Assembly (NCBI GenBank): GCA_021234155.1
Contig: JAJEKV010000161.1
Coordinates: forward strand, 959,316-1,023,315
Length of the DNA stretch: 64,000 nt
Direction: 5' to 3'
From: Isoetes taiwanensis
Taxonomy: Eukaryota > Streptophyta > Lycopodiopsida > Isoetales > Isoetaceae
In this document: positions 1 to 64,000 of the stretch, piece after piece
How the letters are laid out: each line of letters starts with the position of its first letter
Position numbering within the stretch: the first letter of the stretch is position 1
The notes under the pieces: generated by a model
Seen by the model: only the letters and a program-made list of their open reading frames with translations
Databases searched by the model: none
What the model was told of the DNA's origin: nothing
Translations under genes and position numbers: made by a program

Positions 1-1196
1 TCATCACGAGGTATCTGCATAAATATATAACATGTCAGGTTAGTCAAAAAGATAATAGCACAAGCTCCTTGGCAAAGTTTCAGGTTAAACCCGAAAGTTG
101 GTTTAAACGTAAAAAAACCCCTAAGCCTAAAAGACTTTTAAGACTATGTCTTCCTACTGGAATGACTAGTCTTTTACTTGCAACCTCAGATAGATTCTTG
201 TGCCAAAAAAACTATCCAAGCCTTGTCAAGGAGAAATATAAGATTTCTTATACTCTTAATTAGACTTAAGACAATTAAAATTTCCAAAACCCATATTACT
301 TTGGACAATGCTATACATCATATCTTCCTGTCTTATTTTCCAAGGCCATCACAATAGTTTCAAACAGATAGTCTAAATCTTTTTCTTAAGTAAGAAACGC
401 TTAGCAAGATTTTCAACAGATCTATATTAATGCTAGAAACAATATTATGAAGCCATATTTTCTAAGGTTTAACAAAGCAGAATCGACCTGGTTAATCTAA
501 CTCTTTTCCTTGTAAACTATTCAGCCATAATCCTTAGCTCTGAAATTCATATTCAAACTGGCAATCCAAATCTTTCATTAAGCTTAAGCCTTGTTTTTCA
601 GATAAAACACATTCAGTATCCTTGTTTTTCAACTGCTCTTAACTAGTCTTTCATAACAAAAACTGGTACAGATAACTTCCCTTTGATTACAACACAACAT
701 AAAACATAACCAGGTATATGTCCATCTTTTATCTTCAGTATTCATCAAGATTTGAGCCATTCAGCTCCAACAAAATCACCAAGAAATCCATGGAGGGTTC
801 AGTCCGGTTACCTGCAACCACAAATATTAAACAAGCATTAGTATGGTTGCTAATATCAGGGCCTTCGGTAAGCTGTGGACTAAAACCGGCTTATCGCCTT
901 ACACCATAATTACTTAGCCTCTAATTAATCAAAAAACCATCTAAATATCACAATGCTGTAAACTTAAAGTGCATCTTTATAATTCTGGTTCATACTCATG
1001 TATATCAATCCCTTGTTTATCAGATCTGAGTTAGTAATCCGTTACCATAGTCATAAAACATCTCTGCTCAAAACATCTAAGCCATCTGTCACAATATCAT
1101 TCCAGAATAAGGTATAAGGATCTTCTAAATTCGATCCATGCTCAAAACAAGCTAAGAACTATGAATCTTTAGTGTTACTTATTTTATTTACACTAT

Positions 1197-1490
1197 TTAC
1201 CACACCAAAACAATCTGAACCTGAGGTTTGTCGATGTGTATGTCATTCCTCGCTGCTTGGGTATCAGGCTGTGGATCAAGAGGTGTGTCAGCCACAGTGT
1301 CCGGTTCTAAGATCACAGGAGCAGCATTCTGAGCAGCCAAAATGGAGCTACCCTCCCCTACACTCTGTCCACTCTTCTTTACAGCAGGTTTGTGAAAGTC
1401 GAAGAGGTTCTTCCTCTTCTCAGCCATTTTCTTCTCCTCTTCTAATCTACGAATGGTGGCTTTATTCAGGCCACCCTTCTTTCTTCCCAT
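1197..1490 (-). CDS. Hypothetical basic N-terminal fragment
   Basis: The frame is 97 codons if started at the internal Met before GRKKGGLNKATIRRLEEEKK. An upstream Met at 1589 is possible, but the sequence before 1490 does not look coding. The first ~40 residues are very basic and predicted helical, followed by NLFDFHKPAVKK, which loosely resembles the [hydrophobic]xxFF/FH-KP motif at the N-terminus of many transposase and replication proteins. The remainder is Pro/Asp/Gln-rich and low in complexity. It has no recognisable catalytic domain. It could be a first exon of a transposon protein or a captured gene piece; the function is unknown. Confidence 0.3.
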   Translation of the reverse strand: MGRKKGGLNKATIRRLEEEKKMAEKRKNLFDFHKPAVKKSGQSVGEGSSILAAQNAAPVILEPDTVADTPLDPQPDTQAARNDIHIDKPQVQIVLVW

Positions 1491-1851
1491 ACCATTTATA
1501 CAGACAGGGGGCGCTCTAACCAGCGCCAATCCAAGGAATTGAGCAGAAAAATAGACCTGCTTCCCAATTATAAAGGTCCTCTGTTTCAAATCTTACCTTA
1601 AAGAGATCCATCTGGCCGTCCCTCCTACCACCTAAGCTCCAGCAAGTTTTCCTGCTGGATTTCTGTCGTGGAGGGCCTCGGCCCTTAGCCAGTCTGTTAG
1701 GAACATGCTCCCTTCACTCCTCATCATGATGGCTTCGAGATTCATCCAAGTCTTTCAGATATTACCCATGGTTTTTTCACCTGTATACAGTGTAGAACTC
1801 TGTTCGACATAATACCCTATATTACCCAATACCTAATTACAATACAAAAAT

Positions 1852-1857
1852 TAAAAA

Positions 1858-1896
<39 letters not shown>
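1852..1896. repeat. Poly(A)-(TA)n microsatellite
   Basis: A run of about 14 A is followed by about 15 TA dinucleotides. It is the first of several (TA)n tracts in the window; unlike most of the others, no repeat terminus is visible beside it. Confidence 0.9.
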
Positions 1897-1897
<1 letters not shown>

Positions 1898-3617
1898 TAG
1901 CCTAAACAAAACCTAATGCCTTGCCAAGACATCCAAGCCTTACCAGCTAACTAAAGGTAAGACGGGACTTATCGGACCCCAAAAAGGGGAAGCCTTAGAG
2001 ATTTTACAAAATACATGACTGCCAAAGTGCATTACCAATAAAAGCAAGTGTTATGATAAAGCATAACAACATTACAACCTAGGGTTGTCTAAACAGTAAG
2101 TCAAAATAGATAGTTACCACAACAACCAGCTGTACAATCTATCAGCAGATAACCACACAAGAAAATTCAACAAATGCAAATCAAGTTAAGGAATTAGACA
2201 GAAACACTTTAATATTTAAAAATATTTCCAGAATTTAAATTCAAAAATAGATCAACATAACAGTTGGGAATAGTGTAAGCAGTAATCATATTCCAAAAAT
2301 CAAAGTAATAAAACAGATCCAAGAGTTTAAAGCCGGATACCAATTTGCATGCTGTCACCATAGACCAAAGGGAAACCACTTACCATTTTCAAAGTAATCA
2401 TAACAATTATAAAGAGTATGTTCATATACTTGCAACATCATGCCTTCAAGAAAACACCATGCTGAAAACAGAGTATGGGAGAAGGAGTTCGGTTACCTGC
2501 AGCAAAAATGCACTTGTTAGCCTAAGAAGGGTAAAAATGCATATGCTAGCAGGTAAGCAATGAACAACCTTGGCCTCTCGGCCCTTTACCCATAAATTAA
2601 AATTGAATAAACAGATTAAATTAATAAACAGATTAAATGTACTTGGCTGGAAGAAGTGCATCAAATTAGATTAAGGTAGAGTGCAGCATACGCCTATTCC
2701 ATCTAAGTAAATGCTAAATAATCAATACTGAATACTCACAGCAGACCCAGATACCAGACTTAAGGAAAACTGGACGATTCCATAAGGGGGACCATGCATG
2801 TAGATACAAATGGTGTAATCAAATGTTACAATCAATAAGCAGCTGGTAGAATTTAAAGCCCAGGAAGCCATAATATCCAGACAAAATTCGCTAGTCAAAT
2901 CACTAAAGGCCAGCACCAACAAGATTTATTATTAAGGGAATAAGCCTGCAGATCCATTAATATCAGCACCCAATTTAAGCAATCCATTAATACTGCTCTT
3001 GGTAGATCCATCACCAAAAATCCCCCAGCCCACCAATATAGGACCCCAACTTTTCATAATACAAGGTATACATCACTATCTTATCTAGAAACTGCACATG
3101 CAGTGCAAGATCAAAGGCTATCTAAACTATTTAGAGCTTTATTCTAGTGAATCAAATTTTAAATTTCTAAGGAAGGCCAAATACAGTATGAGTGCAGAAT
3201 TCATAGTCATAAGTCAATAGAATGCTATACAAAACGAAAATAGAAAGACCCCTGCCATTAATCCGACCAGTAGCAGATACTTCAACCATAAACTAGGAAC
3301 CAAAGAAGTATCAGGAATAATAAATCTTAGCAGAGTAATTATCAGCATAAGGGAGATTTAGATAAATCCAGATCTACTCTAACAATAGGCAGAAAGGTAG
3401 TTAATAGCTACATCTACTGCAGCAGCCTAACATGGTGATTATTAAAGACAATGTTTAAACCAAGCGTATCCATGACAAGAGCCCCATCCGAATATTGCAA
3501 ACAAAACCATCAAGGCATCCAATGCCAAACTAAGGTGGAGTGCAATGCAACCAAATAAATGCAAAATTTCAGTGCATAAATGTTCAAAACATAAGATACA
3601 ATAAAGAGAATCTAAGC

Positions 3618-3948
3618 CTAAAATGAGACCTGGTTCAGCTGGATCTCCTCATCATCAGTGTCAAAATCTTCATCAGACAGGGGTACCACATCAATATTGC
3701 TAGTAGGATGCATCCACACCCTTTGAAATCTTGCTGCATGGCTTAAACCCTGGTATAAACTTCCTGATTCCAGGGTCATTCTTAGCTTTATTGGGATCCA
3801 GACCATTCACCCTGCAGAGCTCAACTAATTGTGCCTTTGTGGGCTGTGTAGCATTATGCTCCAGGCCATTTCGCCTAAGAAACTCAATAAGATTGGCCCT
3901 AGTCAAGCCTTTATTGTGAGCGCCCTCAGGCCTGCCCGCTTTGCTCAT
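3618..3948 (-). pseudogene. SAP-like / AT-hook-like small protein, frameshifted
   Basis: Reading from 3948, the frame begins MSKAGRPEGAHNKG, an AT-hook-like GRP core. It continues with LTRANLIEFLRRNGLEHN then PTKAQLVELCRVNGLD, which fits the two-helix SAP DNA-binding pattern (leader hydrophobics, GL, then KAxLVELC). The frame closes at 3700. The overlapping frame 3806-3618 carries an acidic tail (PLSDEDFDTDDEEIQ) that looks like the natural C-terminus, so one indel near 3710-3740 probably separates the two. A further minus-strand frame (4215-3985) lies just upstream and could be another exon, but I do not recognise it. The role is inferred as DNA binding only; a transposon accessory protein is possible. 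Confidence 0.35.
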
Positions 3949-4516
3949 GACTCAAATGGACTACATGAAGAAGTTACAGCATATTTAAAGAGAAGTCCCT
4001 GCCCTAATTCGTCCGTAAAAGCAAGCCGGATTACCTAAATCTAAACCCATATTCTGTGCTTGTTTAAAAGAAAGATTAAGTTGATGCCAGAGGTTAAGTA
4101 CCTGTACCAGCCATTCGTAATGATCACGTGATCCGAGCATAATGTCATAAGCAGAGTTTGTTGCGAGCCTGGCAACGATCCATAGACGTATTTTGCCTGC
4201 CGGAAACTGATTCATGGTATGTCCTGCACCACAAGGCTTAGGGTTTCGTTACTATTAGGGTTAGAAAATAGTTTCAGTATTTTACCAGCAATTTTATATC
4301 ACAAAATACAATTAAAAATCCGAAAGAACATTTTGGTTGTCACTATTTACCAAATTGTACCAGCTAAAATGAGCCCAAGTGCACTTGGGACTAACTAACT
4401 GTATAATCCCATTCAAATTGATAAACCAGACGATATAATGCAGGAATCATGGTCACCCCAACTTACTTAAACCTTATAGAGGTCGTCCATATAGCAGAAC
4501 TGTTCACAAACATTAG

Positions 4517-5803
4517 GTTAAAAAGGGAACCACATCTGGTGCCCAAGAGTCCTGCTGGAGGATTCTTGGCTATGGTTTACAGCAACAGAAGCCAAGCATA
4601 CAAAGGCTTGCAGTACACTTACCCGGTGAGCAAACTGTTTGCTTCAATGATGGTATGTCATTGGAGGAGATCAAGAACAAGAATACTGCGACAACTCTGA
4701 CTAAGTTCTTTGAAATGAATGCAAGTGGTAACGCAGAGGCACGTGCCTTGCTATACCACGACTTTCCCAAGAAGTTTACATGGGATGCATCTTCTAAAAA
4801 CTGGGTTGAAAGAAGCCGTGTACAAAAGCTCAAGACTATTGGCCGTATGTACTTTGTTACACCAGGTGAGGGTGAACGTTTCTACCTGCGCATGCTTCTA
4901 ACAAAGGTCCCCGGCCCTACTAGCTTTGATGATCTGAAGATGGTAGATGGTCATATGTGCTCCACGTTTAAAGAAGCAGCAGTCCGGCGTGGTATTGTTC
5001 GGGATGATGACAATGAATGGCTTGCATGCTTGCAAGAGGCAGCCACATGGCAGAGTCCAAAAGAATTGCGACACATGTTTGCCACCCTGCTACTCAATTG
5101 TAACACCAGTAATGCAAAGGACCTGTGGATGGAGATGAGGGACTATATGGTGGAGGATTATTTGCATGAGATGAGAAGAGCTACAGGGAATGACAATTTA
5201 GAAGCCAATGATGTGTTGTACAAGAAAGCGCTCCGTGAGATTGAGATGCACATGAGGGATCTTGGAAAGTCTATGGCTCAATTTGGTTTTGACGTACCTA
5301 CAGAAGAAGAGATGACTACGTCCTTCCTTGCAGAAGAATATTTTTATGAGGACGCACGTCAAATCGATGAGTACGTGGCACGCTTAAATGCAGATCAACG
5401 TGAAATCTTTGATCGTGTCATTGTGGAGTGTGTTATGCAGGGGAGGGACGGTGTGTTCTTTATAGATGGGCCTGGTGGAACAGGAAAGACGTATCTCTAC
5501 AATGCAATGCTGGCATATTTGCGAGCAAGAGGAAAGATTGCCTTAGCTGTTGCTTCGTCGGGGATAGCATCAACATTACTAAAAGGTGGTCGCACAGCAC
5601 ACTCCCGGTTTAGGATTCCAATCAATATGCATGAATCTGCGATGTGTAGTATTAACCGTGGGGATGACATTGCAAAGCTGATAAGGGAAACGAGCTTAAT
5701 TATTTGGGATGAGGCCCCTATGATGCATAGGCATGTGTTTGAGACATTGGATAGAACATTGCGATTCCCAGATCGCGTCCCATCTTGTGGGAGATTCTTT
5801 TGA
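4517..5803 (+). pseudogene. Helitron Rep/helicase, C-terminal fragment with Pif1-like helicase, truncated
   Basis: The open frame runs from just after an in-frame stop (4514-4516). It starts with ESCWRILGYG and QRLAVHLPGEQTV, the region before the helicase in plant Helitron Rep/Hel proteins. It continues through LTKFFEMN, the GRMYFVTPGEGERFYLRMLL block and TFKEAAVRRGIVRDD. The Pif1-family ATPase follows: Walker A GPGGTGKT (~5470) and Walker B/DEAP in SLIIWDEAPM (~5695-5724). Helitron proteins mediate rolling-circle transposition in the nucleus. The HUH Rep nuclease and helicase motifs III-VI are missing. Homology stops at HVFETLDRTLR, and the last ~12 codons are read out of the repeat arm starting at 5767. 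It cannot encode a working enzyme. The family call is firm; the exact 5' limit is not. Confidence 0.85.
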
Positions 5804-5809
5804 CAGATC

Positions 5810-6140
5810 CGACGGCCCACGTCGCTCGTGGCAGATCGTGCGGCCCAGATCGTGTGGGAATTATATATAGATGATCGGACGGCCCAGGTTGATCCGATCC
5901 TGACCGTTGATCCGAGATCCGACGGCCCACGTCGATCTAGGACACATCCTACGGCCTAGATGGCTTGGGAGTTTATATATAGATGATCCTACGGTCCAGG
6001 TTGCTCTTGATCTTGACCGTCGATCCAAGATCCTACGGCCCACGTCGATCTAGGACACATCCTACGGCCCAGATGGCTTGGGAGTTTATATATAGACGAT
6101 CCTACGGTCCAGATTGATCCTAATCCTTAGTCCAAGATCC
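5810..6140. repeat. Tandem GATCCNACGG units, ~107-113 bp
   Basis: About three units start near 5814, 5921 and 6034. Each contains CGGCCCACGTCG, a CATCCTACGGCC-type segment, TATATATAGA and a GACCGT(C/T)GATCC segment. The motif GATCCNACGG recurs roughly every 25-40 bp. The units are repeated in the right arm and in copy 2 (28800-29240). Confidence 0.75.
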
Positions 6141-6240
6141 TACGGCTCATATTACATGCTCTAAGCTCACGTTGCATACTTGGGCCTTAATATTTTTAAT
6201 TAATTTTAAGGATAACTTCTAAAAGTTTTTATGTTGTTTA

Positions 6241-6313
6241 AGGGGTTTGAACCCCTGACCTCTTGACTCCCACAAGGGGGGTTTGGGGGGATACCCCTTA
6301 ACCAACTCTCCCT
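6241..6313 (-). repeat. tRNA-like head of a SINE-like element
   Basis: On the minus strand the sequence begins GGGAGAGTTGGTTAAGGGG (box A-like) and ends with GGTTCAAACCCC (box B, the T-arm of a tRNA). Spacing and length (~73 bp) fit a degenerate tRNA. It is followed by CAACATAAAA(A) and then the CCGTAGGATC-rich body. The same head-body order is seen at 15752 (+), 39279 (-) and, with another head type, at 7051 (-) and 40535 (-). The tRNA of origin is not certain. Confidence 0.5.
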
Positions 6314-6369
6314 ATTCTAATTTGTGAATATATATGTTTTTTTTAAATTGATAAGCTTACCTCAAACCT

Positions 6370-6660
6370 TAGCTCTAGATTTTTTAGAAAATACTAGAAT
6401 GTTCTAGAAAGTTCTAGAATCTTCTGGATTCTTCTAAAAAGTTCTAGAATCTTCTAGAAAGTTCTAGGATGTTCTAGAATCTTCTAGAATGTTCTAGACT
6501 ATTCTAGAATGTTCTAGAATGCTCTAGAATCTTCTAGAACCTTCTAGAATGTTCTAGAACCTTCTAGAATCTTCTAGAACCTTCTAGAATCTTCTAGAAT
6601 AGAATCTTCTAGAATGTTCTAGAAAGTTCTAGAATATTCTAGAACATCCTAGAATGTAGA
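6370..6660. repeat. TTCTAGAA minisatellite array
   Basis: This is an almost uninterrupted array of ~10-11-bp units built on TTCTAGAA with variable spacers (TG, TC, CC). TTCTAGAA is self-complementary, so the array can fold on itself. It also matches the inverted nGAAn spacing of heat-shock elements, but nothing shows that it acts as one. The inner part is mirrored at 15506-15690. Confidence 0.85.
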
Positions 6661-7050
6661 CGCTCATGGTAACACCGTAGGAACATACACCGTAGAAACG
6701 TACACCGTAGGAACATACACCGTAGGACGTGTCAAATTTCTTGTATATATATATCATATAATAATATATATGTTCTTATGTTTGTCGCGCTCGATCCGAC
6801 CGTCCATTCAAGATCCTACGGCTCACATCGCACGGGAGAAGATCCGGCGGCCCAGATTGCATGGGGGTTTGTATGTAAACATTCGACGGTCCAGATTGAT
6901 TCGATCCTGATCGTCGATCTAAGATCCTAAGGCTAATGTTGCTTGAGGGTTTTTACACATAAGATCTCGACCGTTGATCGTGATCAAGATCCGACGGTCC
7001 ACGTTGCATGCTCGCCCTTTAAGGAGAGGCTTATAAAATTTTTATGTTTT

Positions 7051-7112
7051 TGGTGGGATTTGAACCTTATCCATTGCCCCTCCAGCCCTTTACTCTAACC
7101 ACTAGGCCAAGC
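7051..7112 (-). repeat. tRNA-like head, second type
   Basis: The minus strand reads GCTTGGCCTAGTGGTTAGAG (box A) and ends GGTTCAAATCC (box B), followed by ACATAAAAATTTTATAAG and then a GCATGCAACGTGG/GATC-motif body at 6780-7020. It is similar to the head at 40535-40597 and distinct from the one at 6241. Confidence 0.5.
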
Positions 7113-7264
7113 ATTGATTCATTAAAATATTAGTGTTTCATATATACTTAAGCGTACTAGTTTAATTAAGATAAAATAGAATATGAAATTTTAGATAGTT
7201 CTAGAGAGTTCTAGGATGTTCTGGAGGGCTTTAGAAAGCTCTAGAAAGTTCTAGAATCTTGTTA

Positions 7265-8740
7265 GAGTAAGCACCTCAGTCTAAAAATAGTAATTTTTTT
7301 GAAACTTTGTAAGCACTCAAGATAGAATGTTTGGAATGTTCCAGATGCTCATGGGTAAGCACCTCAGTCTAAAAATAGCAAATTTTTGAAACTTTGTAAG
7401 CACCTCAATCTAAAAATAGAAGTTTTTTGAAACTTTGTGCATGCTCAAAATAGAATGTTTGAGATGCTGATGGATAAGCACCTCAGTCTAAAAATAGTAA
7501 CTTTTTTAAAACTTTGTAAACACTCAAGATAGAATGTTTAGAATGTTCCAGATGCTCACGGGTAAGCACCTCAGTCTAAAAATAGCAAGTTCTTGAACCT
7601 TTGTAAGCACCTCAATCTAAAAATAGAAAGTTTTTTGAAACTTTGAATATGCATGCTCAAAATAGAATGTTCTAGAATGTTTCAGATGCTGATGGATAAG
7701 CACCTCAGTCTAAAAATAGTAACTTTTTTAAAACTTTGTAAACACTCAAAATAGAATGTTTAGAATGTTCCAAATGGTCACGGGTAAGCACCTCAGTCTA
7801 AAAATAGCAAATTCTTGAACCTTTGTAAGCACCTCAATCTAAAAATAGAAAGTTTTTTAAAACTTTGAATGTGCATACTCAAAATAGAATGTTCTAGAAT
7901 GTTTCAAATGCTGATGGATAAGCACCTCAGTCTAAAAATAGTAACTTTTTTGAAACTTTGTAAACACACAAGATAGAATGTTTACAATGTTCCAGATGCT
8001 CATGGGTAAGCACCTCAGTCTAAAAATAGCAAGTTTTACAAACTTTGTAAGCACCTCAATCTAAAAATAGAAAGTTTTTTGAAATTTTATGCATACTCAA
8101 AATAGAATGTTCTAGAATGTTTTAGATGCTGATGGATAACAACCTCAATCTAAAAATAGTAACTTTTTTGAAACTTTGTAAACACTCAAGATAGAATATT
8201 TAGAATGTTCCAGATGCTCACGGGTAAGCACTTCAGTCTAAAAATAGCAAGTTTTTGAAACTTTGTAAGCACCTCAATCTAAAAATAGAAAGTTTTTTGA
8301 AACTTTGTGCATACTCAAAATAGAATGTTCTACAATATTCCAGATGCTGATGGATAAGCACCTCAGTCTAAAAATAGTAACTTTTTTGAAACTTTGTAAA
8401 CACTCAAGATAGAATGTTTAGAATGTTCTAGATGCTCATGAATAAGCACCTCAGTCTAAAAATAGCAAGTTTTTGAACTTTTGTAAGCACCTCAACCTAA
8501 AGATAGAAAGTTTTTTAAAACTTTGAATGTGCATACTCAAAATAGAATGTTCTAGAATGTTTCAGATGCTGATGGATAAGCACCTCAGTCTAAAGATAGC
8601 AAGTTTTTCAAACTTTGTAAGCACCTCAATCTAAAAATAGAAAGTTTTTTGAAATTTTATGCATACTCAAAATAGAATGTTCTAGAATGTTTCAAATGCT
8701 GATAGATAACCACCTTAGTCTAAAAATAATTACTTTTTAA
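7265..8740. repeat. ~220-bp satellite array, about six units
   Basis: GATGCTGATGGATAAGCACC recurs at about 7462, 7684, 7905, 8124, 8342 and 8562, a period of 218-222 bp. Each unit has an internal half-repeat, CACCTCARTCTAAAAATAG, followed by a T-run and AAACTTTG. Ends are truncated units. Diverged monomers occur again at 39410-39850, so the family is dispersed as well as tandem. Confidence 0.85.
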
Positions 8741-8922
8741 TAGAATGTTCTGGAATCTTCTAGGTGCCCATGGGTGCTCACAGAACCTTAGAAACTTTTT
8801 GATATGCAACATTAGAACATGCTAAAATTTAAACATGCACCGTATTGACATGCTCAAATTGAAAGTTTGCAACGTAAGAACATGCATCGTAGAAACATAC
8901 ACCGTAGGACGTGTCAAATTCT

Positions 8923-8923
<1 letters not shown>

Positions 8924-8983
<60 letters not shown>

Positions 8984-8990
8984 ATTATAT
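8924..8990. repeat. (TA)n tract between two repeat termini
   Basis: About 28 TA units lie between CTTG on the left and TCTATTATATATATACAATTA on the right. Two different repeat families abut here. Confidence 0.9.
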
Positions 8991-8991
8991 A

Positions 8992-9420
8992 TATACAATT
9001 ATATTATGGGTCCTATGGGGGGGTGAAAGTTTGTAGAGATTCATCCCAGCCGTCGATTTTCTGAGGTGTCACGACAATGGCCCTTGGATTTGATGGGGGG
9101 GCATGCATGGGGCATGCATGGGGCATGCACCCCATCCCTGGGCCGTCGATCGGGCACGTGAGAAATCGTGGCCCTTGATTTTAAGGTTAAGGAAGGTGCA
9201 AGGAAATTGTTGGCAAAGATTGATCTCGGCCGTCCATCTCTGAGATGGACGGTCCAGACGATGACACTTCAATCAACCCCAAGCAGCCCCCTTTATTTGG
9301 GGCTTTTGATGTGGGCCGTTAGATCTAGGGATTCAATTGGGGCATTTTATGTAGACCGTCCATCCTTGAAATTAAAGCATTTTCCTTCAAAATAAAAAAT
9401 AAAAAAATGGCATTTTAGTT
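8992..9420 (+). repeat. Hairpin-rich dispersed repeat, copy A
   Basis: The repeat starts ACAATTATATTATGGGTCC. It has GGGGGGCATGCATGGGGCAT (nested CATGCATG palindromes), a perfect 11-bp stem CCGTCCATCTC/GAGATGGACGG at 9230-9252, and a GCCCC-TTTATTT-GGGGC hairpin near 9285. Other copies lie at 38215-38610 (-), 43840-44118 (-), 50039-50450 (+) and 59628-60028 (+). There is no coding capacity. The open frames that appear in it come from the repeats. Confidence 0.8.
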
Positions 9421-12400
9421 TAATGTTTATTAAATATTGGATGCTTATTAAATATTGGATGTCGGAATGTTATTGCCCATGGAATAGGGTCGGCCTGAGA
9501 TGTCGGAAAAGTGCTCTTTTTGTGATGGCAGAGCAGTGGCGATGGCGGAGCCGTGGCGCTCATCGCCATGGCGATGGTAGCTCAGGCGCTAGATGCTCGT
9601 GTTAGGCTCTAGGCGCTCAGGCTTTATGCTTCCTTAGATTCTTGGCTATGGCTTCCGGAAGGTTTGATTTCTTTAGCATTTCACTCCATCGCTCTTTACT
9701 TGCCTTAATCCGTCATAGGTGTGCAGATTCCAGCGTGTTACAGCTTCTTATAGATGAAAAATAGTTCTTTTGATTCCTTTCTACTTCATCTCATCCAAGT
9801 TTTGCTCGTGGCAGGTGATCTTTGAAACATTTTTGGTGGCATTCCGGCATTGCCAAAGCCTGCTGATAAATCTCATGTCCAGACATTTTGGGAAGACATC
9901 TCGAAGTAGCCGGATTAGGTAAGTTCGTCATTTTTGTTCTATCGGATATCCAAATCACTTATATCAGATATGTCTTGTGCGGGGACGCCTTGAGGCCTAG
10001 GTATCCATTCGTAACATGCGGTTGTGCATCCATTGTCGTCATAACCTTCCCATCCACTGTGGAGCTTGTGCGATTCGGTGTAAAACATGGATGAATGCTA
10101 AAGTATCTATGTTTTCGGGAAAAGCAAAACAGTGTTGAAAATCCCATGAGCTCGCTACCTATGCTTGATCGACCCATGGAGGTCTACTTTTTGCTTTCGT
10201 TTGGGACCGAGAAACGCATTCATTCTAATCCCATTTCTTTGGTGTAGAGTTTGCATGTTTGATTCGTCTTGTGGGTGTCGCAGAGAGAATTTGCATTATT
10301 TTTTGTAAGGTAATTGCTAAACACTCTCATTTTATGTTATGGATGGATCGCCTACGACTACGAGATTAGAGGCATAGGTCACCTGCTCTTCCGCATGCGG
10401 TCAGGTGGAATTGTTCCTATTGGTTTGCACTTGCTCTTCTTAGCATGAAGAGCAAGTGCAATGGGAGGTAAAAAGGGTTAGAACTTCTCCGAATCTTAGG
10501 AACCCCAAGGTATTTTGCTTCTTCATCTTTTCTTCCATTTAAGCTTATTGTCGATTAACTAGAGGAGAAAAGCAGGGATGATGAGATTGAAGCCTCAAAC
10601 AATGCAGGTTGAGAGTGGATGTATGCCATGTGGAAGGCTGGTGGAAATTTCTTGATGAGACATTTCATCAATTGATAAAGGTAAAGTTCCATTTTAATGT
10701 TTCTTTGTTGAACACGGTGTTTAGAGGTGCATATTTGTGTCCTCATTCTTTATGAGAGGGGCAGCAATCAAATGCGTGAGACCTTCCACAAAGCGTGAGC
10801 CTATAGGAAATTTGGAGCCAAACTCTAATTTGAGATTTGGAGGAGAGAGCATGATCTTTGGCGATGGCATCATTTATGTCATTTGCACTAAACCTACATG
10901 TATGTTTACATTTGTTATTTACGGTTGTTAGTTTTAATCAATTTCGTTTTCTAAGACATGGTGATGGGTTGCTTTTCAGGAGAGTGTATCTTCCACGGCA
11001 AATGAACTACTGTTATATGTGTTAAATTATTTGCATCTGAAATATCACCCCTCTCTTCTTCATGCAGTGGAGATTTCTCTAGTATGTAATGTTTGGCGTT
11101 CAATTCACCTCATTGCATAAATCCCCTTTTTCCCCTCGTTTGATTATAAAGATTGGTCAATTTATTTGTATCCTATAACGTTCCTCTGTGTTTCCAATTT
11201 CTGTTTTCTGATAGATCTAATGGTATTTTTGCAGACCTTAACCTCTTGAATATTACTCCTATATTGAATGAGATGGTTAAATGCTAGCTCCAAGCATTTT
11301 TCCTTTGGATTATCACCATGCTCTCCCTTTCATCTCTGCTGGAAGCTCATTGGATCAAGAATTGTGATGCTTTTGCTTATTTCTGATTTAGGTTTGTGGC
11401 AAAACGCGGATTTGATACATGAACTGGGCTAGGGTAAATGGGAAGCTGTGATGAATGCTGCATAGTGCATAAATGGATGTTAAGGTAAATATGGCTGTAT
11501 TTTGGCGTTTTGTGTTGTGTTGGTATTGTTACCGCATTCTCTAATAGGCCATTCTTTTTGCAGATTCTAGATGGAGTTCTAAAGTGGGCTATTTGAATCA
11601 CTGTAAAAGGGAGCGTATCTTGACTTCACGAGTAGTTTTTTCACGAGATGATGCATATTTTGGTAATGCTTAAATTCTGGAGAGTCAATGCGAGCGGCTT
11701 TTTTACTTTGTTTTCTACTTTGGTCCTTTCTCTATGATCTTGATTCTAACATGGTATCAGAGTTTAGGGATAGCTTGAATGCATTATAGCTCTAGGCGCA
11801 AGATTCTGGTAAAGATCAAGAAATCGAATTAGACCTGTTTCAATCGAGATTGAATTCGAGTGCGGAAGCTTGGTCCTCTTACAAACATCGAAATGGTGGA
11901 AAGTCCATTTTGGATTTCAAAGGATTTTTGTTGTTCCCGATCGGACATTAAGGGCATTTTTTTTCAAACTTAAGATATGGGAAGAGAGTAGATCTGGAAG
12001 AATGAGAACTGTTTTCCCATGCTAATACAGATATTATGAAGACGAATTTTAAGAATTTTCTATAGATTGAAGGGCTATCGTCTTGAAAATCTGGGTCAAT
12101 TCTTTGAAATTTTGGATTGGATCTTAGATTATTCTGTCTAAATTGGATTGGTTGAGAGACCTTTAAACCGGCTTGCATGAGATTTGAAGCCTTGTCGTGT
12201 TGTTTGGTTGAATCACTTTTACGCTGAAAATCTGCTGCGATTCGATAGTCCTCTGTTGAGGATCTGCTGTTGGAGCGGCAAAGACATTTAGGAATCTGAA
12301 GTTGGATAAGCCGGAAATTTGTCGGTGCTTGTGGGACACATGCGCCTTTAAAAGTAGAAGCATTCTCAGGAATTTTTTAAACTGATGTTTTTTTGCATGG

Positions 12401-15329
12401 AGAAGGAGAAAGGCTTTTTGGCCAAATTCACATGTATAGGTAGGTATCTTCTCCTCGCAGATTAGCAAGCAGATTAGCAGGTCCTAACCCATTGTAAGGA
12501 GCCATGGTAAAGCTTGATTACAACCCTTGCGTTTGAAAGGGTCTAATTCGGGTTGGGCCATTCTATAGTGCTTTGCACGTTGTGCACATGCTTCTCCACT
12601 TTTTGCACAGATTCTGTATGCTATGTTGGGCACCCTTTAGGTCTCGTGGTAAGTGACACCAAAATACTTGTTAAAAGGTGTTTTCTGCTCATTACGAAAT
12701 GAGATTATGTGGCAGGTTGCGATACCCCTTGGCATGCTAAAGTGGGGCTGCAAAAGTGGAGATAGAGTATGAGACAGAGTGCATGGAACTACCTATTCTG
12801 ACTATTGAAGATCAAAGCTCGTGCTTATTTAAATGGGGTTAAAGCATGGAAAAAGTGGTCTGCAGAAAGATCGGGTTCAGGTTGTACGGATTGATCACAA
12901 ATTAGATAGGTAGGGACATAAGCATTGTAGATGGATTGATAGGGTTTTTATTGAGGTAACTGCACCTTTACTTAGGAGTGATCATCCGTGGACTTATTTC
13001 AGCTTGGACCAACCTATAGTTTGGGAATCATGAAAGAAACACTTGCAAATGTCTTGAGACGTGCTTAATAGTTCTTTCACTGTAAAGAATTAATGGGAAG
13101 TGGGATCTGTGTTATACGCAAGTGGGATCTGTAAATCTTTTGTCAACTTTTATTAATGTTTTGGACATGTTTATGCCTACTATAAATATGGGTGTGCATT
13201 ATGTTTCCAGACAATTAAATAAGGTGAGCTTAAGCCTTCTGGTACGGTTTCTGCGCCAAATCTTCAGGTTGCTGGTGCAAATGTTGGGAGCTCGTATGGA
13301 ACTCACAAGGTGGCGACATTTGTAATAGATAGGCGCAGCTTGAAATTGTAAACTTTGTCTTGTTAAAACTCTTGCTCTATAAGATCATTGCAAACTTTAT
13401 GTATTTGAAATGTTTAAAGGAAGTTCCAATGCCTATTCTATCAACAAGATTGATGGAATGGATATGCTAGGTTAGATTGGACCATCTTAGTCTGCCGTGT
13501 TGCTCATCAGAATTAGACCACATAACATGCATGATGTTTAAAACATGAGAAATGTTAGTAAATCACAACTTCCATAGACGCCATTGAAAATTTCAGTTTG
13601 TCCACTGATTCACTATATTGGAAGTGTTCTGTGATTGCAGGCAATCAACCTAATTTTGATATGCTGGGGTGGACACAACGTGTGCTTGGAAGCCAATTTG
13701 CAGTGAATTTGCTTAAGATTATATGCAGGAAAAAGGTCATTTGGGATATCAGGCTGTAAGTTAGTGATATGCCAAGCATCACATGCCTAGGAATGAAGGT
13801 GGTGTTCTATCTGTTGCACTAGTCCGACTAAATGTTCCTCCAAGCTGAAGACATAACTCTGCTTTTTAATGTTATAGATTGAAAAACTCGTGTACATTGC
13901 ATATGGTGTTTTTGAAGAGTAACATTTCATTTTGTGCCATTTGATAGCCTACAAGGCTTTTGCTCCTATAGTTGCTAAAATAGACATATGCATCCAACAA
14001 AAACAGTATGCACGATTTCAATCTCTCAAATTGGTCTAGAGACGGGGATTGTTGTCCATGTTCATTTGCTCCTCCATTTGGACCATTGATATATGAGTTG
14101 CACCTTAGAAGTTCCATGATGATTTTATCCTAGGTTGATGACTTCATAGAAGGATTCTAATTCGCATTTACTTAAATATCTACACTAGATGCAATCATCA
14201 TATTGCAATTTTGGTAATTTTTGGAAGTGGCATCCCAATAATAAAACCTATGTTTAAATGTTATAAGATTTACAACCCTACGAAATTTGCTCCGTATGGA
14301 ATTGAAGGTGTCTAAAAAAGTTCAAACGTGTGAGTTTGACTTCTAAGGAAATTTAATGGGATCTCAAGGAAGTGGCACCCATATACATGTGACTTAATGT
14401 GCAGCCTATTAGATAATGAATGCTACTCGTTCCGGGCCTCTCAATTTCTTCTGGAAGATAAACATTTCGAACGAGTGTACAACGTGCAAAATAATTTAAC
14501 AATTTGGTAGGAGAACTATTGATGGAAAGTTTTGAGACCTTTTTGTGATGCCTCTTTCTAACAAACGCATATATAAATGATGAAATGTCGGCTTTCCTAT
14601 CGAGCAAAATTGATTTAAAGGATAGCCTCTTGCGCTTGTGCTAGCTTCTCTGGTAGCAAGTCTTAAAGACACTAGTCAATCTGTATAGTGGGGTTGTATT
14701 TCTAGTTGGAATTGTACATTATATAATTGACGGTAGAAGCTGTATAGTTGTTGAAAATTTCATAATTAGCATTGCCCACTAGGGTAAGCATGATTTCTCC
14801 AATGCTTCTAGCAAGTAATTAATATAATGACAAAATCAATCACATTCCATGCTAAAATCTTCATGCACCCTTTTACTTTAAATTCAAATTTAACTCGACT
14901 CTTTACCGAGAAGTTTTAATAAACAATAGTGAGCTAGTGTTACAAGTTCAACGTTATCATTTGCATCCAGCTTTGTGACATATACAGGTTTTGCTAAGCT
15001 TTTTTTTACATATGTCTAGCTAAATAAGGCTGAAATTTAGATCTTATAATGTGATTGGAGAAGACATGTGATTGGGTATCTAGTGATTTTTCTGAACAAG
15101 GCCTTATAAGATGTTCTTTTTTGGCTAATGTTAGTCCATTAGTTTTGTACCATTATATTATTATTTCCAGGGTGAGAAATCTTTCATGCTTGAACTCAAG
15201 GGGTAATCTGGTATGTGGTTGTGCCCCCATTGCCAACCAACCTGTCAGTGAATAACTATACCTGCTACGTCTGTTAATAACTATCAAAGATAGCATAGAG
15301 ATAGCATTGACAGTGGTGTGCATACTATG
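9421..15329. other. ~6 kb without a recognisable gene
   Basis: Base composition is less extreme than in the repeats, and there are scattered splice-like sites. No frame shows a domain I recognise. Two local points: 9843-9910 resembles part of the small minus-strand exon at 28350-28440 (shared CTCATGTCCA and ATCTCGAAGTAGCCGG, here followed by a GTAAGT donor), and TGGTATCAGAG at 11752-11762 looks like a retrotransposon primer-binding site. Decayed genes or introns are likely. Confidence 0.45.
11752..11762 (+). promoter_or_regulatory. Primer-binding-site-like motif (initiator tRNA-Met)
   Basis: TGGTATCAGAG directly follows TTCTAACA, the arrangement of an LTR end and PBS in many plant LTR elements. 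I could not define LTR limits or find any coding region, so it may be a remnant or chance. Confidence 0.3.
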
Positions 15330-15481
15330 AGGTCATAGTGCAACTCAATTGAATTCGATTTGACTTCTTCTAACGTAATTCTTGACACTCGATTTTAGAC
15401 CTTTATATGTTTAAACTTGGATTTTGTTCCCAGATGTTCATGAACCATAGTTTATAGACCCGTTCATAGTACAAAAACTTG
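15330..15481 (-). repeat. Repeat terminus family T1, inverted copy
   Basis: Read on the minus strand from 15481: TATATACAAGTTTTTGTACTAT, then degenerate sequence through an ACTATGACCT segment. It is homologous to 17428-17620 (+), more loosely to 21580-21760 and 32022-32200 (+), and at the terminus to 49985-50036 (-). Confidence 0.6.
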
Positions 15482-15505
15482 TATATATATATATATATAT
15501 ATACA

Positions 15506-16297
15506 TTCTAGAACATTCTAGAAGGTTCTAGAAGATTCTAGAGCATTCTAGAACATTCTAGAATAGTCTAGAACATTCTAGAAGATTCTAGAACATCCTA
15601 GAACTTTCTAGAAGATTCTAGAACTTTTTAGAAGAATCCAGAAGATTCTAGAACTTTCTAGAACATTCTAGTATTTTCTAAAAAATCTAGAGCTAAGGTT
15701 TGAGGTAAGCTTATCAATTAAAAAAAACATATATATTCACAAATTAGAATAGGGAGAGTTGGTTAAGGGGTATCCCCCCAAACCCCCCTTGTGGGAGTCA
15801 AGAGGTCAGGGGTTCAAACCCCTTAAACAACATAAAAACTTTTAGAAGTTATCCTTAAAATTAATTAAAAATATTAAGGCCCAAGTATGCAACGTGAGCT
15901 TAGAGCATGTAATATGAGCCGTAGGATCTTGGACTAAGGATTAGGATCAATCTGGACCGTAGGATCGTCTATATATAAACTCCCAAGCCATCTGGGCCGT
16001 AGGATGTGTCATAGATCGACGTGGGCCGTAGGATCTTGGATCGACGGTCAAGATCAAGAGCAACCTGGACCGTAGGATCATCTATATATAAACTCCCAAG
16101 CCATCTAGGCCGTAGGATGTGTCCTAGATCGACGTGGGCCGTCGGATCTCGGATCAACGGTCAGGATCGGATCAACCTGGGCCGTCCGATCATCTATATA
16201 TAATTCCCACGCGATCTGGGCCGCACGATCTGCCACGAGCGACGTGGGCCGTCGGATCTGTCAAAAGAATCTCCCACAAGATGGGACGCGATCTGGG
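15506..16297 (+). repeat. Right arm of the ~793-bp inverted repeat
   Basis: This is the reverse complement of 5767-6559. From left to right it carries the TTCTAGAA array, the tRNA-like head (15752-15824), the spacer and the three GATCC-motif units. The portion from 15795 on is also the beginning of tandem copy 1. Confidence 0.9.
15752..15824 (+). repeat. tRNA-like head within the right arm
   Basis: Box A-like GAGAGTTGGTTAAGGGG and box B GGTTCAAACCCC lie on the plus strand. The start of the tandem duplication unit (15795) falls inside this head, between the anticodon-like region and box B. Copy 2 at 28685 therefore begins with half a head. Confidence 0.5.
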
Positions 16298-16424
16298 CCG
16301 TGCGATATGCCCCCGAGCGACGTGGACCGTCGGATCTGAACGGACGGTCGGATAAGCTCAATTATAAGAATATATATAGGTATATGATATGATATGATAT
16401 GATATGATATATATATATGTATAA

Positions 16425-16850
16425 AGATTCCATTAAAGTTTACATGGTCCCATCAAGATTCTTTAGGTTCTCAAAGATTTTACAAAGATTCCCTTGGATT
16501 CCCTCAAAGTCTCAAAGATTCTCTTGAGATTCCCTTAGATTCCCAAAAATTCTCCTGAGACTCCCTTAGATTCCCAAAGATTCTCTTAGATTCCCTTAGA
16601 TTTTCCAAAGATTCTCTTGAGATTCCCAAAAATTCTATTAGATTCCCAAAGATTCTCTTGAGATTCCTTTAGATCCCAAAAATTCTCTTAGATTCTCTTG
16701 AGATTCCCTGAGATTCTCTTGAGATTACCAAAGATTCTCTTAGATTCCATTATATTCTCTTAGATTCCCAAAGATTCTCGTGAGATTCCATTAGATTCTC
16801 AAAGATTCCCTTGAGATTCCCTTAGGTTCCCAAAGATTCTCTTGAGATTC
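16425..16850 (+). repeat. AGATTCYC minisatellite
   Basis: Degenerate units of AGATTCCCTTAGATTCCCAA and AGATTCTCTTGAG repeat throughout. The same array family recurs at 17690-18100, 18820-19070, 29315-29740, 30420-30680 and 42960-43490, and in inverted form at 24400-24660, 33180-33440 and 59040-59530. The arrays usually lie within 1 kb of a (TA)nCAAGT terminus. A short GATAT run (16384-16410) precedes this copy. Confidence 0.8.
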
Positions 16851-16854
16851 CTTA

Positions 16855-17000
16855 CGTTGGCTTCAACTGCGCCAGAACGGTGCCAAAGCACTATTTATTA
16901 GAAAGCTCTTGGCGAGAGGAACTCAACGGTGTGTAGGGCCCCACCTTCATCAGGCAGATCTCATCGCAAGTTACGTCCCTTTGAAGGCAATTAAAAAAGA
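16855..17000 (+). repeat. Module L (copies here, 18103, 20965, 29744, 31405, 43500)
   Basis: The ~150-200-bp module starts TGGCTYCAACTGCGMCA and continues TGCCAAAGCACYA, GAAAG.TCT.G.CGAGAG, CCCCACC and CTACTGCAAGYTACG, ending in GAAGCTTCC. Six copies occur in the same orientation, each downstream of an AGATTCYC array or a CCTTGATTTTGTCA/ACGGCTAGGATC segment. It is non-coding. The 82-94-codon frames crossing it are repeat artefacts. Confidence 0.75.
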
Positions 17001-17099
17001 AGCTTCCAAGAAGGTTCATTCATTAATGCATATTAATGTGAGTGCCACCTCACCTCTTTTATTAAATACATTATAATTTAATATAAAAATGAATGGCCA

Positions 17100-17395
17100 A
17101 GATTTCGCCTCCCCCTTTTGATCCAACGGTGGAGATTAGTTACACAAAAAAGCACCTTTTAGGAACTTTCCTTGCACCTTCCCAAAAAAAATCAAGGGCT
17201 AGGATTTCTCCTTCCCCCTTTGATCCGACGGCTGAGAGGCATGGTGCATGCCCCATGCATGCCCATGCATGCCCCCCCATGAAAATCAATGGTTATAAAT
17301 TTGCCACCTCACCCTCCCAAAACACGAACGGTCAAGATTGAATATTTATATGTAACATGATATTTTGTAACCACCCCCATGAGTTTCTATATATA
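17100..17395 (+). repeat. ACGG-motif/CATGCATG module
   Basis: TTTTGATCCAACGG, GCACCTTCCTTGCACCTTCC, TTTGATCCGACGGCTGAGAG and CCCCATGCATGCCCATGCAT follow each other. The order matches the hairpin-rich family and the 21240-21540 and 31690-31985 segments, so these elements are mosaics of the same blocks. Confidence 0.65.
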
Positions 17396-17402
17396 TATGT
17401 TA

Positions 17403-17411
<9 letters not shown>

Positions 17412-17433
<22 letters not shown>

Positions 17434-18685
17434 GTTTTTGTACTATAAATGGGTTTGTCAACTATGGTCTATAAACATCTCGGAGTAAAATTCAAGCTTG
17501 AAAGGATTAGTATTAAAGTTGAGTGCCAATAATTAGGTTAGAAGAAGTCATAGGTCGATAATAAAGTCTTGTTTGTTCAAGTCGAATTCAAGTGAGTTGC
17601 ACTATGACCTTATTGATCCAATCCCTAGGCTTTCTAAGCTTGGAAGCTTCAACTTTGTTGTTCCACGCTATCTTATAAGAGGCATGGTGAAAGATTCCCT
17701 TAGATTCTTAAGATTCGATTCTCAAAAAATTTAAGAAGATTCCCTAGATTCCTAAAGATTCTCTTAGATTCCTTTAAGTTCTACAAAGATTCCCCTACAT
17801 TCTAAGATCCTACAAAGATTCCCCTAGATTTTATTAAGATTCTCCAAGATTCTCTAAGATTCCATCTAGATTCCCATAATTCTTAAAGATTTCATGAAAA
17901 CTCCTCTAGATTGTCCTAGATTCCCAAAGATTTGTTTGAGATTCCTTAAGATTCTCTAAATATTCTCCTAGATTCTAAAAACACGTTTCAAGATTCCTCT
18001 AGATTCTTCAAGATTCTATGAAGATTCTACTACATTCCCTCAACTTACCATAGATTCCTTGAAACTCGAAGATTCCAAGAAAATTCTTAGTATTCGATCA
18101 CGTTGGCTCCAACTGCGACAAAATACTGCCAAAGCACCACTCCTTGGAAAGGTCTCGACGAGAGGAATCCAACTGCGTAGGCCCCACCTCTATCCGACCC
18201 CTCTACTGCAAGCTACGGGCCTTCGAAGGCGATTAAACAAAAGGAAACTTCCTAGAAAGTCCATTCATAAATACTTTGCCACCTCACTACCTTTTTTATT
18301 AATGAGGGTGCCTTTTTATTAATGAGGGTGCCACCTCACCTCCTTTAAAAGAAAAAAATCAATTTAATATTAAGAAGTTAATGGCTAAGATTTATCCTCA
18401 CCTTTTAATCTAACGGTTGAGATCTGCTGCACCAAAATTTTTTTTTGGCACCTTCCTTGCATCTTCCTCACAAAAAATCAAGGGCTATGATTTATTCTCC
18501 CCTTTCGATCCAACGGTTCGGGGATGTGGTGCATGCCTCCATGCATGCCCATCATGGCTCCTCAGTGAGGTGGCATTATCCTGGCCTTTCATTTCGTGAT
18601 TGGACGGCTGGGATGAATCTCTATGAACATGCCCATGGGATGACAAAACACACATCTAATACGTGTATATATATTAGTGATATAT
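17412..18685 (+). repeat. 1.27-kb segment absent from copy 2
   Basis: It starts in a (TA)n tract after GTTAGA and ends in TATATATA just before CAAGTATTTGTACC. It contains a T1 terminus (17428), an AGATTCYC array, a module L copy and ACGG/CATGCATG blocks. In copy 2, GTTAGA is joined directly to CAAGTATTTGTACC (30292). Either copy 1 gained it or copy 2 lost it between TA tracts. Confidence 0.7.
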
Positions 18686-19080
18686 ATACAAGTATTTGTA
18701 CCATGAGGGAGTGTATGAAGTCGAATGTACGCACATTAGAAAGTATAACCCAAGTTTTGCCAACATTCTATTAAGACTGTCCAATATTGTAAAAACATCC
18801 CTAGATCCCTGTGCATTTCTCGTAGATTCCCTAAAATTCTACAAAGTTTCTCTTGGATTTCCTAAGATCCTACAAAGATTCCACATTATTCTACAGGGAT
18901 TCACATGAATTTGTTTAAGAATCCCTAGATTCCCTTAAGATTCCCCTATATCCCCTTAGATTCCCTAAGGTTCCTTAAGAATACCCCAGGATTCTCATAA
19001 GATTCCCCTATGTTCCCAAAGATTCTCCCAAGGTTCCTTAGATTCGCTTAGACTCTATGAAGATTCCCCTAGTGCGAGAG
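18684..19080 (+). repeat. Terminus T2 (CAAGTATTTGTACCATGAGGGAG) and AGATTCYC array
   Basis: TATATACAAGTATTTGTACC, then ATGAGGGAGTGTA, then the short-unit array. The same head is found at 30292 (+), 42906 (+) and 59592 (-). Its first ~16 bp are shared with terminus T1, although the sequences beyond differ. Confidence 0.7.
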
Positions 19081-19537
19081 TTTTAGCGGACGCTCATGGA
19101 GTGCGAAGCTAGAACTTCGTAGAGAAGAAGGAGAGGAATAATTTTCCAAAGATTCTAGGCGCCCTTAGTTTAGAAAAAAAAAAGGTGTTGGAAGGAAAAC
19201 CAAATAGGTTGCCACGTAGTTCACATGACATCAAGCTCGTCCTCATGGTTAAAGATCGAAACCACATTAAGGTTTTTCTATAATAAAAGGCAAAAAATGT
19301 TGCCATGTAGTTACATCAAGCTCGTCCTCATGGTTAAAGTTTGAAAGAAAACTTGAAAAGAAAGCAAGATATGGCTTGCCACGTTTCACATTAAGATTTT
19401 TATATTCTATATTAAAAGGCAAAAAATGCATAAATTAATTACAATGCCACCTCAAAATCTATATATTAAATATAGATAAGATATGGTGCCAAATAAATGC
19501 ACATGCCACCTCAACTAACACCTCATGATTACAATAA

Positions 19538-20672
19538 GGGTAAATTGTAAAAATGCCCCTATATTTTTCTATAATTATGAAAATACCCTTGTATTTTATA
19601 TATTTATCAAAATGCCCTTAATTCTTGTACTTTTATGCCGTACACATGTTTTGCCCCGTTCTTTACAGGTTTTGGGAGAAAAATCCATGATTCAGCCCAA
19701 ATAGAGGCAAATTTGATGGGGCTTTTTGTGTGATCACGCTTGGGGAGAAGATCCGACCTGGGGACGAAGAATTGGATGCAAAAAGATAGCCTTCTAGAAA
19801 GAAATCACTTTGTAATATATGATGGATTCAGCTTGAAGGAAAAACCTATTGCAGGGAGACGGAATAGAACTGGAATCAGCTCTGTTGATGTCCTTAGCAT
19901 AGAAATGGTCTGTAAGTAGTGTGGCCTGCGCAGAAAGCGGCAAGTGCAGACAGCTAAAGCAAAGCGGTAGTGCGTTGATTTGAGAAAGGGTCTTTGACTT
20001 CGACTTGCAGCTAATTGCAGGTGATTGATCCGGCATACCAGATTGAAGGTGGACCACGGGACCACCATTCCAGCATACCATGTACCTAATATTCCTGTAG
20101 TACTGGCAATCATCAAATGAACAGCTCCGAAATCCCATCTCATTTCATAGATGGTTATTTTACAGCCTGAGGCCGTGTGTCCTTGCCGAAACCACAAGGC
20201 CTTTTCCTCTAGGCATTCTATCCAGTAGAATTATCCAAGGGGCCTTCCCTAAATCTGAAATAGATTTCGCAGAGCCAAATAAAGCATACGTTTACCTGTA
20301 TTTTAGCCTCCAAATTGGCAGTTCTTCATTCCGCTGGCTCCCTATTATAGCTGAAAATTCCTTGTACCAGCATTATCCGATCTCATCAATCATTCATAGA
20401 GCAGCTCGAATCACCTTGCTTTGTTCTAGAAACAGAATGCCCTAGAAGTCTACATGCAGCCGTTCGTTTGCTCTTTCTGACTCCTTTGGATCCGGCAGAC
20501 CAGAGGAAGAGTCTGCATATAATCGAGAAGAACAGAGAAGAGAAGATAAAAGGGAGAAGAGAAGATAGGAACTGTCGTGAAAAGCACAAAAGGGGTATTC
20601 TGACAATTACGCTAAATATGGGGGCATTTTTACAATTAGAGGAAAATACAGGGGCAATTTTACAATTTTCCC
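19538..20672. mobile_element. Non-autonomous Mutator-like element (1135 bp)
   Basis: Terminal inverted repeats begin GGGTAAATTGTAAAAATGCC on the left and GGGAAAATTGTAAAATTGCC on the right (about 28 of 32 match). They are flanked by a perfect 9-bp target duplication TTACAATAA (19529-19537 and 20673-20681), the size typical of Mutator/MULE transposons. Copy 2 has the single unoccupied TTACAATAA at 31114-31122. A second TIR-like block, GGGGGCATTTTTACAATTAG, lies inside the right end. The interior has no transposase and two overlapping minus-strand frames of 114 and 130 codons that I do not recognise, possibly a captured gene piece. The interior is less AT-rich than the flanks. Confidence 0.9.
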
Positions 20673-20679
20673 TTACAAT

Positions 20680-21600
20680 AAATGCTTGCATGCACATGTA
20701 TGCCACCTAACCACATGCATAGGAACTTCTTGTCACCTTCCTCTCTTATAGTTTGAACGATCCAGATTTCACCTTCCCCCATCTAACGGCCCATGTGCAT
20801 GGTGCATGGCCCATGCATGTATGTGCATATGTATGCATGTGCACATCGTGCCCATCCATGCATCACATGAGGTGGAATTATAACAACCCTTGATTTTGTC
20901 ATTTGACGGCTAGGATCAATCTCTATGAATATGACCCATGGGATGACAAAATCACACATCGATCACGCTGGCTCCAAATGCGACAAAATAGTGCCAAAGC
21001 ACCACTCCTTAGAAAGGTCTCGACGAAAGAAATCCAATGGCGTAGGCTCCACCTTCATCCGACCCCTCTACTGCAAGCTACGGGCCTTCGAAGACGATTA
21101 AACAGAAGGAAGCTTCCTAGAAAGTCCATTCATAAATACTTTGCCACCTCACTACCTTTTTTATTAATGAGGGTGCCTTTTTATTAATGAGGGTGCCACC
21201 TCACCTCCTTTAAAAGAAAAAAATCAATTTAATATTAAAAAGTTAATGGCTAGGATTTATGCTCACCTTTTAATCTAACGGTTGAGATCTGCTGCACCAA
21301 CTTTTTTTTTGGCACCTTCCTTGCACCTTCTTCACAAAAATCAAGGGCTAGGATTTATTCTCCCCTTTTGATCCAACGGTTTGGGGATGTGGTGCATGCC
21401 CCCATGCATGCCCATGCATGCCCATCATGGCCATCCATGCACCTCAATGAGGTGGCATTATCCTGGCCTTTCATTTCATGATTGGACGACTGGGATGAAT
21501 CTCTATGAACATGGGCATGGGATGACAAAACACACATCTAATACGTGTATATATATTAGTGATATATATATATATATATACAAGTCTTTGTACTATAAAT
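20680..21600 (+). repeat. Mosaic of module L, ACGG and CATGCATG blocks ending in (TA)nCAAGT
   Basis: CATGCATGTATGTGCATATG-type tracts lead into module L (20965-21135), then a direct 27-bp duplication around ATTAATGAGGGTGCC, AACGGTTGAGATC, GCACCTTCCTTGCACCTTC, CATGCATGCCCATGCATG and GACGACTGGGATGAATC, ending with TATATACAAGTCTTTGTACT at 21580. Copy 2 matches at 31120-32040. Confidence 0.65.
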
Positions 21601-22003
21601 GGGTCTATCACCTATGGTTTACAAAGATAGGGAAATAAAATCCAAGCTTAAACATATCAATATCTAAAGTTCAGTGTCAAGAATTAAGCTAGAGTAAATC
21701 AATATAATAGTGGAAGTCATGGGTAAAACCCAAAAATCTTATTGTTCAAGTCAAATATCATGATCCACGAATTTATTGTCATCAGAACGTGAATTCATTA
21801 GTGTCTCTAATGCATATCTCTAATTATATCATCACTAATTATCTCAATTGTGTTGTTGCACAAATGGCAGTATGCATCTAAACTAAGGCATGAAGTTTTA
21901 AGTTAAATCCCTTGTTTGATAGCCATTCAATGACCACCTTGGAATCGAAATTGCCGTGTGGCATTACAAATCGCACTTATAATTCCCTTGTGAAAACATT
22001 AAC

Positions 22004-22180
22004 TGTTGAGAAATGAGCCTTCTATGATTGGGTGGACAGGCTGGGGATCGAACCCAGGACCTCTCGCTTGCAAGCCAAGTACTCTACCACTGAGCTACCG
22101 GCCCTTTGATGGGCTTTCGGCACTCCTCCACTGAGTCATTCTTCATGTGTGCCCATTACACATACTCCAACATTCCAACA
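22004..22180 (-). repeat. TRIM-like LTR (177 bp) containing a tRNA-like gene
   Basis: On the minus strand it begins TGTTGGAATG directly after a polypurine tract and ends TTTCTCAACA, so the ends form a TGTTG...CAACA inverted repeat. The length fits terminal-repeat retrotransposons in miniature. A tRNA-Ala-like sequence occupies nearly half of it. Known Cassandra TRIMs carry 5S rRNA in the LTR in a comparable position; I see no 5S-like sequence here. The matching 5' LTR is absent from this copy because the chimera replaced it, so the exact start is inferred. A second candidate start, TGTTGGAGTATG, lies 10 bp inside. Confidence 0.7.
22033..22104 (-). tRNA. tRNA-Ala(TGC)-like sequence inside an LTR
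   Basis: The 72 nt fold as a tRNA: acceptor GGGCCGG/CCTGTCC with the G3:U70 identity pair of tRNA-Ala, D-arm GCTC/GAGT, anticodon loop CTTGCAA (anticodon TGC), variable loop AGGTC and a perfect T-arm CTGGG-TTCGATC-CCCAG. Mismatches at 5:68 (C-U) and 31:39 (G-G) suggest relaxed constraint. Box A TAGCTCAGTGG and box B GGTTCGATCCC match the pol III promoter consensus. No T-run terminator lies directly downstream. Because it sits inside LTR boundaries and the whole block is a recent insertion, I take it as part of a retroelement, not a native tRNA locus. Confidence 0.75.
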
Positions 22181-22189
22181 TTCCCCCTT
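22181..22189 (-). promoter_or_regulatory. Polypurine tract of the TRIM-like element
   Basis: AAGGGGGAA on the minus strand abuts the LTR start TGTTGG, the position where plus-strand DNA synthesis is primed. Confidence 0.7.
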
Positions 22190-22361
22190 AATGGGCACAC
22201 CAATCCATTCCAGCCTTCACCACAATCCACATGCTCCCCTCCTCGGGCAACTCCACCACTACGGGAGTTGGGCTTTCCACTGGCCAAGCTTTGCTCATTC
22301 TCACCCCTACACCACTGGGGACTATCCCGGTGCGGTTAAGCACCCTGTACTTGGGACCATG
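22190..22361 (-). mobile_element. Internal region of the TRIM-like element
   Basis: It is about 170 bp between primer-binding site and polypurine tract, with no coding frame that could be gag or pol. Such a short non-coding interior is the hallmark of TRIMs. GTGGTGGAGTTGCCCGAGGAGG-type sequence shows no similarity I can name. Confidence 0.65.
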
Positions 22362-22373
22362 GCTCTGATACCA
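22362..22373 (-). promoter_or_regulatory. Primer-binding site, initiator tRNA-Met
   Basis: TGGTATCAGAGC on the minus strand is the standard complement of the 3' end of plant initiator tRNA-Met used by copia-type and TRIM elements. Its first seven bases also continue the copia RT reading frame (GGTATC codes G-I), so the junction lies within this motif. Confidence 0.85.
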
Positions 22374-23257
22374 GCTTCCTGTGTGTAACCCTTTGCAACT
22401 AGCCGAGCCTTGTACCTTTCCACCGACCCATCAGCATTTCTTTTGATCTTAAACAACCATTTGCTTCCTACTACATTCTTGTCTTTTGGTCTAGTCACCA
22501 ATTCATATGTTCCTGTTTGCTTAAAAGAGTCCAATTCACCTTCCATTGCTTCCTTCCATCTTGCTGCGTCAGACCCTGTTACCGCCTGCTCAACTGTTTT
22601 TGGCTCTACAACACACGACATCAGCTTTGGCTTTGGCTCTCTCTTTGTTCTGCCATATAGTTCTGTATCAAAGGGGAGTTCTGCTCTGAGGCGCTCGACC
22701 TCTTTACGACGTGTGTACCTCCCCCTTACTCCTCTTCCTTCCTCTTCCTGCGTCTCCTGACGCACCTCACCTTGCACGCTCCTCGGTGCACTATCGGCCT
22801 CAAAGGCCTCATGCACCTCCTCGTGCTCCATCTCCGGTGTATGCGGTGCACTATCGACCTCTACGATCTCATGCACCTCATCCGGTTCAACATCTGAGTC
22901 ATCCATCGCCAGATTTGGCTGCTCCGCTACTTCCTCCTTTTCCTTTTCCTTTTCTGTATCCTCTTCAGAGAATTCTATCGGCACCCATTCTGCTGCTTCT
23001 TGCTTCGTTAGGCACTTCCTATCCTTATACAATATTGTTTCATCAAATACAACGTCTCTGCTAACGTGTATTTTGTGTGTTACTGGGTCATAAAGCCTAT
23101 AGCCATTAGTTTCCTCATCATACCCTACTAAGAAGGTCGGAATACTTCTGTCATCCAGCTTCCTACGCAGCTCTTCCGGAACTAACATATAGGCCAGACA
23201 CCCATACATCTTCAATCGTTCAACAGACTGTCTTTTTCCAGACCATATTTCATAAGG
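22367..23257 (-). pseudogene. Ty1/copia integrase C-terminus to RT N-terminus, fragment
   Basis: From 23257 the frame reads PYEIWSGKRQSVERLKMYGC, then FLVGYDEETNGYRLYDP and the HKIHVSRDVVFDE block that closes copia integrase. An acidic/Glu-rich linker of ~120 residues follows. The RT start is WKEAMEGELDSFKQTGTYEL, then VVGSKWLFKIKRNADGSVER and KARLVAKGYTQEAGI. Copia Pol normally continues with RT and RNase H; here homology stops at QEAGI, inside the primer-binding site of another element. The catalytic D,D,E of integrase and YVDD of RT are absent. The open, well-kept frame suggests a recent source element. This block is inverted relative to the copia 3' LTR beside it. Confidence 0.9.
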
Positions 23258-23398
23258 GATGAAGTAGAAAAAGGGGAAATAGAAGTAAGGCATATCTCGA
23301 CACATGAGCAGCAGGCAGACATGCTCACAAAGGCATTGACGGAGACAAAGTTGAAATTAGCAAAGGAGCAAGTTGGCATTCTGGAATGTACAGGCTGA
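23249..23398 (+). pseudogene. Ty1/copia RNase H C-terminal end
   Basis: The frame reads FIRDEVEKGEIEVRHISTHE, QQADMLTKAL and KLKLAKEQVGILECTG, then stops. This is the conserved end of copia Pol (HIxTxxQxADxxTKxL). Its first 9 bases, TTCATAAGG, are shared with the reverse complement of the inverted integrase fragment. The stop is directly followed by the polypurine tract, as in intact copia elements. Confidence 0.9.
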
Positions 23399-23406
23399 GG
23401 GGGAGA
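23397..23406 (+). promoter_or_regulatory. Copia polypurine tract
   Basis: GAGGGGGAGA sits directly before the LTR start TGTTGAATAC, right after the Pol stop codon. Confidence 0.85.
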
Positions 23407-23763
23407 TGTTGAATACACTTGGCACAAAATAAAATGTTCAGCCTGTACACACGTGGCAGTGAAGGGCAATGACAAGTGAAGGTCTGGATGTGCAGATCGA
23501 GATGGGCAAATTGCAGAAAAAGGAAAGGTCGAAAAGGTTGTAAGGGGTGCAGGAGAAACAAACGGGTGAAGAAGCGTGACGGTAGCAGACGGATTGGATC
23601 TGAAGGTGCATCGCTGGTCTGCAGGAGAGCAGGAGATCGTGGTTCCTGGAAGAAGATTTGGCAGGCGGTTTTTACCTGGATAAGCTTGGGCTGTCGGGGT
23701 TGGGTTACTGCAGCCGACTCATTGAGGTACTGCAATCTTAATATTTGTATTCTATTCACATCA
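23407..23763 (+). repeat. Copia 3' LTR (357 bp)
   Basis: It starts TGTTGAATACACTTGG after the polypurine tract and ends ATTCACATCA before the target duplication TTAAC. No second copy exists in the window, so the 5' LTR was lost in the chimera. The only likeness to the left-end LTR is TGTTGA. Confidence 0.85.
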
Positions 23764-24663
23764 TTAACCATGCCGTCACTCAGCCCCTAGCAGTTAGAAG
23801 TTGACCATTGTTTATTAGAACTTCTCAATCTATGGAATAAAAATGATCCAATGTTGTAGGAAGTGTCGTGCTAAAAGCTTGTTTCATATTCCATAATGGT
23901 CCTCCTTTTGGAAACTTCAAAATTGCTGGAATTGGTAATTTCTTACACTGCACATGGCCATTTGAGTGAGTATAGGGATTGACATTACTATATAGGAGCA
24001 GTGTGCAGTTTGTGGTGTCTACTTCAAGCCTTAAATTTGAGAAATTAATATTGTATAAAGATTCACCTAGATTCCTTAAGATTCGCCATATGCCAAGCAA
24101 CTATTCAAAGGCATATTGGTTTAACATGGTCGATTCAAATTTCATGACTTTCGCACGATGGAATTTGGATCAACATTCTTCAGACATTGCAAGGAACTTC
24201 TCTAAATGGTCAAATTTGCACACACATGACAATCTTAGGAGGATGCATTCTAGATACGAATGGAGAAATCTGCAACTAATAAATTGTAGACATATAAAAG
24301 ACAAATTAGAACCACCTCAGATCTTTAAAACATGTGCTACGTTGCTAATAATGCATTAAAAGAACACATAATTCTTACTGCATCTACATAGACTCCTCAT
24401 AAAACCTTGCAAATTCTTAAGGGGAACTTTCAACTTTAGGAAGTCTAGCAAAAATCATAAGAGAATCTTCACAAGCTCTTAAGAATCTAAGGGAATCTTA
24501 AAGGGGCCTAGAGGAAATGAATCATGAATCTACAATTAGAGGCTCGGGAACCATTTTTGCAACTTAAATCTTCAAGGAATCTAATAGAATGTTAAACGAT
24601 CTAATAATTTTTTTGTAATATCTTAAGGAATCTTAAGGAACTTGGACAATCTAAGCAAATTAG

Positions 24664-25209
24664 ATTTGTGGTACATCTGAGTCGTTTCCAACACTTCCTT
24701 CTGCAGTTGAGCATTGGGAAAGACAAATTAGTAGAATGCAGCGTAAGCGAAGTTCGACTGCTGCCATGTTTACATGGAACAGGGCTTGCCCGCACTGTCA
24801 CACCTCTCTGCTTATAAATGAGAATGATGCTTTTTGCCGTAATAATGGAAAGAGGATACTGCCGCGATTGCCTGAATTACATCATGAGCTCGCACGAATT
24901 TATAGTGAACGAGGTTTCAGTGCCGATAGTCGAAAGATGAATCATCTCTTTTGCTTCACGGCTCTTGGTGCAGATGGACAGTTCATAGAGCTCAGTACGC
25001 CTTCGTCAATTGCACTTATGGGTCGTACATACCATCAGCTGTTGCCTGTTTCAAAACCACACCAGCCATTACATTGGTATGTCCACGATGGTAATGACAG
25101 ATATCCAAGAGCAGAACAATATAGAGTTCCATTCACTTGGGTTGCATGCATAGCTTCCGTGCTAGAAGCTATAAATCCATATTGTGGATTGATAAGAAGA
25201 ATGCAATAA
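24664..25209 (+). pseudogene. Helitron N-terminal fragment (pre-Rep region)
   Basis: The open frame of 182 codons follows an in-frame stop; the first Met is at 24736. It contains AVEHWERQISRMQRKRSS, the putative zinc-binding ACPHCHTSLL...FCRNNGK, LPRLPELHHELARIY, the MNHLFCFTALGA block and TYHQLLPVSKPHQPLHWYVH. That series of blocks opens the N-terminal region of plant Helitron RepHel proteins, before the HUH nuclease. After DRYPRAEQYRV homology ends and an unrelated 25-residue tail follows. No nuclease or helicase is attached; the helicase at 4517-5803 belongs to a separate fragment. Copy 2 (33441-33993) is the broken counterpart. Confidence 0.75.
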
Positions 25210-28200
25210 TAGTGGTACATTAAGTCTATTATCTAACATTAAGTCTCTCAGCATTCCTCTATTGTCCCATTATGAACACCTCTATTGTCCCAATATGAAC
25301 ACAGAGCTATAAGATGGTAAGCCCATCCAAATTTAAAAAAATGCAAATCCAAGAGTTAAGAATCAAAAGTTCAAGACCGGCTGCACCTATAACCATCAAG
25401 TTGATTACCATTTATGGCAGTAACCTTTGCCATTTCTGGCAGTAACCTTTGCCATTTTTGGCTATAACCTTTTGCCACCTCTCTGCAGTTGAAAGGGAGT
25501 TATTAGTACAATAGTTGCCTGTTTGACATAATCACAAAAATGGCAACTTGCAATTTCACCTTAAGTTTATCTCAACGTCAATCACATCTACAAAACAGGA
25601 GATCCGAATGGCAAGATAAGGAGTTTTCCACTATTCACGAAGGAACACTGATCGCCTTTACCTTTGATGTTGCACAAAAACTCATGCAACAAGATCTTAC
25701 TCCATTGGTCTGTCGAAAAAATATATTGTTTAGTAGAAGATACATCCCCAAGCCAATAAATCTCGCGACTCTTCTCTTCCAAGCATGCATACATCAGCAA
25801 ACATATAACAAAAAAGGGGTTTATGCCCCTTTCGGTATCTTGTCATGACAAATAGATCATATAGGCCTTATGCCAAATCCAGCTATTTGGCTATAGCTAG
25901 ACTAGCAAGCAAATTTTAAAATGAAAGCTTACGATCCGCCAAAGAAGAGAGGAAGACTTGTTGGAGCCTAATATAGGCTCTTGTTGCCCGTGATGCAAAG
26001 CGAGATTCCAGAATAATTTAGAAGTTGTGGTTGCAAAACGGATGGCCATGGCATGCACGAGTAAATGGGCCTCATGGGCCTCGGACAAAAAGGGCTTCCA
26101 ATACAAATAACTTCAAATAACATTTTGTAATTGTCTTTTTGAAATCCAAGTGGTCTAACATTATGTAATTGTGATGGTGCTATCTTATGACCCCCGCGGG
26201 CTTTTCCATCCCCTTGGGCTCGGACTTTCGCAATTGTGTCGGTGAGAACCTTAGGACCCCCATCGAGGATATCGCATTTGAGGTAATTCGGGTTCCCGCA
26301 TTCTTTGTGTCCGAGTTTTCAGATCTGGCTTTGCATTTCTAGAGTTGTTGTAGGCTTTTGCAACGTTGCTAACCCCACTTTAGGAACCCCCAAAGAAGAA
26401 TCGCATTCCAAGTAATCCGGGTTTTGGAGAGTTAATGGTCCGCATTCCTGGTGGTCCTTCTCAAATGCAACCGTTTAGGCTAGGAAAATCGATTTAGCTC
26501 GCAAATGCAAGTGCGTAAGACATTCAAATCATATAACTTGATTCGCAAAAGATCTTTGGATCTTCCTAAGGTCATAGTATAATTTACATGCACAAAAAGC
26601 GCACTAAATTCGCTCACCTTGGCTAACATCGATGCTAACCGTTGGAATAAATACCATATTATATTTTCCTTTACGGACATGGTGCTCTCTGTTTTATTTT
26701 AAAGTATTTACGGCGAGAGTCCGCGGAATGTATATGAGACAAATAACAAAGATGTATAAGCTAATGTAGCTTGAGATCATAATATAGCTTAGATCTAAAT
26801 AGTAAAAATGCGGAAAAGAATGCAAGAATGGTTTTTCCCAAATTTTCCAAATTGGGAAGCTAATCGCAGATTAAGCATGTTAGAATTACATTTCCACACA
26901 TGGCTAAATGAAGAGGCTTAAAGGGTGCAACAAAAACAAAGCCCCAGGTCAAAGGGTTCCAAAGAGCTAAACAAAAGCTGCCTTGAAAAAACACAAAGGT
27001 TCATGGTAGGATTAAAAAGCAGGAGAACAAGAATAAAGATAGACTTGTTAATTCCTTCAATATAGCCAAAGGAAACAGGCTTACCATGGGATAATTCAAA
27101 ATACTATGTGCATATGCAAAATTATGAATAAAATCCTACCAGATCTACATAATTCATTTTACCAACCGCAACATCTCCCGATATAATGGTCACAGGACAA
27201 AAAGACCATGAAGCGTGGTTAAATGATTTAAGGAGCAGCCCAAAACAATGAGATCAAGCTTGTTAGAGTAATATTGCCACCCATGGCTACATGAAGAGGT
27301 ATCTGAGTGGTACAAAATGGAGGCAAATCCCAAAATCTATGGGTTTCAAAAAGCTAGACAATGCTTTGCAACAAAGATAAAACCATAGTTCATGGTGGGA
27401 CATAAATAGCGAAGAAAATTAATAGCACCAGACTTGTTATGCCAAAATAATGACTAAAACCAAGGTCTAGAAGTTCCAAAGAGCTAAAAAATGTCGCTCA
27501 TTGTATCAAACAACGGTTCATGGTAGGGCATAACAAATAGAGCAAATTATCAAAGATGAATTCGTTAACTTCATTACTACATCCAAAGGAACTAAGCTTA
27601 CAATGTGATAATACTAAATTATACGTGCATATGCAATATCACTAAGCCACTTCCAGATCTACACAATTCATTGCATTAAAACCGACATCTACTCAAAATT
27701 AGGGTCACATGAGACAACTGGAGGATAATAAATCGTCAATGACATTAAGCATCCGTGAGGCAAACAAAAACATAATGAGAAAAACTAGAGTGCCAAGTCA
27801 TCAAGGCAACACCGGATCCTAAATTAGTAGACCCAAAATGTTAGTGATGTAATCCCATAGCGACACAGTAGCCTCGAGAGCCTAAAAATATGCCAAATCA
27901 TAGACTAATCTGGAAAAATATAGGGATGTGTGGAGCTTGGCATGAGAACAAAATTAAAAGCCAAAGGGTTATGAGTAGAACAAAGCAAATATCACGAGTA
28001 TTTATCCTCCGCAGATCAAGGAACCTAGCTGTTAATATGTATGATACAAACAATTTTTTTGGTCAATATCTAAGAAAGGCCATCAACAAAGATTCAAGGC
28101 ATAATTTAACTCCTTGCCATCACCACTAAAAAATATAAGGTTCGGATCTAAATTATGCGAACACCTACCCCGGATCAGCAACTTAAATAATAGCAAATTA

Positions 28201-28300
28201 ACAAGTGAAGAGACTCTTTGGAAAACCATAGATCATTACAATCATTGGGCATCGATTGAGGCAAACATGGCTTGAGGAACATCAGCCTAGAAAATCAAAT
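25210..28300. other. ~3 kb without a recognisable gene; degenerate internal repeats
   Basis: A 102-codon plus frame at 25540-25848 (start MATCNFTLSLSQRQSHLQNR) is partly kept in copy 2 (34324-34593), but I do not recognise it. Between 26880 and 27720 related blocks recur: CACATGGCTAAATGAAGAGG/CCCATGGCTACATGAAGAGG ~380 bp apart, GGTTCATGGTAGG three times, and GTGCATATGCAA ~515 bp apart. This looks like an old, decayed tandem repeat of ~0.4-0.5 kb. Confidence 0.4.
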
Positions 28301-28307
28301 AGAAACA

Positions 28308-28493
28308 TTAATCGAGAAATGCGAGAATAGCCGTATAAGAATCAAATTCAGACATTGTCACCGGAGAACTCCCGGCTACTTCGAGATGTAATGTTTGGAC
28401 ATGAGATTTATCGCCAGGGGTTTGGCAATGCCCTAATGCTCTCAGACTCATAAAGAAAACGAAAAGAAAAAAATTCCTTCCATAACTCGCCAT
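28308..28493 (-). CDS. Putative first exon with signal-peptide-like start
   Basis: Minus-strand frame: MASYGRNFFLFVFFMSLRAL, then GHCQTPGDKSHVQTLHLEVA. The hydrophobic core FFLFVFF after one Arg, with a small-residue site before Gln, resembles a secretory signal. A GT (CCG|GTGACA) after GSSP could be a donor. Copy 2 (37093-37269) has the same start but with indels. A related stretch lies at 9843-9910 with a GTAAGT donor in the matching place. No downstream exon was found, so this may be a lone captured exon. Confidence 0.3.
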   Translation of the reverse strand: MASYGRNFFLFVFFMSLRALGHCQTPGDKSHVQTLHLEVAGSSPVTMSEFDSYTAILAFLD

Positions 28494-29743
28494 AGCCGCT
28501 ACCATCAGCCGCCAATGCAAGCAAATAAACAGAATAGAATTAAAGGAAGACTTTTACACAGCCCTACTGTTATAGAGCAGAGCTCCAAATCCGGTCATAT
28601 TTGGAGCAGACGAAAATTACCATAAAGAACCGACTGCCGGAGCAAGAGTCTTGATCAACATTTCCTTTCCAGCTGCAGAAACAAGAGTCAAGAGGTCAGG
28701 GGTTCAAACCCCTTAAACAACATAAAAACTTTTAGAAGTTATCCTTAAAATTAATTAAAAATATTAAGGCCCAAGTATGCAACGTGAGCTTAGAGCATGT
28801 AATATGAGCCGTAGGATCTTGGACTAAGGATTAGGATCAATCTGGACCGTAGGATCGTCTATATATAAACTCCCAAGCCATCTGGGCCGTAGGATGTGTC
28901 ATAGATCGACGTGGGCCGTAGGATCTTGGATCGACGGTCAAGATCAAGAGCAACCTGGACCGTAGGATCATCTATATATAAACTCCCAAGCCATCTAGGC
29001 CGTAGGATGTGTCCTAGATCGACGTGGGCCGTCGGATCTCGGATCAACGGTCAGGATCGGATCAACCTGGGCCGTCCGATCATCTATATATAATTCCCAC
29101 GCGATCTGGGCCGCACGATCTGCCACGAGCGACGTGGGCCGTCGGATCTGTCAAAAGAATCTCCCACAAGATGGGACGCGATCTGGGCCGTGCGATATGC
29201 CCCCGAGCGACGTGGACCGTCGGATCTGAACGGACGGTCGGATAAGCTCAATTATAAGAATATATATAGGTATATGATATGATATGATATGATATGATAT
29301 ATATATATGTATAAAGATTCCATTAAAGTTTACATGGTCCCATCAAGATTCTTTAGGTTCTCAAAGATTTTACAAAGATTCCCTTGGATTCCCTCAAAGT
29401 CTCAAAGATTCTCTTGAGATTCCCTTAGATTCCCAAAAATTCTCCTGAGACTCCCTTAGATTCCCAAAGATTCTCTTAGATTCCCTTAGATTTTCCAAAG
29501 ATTCTCTTGAGATTCCCAAAAATTCTATTAGATTCCCAAAGATTCTCTTGAGATTCCTTTAGATCCCAAAAATTCTCTTAGATTCTCTTGAGATTCCCTG
29601 AGATTCTCTTGAGATTACCAAAGATTCTCTTAGATTCCATTATATTCTCTTAGATTCCCAAAGATTCTCGTGAGATTCCATTAGATTCTCAAAGATTCCC
29701 TTGAGATTCCCTTAGGTTCCCAAAGATTCTCTTGAGATTCCTT

Positions 29744-30290
29744 ACGTTGGCTTCAACTGCGCCAGAACGGTGCCAAAGCACTATTTATTAGAAAGCTCTT
29801 GGCGAGAGGAACTCAACGGTGTGGGCCCCACCTTCATCCGACCCGTCTACTGCAAGTTACGTCCCTTTGAAGGCAATTAAAAAAAAGAAGCTTCCAAGAA
29901 GGTTCATTCATTAATGCATATTAATGTGAGTGCCACCTCACCTCTTTTATTAAATACATTATAATTTAATATAAAAATGAATGGCCAAGATTTCGCCTCC
30001 CCCTTTTGATCCAACGGTGGAGATTAGTTACACAAAAAAGCACCTTTTAGGAACTTTCCTTGCACCTTCCCAAAAAAAATCAAGGGCTAGGATTTCTCCT
30101 TCCCCCTTTGATCCGACGGCTGAGAGGCATGGTGCATGCCCCATGCATGCCCATGCATGCCCCCCCATGAAAATCAATGGTTATAAATTTGCCACCTCAC
30201 CCTCCCAAAACACGAACGGTCAAGATTGAATATTTATATGTAACATGATATTTTGTAACCACCCCCATGAGTTTCTATATATATATGTTA
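29744..30290 (+). repeat. Module L and ACGG/CATGCATG blocks, copy 2
   Basis: This is the counterpart of 16855-17411, with CCACCTTCATCCGACCCGTCTACTGC in place of a locally rearranged piece at 16930-16965. The copy 2 wording agrees with the other module L copies, so copy 1 is the altered one here. Confidence 0.7.
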
Positions 30291-31113
30291 GACAAGTATT
30301 TGTACCATGAGGGAGTGTATGAAGTCGAATGTACGCACATTAGAAAGTATAACCCAAGTTTTGCCAACATTCTATTAAGACTGTCCAATATTCTAAAAAC
30401 ATCCCTAGATCCCTGTGCATTTCTCGTAGATTCCCTAAAATTCTACAAAGTTTCTCTTGGATTTCCTAAGATCCTACAAAGATTCCACATTATTCTACAG
30501 GGATTCACATGAATTTGTTTAAGAATCCCTAGATTCCCTTAAGATTCCCCCTATATCCCCTTAGATTCCCTAAGGTTAGGATACCCCAGGATTCTCATAA
30601 GATTCCCCTATGTTCCCAAAGATTCTCCCAAGGTTCCTTAGATTCGCTTAGACTCTATGAAGATTCCCCTAGTGCGAGAGTTTTAGCGGACGCTCATGGA
30701 GTGCGAAGCTAGAACTTCGTAGAGAAGAAGGAGAGGAATAATTTTCCAAAGATTCTAGGCGCCCTTAATTTAGAAAAAAAGAAGGTGTTGGAAGGAAAAC
30801 CAAATAGGTTGCCACGTAGTTCACATGACATCAAGCTCGTCCTCATGGTTAAAGATCAAAAGAAAACATGAAAAGAAAGCAAAATATAGCTTTGCCACGT
30901 TCCACATTAAGGTTTTTCTATAATAAAAGGCAAAAAATGTTAAAGTTTGAAAGAAAACTTGAAAAGAAAGCAAGATATGGCTTGCCACGTTTCACATTAA
31001 GATTTTTATATTCTATATTAAAAGGCAAAAAATACCTCAAAATCTATATATTAAATATAGATAAGATATGGTGGCAAATAAATGCACATGCCACCTCAAG
31101 TAACACCTCATGA

Positions 31114-31122
31114 TTACAATAA
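31114..31122. other. Empty target site of the Mutator-like element
   Basis: A single TTACAATAA lies between CCTCATGA and ATGCTTGC, the exact pre-insertion sequence of 19529-20681. Confidence 0.92.
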
Positions 31123-31404
31123 ATGCTTGCATGCACATGTATGCCACCTAACCACATGCATAGGAACTTCTTGTCACCTTCCTCTCTTATAGTTTGAACG
31201 ATCCAGATTTCACCTTCCCCCATCTAACGGCCCATGTGCATGGTGCATGGCCCATGCATGTATGTGCATATGTATGCATGTGCACATCGTGCCCATCCAT
31301 GCATCACATGAGGTGGAATTATAACAACCCTTGATTTTGTCATTTGACGGCTAGGATCAATCTCTATGAATATGACCCATGGGATGACAAAATCACACAT
31401 CGAT

Positions 31405-32040
31405 CACGCTGGCTCCAAATGCGACAAAATAGTGCCAAAGCACCACTCCTTAGAAAGGTCTCGACGAGAGAAATCCAATGGCGTAGGCCCCACCTTCATC
31501 CGACCCCTCTACTGCAAGCTACGGGCCTTCGAAGACGATTAAACAGAAGGAAGCTTCCTAGAAAGTCCATTCATAAATACTTTGCCACCTCACTACCTTT
31601 TTTATTAATGAGGGTGCCTTTTTATTAATGAGGGTGCCACCTCACCTCCTTTAAAAGAAAAAAATCAATTTAATATTAAAAAGTTAATGGCTAGGATTTA
31701 TGCTCACCTTTTAATCTAACGGTTGAGATCTGCTGCACCAACTTTTTTTTTTTTGGCACCTTCCTTGCACCTTCTTCACAAAAATCAAGGGCTAGGATTT
31801 ATTCTCCCCTTTTGATCCAACGGTTTGGGGATGTGGTGCATGCCCCCATGCATGCCCATGCATGCCCATCATGGCCATCCATGCACCTCAATGAGGTGGC
31901 ATTATCCTGGCCTTTCATTTCGTGATTGGACGGCTGGGATGAATCTCTATGAACATGGGCATGGGATGACAAAACACACATCTAATACGTGTATATATAT
32001 TAGTGATATATATATATATATACAAGTCTTTGTACTATAA
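31405..32040 (+). repeat. Module L to (TA)nCAAGT mosaic, copy 2
   Basis: Counterpart of 20963-21600 with few substitutions; the T-run and (TA)n lengths differ. It ends at terminus T1, CAAGTCTTTGTACTATAAAT. Confidence 0.7.
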
Positions 32041-32441
32041 ATGGGTCTATCACCTATGGTTTACAAAGATAGGGAAATAAAATCCAAGCTTAAACATATC
32101 AATATCTAAAGTTCAGTGTCAAGAATTAAGCTAGAGTAAATCAATATAATAGTGGAAGTCATGGGTAAAACCCAAAAATCTTATTGTTCAAGTCAAATAT
32201 CATGATCCACGAATTTATTGTCATCAGAACGTGAATTCATTAGTGTCTCTAATGCATATCTCTAATTATATCATCACTAATTATCTCAATTGTGTTGTTG
32301 CACAAATGGCAGTATGCATCTAAACTAAGGCATGAAGTTTTAAGTTAAATCCCTTGTTTGATAGCCATTCAATGACCACCTTGGAATCGAAATTGCCGTG
32401 TGGCATTACAAATCGCACTTATAATTCCCTTGTGAAAACAT

Positions 32442-32446
32442 TAACC
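32442..32446. other. Empty target site of the chimeric retroelement
   Basis: A single TTAAC lies between GTGAAAACA and CATGCCGTC. Copy 1 has TTAAC on both sides of the 1760-bp insert. Confidence 0.92.
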
Positions 32447-32448
32447 AT

Positions 32449-32640
32449 GCCGTCACTCAGCCCCTAGCAGTTAGAAGTTGACCATTGTTTATTAGAACTT
32501 CTCAATCCATGGAATAAAAATGATCCAATGTTGTAGGAAGTGTCGCCGTCACTCAGCCCCTAGCAGTTAGAAGTTGACCATTGTTTATTAGAACTTCTCA
32601 ATCTATGGAATAAAAATGATCCAATGTTGTAGGAAGTGTC
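32449..32640 (+). repeat. 96-bp direct tandem duplication
   Basis: GCCGTCACTCAGCCCC through TAGGAAGTGTC is present twice back to back (32449 and 32545), with one C/T difference (AATCCATGG/AATCTATGG). Copy 1 has it once. Confidence 0.88.
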
Positions 32641-33440
32641 GTGCTAAAAGCTTGTTTCATATTCCATAATGGTCCTCCTTTTGGAAACTTCAAAATTCTT
32701 TGGAATTGGTAATTTCTTACACCGCGACATATGGCCATTTGAGTGAGTATAGGGATTGACATTACTATATAGGAGCAGTGTGCAGTTTGTGGTGTCTACT
32801 TCAAGCCTTAAATTTGAGAAATTAATATTGTATAAAGATTCACCTAGATTCCTTAAGATTCGCCATATGCCAAGCAACTATTCAAAGGCATATTGGTTTA
32901 ACATGGTCGATTCAAATTTCATGACTTTCGCACGATGGAATTTGGATCAACATTCTTCAGACATTGCAAGGAACTTCTCTAAATGGTCAAATTTGCACAC
33001 ACATGACAATCTTAGGAGGATGCATTCTAGATACGAATGGAGAAATCTGCAACTAATAAATTGTAGACATATAAAAGACAAATTAGAACCACCTCAGATC
33101 TTTAAAACATGTGCTACGTTGCTAATAATGCATTAAAAGAACACATAATTCTTACTGCATCTACATAGACTCCTCATAAAACCTTGCAAATTCTTAAGGG
33201 GAACTTTCAACTTTAGGAAGTCTAGCAAAAATCATAAGAGAATCTTCACAAGCTCTTAAGAATCTAAGGGAATCTTAAAGGGGCCTAGAGGAAATGAATC
33301 ATGAATCTACAATTAGAGGCTCGGGAACCATTTTTGCAACTTAAATCTTCAAGGAATCTAATAGAATGTTAAACGATCTAATAATTTTTTTGTAATATCT
33401 TAAGGAATCTTAAGGAACTTGGACAATCTAAGCAAATTAG

Positions 33441-33993
33441 ATTTGTGGTACATCTGAGTCGTTTCCAACACTTCCTTCGCAGCTTGAGCATTGGGAAAGA
33501 CAAATTAGTAGAATGCGCAGAAGTTTAAGTTCGATCTAACGCCATGTTTACATGGAATGAGGGCTTGCCCAAGACCGTCACACCTCTCTCGCTTATAAAT
33601 GAGAATGATGCTTTTGCCGTAATAATGGAAAGAGGATCTTTGCCAGCGATTGCCCGAATTACATCATGAGCTCGCATTTAATTTATAGTGAACGAGGTTT
33701 CAAAGGCCGATAGTCGAAAAGATGAATCATCTCTTTTGCTTCACGGCTCTTGGTGCGATGGAGTTCATAGAGCTCGAAGACGCCTTCGTCAATTGCACTT
33801 ATGGGTCGTATATACCATCACCGTTTGCTCTGTTTCAAAACCACACCAGCCATTACATTGGTATGTCCACGATGGTAATGACAGATATCCAAGAGCAGAA
33901 CAATATAGAGTTCCATTCACTTGGGTTGCATGCATAGCTTCCGTGCTAGAAGCTATAAATCCATATTGTGGATTGATAAGAAGAATGCAATAA
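33441..33993 (+). pseudogene. Helitron N-terminal fragment, copy 2, broken
   Basis: Nucleotide counterpart of 24664-25209. Numerous 1-4-base indels break the frame, so only pieces such as KMNHLFCFTALGA-like and HYIGMSTMV remain in different frames. The differences sit mainly in GC-containing words, while AT-rich stretches between them are unchanged. This could be true decay or assembly error (see findings). Confidence 0.7.
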
Positions 33994-36900
33994 TAGTGGT
34001 ACATTAAGTCTATTATCTAACATTAAGTCTCTCAGCATTCCTCTATTGTCCCATTATGAACACCTCTATTGTCCCAATATGAACACAGAGCTATAAGATG
34101 GTAAGCCCATCCAAATTTAAAAAAATGCAAATCCAAGAGTTAAGAATCAAAAGTTCAAGACCGGCTGCACCTATAACCATCAAGTTGATTACCATTTATG
34201 GCAGTAACCTTTGCCATTTCTGGCAGTAACCTTTGCCATTTTTGGCTATAACCTTTTGCCACCTCTCTGCAGTTGAAAGGGAGTTATTAGTACAATAGTT
34301 GCCTGTTTGACATAATCACAAAAATGGCAACTTGCAATTTCACCTTAAGTTTATCTCAACGTCAATCACATCTACAAAACAGGAGATCCGAATGGCAAGA
34401 TAAGGAGTTTTCCACTATTCACGAAGGAACACAGACTGCCTTTACCTTTGATGTTGCACAAAAACTCATGCAACAAGATCTTACTCCATTGGTCTGTCGA
34501 AAAAATATATTGTTTAGTAGAAGATACATCCCCAAGCCAATAAATCTCGTGACTCTTTCTCTTCCAAGCATGCATACATCAGCAAAGATATAACAAAAAG
34601 CAGGGGTTTATGCCCTTTCGGTATCTTGTCTGAGACAAATAGATCATATAGGCCTTATGCCAAATCCAAAGCTATTTGGCTATAGCTAGACTAGCAAGCA
34701 AATTTTAAAATGAAAGCTTACGATCTGGCCAAAGAAGAGAGGAAGACTTGTTGGAGCCTAATATAGGCTCTTGTTGCCCGGATGCAAAGCGAGATTCGAG
34801 AATAATTTAGAAGTTGTGGTTGCAAAACGGATGGCCATGGCATGCCGCGATAAATGGGCCTCATGGGCCTCAGACAAAAAGGGCTTCCAATACAAATAAC
34901 TTCAAATAACATTTTGTAATTACGTCTTTTGAAATCCAAGTGGTCTAACATTATGTAATTGTGATGGTGCTATCTTATGACCCCCGCAGGCTTTTCCATC
35001 CCCTTGGGCTCGGACTTCACGAATTGTGTCTCAGAGAACCTTAGGACCCCCATCGATATATCGCATTTGAGGTAATTCAGGGTTCCCCGCATTCTTTGTG
35101 TCCGAAGTTTTCAGATCTGCTTTGCATTTCTAGAGTTGTTGTAGGCTTTTGCAACGTTGCTAACCCCACTTTAGGAACCCCAAAGAAGAATGCATTCCAA
35201 GTAATCCAGGTTTTTGGAGAGTTAATGGTTAGGCATTCTGGTGGTCCTTCTCAAATGCAACCGTTTAGGCTAGGAAAATCGATTTAGCTCTGCAAATGCA
35301 AGTGCGTAAGACATTCAAATCATATAACTTGATTCGCAAAAGATCTTTGGATCTTCCTAAGGTCATAGTATAATTTACACGCACAAAAAGCGCACTAAAT
35401 TCGGCTCACCTTGGCTAACATCGATGCTAACCGTTGGAATAAATACCATATTATATTTTCCTTTTCGGACATGGTGCTCTGTTTTTATTTTAAAGTATTT
35501 CGCGTAGTCCGTGAATGTATATGAGACAAATAACAAAGATGTATAAGCTAATGTAGCTTGAGATCATAATATAGCTTAGATCTAAATAGTAAAATGCGGA
35601 AAAGAATGCAAGAATGGTTTTTCCCAAATTTTCCGATTGGGAAGCATCTGCAGATTAAGCATGTTAGAATTACATTTCCACACATGGCTAAATGAAGAGG
35701 CTTAAAGGGTGCAACAAAAACAAAGCCCCGTGTCAAAGGGTTCCAAAGAGCTAAACAAAGTCGCAATGTAAAACACAAAGGTTCATGGTAGGATTAAAAA
35801 GCGGGGAGAACAAGAATAAAGATAGACTTGTTAATTCCTTCAATATAGCCAAAGGAAAAAAGCTTACCATGGGATAATTCAAAATACTATGTGCATATGC
35901 AAAATTATGAATAAAATCCTACCAGATCTACATAATTCATTTTACCAACCGCAACATCTAATCGATATAATGGTCACGGGACAAAAAGACCATGAACAGG
36001 GGTTAAATGATTTAAGGAGCAGCCCAAAAACAAAGCCAGATCAAGCTTGTTAGAGTAATATTGCCACCCATGGCTACATGAAGAGGTATCTTGTGGTACA
36101 AAATGGAGGCAAATCCCAAAATCTATGGGTTTCAAAAAGCTAGACAATCTTCGCAACAAAGATAAAACCATAGTTCATGGTGGGACATAAATAGCGTAAG
36201 AAAATTAATAGCACAGACTTGTTATGCCAAAATAATGACTAAAACCAAGGTCTAGAAGTTCCAAAGAGCTAAAAAATGTCGCATCTTGTATCAAACAACG
36301 GTTCATGGTAGGGCATAACAAATAGAGCAAATTATCGGCAAGATGAATTGTTAACTTCATTACTACATCCAAAGGAACTAAGCTTACAATGTGATAATAC
36401 TAAATTATACGTGCATATGCAATATCACTAAGCCACTTCAGATCTACACAATTCATTGCATTAAAACCGACATCTACTCAAAATTAGGGTCACATGAGAC
36501 AACTGGAGGATAATAAATCGTCAATGACATTAAGCATCCGTGAGGCAAACAAAAACATAATGAGAAAAACTAGAGTGCCAAGTCATCAAGGCAACACCGG
36601 ATCCTAAATTAGTAGACCCAAAATGTTAGTGATGTAATCCCATAGCGACTGTAGCCTCGAGAGCCGAAAAATATGCCAAATCATAGACTAATGCGGAAAA
36701 ATATAGGGATGTGTGGAGCTTGGCATGAGAACAAAATTAAAAGCCAAAGGGTTATGAGTAGAACAAAGCAAATATCCCGAGTATTTATCCTCTGCAGATC
36801 AAGGAACCTAGCTGTTAATATGTATGATACAAACAATTTTTCTTTGGTCAATATCTAAGAAAGGCCATCGGTCAAGATTCAAGGCATAATTTAACTCCTT

Positions 36901-37457
36901 GCCATCACCACTAAAAATATAAGGTTCAGATCTAAATTATGCGTAACACCTACCCCCGGATCAGAACTTAAATAATAGCAAATTAACAAGTGAAGAGACT
37001 CTTTGGAAAACCATAGATCATTACAATCATTGGGCATCGATTGAGGCAAACATGGCTTGAGGAACATCAGCCTAGAAAATCAAATAGAAACATTAATCGA
37101 GAAATGCGGAATAGCCGATAAGAATCAACCAGTACATTGTCACGGAGAACTCCCCGGCTACTTCGAGATGTAATGTTTGGACATGAGATTTTATCGCCAG
37201 GGTTTGGCAATGCCCGGAATGCTCTCGAGACTCATAAAGAAAACGAAAAAAAAAAAAATTCCTTCCATAACTCGCCATAGTGCGCTACCATCGGGCCGCC
37301 AATGCAAGCAAATAAACAGAATAGAATTAAAGGAAGACTTTTACACGACCCCTCTTGTTATAGAGCGAGCTCCAAATCCGGTCATATTTGGAGCGCACGA
37401 AAATTACCATAAAGAACCGATCACGGAGCAAGAGTCTTGATCAACATTTCCTTTCCA

Positions 37458-38214
37458 AATGCGCGTAAAACAAAACGCACAATAAGAACAGAGCGATTGA
37501 ACAAAGATTTAGTACATAAATAGGAGCAAATGTCGAGGAATAATTCTAGATCTGGTAATCGGGCCGAGAACAAAATTGTTCGCCGCAAAACCAAAGGGTA
37601 ACTAAGAAAGCAATGCTAAACCAACCTGAACATTATGCTCATCCCGTAAGCGAAGGATTCCCCTCTTAACTTTCGAAATGTGGTGGGCGATTGCGGTCCT
37701 TTTGATTGAGAAAATCCTAAGGACACGATGATTGTATTACCCGATTCTTTCAAGGGCTTTAGAGCTTGCTTTCTATCTCGCTTCCAACTCCAAGAATAAC
37801 ACGCAAACCGACATTTCTAAGGAAGCAAAATCCGTGGTCTTCTTCGCCGTGGACGCTCTAGCTCTTCTATAGCCGCACGAGAATGGATCAAACAGAGCAA
37901 GGTTCTAACAAAATCGTTTCTTCTAGGATTTTTTGCAGACCACCGGATGAACTGTGAAGAAGACGGCAAGATAAAGCCCAAATTCAACCATTTTTGCGTC
38001 AATATTTCTAGACCGCCACATCGCTAGAAATGAGGAGCCATCAACAGCAACAAAGCGAAACTTCGAATGCCGCTCCACATTGCCGCCATAACACGAGTGC
38101 ACGAAGAAATCCAAGGTTCGAGCTCGCCCGGTGTGAGAACAGTAAATCGCTTTGCTCGAAAACCATTAGAATAGAATCCGCACATGTCACTATTAGAATA
38201 GAAAACCATAGATA
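37458..38214 (-). other. Unrecognised GC-richer stretch, possible gene start
   Basis: Minus-strand frames include MAAMWSGIRSFALLLLMAPH (signal-like) and VAVDGSSFLAMWRSRNI in another frame; none extends or matches a family I know. CG-containing words are frequent compared with the flanking repeats. It adjoins the end of tandem copy 2, so it is the original neighbour of that unit. Confidence 0.3.
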
Positions 38215-38610
38215 ATAATAAATTTGTGCAATAAATTCTCCATTTTCTTTCCCACGTCATCATAAAAATAAATGCTCCATAATTGCACATGCCACCATTA
38301 AATCACCCTTCAGCAATATTTTGACGACTAAGATATCACCTGCCCCTTTAATCTGACGGTCGAAAATAAAAGCCCCAAATAAAGGGGCTTTTGATCCGGG
38401 CCATCCATCCCCCAAAGAAATCAAGGGCCACGATTTCTCACGTGCCCGATCGACGGCCCAGGGATGGGGTGCATGCCCCATGCATGCCCCATGCATGCCC
38501 CCCCATCAAATCCAAGGGCTATTGTCGTGACACCTCAGAAAATCGACGGCCAGGATGAATCTCTACAAACTTTCAACCCCCCATAGGACCCATAATATAA
38601 TTGTATATAT
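38215..38610 (-). repeat. Hairpin-rich dispersed repeat, copy B
   Basis: Minus-strand counterpart of 59628-60028, alike through GTGGCATGTGCAATTATGG and GACGTGGGAAAGAAAATGG. It has the AAAGCCCC/GGGGCTTT hairpin at ~38372-38395 and the CATGCATG palindromes at 38475-38500. It ends at ...TTGTATATATA beside the next repeat. Confidence 0.85.
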
Positions 38611-38616
38611 ATAATC

Positions 38617-39240
38617 AAACTATATATATTCTTAGTAGGCTCTGGCATATTCCATGGAATCTTTCGATCCTGGCCGTCCGATCTGCCACGTGGCACTTTG
38701 GACGGCTGAGATGCGCTGGTGATCGTCGATTATACAATTTTCGATCCTGGCCGTCCAAGGGCCAGATGGACGGCCGAGATGCGCTGGTGATTGTCAATTA
38801 TGCAACTAGCGAATCTGACCGTTGGATATGATGAGGTGGACGATCCTACGGTCCACATTGATTCTTGGCCTGCCACGTGGCACGATCTTGAGCTTTGATT
38901 GGATCCAAGATCCTACGGTCCATGTTGCATGCTCGGGGCTTAATCTGACCGTTGGTAATGATGAGGTGGCCGATCCTACGATCCACATTAATTCTTGGTC
39001 TGCCACGTGGCGCGATCTTGGCCTTTGATTGGATCTAAGATCCTACGGTTCCACATTAATTCTTGGGCTGCCACGTGGCGCGATCTTGACCTTTGAATAG
39101 ATGTAAGATGCTACGGATCCTACGGCTCATGTTGCTTTGCATGTATCCTATGTGGTTCTACGGTTCAGATTGATCCTAATGCTTGGTTCAAGATCCTACG
39201 GCTCATATTGTATGCTCGGGCCTTAATATTTTTAATTAAT
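38617..39240 (+). repeat. G-box-bearing repeat R3, copy 1
   Basis: It starts AACTATATATATTCTTAGTA next to a TA tract. It carries four G-box palindromes, TGCCACGTGGCA/G, at 38684, 38871, 39001 and 39069, in a ~130-bp repeating context with GACCGTTGG and GATCCTACGGTCC. It then runs into a CCGTAGGATC body and the tRNA-like head at 39279. Copy 2 at 40178-40525 is nearly identical for ~330 bp. Confidence 0.8.
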
Positions 39241-39278
39241 TTTAAAGACAAGCTTTTAAAAGTTCTTATGTTGTTTAG

Positions 39279-39349
39279 AGGATTTGAGCCCTCGACCTCA
39301 TGACCCCCACAAGGGGGGTCTGGGAGGAAACTCCTTAACCAACTCTCCC
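39279..39349 (-). repeat. tRNA-like head at the end of R3 copy 1
   Basis: Minus strand: GGGGAGAGTTGGTTAAGGAG then box B GGGCTCAAATCC, followed by TCTAAACAACATAAGAACTT. The same layout as 6241-6313. Confidence 0.5.
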
Positions 39350-39399
39350 CATTTCCATTGTTGCTCATATATGTCCTTTTTTTTAGATAAGGTTACCTT

Positions 39400-39850
39400 T
39401 TCTTTTGGAACTTTGCAACCACTCAACGTAGAATGCTTAGAATGAAGCAAATGCTCATGGGCAAGCACCCTAGTCTAAAAATAACAAGTTCTTGAAACTT
39501 TGTAAGGACCTCAGTCTAAAAATAGAAACTTTTTTGAAACTTCGCAAACGCTCAAAATAGAATGTTCTAGAATGTTTTGGATGTTGTAGGGTCTTCTAGA
39601 ATGGTGTTTTATAGCTAGATAGCTCTAGAACATTGTAGAATATTCTGGAATGTTCTGGATGCCCAAGGGTAAGCACCTCAGTCTAAAAATAGCAACTTTT
39701 TTGAAACATTGCAGCCACTCAATGTAGAATGCTTAGAATGAAGCAAATGCTCATGGGCAAGCATCGCAGTCTAAAAATAGCAAGTTCTTGAAACTTTGTA
39801 AGGACCTCAGTCAAAAAACAGAAACTTTTTCGAAATTTTGCACCACAAGA
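39400..39850 (+). repeat. Diverged monomers of the 220-bp satellite family
   Basis: CACCTCAGTCTAAAAATAGC, CTTTTTTGAAAC and ATGCTCATGGGCAAGCA occur twice about 300 bp apart (39417 and 39715), as in the 7265-8740 array but with TTCTAGAATGTT pieces between them. Confidence 0.7.
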
Positions 39851-39918
39851 ACCTGCTAAATTAGAACATGCACCGTAGGATCGATGCGCCAGCCCCATCG
39901 GTGCCCCAAAATTTTCTA

Positions 39919-39923
<5 letters not shown>

Positions 39924-39956
<33 letters not shown>
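39924..39956 (+). repeat. Poly(A) run, 33 nt
   Basis: Pure A run after CTACCCTC. No coding or retroposed gene precedes it, so I do not call it a poly(A) tail. Confidence 0.9.
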
Positions 39957-39959
<3 letters not shown>

Positions 39960-40177
39960 AATGTTTACTTTTTTCTTAAATATTGAAGCTTCAAAGACTT
40001 TAGAAAATTGAAACATAGACAACCCAAAATATGCAGACTTTAGAATATGCACCATAAACCCTTAAAAAACTAGAACGTAGACAAAGTAGAACATACACAC
40101 CCTAGAACATGCACCATAGGAACAATGCGCCTTCCCCATCGGCGCCCCACTTGTATATATATATATATATATATCAA

Positions 40178-40525
40178 ACTATATATATTCTTAGTAGGCT
40201 CTGGCATATTCCATGGAATCTTTCGATCCTGGCCGTCCGATTTGCCACGTGGCACTTTGGACGGCTGAGATGCGCTGGTGATCGTCGATTATACAATTTT
40301 CGATCCTGGCCGTCCAAGGGCCAGATGGACGGCCGAGATGCGCTGGTGATCGTCAATTATGCAACTTGCGAATCTGACCGTTGGATATGACGAGGTGGAC
40401 GATCCTACGGTCCACATTGATTCTTGGCCTGCCACGTGGCACGATCTTGACCTTTGATTGGATCCAAGATCCTACGGTCGATGTTGCATGCTCGGGGCTT
40501 AAGGGGGATGCTTTTAAAAAATTTT
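40178..40525 (+). repeat. G-box-bearing repeat R3, copy 2
   Basis: Begins at a (TA)n tract, CAAACTATATATATTCTTAG. Two TGCCACGTGGCA palindromes lie at 40243 and 40430. It is followed after ~20 bp by the second-type tRNA-like head on the minus strand. Confidence 0.8.
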
Positions 40526-40534
40526 ATGTTGTTT

Positions 40535-40597
40535 AGAGGATTTGAACCCCTGGTCACTGGCCCCCAAACCCTATACTCTAGCCACTAGACCAAGCAT
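40535..40597 (-). repeat. tRNA-like head, second type
   Basis: Minus strand: GCTTGGTCTAGTGGCTAGAG (box A) to GGTTCAAATCC (box B). Similar to 7051-7112. Confidence 0.5.
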
Positions 40598-40832
40598 CAA
40601 TTTGTTCAAAAAAATAAGGTTTCATAAATAGTTAAGGGTAACTCTAGTGAGAATGTGTAAACCCTAATGCATGGAACAATATCCCACATGCATAGATGGC
40701 AGGAATAGCTCCTTTTTACAGTATATAAGAAGGGGCTTGGTATGAAGATGAGTATTGCAGTTTTTACGCCCGGTTTCGGTGGATGGGTAAGTAGGTGAAT
40801 TTAAGAGTAGGAAGTTTCTTTTCCTAATTAGG

Positions 40833-40987
40833 CCCCCCCCCCCCTCCCCCCCCCCCCCAGGCACCCTTGCCCGCTTACCCTCCCCTCTCCCGGTTACCCT
40901 CCTCCTCCCTCCGGTTATCCCCTCCCTGCCCGCTTACCCCCCTTCCCTCCCTGGCTTACCCCCCCCCAGGTTACCCCCCCCCCCCCT
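40833..40987 (+). repeat. C-rich/polypyrimidine tract with CCGGTTACCC units
   Basis: C runs of 9-13 flank five or six degenerate units of CCGSTTACCCYC. The minus strand is therefore a series of G runs with short loops and could form G-quadruplexes. A shorter C run is at 41120-41135. Confidence 0.8.
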
Positions 40988-40999
40988 CTGTTCTAAGCT

Positions 41000-42745
41000 A
41001 AAAATTGAAATTTTTTAAAAAATGATTTTGTGTAAATGTTATTTTATTGTGTATAAAATTGTTTTGTCTATTGTTATAAAATTGTTTTGTCTTTTACTAT
41101 GTTTCCCTTCCTAATTAGGCTCCCCCCCCCCCACCCCATGTTTTAACGTAAAAATTGAAATTTTTTAAAATTGTATAAAATGGTTTTGTCTATTGTATAA
41201 AATTGCTTTGTCTATTGTTATAAAATTGTTTTGTCTATTATTATAAAATTATTTTTGCCAATATTTATAAACTATGTGCTTAATATTGCGTTGAGCTTTT
41301 TAAATTCTTTTTATTAGTGTTTAATAATTTTAATTTTTTTGTGCAAATAGTGGCTGGCAATTTTAATAGTAGTTGGCAATTTTAGTAATTGTTTTTGTTT
41401 TCTATATATTTACTCAAATGTTGGTATTTGAATCCATAGCAATTGTATAATGCAAATGGTCTTTAAGCTTTAAGCATTAGATTCATGTAAAATACAAAAA
41501 AAAAAAAAAAAAAATTTCTTTTATTTGTGTTCTATCTTTTTTAATGTTTTGTGTTTATTTATGCTTAATAATCATCATGTTAATTAATTAAAGGACTGTT
41601 TTAATTTTCTTGTGCAAATATTAGCTAGCAAATTTAGATTTATTTTTCCTCATGTCCTATTTGAATCCGTAGCCAGAATTTTTTCAATGTTTTCTTTTAT
41701 TTGTATTTAATTTTGCTATGTTTTTTATGTAATGGATCTTTTTAATTTTCTTGGGCAGATAGGCTGTAGCAATTTTAGTAAATGTTTTCTCTTTTAAACA
41801 TATTTGCTGAAATGTTATTGCCTGAATCCATGCCCATTGTATAATGCAACTGAAAATTTGCCTCTGACCCCCCTTTCCATATCAATCCTCCTCCGCAACC
41901 CACCGTGGTAACCCCATGTTCTAGCCCACTCCATGTTCTAGCTAATCCTCCTCCTCCTCCCCCCTCGCCTCGGGTGTTCTAGCCCATAATTTGTGCTCAA
42001 GTTAATGCTTACAAATGTCTCGCACCCCCCCCCAATGTTCTAGCTCCTTTAGTCTTTAGTTTAATTGTGATTACCCACTTGAGACACAAATGCAACTCCT
42101 ATAATTAGCTTAAGTTGTGTATTCTTTTGAATTTGCTTTATTGGGCAATCAACAAATGAGGAGTAGAAAAGTTGGACCTTTTAATTAAATTTTAATTATC
42201 CACTTAAGACACAAATACAACCCCATAACATATGCCGTACATACCTAAACAATTACATGAAATGAAGATATTTCATTAATATCAACATGCATTCCAAAAC
42301 CAAATAACTTATATGAAATGGGCATATTTCTTTCCTAGATAATGCAATCTCTTGTGTGCATGGTAAATATGTGTTAACTCATGATTATGATAAATACCTC
42401 GTACAAAATTCAACAATTAGCAAACAATCTCTCGCGTTGCAGTATTAACTCATTAATGCAAGGGGTTTGAGATTTGTAACATAAAAATTGCTAGAAAATA
42501 CAACTTTTTCTAGAATGTCAATTTCAAGAAGTAGCAACCATAAGCACCGCCAAAACTTGCGCTTCCTTTTGCCCCAGCCCTCCCCAACTCTACTAACTCC
42601 ACTATGAAATACCGAACTTGAGCCTGCCCCCAATGTATATTATCCATGCCATTATAATAGCATTAATACCCAATCAATTATGAAACCACATAGCTTGCGT
42701 CCGGCTGCCCATTTACACCTCCTTCCTTTGCGTCTGCCCCATCGG
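41000..42745. other. T-rich DNA without genes
   Basis: TATAAAATTGTTTTGTCTAT repeats four to five times at 41050-41250, with poly(A) at 41489-41512. Several C-rich patches with CCCATGTTCTAGC are at 41130-42050. No coding signal. Confidence 0.5.
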
Positions 42746-42754
42746 CGCCCCACT

Positions 42755-43499
<745 letters not shown>

Positions 43500-43500
<1 letters not shown>

Positions 43501-43800
43501 TTAGCTCCAACTGCAACGGAACGATGCCAAAGCACCACTCATTGGAAAGTTCTCGACGAGAGGAATCCAATGGTGTAGGTCCCACCTTCATCCGACCCCT
43601 CTATTGCAATTTTTCGGCCCTTGAAGCTGATTATAAAAAAGAAGCTTCCTAGAAAGTCTATTCATTAATGATAGTGTCACCTCATTAACTTTTATAAAAA
43701 AGAAGCTTCCTAGAAAGTCTATTCATTAATGATAGTGTCACCTCATTAACTTTTAAATTAAATAAGGATGCCACCTCACCTCTTTTAATAAAGAAATTGT
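43500..43800 (+). repeat. Module L with a 61-bp direct duplication
   Basis: Module L, then TTATAAAAAAGAAGCTTCCT through CCTCATTAACTTT twice in a row (43631 and 43692). Confidence 0.8.
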
Positions 43801-43839
43801 AATTTAATAAAAAATTTAATGGTTAAGATTTCTCCTCCC

Positions 43840-44118
43840 CCTTTTGAACCAATGGTTAAGATTGACTGCACCAAAAAACACATTTTAAGGGACCTTCCTT
43901 GCACCTTCCCTTAAAAAAAATCAAGGGCCAAGATTTCTCGCGTGCCCGATCCACGGTCCAGGGATGGGGTGCATGCCCCATGCATGCCCCATGCATGCCC
44001 CCCATCAAATCCAAAGGCCGTTGTCGTGCCACCTCAAAAAATGGACGGCCGAGATGAATCTCTACATAATCTCTACATAGCTTTAACCCCCCATAGGACC
44101 CATAAAGTAATTGTATAT
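43840..44118 (-). repeat. Hairpin-rich dispersed repeat, copy C
   Basis: Minus strand from 44118: TACAATTACTTTATGGGTCC, ATGGGGGGTTAAAGC, CATGCATG blocks, then GGTGCAAGGAAGG. It faces a related block (44150-44440, +) across a TA-rich spacer, making a head-to-head pair. Confidence 0.75.
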
Positions 44119-44149
44119 ATATAATAGATATATATCTATTATCTATTAT

Positions 44150-44440
44150 CACTCATATATATACAATTATATGAGCTCTACCAACATGTTGGTAGAGATT
44201 GATCTCAGCCGTCCATCTATGAGATGGACGGTCGAGACGGTGACACCTCATAACTCCCCAAGTAGCCCTCTTGTTGGTAGACATTGAGGTGTCACCCTCG
44301 TGGCCGTTGAATGTGCGAGATCGACGGCCCAGATTTAAAGCCCCTTTATTTGGGGCTTTTGTTCTAGACCATTAGATTTAAGAATTTAATCTGGGCCGTT
44401 CATAAAAAGGTGATCGAAATTAATACCATTAAAAAGGTGG
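44150..44440 (+). repeat. Hairpin block with 22-bp perfect palindrome
   Basis: TACAATTATATGAG starts it. 44176-44197 is CTCTACCAACA followed by its exact complement. CCGTCCATCTA/TGAGATGGACGG (44209-44231) and the AAAGCCCC-TTTATTT-GGGGCTTT hairpin (~44338) follow. Confidence 0.75.
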
Positions 44441-47400
44441 CACCACATTAAATGGTTTTTTTTTACCTTTAGCAGGGCAATTAATAATGCATTTACTACC
44501 CTCAACATGAGGTGGCAATTGCCGCTTAATCTTATTCTAGAAGCTTTAGTGACGTGCCTTCTTCCTCCTTCGTTCTACTCTGCCGAGCTATGGTGAAGCT
44601 AGCGAAAAATGCCAGCAGGGAAAGGGAGCCGTCCTCAGACCCTTTCCTCTAGCAGGTCAAACTCCATGCCTTCTGCATGTTGGGACATAGCCTTGCAATT
44701 AGAACCTTGGCCTGCTGGCTCAAGAAATGCCACAGAATCTGAGAAAATCCTCTGTTCTAACTTGTTTAGATTACTCTTTCTACCAGATCAGGAGACAGAA
44801 AGCAGATCTGGATGTATGAGATTCATCTCGGGTAAGGGAGAGCGACAATTTATGTTTTAGAATGCTGGATTTTGAAAGAGGAAGTGCGTTACAGGGCAAA
44901 GGAGCAATTGGACGGTCACGGAAGCTTGGATTTAGCATTTGAATTAAAAAAATGGGGCCTCAAATTCTGTTTAGAGAGAAACATGGTTGCATTTGCTTGA
45001 TTCAAAGGCAAGCACAGCTGGATTTCGAGGCAAAGGACCGGGATTAGGGATTTTAGTTGGCCATCTTATTAACTGGATAACCCCACACAGAGGCAAGTGA
45101 GAAATTATGAACAGCTTCTATATCTTCAAGATTTTAAAAATTCTTGTGGCTCTGCCATTCAAAATTGGGGTAATATGATGGACGTCCATTGATGCCATAG
45201 ATAGACTACTCTGGAAAGTACAAGGCAGGTCTAAATCATGGTTTTGTTTTTGTTTCTTAATGCATCATGAAGACACTGAAACTTCGGCATAATCGGTCAT
45301 AATCCCCTGTATTTTTTAATCGAAAGCTATTTCTTTGGGCGATGGAGACTATATTTGCAGACCCTAACAATGGGGTATAGAATGGGTCAATCTTGCCTTT
45401 TCGCTTTTATTTCAAAATATCAGATCCAAAATAGTCCGTAAATCGTTGGCTTCATGCTTGCTAAAAAGAGAGAGCACTTTCGGTCGTTTTGCATGGCTTT
45501 CGGTTCTCAAGGGGGCTAGCTCAAAGCATCGATCATTTTCTCCAATAACAAATGTTTTTGACAAAGCGAGACCTTAAAAGAGGAGTTGTCCAATTACGTT
45601 GATGGAGGCCATTAGATTAGACCCCGTAATTTTCGTTTTAACCACGAGCTCTTGCCAAGAAATTGGTTTATTTGAAGAATCAATTTTAAACACAGTCATC
45701 ACTATTTTCTGCACACCCGAGAGAACGAAGTGGCCCATTTTGTTTTTTCCGGGCTCAATTTATCCTTTTCGTTTTGCGGTATGCGCCCCGGTGACGCTTT
45801 CGGTGACGCTTTGGGATGCTTTCGTATACAAAAGAGTTTGCATCCTTCTCGACGAAGTTCTCTAGTTCACCAATGTAGAGCCCGAATAAGGTCACCATGA
45901 CCGTGTTTGAGTGAACGTCTCGTGAGATTAGTCAAAAACTTTGTCTTAAGTTGCCTTTGCTTTGAATGTGCGAGAACATATGTACATGGTAAAACCATGC
46001 CAAGTACAATGTGATTGCTTATTCTTTCTAATTTTTCTTGAGCTCATACTGCAATGCGGATATCGATCAACGATAAAGCGAATAAACCTACACAATATGG
46101 TGAGTATTATGGCCTTAATCTAGATTCCACTTATTGCTATTGGATTAGGTGTATACCATGCGTGCATGATGCTATTTATGAATTCTATGAGCCGTTTCTC
46201 TCGTATGCCACCATCGATATTAATATAATCTTTCTTAGCAATATATACGACTGCATAACATCCTACAAGCATAAACGATAATATCCTACAACGTAATTTG
46301 TGGTCCGGCGAGTAAATTACAGCTCGCTAATGTTTATGAAGTTTTTGCTGTGTAGCTTTGTTGAATGATCTTCTTGAGAAGATTTCAATGGGATCTGCGG
46401 GCCCACCTAAGCCGAGAGGTGTGTTTTTTCGGCAATGGTAAGGTACATGTAAAAAATGACATCTAAAATTGTTGTGTCCTTATAATTGTTCAACTCGCGT
46501 CTCGAGGCAGGCCAAAGTAAGAGGAAAGCAAAACGGAAACACAAACTTATATATCGCTTGAATTTGCGGCGTAAGAAAAAGAGGTAAAGCTGAAGTTTGC
46601 TAGGACAAGTAGATAGGTATTAGCTTTTCTTTATCAATTTTTCATCGCCCGTGACATCAGTAGCTGCAAAAAGGAAATGCAAGGACTGCCTCAGAGATTT
46701 CTTTAATCCACATATATACGTAATTCAACTTGCTTCAAAGAAGAAAATGCCCAAGTGGACATGTTATTGTATGCGCTTTAGTTTTGCGAGAATAGTTTGG
46801 TATAACATTCCCGAGGATGTACCAATAATCGCTACTCTTTTCATGTCTGCAAAGACTTACGGATAGCTGTCTCAATGGCCTTCTTCATGGCAGCTCTTGT
46901 GTTCACCATGTTAAAACTAACCGGTAAGGCTCACATCCGAATGTTGATTTACGTATTTTAACATGTGTCAACAAAGGGAAGGTGCAATTTGGTGACCAAT
47001 TGGTAAACAACAAAATATTGGGTGTCTTTGTTGATTGTATGAATTCATCTTTTGCCCACAAAAGAAAACAAGAAGACACGAATGTTCCTAGCAGTATCTT
47101 TGCTCTCTATCTGAAGCCTTGATGTAGTGTCCCATGCCAAAACTTATACGCATCTTAAAATTTACACGTCTAAGTGTTTGCTTTGCGAGATGTATGCGTT
47201 AGTTGATCTACACATGGATACAACCAACATCAATACTTAACTGAGGTATCTGCAGAGATTCTAAGTGAGGCCGCATGATAAGTAAATATGTTCTCTAATT
47301 TATAAGGTGTTGCAAACTGATTTTGTCATTTCGATTTGCGGGTTTGCTTTTGGAGAGGGCTCAAATATAGGACATGAGGTTCCTATAGTAGGCCGATGTT

Positions 47401-49980
47401 AGCCTAGAGTCCCTGGCAGCTTCTAGAAGTATTGCAATGTCAACTAGGGTCCTTACTAGACTATTGGCACAATTGGGTTGAGGCATGCCACATGTATACC
47501 CAAGCACATCATTGTTTTTAAGATCAATATTTCCAGTTACCTATACAATATCCCCGAACACACTTTGTGCCTACCATGGCAATTATATTTGCGGCTTGAA
47601 GCAAATGTTTGGATGTCAACAGTTTGATAGCGCAATGACAAACTAAGCCCGTGGCATGTTCGATCCTTTGGTGCTTGGACAATATCCTCGGGTTTTCCAA
47701 CACTTCAAAGTGAGGTTCTCAATTCAACCAATCGACGGCCGGGTTGGATGGAGCGTAATGTGCGGTTTGAGCATTGTAACAAGTCCAAATTGCACCAACA
47801 AGAAGTCTAAAGGTGTGCCATTATCCTCTGAATTTGCTAATGTCACGAGGTAATGAAGTATTGCATTGGTGTTAAGTCTTGACTTACTTTGTCACATATT
47901 GCGAGCAAGGATATTACCAAAGGTAGAACCGAAATTCGAAAGTACTTTGCCACTAGATTCAAGCAACCGTTTCATCATTCACGTAAGTAACCGAGTGAGG
48001 ATCATGCTTTGTCGTTCTGGTTATATGGCTGATCCCGGTTATATGGCTGATCGTTTTCGCCCCTTAGGGATGGGTGATTCCGGATCCAGGCTTCTCAATA
48101 TAGGGGATTAGCTCAGAATCCTCACCGTATTATGAGGGAAGTGCTAGCTATCTGAATACATAGAACATGACATACAAATGCTCCAAACGCATTTGTTACA
48201 AAATCATAAACTAGATGCATGCAACATAGCACTTGCCATTTTTTTTACTTCCTAAGGTGCGACACCATTAAATAAGGAGATACTAGTCCTAGAGTGTGAT
48301 GTTTGATGTTTGATAGATGTTTGATGTTGTGCTTTGCTTTTTGTGCACATGCCATCTATGGCATTGCTTTTGCTTCTCTATCCATAAAATAAGTGAGGGA
48401 TTTGCACATTTTTCGACCAAATTGCTTGACAAGTTGGTCTTTGCAATTCTTAATTTATTTCTACTTTTAAATAAATTCCATTTTTTATTGCCCATTATTG
48501 AAACTACACAAGGTATTCTTGAGAATCTAGGTGAATCTTTGTAGAATCTAAAGCGATCTTGGGTAGAGTTATATATCTTGCTAGACATGTTCTTTTGTAC
48601 ATCGAGCATTGCAGACTCTCTGCTTTTCAGTATCAATAGTGAAGAAGCGCATGGTTAAAGACGTTATTTGGCTCAACACTCACCAAGTTGTCAAATTATT
48701 CTGCAAGTTGTGCACTTGTTGGGGATCCTCATCTTCTAGTTCAAGAAATCGGGATTCCAATTGAGGTTGAAAATATAATAGTTCTTCAACGAGTTAACAT
48801 TCAGAATTTGAAAACAAAAGGGATATCGCACACCCCACCGTTGGGAAATATGAAGAGCAATCTTGATATAGCTTTCATATTAGATGTGCTTTACAAGGGA
48901 GTACCAGAGTGTTTTCAAAAATCTTAATAGACTCCTACAAAATTCAGAATCTCTTAAAATATTGGATAGTTTTGGCAGCATTTCAATGTTGTTTTGTTCT
49001 TGTGATTTGGTGTTTAGACTAATGGTAATAGACTAGGTCTACCAACCGTCTATTAAACGATTAAGGTCTTTGCACTGGCATACCTTTTTGTAGTCAGCGC
49101 GTGTTGTTCTTTAGGCTTATTTCGTTCGATGGCAACATACCCCATATGATCATAGGATCATTAGTATAGAGAAATAGAGCTCGTTGCTAAGATCTTTATG
49201 ATAATTTCCTCATACAGTGTCTATAGAACTCCTTGCTAAGACTTCATCGTAAATTCCCCATGCAGGTATTTCTATCACAAATGACCAGTTGACTTGACAC
49301 ACTAATGTTCGAGAAATACATAATAGCATGCTATTAGATTATAAGTGTTTCTAAACAATTTCTTTCAGTCCGCAGAAATTGATACTGTCGACCTAACTTT
49401 TAGCTTTCTTCGTTTGACAAACATTTTTTTTATTGCATCTAAAGTTGCGATTCATGAAGGAAAGACAATATCAATAAACCCCTTAGTGTAATCCCCCATT
49501 TGGCAAGGATTTTGATGGAGATACACTAAAGATGGTCCCATTCAACAAACTTTCAACATCATTTGCCCATGAAATTGAATCATTCTTATTATGTGGATGA
49601 AGAAGTTCTAATATACAATGGTGAACTTTTGACTGCTAGAAGTCCTATGACTACATGATACGAGAAATACTACAAAGTTGTATCAAAATATATGGCAATG
49701 TTAACCGATGCAACTTTCACTATAAATTATTCAAATTTAATTCTTGACAGTAATAGACATTCATCTTTACGCCAATTTTTTATGTCATGCTAGACAAATC
49801 AAATGCGACTCTTTGAGTTTGATTCAAATTTAACTCGACTATTCACCGAGAGGTATTAATAAACAATGGTGACCTTCATCGAATGACTATTTTGCGAGGA
49901 ATTGAGCTTAAATATTCGCGTCTTCAGACTAAATGCATACTGAACTTTTCGCACTGATCTGCTTAATCTCGAACTTTATT
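44441..49980. other. ~5.5 kb without a recognisable gene
   Basis: Frames of 60-115 codons exist on both strands, none with a domain I can name. The ATGCCAGCAGGGAAAGGGAG frame at 44609-44860 has Ser/Pro-rich, coding-like composition, and a frame at 47656-47853 begins FDPLVLGQYPRVFQ, loosely like a GH1 motif but unsupported. A decayed gene with introns is possible. Confidence 0.4.
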
Positions 49981-49984
49981 CCTC

Positions 49985-50450
49985 GTCGTTCATCAGCCAT
50001 AATTGATAAACCCATTGATAGTACAAAAACTTGTATATATACAATTATATTATGGGTCCTATGGGGGGTTGAAAGTTTGTAGAGATTCATCCTGGCCGTC
50101 GATTTTCTGAGGTGTCGCGACAATAGCCCTTGGATTTGATGGGGGGGCATGCATGGGGCATGGATGGGGCATGCACCCCATCCCTGGGCCGTCGATCGGG
50201 CACGTGAGAAATCGTGGCCCTTGATTTTAAGGTTAAGGAAGGTGCAAGGAAATTGTTAATAGATTGATCTCGGCCGTCCATCTCTAAGATGGACGGTTCA
50301 GACGGTGACACTTCAAACAACCCCAAGCAGCCCCCTTTATTTGGGGCTTTTGATGTGGCCCGTTAGATCTAGGGATTCAATTGGGGCTTTTTATGTAGAC
50401 CGTCCATCCTGAAATTAGGGCATTTTATATTTAATGTTTATTAAATATTG
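49985..50450 (+). repeat. Terminus T1 (minus) abutting hairpin-rich copy D (plus)
   Basis: AGTACAAAAACTTG, then TATATA, then CAATTATATTATGGGTCC: two families meet with only one short TA spacer. Copy D matches copy A through GGTGCAAGGAAATTG and the GCCCC-TTTATTT-GGGGC hairpin. Another such hairpin is at ~50551-50575. Confidence 0.8.
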
Positions 50451-50579
50451 GATGTGCAAGGAAATGTAAGGAAATTGTATTACATTTAATATGGGGTGAG
50501 GTGGCACTGGCAGCAATTAAGCATCATTAATTACATTGTTAATATGAAAAGCCCCTTTATTTGGGGCTTTTCATATCGG

Positions 50580-51307
50580 CCGTCCATTTTATCTAGACCC
50601 ATTGATGTGTAGCATTGCTCTTCCGTCTCCCCCGCACCAACTAGTCGCCATGGCCTCTAAGGTAAAGTTCGGGTCCTCTATTATGATGAAATGCGGCATT
50701 TTGTTTCTATTTACAGCGGCAAGATGATATGGCAGGATTGTTTAAAAAAAGGAGTGCCGGCATTGATCCGGATTGGGTTACGCAAGCGGATGCTCGGATT
50801 TGTATGGGATGCGATGCTTTCGGATTTGTATGGGAACCCTAAGCGGTGACCAGCTTTGCCGGATTCGAATCATAGGAAATAGGTTTTTTGGGTTTATTTA
50901 GTATCCGGGAAAATGGATTTCGGCTTCAACTTGGTGACAATTTTACTCGGTTTTAAAACTTAAGCCTTTCACATTAATGTTTATCTTTCAGGAATGACGA
51001 ACTAGGCTTACTGTGTAAACCGTCTATTGACAATTTTTTCATTTTTGTTCTTTGCTCTTTGGTTCCATGGTACTTTGATATTTGGTCTGGCGAAAGCAGG
51101 TTTATTATGTTTCCAAAGGAAATTTTTGAGATCCGATAAACGATATTCCACCGTAAAAAATCACTATGAGATTATATCAATGCAAATTCCTTGGTAAAGG
51201 AAGGCCGGGGCCTAATTTGGTCGCCACAAAGCCGAAGGTAACGTTTTTCCCCCGCCCTAAATTTCGATGCGTAAGCGGGGCCCTTTCATGCTTGAACATT
51301 TGGGATT
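50580..51307. other. Unrecognised stretch before the PPR fragment
   Basis: An ATGGCCTCTAAGGTAAAGTT frame at 50650 could be a start followed by a GTAAAG donor, but nothing downstream supports it. Words rich in GG/CG are frequent. Confidence 0.3.
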
Positions 51308-51700
51308 GCACGGGAGATCTTTGACAAGCTTCAGTTCGAGATGATGTCTCTTGGACACAAATTATGGTGGGTTTTGTTGAAGGTGAGTTTGGACACAAAG
51401 CAATGAAGTTATTTGAAGAAATGAACACGGAGGATGTTTTTTCTCGATGATGTCATCTTGGCTGCCGGTCTAAACCTTTGCGGGAGCATAGGAGCCATAG
51501 AGAAGGGTCGAGAAATCCACTCTCGGCTTATCCGGCAAGGGTTTGAAAGCAATTTATCTCTTGGCAACTCCCTAATTGGTATGTATGCCGATTGTGGTTC
51601 ACTTATAGAGGCATTTGTAGTTTTTGATGATCTACCAGTTCTACCGGTTCGTGACAGTTTACCGGTTCGTGCCATATATCAGCTGGACGCCACTTTGTTA
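51308..51700 (+). pseudogene. PPR protein fragment (PLS type), frameshifted
   Basis: Consecutive PPR motifs can be read across frames: AREIFDKLQ, then DDVSWTQIMVGFVEGEFGHK and AMKLFEEMNTEDV. After a frameshift in a T run (~51434) come FLDDVILAAGLNLCGSIGAI, EKGREIHSRLIRQGFESN, LSLGNSLIGMYADCGSLIEA and FVVFDDLPV. The alternating L/S/P motif wording is that of plant organellar RNA-binding PPR proteins. At least two frameshifts are needed, there is no start, no targeting peptide and no E/DYW end, and the reading collapses after ~51650 in a short repeat. A remnant or a captured piece; not functional. Confidence 0.8.
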
Positions 51701-52209
51701 ACTTTATTCAACATGGCGGGCTTTTGAAATATCTAAGAGGGTTTTGAAAAATCAGATCTACGGTTAATCTTTGCGCGGCCGGGATTCATTGATGATGAGG
51801 TGGGAACTACAGTTTGATGGCGTTCTACTTGTGTGCAAGAGGTTATGTCTACTTGTGTGCAAGAGCTTATGTCGTGCGCGCACTATTTCTAGATGCGTCC
51901 CTTTCTTTTTGCTCGTTGCTCAATTTAGGATAGTTTAAATTTATTTTAGACCTCATCAGAAAAATGGGCATAACTCCCATAAACAAGCTCCATTTTCGGT
52001 GCGAGAACATGCGTTGGAAAGGTTGGAGAAAGATCTACAAATGATCTTAGGTGTATATTTTTCAGATTCGTAGCAGAAATGGTGCAAAAACAATAAAAAC
52101 GTCTATGCTATATCCAGATAGTTCTTGCAGCAAAACTTTGAAAGCTGATTGGCATTACTTCTCTATAATGATCTCCCTATTATAATGATCTCCCTATGCT
52201 TTCATAAGT

Positions 52210-52674
52210 TCACGCCTTTACAGATGAAGTCCGAGCCTCCTCTTGAAATGGGCCTGAGCTCGTTTCTTCTTCCGGGCTTCCACCATAAGAGCGGTTCCAC
52301 GGATTTTCGTAAGCGACATGTATGTTCTTTCGCCTTGCAAATTCTTTTTTACCGTAATCTATAATATTTTCTGATTCTTCTAACAATGTGTTGAAAACTC
52401 TGCGAGAAACAAGGCGGCAATTTTCGCATCCCGAAATCTCAAGATTGGACAACCCAAGATGTCGCGCCCAAAGGCGTTTCTTAGCCTTGTCGGCTTTAGA
52501 TGCCAACAAGCCTATTATTGGATCATCCCGAGCATTCCTAGCAAAGTGTAAGTCACTTATTAGGGGAAATTTATGAAGCTTGACGTCATTCAAGAGGATG
52601 CTAAGGTAGATGAGCATGAGGCACCTCTTTGATCCGCCAAGAAGGTTCCCAAGCCAATCGGCGGTGTCAGTCAA
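52210..52674 (-). CDS. Hypothetical 154-codon frame
   Basis: Minus frame with a coding-like middle (ARDDPIIGLLASKADKAKKR) and a basic N-terminal half. It has no transmembrane segment or domain I recognise. The plus strand also has open frames here, so strand choice is uncertain. Confidence 0.2.
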   Translation of the reverse strand: MTDTADWLGNLLGGSKRCLMLIYLSILLNDVKLHKFPLISDLHFARNARDDPIIGLLASKADKAKKRLWARHLGLSNLEISGCENCRLVSRRVFNTLLEESENIIDYGKKEFARRKNIHVAYENPWNRSYGGSPEEETSSGPFQEEARTSSVKA

Positions 52675-52715
52675 GAAAGATATTCATGCAAGGGACTCAC
52701 TTCTTCATTGACAAG

Positions 52716-53760
52716 GTTTGTCGGGAATATCCTTCTTTCATATTTTGAATTTGAGTGCATTTCAAGTTTATGCATTTCAAGTTTTCGTTTGTGGTTACAT
52801 CTAATCGCCTTTTGTGCAGGGAATAACCAGATTGCCTTTTTTGTCTGCGGGAATAACCCAGATAGACACATTTAATTGGTGTGCCATGTAGGATTGCAAG
52901 CTAGTTTTAACACACCATCGCCCCATAATCGTTTGCTAGAGGTCCTTTTAACTTCCACGGAGTTAGTATAAGTTTTTATGCCCATGAGGAAAATGTCTTT
53001 GTCAAGAGAAATGGGCATGCACGCACACTATCAAAAGTCCGCTTACGATTGGACATGTGACCGATTATGGGCTTTTGCGGCTCTTCAAGCTCTGAGATCT
53101 AGTGGAGATTAATAGAATGTTGGTTTTAAAATTATGGTTGGAGCCTCACGTGAAGAACTTACGCTTTATTATAACGATTTTGTTTGTTGACAGGTCCACG
53201 GATGTTAAGAGGCTTGCGGGAATATCCTTGACAAAGTCCACCGGATGTTAAGAGGTTTGTCGGGAATATCCTTCTTTCATATTTTGAATTTGAGTGCATT
53301 TCAAGTTTATGCATTTCAAGTTTCGTTTGTGGTCCATTCGATCCGCCTTTTGTCCGGGAATAACCAGATTGCCTTTTGTCCCGCAGGAATAACCGGATAG
53401 ACACATTTAATTGGTGTGCCATGTAGGATTGCAAGCTAGTTTTAACACACCATGCGCCCCATAATCGTTTGCTAGAGGTCCTTTTAACTTCACGGAGTTA
53501 GTATAAGTTTTTATGCCCATGAGGAAAATGTCTTTGTCAAGAGAAATGGGCATGCCCGCACACTATCAAAAGTCCGGCTCGATTGGACATGTGACCAGAT
53601 TATGGGCTTTTTGCGGCTCTTCAAGCTACGAGATCTAGTGGAGATTAATAGAATGTTGGTTTTAAAATTATGGTTGGAGCCTCACATGAAGAACTTCGCT
53701 TTATTATAACGATTTTGTTTGTTGACGGTCCCACCGGATGTTAAGAGGCTTGTGGACCTC
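52716..53760 (+). repeat. ~539-bp direct tandem duplication
   Basis: GTTTGTCGGGAATATCCTTC through GTTGACaGGTCCACCGGATG occurs at 52716 and 53255. Differences are mostly single-base indels in GC words (for example ACCATCGCCCC/ACCATGCGCCCC). A PPR-like or other coding origin is not evident. Confidence 0.85.
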
Positions 53761-53836
53761 ATTGGCATCACATCCATCGAAGAGGTGAATTCTTTTCAAG
53801 ATATCCATTTAAGATGTATCCGCTTCTTCTTCCAAG

Positions 53837-54310
53837 TTGTGTTCACATAGTTTTTGCCTCTTTAACTCTTCCCATGCGGATGTGCTAAACCGGTTTCCGG
53901 ACATCGACTTGCTTGAAATATGCTTGTTGATAAGCTCATCCCGGAGGTACTATGGTTTTATTTATAATGCCATTACTTTGTGTCAAAATGGATCTGAATT
54001 GCATTCTAATGCGGTGAGAGATACTTTCAACCGTGACACAAACCGCCTCCGTCTGCTCTTGCATCTAAGGTTTCGAGCCCAATGTCTTGGACTTAAGTTT
54101 ATGCGTTTTAGCATTCATTATGGTTTTGGTAAATGGGACCTTATGCTTGCATGTTTGCAGGTTCAAGGGTGGGTTATTCAATCATGCATTGGAGGATCTA
54201 CTATCAATCCAACATTAATTCATTCTCTTTACGGTGCATTTCGTAGTACTATTCATTTAACATTTGGGCCACGATCACAACATGTACTTGAAGCCCTTCT
54301 CGCAGCCTAA
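53837..54310 (+). CDS. Hypothetical 157-codon frame
   Basis: The frame includes DVLNRFPDIDLLEICLLISS, AVRDTFNRDTNRLRLLLHLR and QVQGWVIQSCIGGSTINPTL. Length and composition are better than chance, but I recognise no family. GTAACGATT 45 bp beyond the stop and GCAG sequences nearby leave open an intron-containing gene. Confidence 0.25.
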   Translation: MCSHSFCLFNSSHADVLNRFPDIDLLEICLLISSSRRYYGFIYNAITLCQNGSELHSNAVRDTFNRDTNRLRLLLHLRFRAQCLGLKFMRFSIHYGFGKWDLMLACLQVQGWVIQSCIGGSTINPTLIHSLYGAFRSTIHLTFGPRSQHVLEALLAA

Positions 54311-57300
54311 TCCTCAAACTGTTGATACTGATCGTTCAGAGAGTATCCCTATAAAAGGTAACGATTTGTCCACCTTTTGCATTCACGAGTATGTCGCCGA
54401 TTATTTTTAGAAATGCGAAGCTTCATGTGAAGGAAGGTTGCAAAGAAAATGTTGACGTACATGACTAGCATATGCCGCTATTTGCATTTAGTTTCGTCTT
54501 TAACATTGTCTACTGCGGAGATTCATGAATCTTGGTCCGGGTCGGTCCAAAAACAGGTTCGACCCTTCAAATTTGTGATTTAATTGGGACAAACAAGGGG
54601 CAAATTCATTGATCGCCGCCGCAAAAGAGATTGACAAGGGACAATGTAAGTTAAGGCTTTACTTTTAGATTTGATGGGGCACTATCACGCCAAGAAATCC
54701 CGGGAAAAAATACCAAATTCGGGATTGCCACATAGGAGATCTGCATTTTTTTGCATCCGTTGGTAAGTCACAAAAATTTCTTTTAGTTATTCTTGGCAAA
54801 AAAATGATCTTGACCAACTAGGGAAATCACAAAGGTTGTCTTTGCATCGAGGGACAAATGAGGTCGGACGCAATCTTAAGAGGAGGGAAAGAAAAATCAA
54901 GAAAATGAGGTGTAAATTGGAAGATAAGTTGGAACCGCAGACTCTTATCAAGAGTCTTGCTTCGAAGCTATTCATAGACATAAACTGAAGACAAAGCGCC
55001 CTGTCTTAGCAAAATTTGAACTGGAAAAAAGGAACCCGTATAAAATTGTCAAACCCCATGGCCACAATGTCGACCATTAACTCGCTTGAGAGATTATAGG
55101 TTTAGTTTGTTTTCCTATCATCGACTTGGAGCTAATGACCACTTATTATTGCTAAAATGTGGCGAACGATCCGAGGCATAGAGGAAAACCAGAAATCTCG
55201 TCGGTCCAAACTATCGATTGCCAACGACAAAGTGCTTCTTCTTGCGGGGCTCTCATTGGATGCACGGTTTGATTCGACATCCTTGCGGCGGTTTCTAAAG
55301 TAAATGAAAGCGTGTACCTTCTTGCTTGAGAAATTTGTGCAAAATGTGGTGTCTGGTTTATCTCGTTACATTGTTTTATTTATCTCAATTCCATAAGCTC
55401 GAAATGCTTGAGACTTTGGCTTAATTAAAGAGACAATCATGAAACATCTCGTATAATAACTTCAAACGCAGTGATGCTTTTATTATTGCGAACCGCTTTA
55501 TTTTGTGTAACATGTGCGATTATTCTTGTCTCTACAAATTGCTCATACTTGATATCACTATATCATCAATTTGTTTTATCCCAATTTACCATTGTGGAAA
55601 AGTTCAGATATTGATGAACAAGGTGATTCCATCTTTAGCCAAGTGAAGGTATTTGCAGATACGTCCAAAAAACATGTGAGGAGGTTGCTCAGATATTTAA
55701 AATAACATCCAGTATTCGAATGGAATTAAATTCCTATGTAATGAACCTGATTAAGTTGGAGTTCCTCTAGCTTGTCCTGCTCTACAGGAGGAGTTAGAAA
55801 CTAGAACCAAGTCTGCCTATGGCTTCAACTACTTGCCTTTTGTTAGGAATTCTCTAGCCAGACTCAAGCTTGCATATCGTGTCCTTTGCTGATGGTATTT
55901 TTAAATTGTGTAATTGTAGGGCCCTTGCTCATGTTATGGATTCTGAGATCAGCTCTCACAGAGCAGCATAGAAGAAACGAGAGCCCATAATGAAACTTGT
56001 GACCTCTTCAAGGTCTTACTGCTAATACGTGTACATAACGATGAAGTGAGTAATTAAACAGCCGATTTGGAATGTAAGCCTCCCAGATCTCGCATGTCCC
56101 AGCAAACATGAATTATTTTTCCTCGTAACAATGCATATTTGGACAACAAAAGGATGACATTGATGAACGTAAATAGTTTGTATAGATTATGCTTCTTTGC
56201 ATACTGATTTTTTATATATGGTCGGGTCTGAGGCTATAGTTCAAGATGTCTGCTGCAATGGTGGATATTGAAGGCTATGAAGCCTTGCCCCTGTCTTCTA
56301 TAATAAGGTACACACCGAAGTAATTTCTTTCGATGTAAGGTCATGCATTAGTGGCTCCAAGTGTAATATGTTTAAGCTATTGGAATTTTGGGGATTGTGA
56401 GAGTCAAAAGTTATAGAGCATCACCCGATGTTTACTGTGGCATGCGATTACATCTATAAGCTGGAAGTATTAAATGGGGATTTTAAATTGTAAAAGAAGC
56501 AGATATCATCTGTTGTGTTTCCATTGCAAAAAGTTGTTCGATATTACATATCATTCAGAGCAAAATGCAAGTGGAGATGTTTCCTTTCTACTTGTCAATG
56601 ATTCTCGCTTTCGGTTTTCAGCAGATGATGCATCGGTCAAATGGATGAGTTCCACGGTTTGCCAGTATTTTGTGCAACGAATAAGCTGTTTAAGTGCACC
56701 AGGTTTACCTTTAAAAGTTGGGCTCAGTTCAAAGTCGGTCATAATTTTGACTGACAACGACTGGTGCATAGAGTAACATTCCTGTAACTCGTTAATCTCA
56801 ACTTTGTTGTTTATCTGTATGAGCTTATAGACGGGAGTTGGAAGGTTGGATAAAATTGAATCTCAAGCTACATAACCTTGAAAAACGCAAGTAGAAAAGT
56901 TGGTTGGTAAGGGAGTAAAACATGCCATAATTAATGGGAAATTCTTAAAGAGAAATAGTCTCCTATGGGGTAAATATGATAATTGAAACGTAATTTTTTT
57001 CTGAAACATAAGTGGGGTTATAACAATAATCCATAAATACAGAAGAGTTGGTACAGAAACAATCAATTTATTATTATGTACAATTTGCGAGATTGTAGAG
57101 GCCTCTAAATGAAGCTTGCCCGGGTGAAATGCTAAAAAGGCTAGTCACAGCTTGCTTTTATGTAATCGCGACTTGTGTGTTGCTGCAAGTAAAACTTCTC
57201 TCTAGATTTGGTTATCCTAGGATAAATCGACATGCAAACTCTATCATCTCCGAGAAGTTAAGGATATATAATGGCTCGGGGAAAACTTTTGCAACTTGGA

Positions 57301-58800
57301 AGAATGTTGTGTCTCCATATGCATTATGCTTTGCCTTTCGTGGTAAATTTTTTTGTGAGTTTAGGTTGCATGGATTAGGTCACTTTTTGTAGATCAATGA
57401 CTTTGGAGAACAATAGGAAATGTACAATTCATAGTATGATTGTTTTTTGAAGTCCAAACTTATAGTGGTCGTTTGGAGTGATCGCCTAGGACAATTCTAG
57501 ATTGTTCATTGAAGTACCCATTCTTCTCTGTTTTACCCCTCTTATAGTGGTCATTTGGAGTCTTGGCTGGCCCAAGACATCCTAGATTGTTCATTGGAGT
57601 ACCCTTCACGTTCCCTCCATAATCAAGTCTTTATGCTACGGACTTAAACTTCTTGGATTTCATTAAGATCAATTTACAAATAATTGGCATGGTTGGGTTT
57701 GTGGATTTAGAGGTGATAGAAAAAGCTAAATGTTTCAAATCATAAATGTGCACCATGGGACATTGAGTCTTACCTTCTTTGGCTTTTTGTTTCCTCTCAC
57801 CAATTTCTTTTTCTAGCCTCTTTGTATTTCTTAAGCTATAAATAGTTGTGAGTGGAAGACTCTTCTATGGATGTCCCGGTTTTGATTTAAGTATTATTAG
57901 AATTTTGGATTTAGAACAATTAACCTCCCCCACTTTGTTTGGATGTACGGAAAATTTATGGATGCGCTTTCCAAATATGTTACTTGATGTACGGAAAATT
58001 TATGGATGCGCTTTCCAAATATGTTACTTGATTCTATTGACAATGTGTTGCCAAACTTTTGGTTGGTCTTAAGCCTTGATCCAACTTTAATCGCTCTGAA
58101 GTCACCTTGTGCCTTTTAAAAGGTAGTTTGCACATGACTGGGTTTTTTCAAAACCTCAATGCTTATACAATGTACATGAATCATGTCTCACATGCATCCG
58201 GTCTCCACATTTACACCTTAAGAACATTTCAATTACATTTGTTCTGTGATGTTATCTTAGTCTTTGTTAGGTTGGTCAGTGAAATTCCTACCCCAAGAAA
58301 TAAATTGTTCCTTTGGTCTAGTAGGTCATTGATCTTCCATGTGACACACCACCATTCACATGTTTTCCTCCACTTAACCCTCTTTTAACTCTTAGTTAGC
58401 TTATGTCATATTGCACAAAATTAGAGCATTTATTCGCAAGAATACATTTTTTGAGTTATTAGATGTAGTGAGCTATTAGACGTTATCATAGATATACAAC
58501 CTCACACTTATGCTCAACAAGTATGCTTATGTTGCATGAAAAGAAAACATTGAATTCGACTTATCTAAATGAAAATCTATAAAAATATCCACAAATTGAA
58601 CTTGGACTTAGACATTGACTCATTTAGCATAACTCTTCCTACTATTTTAGCAATTGTACATACGTTGCAAGCATGAGTAATACACACATAATTTGTAGGC
58701 AATTCTAATGAATATATTTTATAATTCTTCTTTTTGATTCCCCGTATGGCACTTTATCGATGACAACAACTTGCATTGTTGAACGAATATAAATACTACC
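54311..58800. other. ~4.5 kb without a recognisable gene; short tandem duplications
   Basis: A 47-bp unit (GATGTACGGAAAATTTATGG...) is doubled at 57941-58033. CTTATAGTGGTCRTTTGGAG...CTAGATTGTTCATTGRAGTA is repeated ~87 bp apart at 57460-57610. Frames at 56474-56776 and 58107-58388 show no known domain. Confidence 0.4.
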
Positions 58801-59039
58801 TATCAGATCAAAGATCAAAATTATGTACTAGATAAAAATGCTTTCATAGTCACATCGTTGTTGCAATTATCATGAGAACTCGAAGTATTATGTTCTAATA
58901 TAACAAGTTCGAATTAGACATGAACAATAGATATTAGGTAAGCATCCATAAGTTAACTATGAAAGTCCGAAAATCAGAGTAAACCAATAGTTGCATATAA
59001 AATCTATCTCAACTCTATGGAGAGACTAAATAATAAACT

Positions 59040-59592
59040 CTAGATACATTCACCTAATCTCAATGGATCTATGGGAATCAGAATAGAATATGATTTTAGA
59101 GAATCTATGGGATTCTTCATAGAGTTTTGAAGAATCCAGGGGATTTTTGATGAAATCTTGGAGAACCCAGTGGAATCTTTATAGAATGTAACAGAATCTA
59201 GGAGAATCTACATAGAATATTGAGGAATCTAGAGGAATCTTGGAATGTAATGGAATCTTTATAAAATCTTTGAGAATTTAGGAAATCTTGATGAAATCTT
59301 GGAGAGTCTAGGGGAATTTTCATAAAATCTTAAGGGTATCAAGGTATATCTTTCACATTGGGTGTGCTTTATAGTGAATCTTTATATAATCTACAGATAC
59401 TCGTAGTATCTTGGAAAATCTTATAATAGATTCCTAGAAATTCTTAAAGAATCTTATAGAATCTTTCCAAAATAGGGGTAGCGTTGATGGAATATTGGTA
59501 AACTTGAAAATCTTATAGAAACTTGGGAAATCTATTCTTGCCAATGTATGTACATTCGGCTTCGTACACTCCCTCATAGTACAAATACTTGT
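59040..59592 (-). repeat. AGATTCYC array and terminus T2, minus orientation
   Basis: GAATCTAGGGGAATCTT-type units, then CGTACACTCCCTCATAGTAC and AAATACTTG at a (TA)n tract. The mirror image of 18684-19080 and 42906-43500. Confidence 0.75.
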
Positions 59593-59627
59593 ATATATAT
59601 ATATATATATCTATTATCTATTATATA

Positions 59628-60028
59628 TATACAATTATATTATGGGTCCTATGGGGGGGCGAAAGTTTGTAGAGATTCATCCTGGCCGTCGATTTTTTGA
59701 GGTGTCGCGACAATGGCCCTTGGATTTGATGGGGGGGCATGCATGGGGCATGCATGGGGCATGCACCCCATCCCTGGGCCGTCGATCGGGCACGCGAGAA
59801 ATCGTGGCCCTTGATTTCTTTGGGGGATGGATGGCCTGGATCAAAAGCCCCTTTATTTGGGGCTTTTGTTTTCGACCGTCAGATTAAAGGGGGCAGGTGA
59901 TATCTTAGCCGTCAAAATATTGCTGAAGGGTGATTTAATGGTGGCATGTGCAATTATGGAGCATCTTATTTTTATGATGACGTGGGAAAGAAAATGGAGA
60001 ATTTATTGCACAAATTTATTATTACAAA
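59628..60028 (+). repeat. Hairpin-rich dispersed repeat, copy E
   Basis: Nearly identical to copy B in reverse. TACAATTATATTATGGGTCC, CATGCATGGGGCATGCATGG, AAAGCCCC/GGGGCTTT hairpin at ~59846, then a tail to GAATTTATTGCACAAATTTA. Its end lies ~430 bp before the F-box exons. Confidence 0.85.
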
Positions 60029-60462
60029 AGCCCCAATTCGATTTCTCCATCGAATCTCATCTCAGGCTCTTTCCGGCGTCGATGCTCTTCTCCTTTTTCG
60101 TGTCTTCGGAGCAGCGCATCGCCTTAGATATCAGCTTAGATATCTAAGATATCAGCTTCGGCATTCCTTGGTAATGAGGTATGCCTGAAAATTTCCCTCC
60201 TCAAAAGTAGATTAGGCCTTGGAATCCTGCTTCTTATTCTAAGATTTTTGTATTCGATATTTCGCTGTTTGCTTGGGGTTTCTGGATCAGAGCAGGGCTC
60301 CTTCTTTGCCTCAGTTTTCTTCCTTTCTTTGGCGGTGGCGTTCCTCCAAGTCGGACCTGATAATGTGAAGCTCGAGCAGAGAAGAGGGGTAGAAGAGTGG
60401 TTCTTCTCTAACGTTTACTGCTCTATTTCGTAGTTAGCTGATTACTTTCTTTTGTCTTGCAG

Positions 60463-61053
60463 ATTAGGATAGTCTGTTCCTTGAGTCATGATCAACTAAA
60501 GCCTTTGTTTCATGTTTGTAAACGTGTAAGGCAAGTGGTAAGCATTTTTTTTTTTTTAGTTTTCTTTTGGTAACTCCTTTGCAGAATGCTAGTAGATTAG
60601 AATCTGATGTTACGCTCTATGGCAGGTCGTTATTGCAAGACAATGGCATTTTGATTTTCGCACTCCTGATAGAGATCATCAGGAAGCTCTTGGGTTGGTC
60701 ACACCAAAGCCAATTCATACAAAGTAAGGACATTTTAGTTTAAACCTCATGAACTATGCATACATTGACACATGTAATTTACCCATCCTTTAAAACATTA
60801 ATGTTATTTATTGATTAGTATGAGCCTGGTTAATAATGTTTCCTTCATTTGTTTTTGCAGCGACTTAGATGCTGGTGCTGCATTGTTAGCAATCCAGCCA
60901 GCTACTCCTAGAGCACCAAGGCATGCACCAAAACCTGTGCAAGTGAGGATTCCTCTTGCAGATGTCGCTAGCTATACGCAGAATAAGAATCCCTGCAGTG
61001 ACAATACACAGAAAATTGAGCGCATTTGCAGTGAACCTCTGGCTGCAGATTAA
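60463..61053 (+). pseudogene. FBS1-like (At1g61340-type) F-box gene, 5'-truncated
   Basis: Three exons with GT-AG introns and matching phases: 60463-60537 (IRIVCSLSHDQLKPLFHVCK), 60626-60723 (VVIARQWHFDFRTPDRDHQE then TPKPIHT) and 60861-61053 (NDLDAGAALLAIQPATPRAP then RHAPKPVQVRIPLADV, stop). The first exon is the second half of an F-box, which binds SKP1 in SCF ubiquitin ligases. The HF.YTTPDR-like block and the TPRAPRHAPKP block are specific to the small FBS1/SKIP27-like stress-related F-box family. The exon with the start codon and the LPxDVL half of the F-box is not found in the 430 bp upstream. It is truncated unless that exon lies elsewhere. Confidence 0.75.
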
Positions 61054-61426
61054 AATACCCATCTTGAAATTGGAGAACTGGAAAACAGATTCGGTCTAGG
61101 TTCTTTTGCTTTGCTGCGCATGAGCATTTCTTTACCTTCAGAGTTAAAGACTTGTGAACGTTGCATTGATATCTAGTTGATCAAGCTTGCCAAATGAGGA
61201 AAGGATCTTCTGTCAAACCTTAAGTCTTGTTCTGCTATTAATTAGGTGTGTGCAGGGTGTGTGACGATCTATAAGCCTTTTCATTTATCCATCAATTTGC
61301 AGCATAAGTTACTTAGGCAGCAGAGCAGAGTATTTTAGGCTTAGAGCCAGTAATGCCTGCTTGGTTGGGAGCTAAATGGAAGGAATATGTGTCATTGGGT
61401 TTCTGAAAACACTTACGTCCATGCAG

Positions 61427-61949
61427 GACCTTGCAAATCCAGTGCTTGAAAAGGCGGTGAAAGGTAACTACCATGCTATTTATGAGTGGATCTCTGTGTA
61501 TCGGTTTTGTTTAAGGAATGCTCGTACTAAAAATATGTGCAGCTTTATACCCTTTGAGGCTTCGATTAGGAGGATCATTGCAAGACAGAATAATTTACGA
61601 TGTTGGGAATATCCAGCGCCCATGTCTTCCAATTGTTAAGCACCTCGGGGAATTATTTGGGTTTTCAGAAGGATGCCTTAATATGTCTCGCTTGGGATTC
61701 CTTGAATGCTTTTTTTCCAAAAGACAGGGTAATCTGTTTTTTGCTTCTTTTATGAATTGGCCTTGACCTACATTCGGTGTTGCATTTGCATAATGAGATC
61801 TCTTTTACTTTTTTGCAAGATAGAGCAGTAGTTGCCTTTGGGTTGAACACACTCTATGGTCGTACACGAACAGGAAGAGGAACCTATATTGGAGCATGGG
61901 ACTCAACAAATGCGCATGCTTTTATCAAGTACACTGTTGATCGTGGTTG
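61427..61949 (+). pseudogene. GH79 heparanase-like gene, three internal exons
   Basis: Exon 61427-61463 (DLANPVLEKAVK), 61543-61728 (LYPLRLRLGGSLQDRIIYDV, then GELFGFSEGCLNMSR and WDSLNAFFSKR) and 61820-61949 (DRAVVAFGLNTLYGR, then GAWDSTNAHAFIKYTVDRGW). The RLGGSLQD, CLxMxRWDxLN and FGLNxLxGR...NA blocks identify plant GH79 heparanase-like enzymes, secreted or wall-associated glycosidases. Splice phases join correctly (phase 1 at both junctions). One base must be skipped at ~61690 between MSR and WDSLN. The signal peptide, the acid/base and nucleophile Glu exons and the C-terminus are missing; the next candidate exon (62219) does not match. Confidence 0.75.
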
Positions 61950-63120
61950 GTGAGTTCATCCTTTCTTTCAATACTTTGAATGTTCTTGTTTATTTATCAT
62001 GTAACGTTTTTAAAATTATGAAAGAAATCTTTTCCAACCTTGAGTCGACGCTAGATGCGAATGCAATATAGAATAATGGTAGAAGACATTCCACAGGTTA
62101 GGAAAAATGTGATGTTGTTGGGCCTGGTTAAGTAGGTAGTTAGGTTTCTCATGAACATTATGAAGTTAATCTTCTATTTGAGTTATTTTCTTATTCTTGA
62201 AAAGATGTAACCTCTTTGCAGCTGGATTTTGCAGCCCATTCTAATAGCAGAGAGCTATGGTGGTGATGACGAACCAGTTGATACACTACTTCAGCGTCTA
62301 TTTCGACAACTTTTCTACAAATTCTGCCATTCCCTTCTATGTGTAGATCCTCTTAGAGCAACATGTTTCAAAAGATATCCACGGGCAAACTTGCTTTGAT
62401 TGCTATGTTATACATCATTCATGGCATAATCTATCATACTCTCTGTACAATGCTTGAAGAAGTTCCTGATGAAGTTCTCTGCAAAAGAGAGCTGCAAATG
62501 TGCTTAGACTTTGCCTAGCAAGACTATGAGAAGGGCATAAATGTTGGCTGTGATCTTCTTACATTGGACGGTGTGGTCTTTCCCTATTTCTTATTGCATT
62601 GTGCAGATTGAGAAGGCATGTTGGCATCGCATTTTCTGGTGCCAATATGTCATAAGCGAGCAGGGTTTAGGGCAAATTGTCCAGGTTCAATCTTCTGATT
62701 CTTCCCTGATATGGCAGCAAGCAACTAATTCAGATGGTGCGGTGACCACTCAACTATTACAACTGCATGTAAGCTTCAGATCTCTCCTATAAAATGTAAT
62801 AATAGCTCTGCCGGAATAATTTATAGGGCATGAAATCAATGTGTGATATTCTTTTAAAGGGTTTGTCTTTACAACTTGAATTTCCTTTGTATGTTTTCCA
62901 TTCCTTTGCATTGCCAATTCGTCATGCCATCACAGATCATATTCGTGCTTAACCAGAACAACTAGTTTCAGTTTTTCCAAAGTAGGTTTTTTTCAGCCAC
63001 ACTTTATGACATTCTAGAGGTTTCTATACGCGTGGTAAAGATTTCTCGTCTGGACCATGCTTTGCCTGAATAGTGGTTTGGGCATCAGAATATAAAGGCA
63101 TTCAAATTACATTGTTGGTT
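61950..63120 (+). other. Unassigned exon-like DNA between GH79 and PPR fragments
   Basis: A clean internal exon candidate at 62607-62768 (acceptor GTGCAG, donor GTAAGC, 54 codons, IEKACWHRIFWCQYVISEQG...) has no family I recognise. A second coding-like piece at 62219-62400 follows a TTTGCAG acceptor (AESYGGDDEPVDTLLQRLFR). They could be parts of one further gene fragment. Confidence 0.3.
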
Positions 63121-63129
63121 GTCCTCAAA

Positions 63130-64000
63130 ATTGTTTTTTTGTTCCTGAATGTGCACCTCTGGAGGTTTTAAAATGTTTTGAGATGATGAAACTATCTGGT
63201 GTATCTCCAAATGCTGTCACATTTGCTTGCACCTTGAAAGCTTGTGGTAGCCTAGGAGCCATAGATGATGGTCGTAAAGTACAAAAGGGATATGAAGGAG
63301 ATATCCTTGTTGGAAATGCTTTATTTGATATGCATGCCAAATGTAGCTCACTTGCAGAGGCACAGGACGCCTTTGACAAGCTCCAGGACGAAGTATTGAG
63401 TCTTGGAATACATTAATTATTGGATATGCTGAAAATGGACTTGGACAAGAAGCACAAAAATGTTTTATATAGATGCAGGTTGATGGTCTGGCTCCAAATG
63501 CTGTGACATTAGTTTTGTAGCAATATGGGAGCTTTAGATTGGGGCCAAGAGATACACACAATAATTGCATGGAAAGGGTATGAAAAGGATCTTTTTGTTG
63601 GCAACAGCTTAGTTGATATGTATGCCAAATGTGGTGAACTTAAGAGGCAAGGGATGTTTTGATAAGCTTGTTTACTTAGATATAGTGTCATGGAATGCTT
63701 TAATTACAGGATATGCTGAAAGCGGATTGAGTCACGAGGTCTTGAAATGTTTTAGGCAGATGCAATTGGAGGGTGTCTCTCCAGATAGTGTCACCTTTGT
63801 TGTCATACTGAAAGCATGTAGCATAATAAGAGCTTTAGACATTGGGCAGAGATACACATCAATGTTGCAGAGATGGGTTTGGAGCAGGATTCTTTTGTAG
63901 GGCCATCTTAATTGACATGTATTCCAAATGTGGCTCGTTTAGAGAGGCACGGGAGGTATTTGACAAGCTGCCAGTTAGGAATGTTGTGTCATGGAATGCA
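63130..64000 (+). pseudogene. PPR protein (PLS type) pseudogene, runs off the window
   Basis: Successive motifs are readable with frame changes: GVSPNAVTFACTLKACGSLG, AIDDGRKVQ, GDILVGNALFDMHAKCSSLA, QEAQKCF, GLAPNAVTL, GYEKDLFVGNSLVDMYAKCG, FDKLVYLDIVSWNALITGYA, ESGLSHEVLKCFRQMQLEGV, SPDSVTFVVILKACS and MYSKCGS. This is a repeated P-L-S PPR solenoid as in plant organelle RNA-editing factors. Internal stops (for example TAG after MFYI at ~63465 and near 63518), several frameshifts and a missing ~6-residue piece after GRKVQ make it a pseudogene. The C-terminal E/DYW part, if any, lies beyond the window. Confidence 0.85.

What the first reader, a model, noticed from the sequence alone, without database searches (positions are those of the whole stretch)
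22004..22373. Miniature LTR retroelement whose LTR carries a tRNA-Ala-like gene
On the minus strand: primer-binding site TGGTATCAGAGC, ~170 bp of non-coding interior, polypurine tract AAGGGGGAA, then a 177-bp TGTTG...CAACA LTR that includes a 72-nt tRNA-Ala(TGC)-like cloverleaf with G3:U70 and intact A and B boxes (seen). Cassandra TRIMs carry a 5S rRNA gene in the LTR (known). A TRIM using a tRNA gene as its LTR-embedded pol III unit would be a parallel solution, and it gives a possible promoter for a non-coding element. Whether it has been described I cannot tell.
Basis: partly seen in the sequence, partly recalled or inferred. Interest (0 to 1): 0.92.

Follow-up and report, generated by a model that had tools for sequence, protein, structure and literature searches.

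The report
Miniature retrotransposon carrying a tRNA-like promoter
A tiny non-coding jumping element in a quillwort genome carries a tRNA-like gene in its ends; this kind of element was already described in 2024, but here its fused copies also record which larger elements it seems to travel with.

Summary
Window 22004-22373 (minus strand) is PBS, 193-bp interior, PPT and a 177-bp LTR containing a tRNA-Ala(TGC)-like block. The genome matches Isoetes taiwanensis, a lycophyte, not a fern. It holds 291 matches to the tRNA block and 114 to the interior start, with 0 control matches. The intact form is 547 bp with paired tRNA-bearing LTRs; 33 of 39 fully bounded copies have perfect 5-bp target duplications.

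The kind is known: Kojima 2024 named LTR-embedded tRNA TRIMs 'Helenus', with Selaginella as the only plant (PMC10886601). This is a new Helenus-type family.

New are the chimeras. In 15 of 107 loci examined, the PBS is joined to a foreign sequence or a recombinant LTR. Ten of these partners look like Copia elements, from four families. Two hetero-LTR copies have perfect target duplications. One copy carries TRIM-U3/Copia-R-U5 LTRs. The window copy is itself a 1760-bp TRIM-Copia chimera with duplication TTAAC and an empty site at 32441-32445. These look like strand-transfer errors between co-packaged templates and point to Copia as helper. Pol III transcription remains untested, and conservation of the tRNA block is not significant in the wider LTR set.

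The parts
22004..22180 (-). TRIM LTR (177 bp), 3' LTR of the TRIM part
   Evidence: sequence; the same unit is found 5' and 3' of the interior in other copies
22033..22104 (-). tRNA-Ala(TGC)-like block inside the LTR
   Evidence: ARAGORN, Rfam RF00005 57 bits
22087..22097 (-). A-box-like segment TAGCTCAGTGG
   Evidence: motif recalled; position from LTR columns 84-94
22044..22054 (-). B-box-like segment GGTTCGATCCC
   Evidence: motif recalled; position from LTR columns 127-137
22181..22189 (-). polypurine tract AAGGGGGAA
   Evidence: sequence
22181..22373 (-). TRIM interior, 193 bp, no long reading frame
   Evidence: in the intact copy L009 no listed frame exceeds 77 aa
22362..22373 (-). primer-binding site TGGTATCAGAGC (tRNA-iMet type, recalled)
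   Evidence: sequence; the same 12 bases follow the LTR of Copia family A
22374..23245 (-). Copia pol fragment (SH3-like domain to start of RT) joined directly to the TRIM PBS; right limit approximate
   Evidence: Pfam SH3_retrovirus and RVT_2; sequence
23246..23406 (+). Copia RNase H-like end and polypurine tract, opposite orientation to the pol fragment; left limit approximate
   Evidence: translation; RNase H recognised by eye, not by a Pfam hit
23407..23763 (+). Copia LTR (357 bp), TGTTGAATAC..CACATCA
21999..22003 (.). target-site duplication TTAAC (left)
23764..23768 (.). target-site duplication TTAAC (right)
32441..32445 (.). empty target site (single TTAAC) in the paralogous copy of the locus

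Best explanation
It is a Helenus-type TRIM: a 547-bp non-coding LTR retroelement whose LTR carries a tRNA-derived block. Inferred: RNA polymerase III starts at this block through its A and B boxes, so R-U5 begins near LTR base 77, and the RNA runs through the interior into the 3' LTR. Shown: PBS, PPT, TG..CA ends, paired LTRs and 5-bp target duplications, so it is copied and integrated as an LTR element. Inferred from chimeric copies: the enzymes and particle come in trans from Copia elements that use the same PBS. When both templates share a particle, strand transfers sometimes jump between them. A jump at the shared 12-base PBS leaves a Copia LTR in front of the TRIM interior. A jump by Copia strong-stop cDNA leaves a TRIM-U3/Copia-R-U5 LTR. 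The window copy is a rearranged product of this kind, integrated as one 1760-bp piece.
For: LTR match at both outer ends in 32 of the first 39 loci; TSD 5/5 in 33 of 39 bounded loci against 4 of 1482 crossed-flank controls; 7 of 32 within-locus LTR pairs identical. tRNA call. Own-LTR/PBS junction pattern: 130 matches, control 0; one of them, L108, is a chimera. PBS joined to a foreign or recombinant sequence in 15 of 107 loci. Copia A/TRIM junction: 7 pattern matches, of which 6 are these chimeras and 1 (L079) is the element's own LTR. Copia A's normal junction carries the same 12 PBS bases, then differs (5 of 6 stretches fetched, the sixth missed the LTR end). TSDs on hetero-LTR copies: L029 TTCGC, L108 CCAAG. 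L131 has the recombinant LTR on both sides, with flanks TATTC and TGTTC, 4 of 5. Reciprocal candidate, TRIM LTR end with Copia A interior, at C1065:5421097. Window chimera with TSD and empty site.
Against: No transcript data, so pol III use is inference. In the wider set of 129 LTRs the tRNA block is not significantly more conserved than the rest (p=0.32), and the A and B boxes are not more conserved than the rest of the block; only the 71 LTRs nearest the window copy gave p=0.0003. Absence of TTTT is not unusual: 748 of 1000 shuffles lack it too. In 5 of the 15 odd junctions (L011, L042, L092, L111, L133) the 5' partner is not resolved. Family B is called Copia by eye only. For L018, L019, L022, L089, L097 and L115 no TSD across the whole chimera was tested.
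Confidence: 0.8

Rival explanations
1. The chimeras arose after integration, by recombination or nested insertion between neighbouring TRIM and Copia copies, and say nothing about the helper.
For: Tandem and segmentally duplicated copies exist (L011, L021/L039, L118-L120). L018, L097, L115 and L089 have an RNase H-like frame or its end and a PPT upstream of the Copia LTR, as a resident Copia would.
Against: L029 and L108 have a Copia LTR at one end, a TRIM LTR at the other and a perfect 5-bp TSD across both. The window chimera has a TSD and an empty site. L131 has the same recombinant LTR on both sides. In L018, L029, L097 and L115 the exchange falls at a 12-base shared PBS, too short for ordinary homologous recombination (inference).
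Confidence: 0.15
2. The tRNA-like block is a passenger; the LTR is transcribed by pol II and the block has no promoter role.
For: No significant conservation contrast in the wide set; two nearly fixed mismatches; no transcript evidence.
Against: No TATAA in the window LTR and no AATAAA in its LTR or interior. Columns with variants at 20% or more fall outside the block (0 of 72 against 6 of 105 in 129 LTRs, p=0.04). A and B box columns vary little (mean minor fraction about 0.04).
Confidence: 0.25
3. The block encodes a working tRNA-Ala and the element is kept because it supplies tRNA genes.
For: ARAGORN calls tRNA-Ala(tgc) in L009, L013 and L023 and Rfam gives 62.3 bits in L009 and L013. The alanine-type G:U third pair is kept, G:U in 119 of 126.
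Against: Pairs 5:67 (5 of 125 standard) and 30:38 (0 of 128) are mismatched in nearly all copies. The host has large arrays of ordinary tRNA-Ala genes, 190 pattern matches. No TTTT follows the block in the window copy; 5 of 129 LTRs have one.
Confidence: 0.05

Closest known systems
Helenus (TRIMp3), Kojima 2024, PMC10886601; Helenus-1_SMo of Selaginella moellendorffii
   Same: TRIM under 1 kb with a tRNA-derived block in the LTR, PBS, PPT and 5-bp TSD in plants
   Different: LTR 177 and interior 193 bp here against 120 and 85 bp; host Isoetes, a name not found in the main text of that paper. The sequence of Helenus-1_SMo was not at hand. Chimeras with Copia were not met in the sections read.
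Cassandra TRIM
   Same: small-RNA gene with a pol III promoter in the LTR of a non-coding LTR element; tandem copies
   Different: Cassandra has 5S rRNA; here only tRNA is found
Template-switching complex elements, Sabot and Schulman 2007, PMC1950507
   Same: fused LTR elements flanked by 5-bp TSDs and explained by switching between co-packaged templates
   Different: The cases described in the section read are within one element family each (Angela, Squiq, Opie); here a non-coding TRIM is joined to several Copia families, at the PBS
TRIMs with putative autonomous partners, Gao 2016, PMC4717578
   Same: small elements with 5-bp TSD and putative Copia partners
   Different: Partners there are named by sequence similarity (passages seen); here the TRIM LTR and Copia A LTR share only their first 18-19 bases (84%, E=0.4). 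Copia A's interior was read for about 60 bases only.

Membership tests
Helenus | TRIM shorter than 1000 bp with two LTRs | tested here: met
   547 bp in the plain form; LTR match at both outer ends in 32 of the first 39 loci
Helenus | tRNA-derived sequence inside both LTRs | tested here: met
   ARAGORN finds one per LTR in L009, L013, L023; Rfam in L009, L013
Helenus | PBS and PPT at the ends of the interior | tested here: met
Helenus | 5-bp target duplication (plant and fungal form) | tested here: met
   33 of 39 bounded loci perfect, 3 more at 4/5, 3 lower; L021 and L039 are one duplicated insertion
Helenus | no encoded mobilisation protein | tested here: met
   longest listed frame overlapping intact copy L009 is 77 aa
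Helenus | conserved A and B boxes | tested here: inconclusive
   present, but not more conserved than neighbouring columns in 129 LTRs
TRIMp3 | transcription by RNA polymerase III | not testable with these tools
   no transcript data
Cassandra | 5S rRNA sequence in the LTR | tested here: not met
   Rfam at gathering thresholds finds only tRNA in the window and in L009, L013
tRNA-derived SINE | no LTRs, PBS or PPT (recalled definition) | tested here: not met
   paired LTRs, PBS, PPT and 5-bp TSD

The most novel reading that the evidence does not exclude
A pol III-driven TRIM is a generalist parasite of four or more Copia families through a shared primer-binding site. Its copies preserve products of both reverse-transcription jumps between parasite and helper: PBS-level jumps giving hetero-LTR insertions, and a strong-stop jump giving a TRIM-U3/Copia-R-U5 LTR whose break lies about 30 bases after the Copia TATA-like box. 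If true, the fossil record names the helpers of a TRIMp3 element directly.
Probability: 0.55. Interest if true: 0.65.

Novelty: new member of a known kind. Interest (0 to 1): 0.5.

Why it matters
Kojima 2024 states that no autonomous partner is indicated for Cassandra and that it is not known how a TRIM keeps its dependence on its partner. In the papers read, helpers are inferred from PBS, LTR or interior similarity. Here the genome itself records fusions between the parasite and particular Copia families, some with target duplications. This gives a test that can be run in any genome with a TRIMp3 family: collect interiors whose 5' LTR is foreign and read off the helper. It also extends Helenus-type elements from Selaginella to a second lycophyte lineage.

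Tried and rejected
Selection on the tRNA block: strong in the 71 LTRs nearest the window copy, lost in 129 LTRs (p=0.32), weak for frequent variants only; I do not claim it. The 129 leave out the duplicates L119 and L120. No-terminator argument: rejected, since 748 of 1000 shuffles also lack TTTT. Origin of the tRNA block: about equal identity to host tRNA-Ala (55) and tRNA-Ile (56), so the source is not settled. One-LTR integration using the TG of the PBS as an end: considered for copies without 5' LTR and dropped when Copia LTRs were found there. L131 left flank: the fetched stretch missed it; tested by pattern instead. L087 has its own LTR cut at base 101 and joined to the PBS; L121 has its own LTR with an inner deletion; neither is counted among the 15. 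Comparison with Helenus-1_SMo: no sequence at hand. Reciprocal chimeras at C1065 and C1037 were seen only as pattern matches; 4 of the 6 matches look like a Copia A LTR variant. A PDB sequence search with an RNase H-like frame found nothing.

Full report
Observation. On the minus strand the window has PBS TGGTATCAGAGC (22362-22373), a 193-base interior, PPT AAGGGGGAA and a 177-bp LTR TGTTG..CAACA (22004-22180), as reported. ARAGORN finds tRNA-Ala(tgc) at 22031-22104. Rfam tRNA scores 57 bits. The window has only one copy of the TRIM LTR.

Host. The own genome has 1,658,258,908 bases in 1110 contigs. The Isoetes taiwanensis paper gives 1658.30 Mb, 204 scaffolds and 909 contigs (PMC8566536, passages seen). 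I infer that species. It is a lycophyte, not a fern.

Family. The first search listed 79 matches from 40 scored of 604 candidates. Of 39 loci fetched, 32 have an LTR match at both outer ends with interior between; the plain form is LTR(177)-interior(193)-LTR(177), 547 bp. A PBS/interior pattern gives 114 places and a reversed control 0; 103 places were listed. The tRNA-block pattern gives 291, control 0. The own LTR/PBS junction pattern gives 130, control 0, and includes the chimera L108. In total 86 loci were fetched with both sides (39; 20; 20; 7). Another 20 were fetched only around the PBS. With the window this makes 107. Of the 86, 39 have complete own LTR ends with flanks in the fetched stretch; 33 have a 5/5 TSD, 3 have 4/5 and 3 less, against 4 of 1482 crossed-flank controls. 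L021 and L039 share flanks and are one duplicated insertion; L118-L120 are another. Seven of 32 within-locus LTR pairs are identical and the median difference is 2.3%, so some copies are young. Tandem forms occur, for example L011, L021, L025, L028.

tRNA block. In 129 LTRs, 19 of 21 cloverleaf pairs are standard in most copies; the third pair is G:U in 119 of 126. The pairs 5:67 (5 of 125 standard) and 30:38 (0 of 128) are mismatched. L009 and L013 score 62.3 bits per block, above the three host tRNA-Ala genes tested, 53.5-59.1. Host tRNA-Ala genes form large arrays (190 matches). Conservation is mixed. In 71 LTRs the mean minor fraction is 0.0106 in the block against 0.0425 outside (p=0.0003), though 10 of 177 circular shifts do as well. 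In 129 LTRs it is 0.034 against 0.0535 (U3) and 0.0614 (tail), p=0.32, and A and B boxes are not special. Variants at 20% or more fall 0 of 72 inside and 6 of 105 outside (p=0.04; p=0.05-0.06 at lower thresholds). I take the promoter role as likely, not shown.

Chimeras. In 15 of 107 loci the PBS is joined to a foreign or recombinant sequence: window, L011 (outermost), L018, L019, L022, L029, L042, L089, L092, L097, L108, L111, L115, L131, L133 (recount). L087 and L121, with own LTRs that carry deletions, are not counted. Six of the 15 involve one Copia family, called A here (L018, L029, L097, L108, L115, L131). A genome-wide junction pattern gives 7 matches, these six and L079, which is the element's own LTR. 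Copia A has 105 LTR-start matches; pairs that I checked by eye lie about 3.9-5 kb apart. Its own junction reads ..TTCTTTACA then TGGTATCAGAGCTGTAGG in 5 of 6 stretches fetched; the sixth missed the LTR end. In L018, L029, L097 and L115 the same LTR end is followed by the PBS and then TRIM interior, so the change lies at the 12 shared PBS bases. L029 has TSD TTCGC across Copia LTR and TRIM LTR. L108, whose LTR is A-like and was read only in part, has CCAAG. L022 carries another LTR (family B) before the TRIM PBS-interior-LTR, followed by a PBS and a gag-like frame with a zinc knuckle; L019 has a shortened B LTR after an RNase H-like frame and PPT. L089 has a Copia RT end (RVT_2), an RNase H-like frame, PPT and a further LTR, family D. 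RNase H frames were recognised by eye; Pfam gave no hit for them, but RVT_2 upstream in L097. So Copia is supported by Pfam for A, C and D, and by eye for B. L011 and L042 have pol-like frames, antisense, in the 5' flank (by eye; Pfam Pol_BBD and gag_pre-integrs for L042) but are unresolved, as are L092, L111 and L133 (L111 and L133 share a flank).

L131. Both LTRs are TRIM LTR to about base 127 fused to Copia A LTR from about base 177 to the end; the middle of the 5' LTR was not read, its start was seen as a pattern match. The break is about 30 bases after a TATATA in the Copia A LTR. This is what strong-stop cDNA made on Copia RNA and moved to TRIM RNA would give. Its flanks are TATTC and TGTTC, 4 of 5. 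The recombinant lost the B box and only one such copy was seen.

Window copy. Reading +, 22004-23763 is TRIM LTR, interior and PBS (reversed), a Copia pol fragment (reversed; SH3_retrovirus and RVT_2), then an RNase H-like end, PPT and a 357-bp LTR (family C) in the forward sense. TTAAC flanks both ends. A paralogous locus has one TTAAC at 32441-32445 with the same flanks. It is one integration of a rearranged TRIM-Copia cDNA.

Literature. Kojima 2024 (PMC10886601; abstract, introduction, results and discussion read) defines Helenus and lists Selaginella as the only plant; the word Isoetes is absent from its main text. It infers Copia for fungal Helenus from PBS and interior similarity. Sabot and Schulman 2007 (PMC1950507; abstract and results read) describe template-switch complex elements with TSDs. 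Gao 2016 (PMC4717578, passages) names putative partners by similarity. A 2024 Cassandra paper (PMC10853983, passages) has no Isoetes or tRNA in its main text. Searches, judged from their listings (some cut short) and the passages opened, showed no Helenus report for Isoetes and no TRIMp3-helper chimera; the library lacks most subscription journals and I saw no supplements.

Conclusion. A new Helenus-type family, ordinary in kind, with a clear record of exchange with Copia. Shown: anatomy, paired LTRs, TSDs, chimeras. Inferred: pol III start, Copia particle as helper, order of strand transfers.

Noticed in passing
window 15795-22003 and 23772-28671 against 28685-32445 and 32545-37457: Segmental tandem duplication with long stretches at 96-99% identity; the second copy is the empty site for the chimera.
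   Followed up: partly
window 32449-32641: A 96-bp unit duplicated in tandem (98% matches) just beside the empty target site.
   Followed up: no
window 7268-8629: Tandem array of about six 222-bp units, 91% matches.
   Followed up: no
G000 contigs C926, C232, C66, C921, C1101, C1079, C1066: Host tRNA genes in large local arrays: tRNA-Ala (190 pattern matches), tRNA-Ile(tat), and tRNA-Arg(tct) with tRNA-Thr(agt) side by side.
   Followed up: no
L080, L085, L088, L091, L095: TRIM copies with internal tandem expansions of the 193-base interior.
   Followed up: no
G000:C1065:5421097 and C1037:613509: Pattern matches that may be reciprocal chimeras, TRIM LTR end before the Copia A interior.
   Followed up: partly
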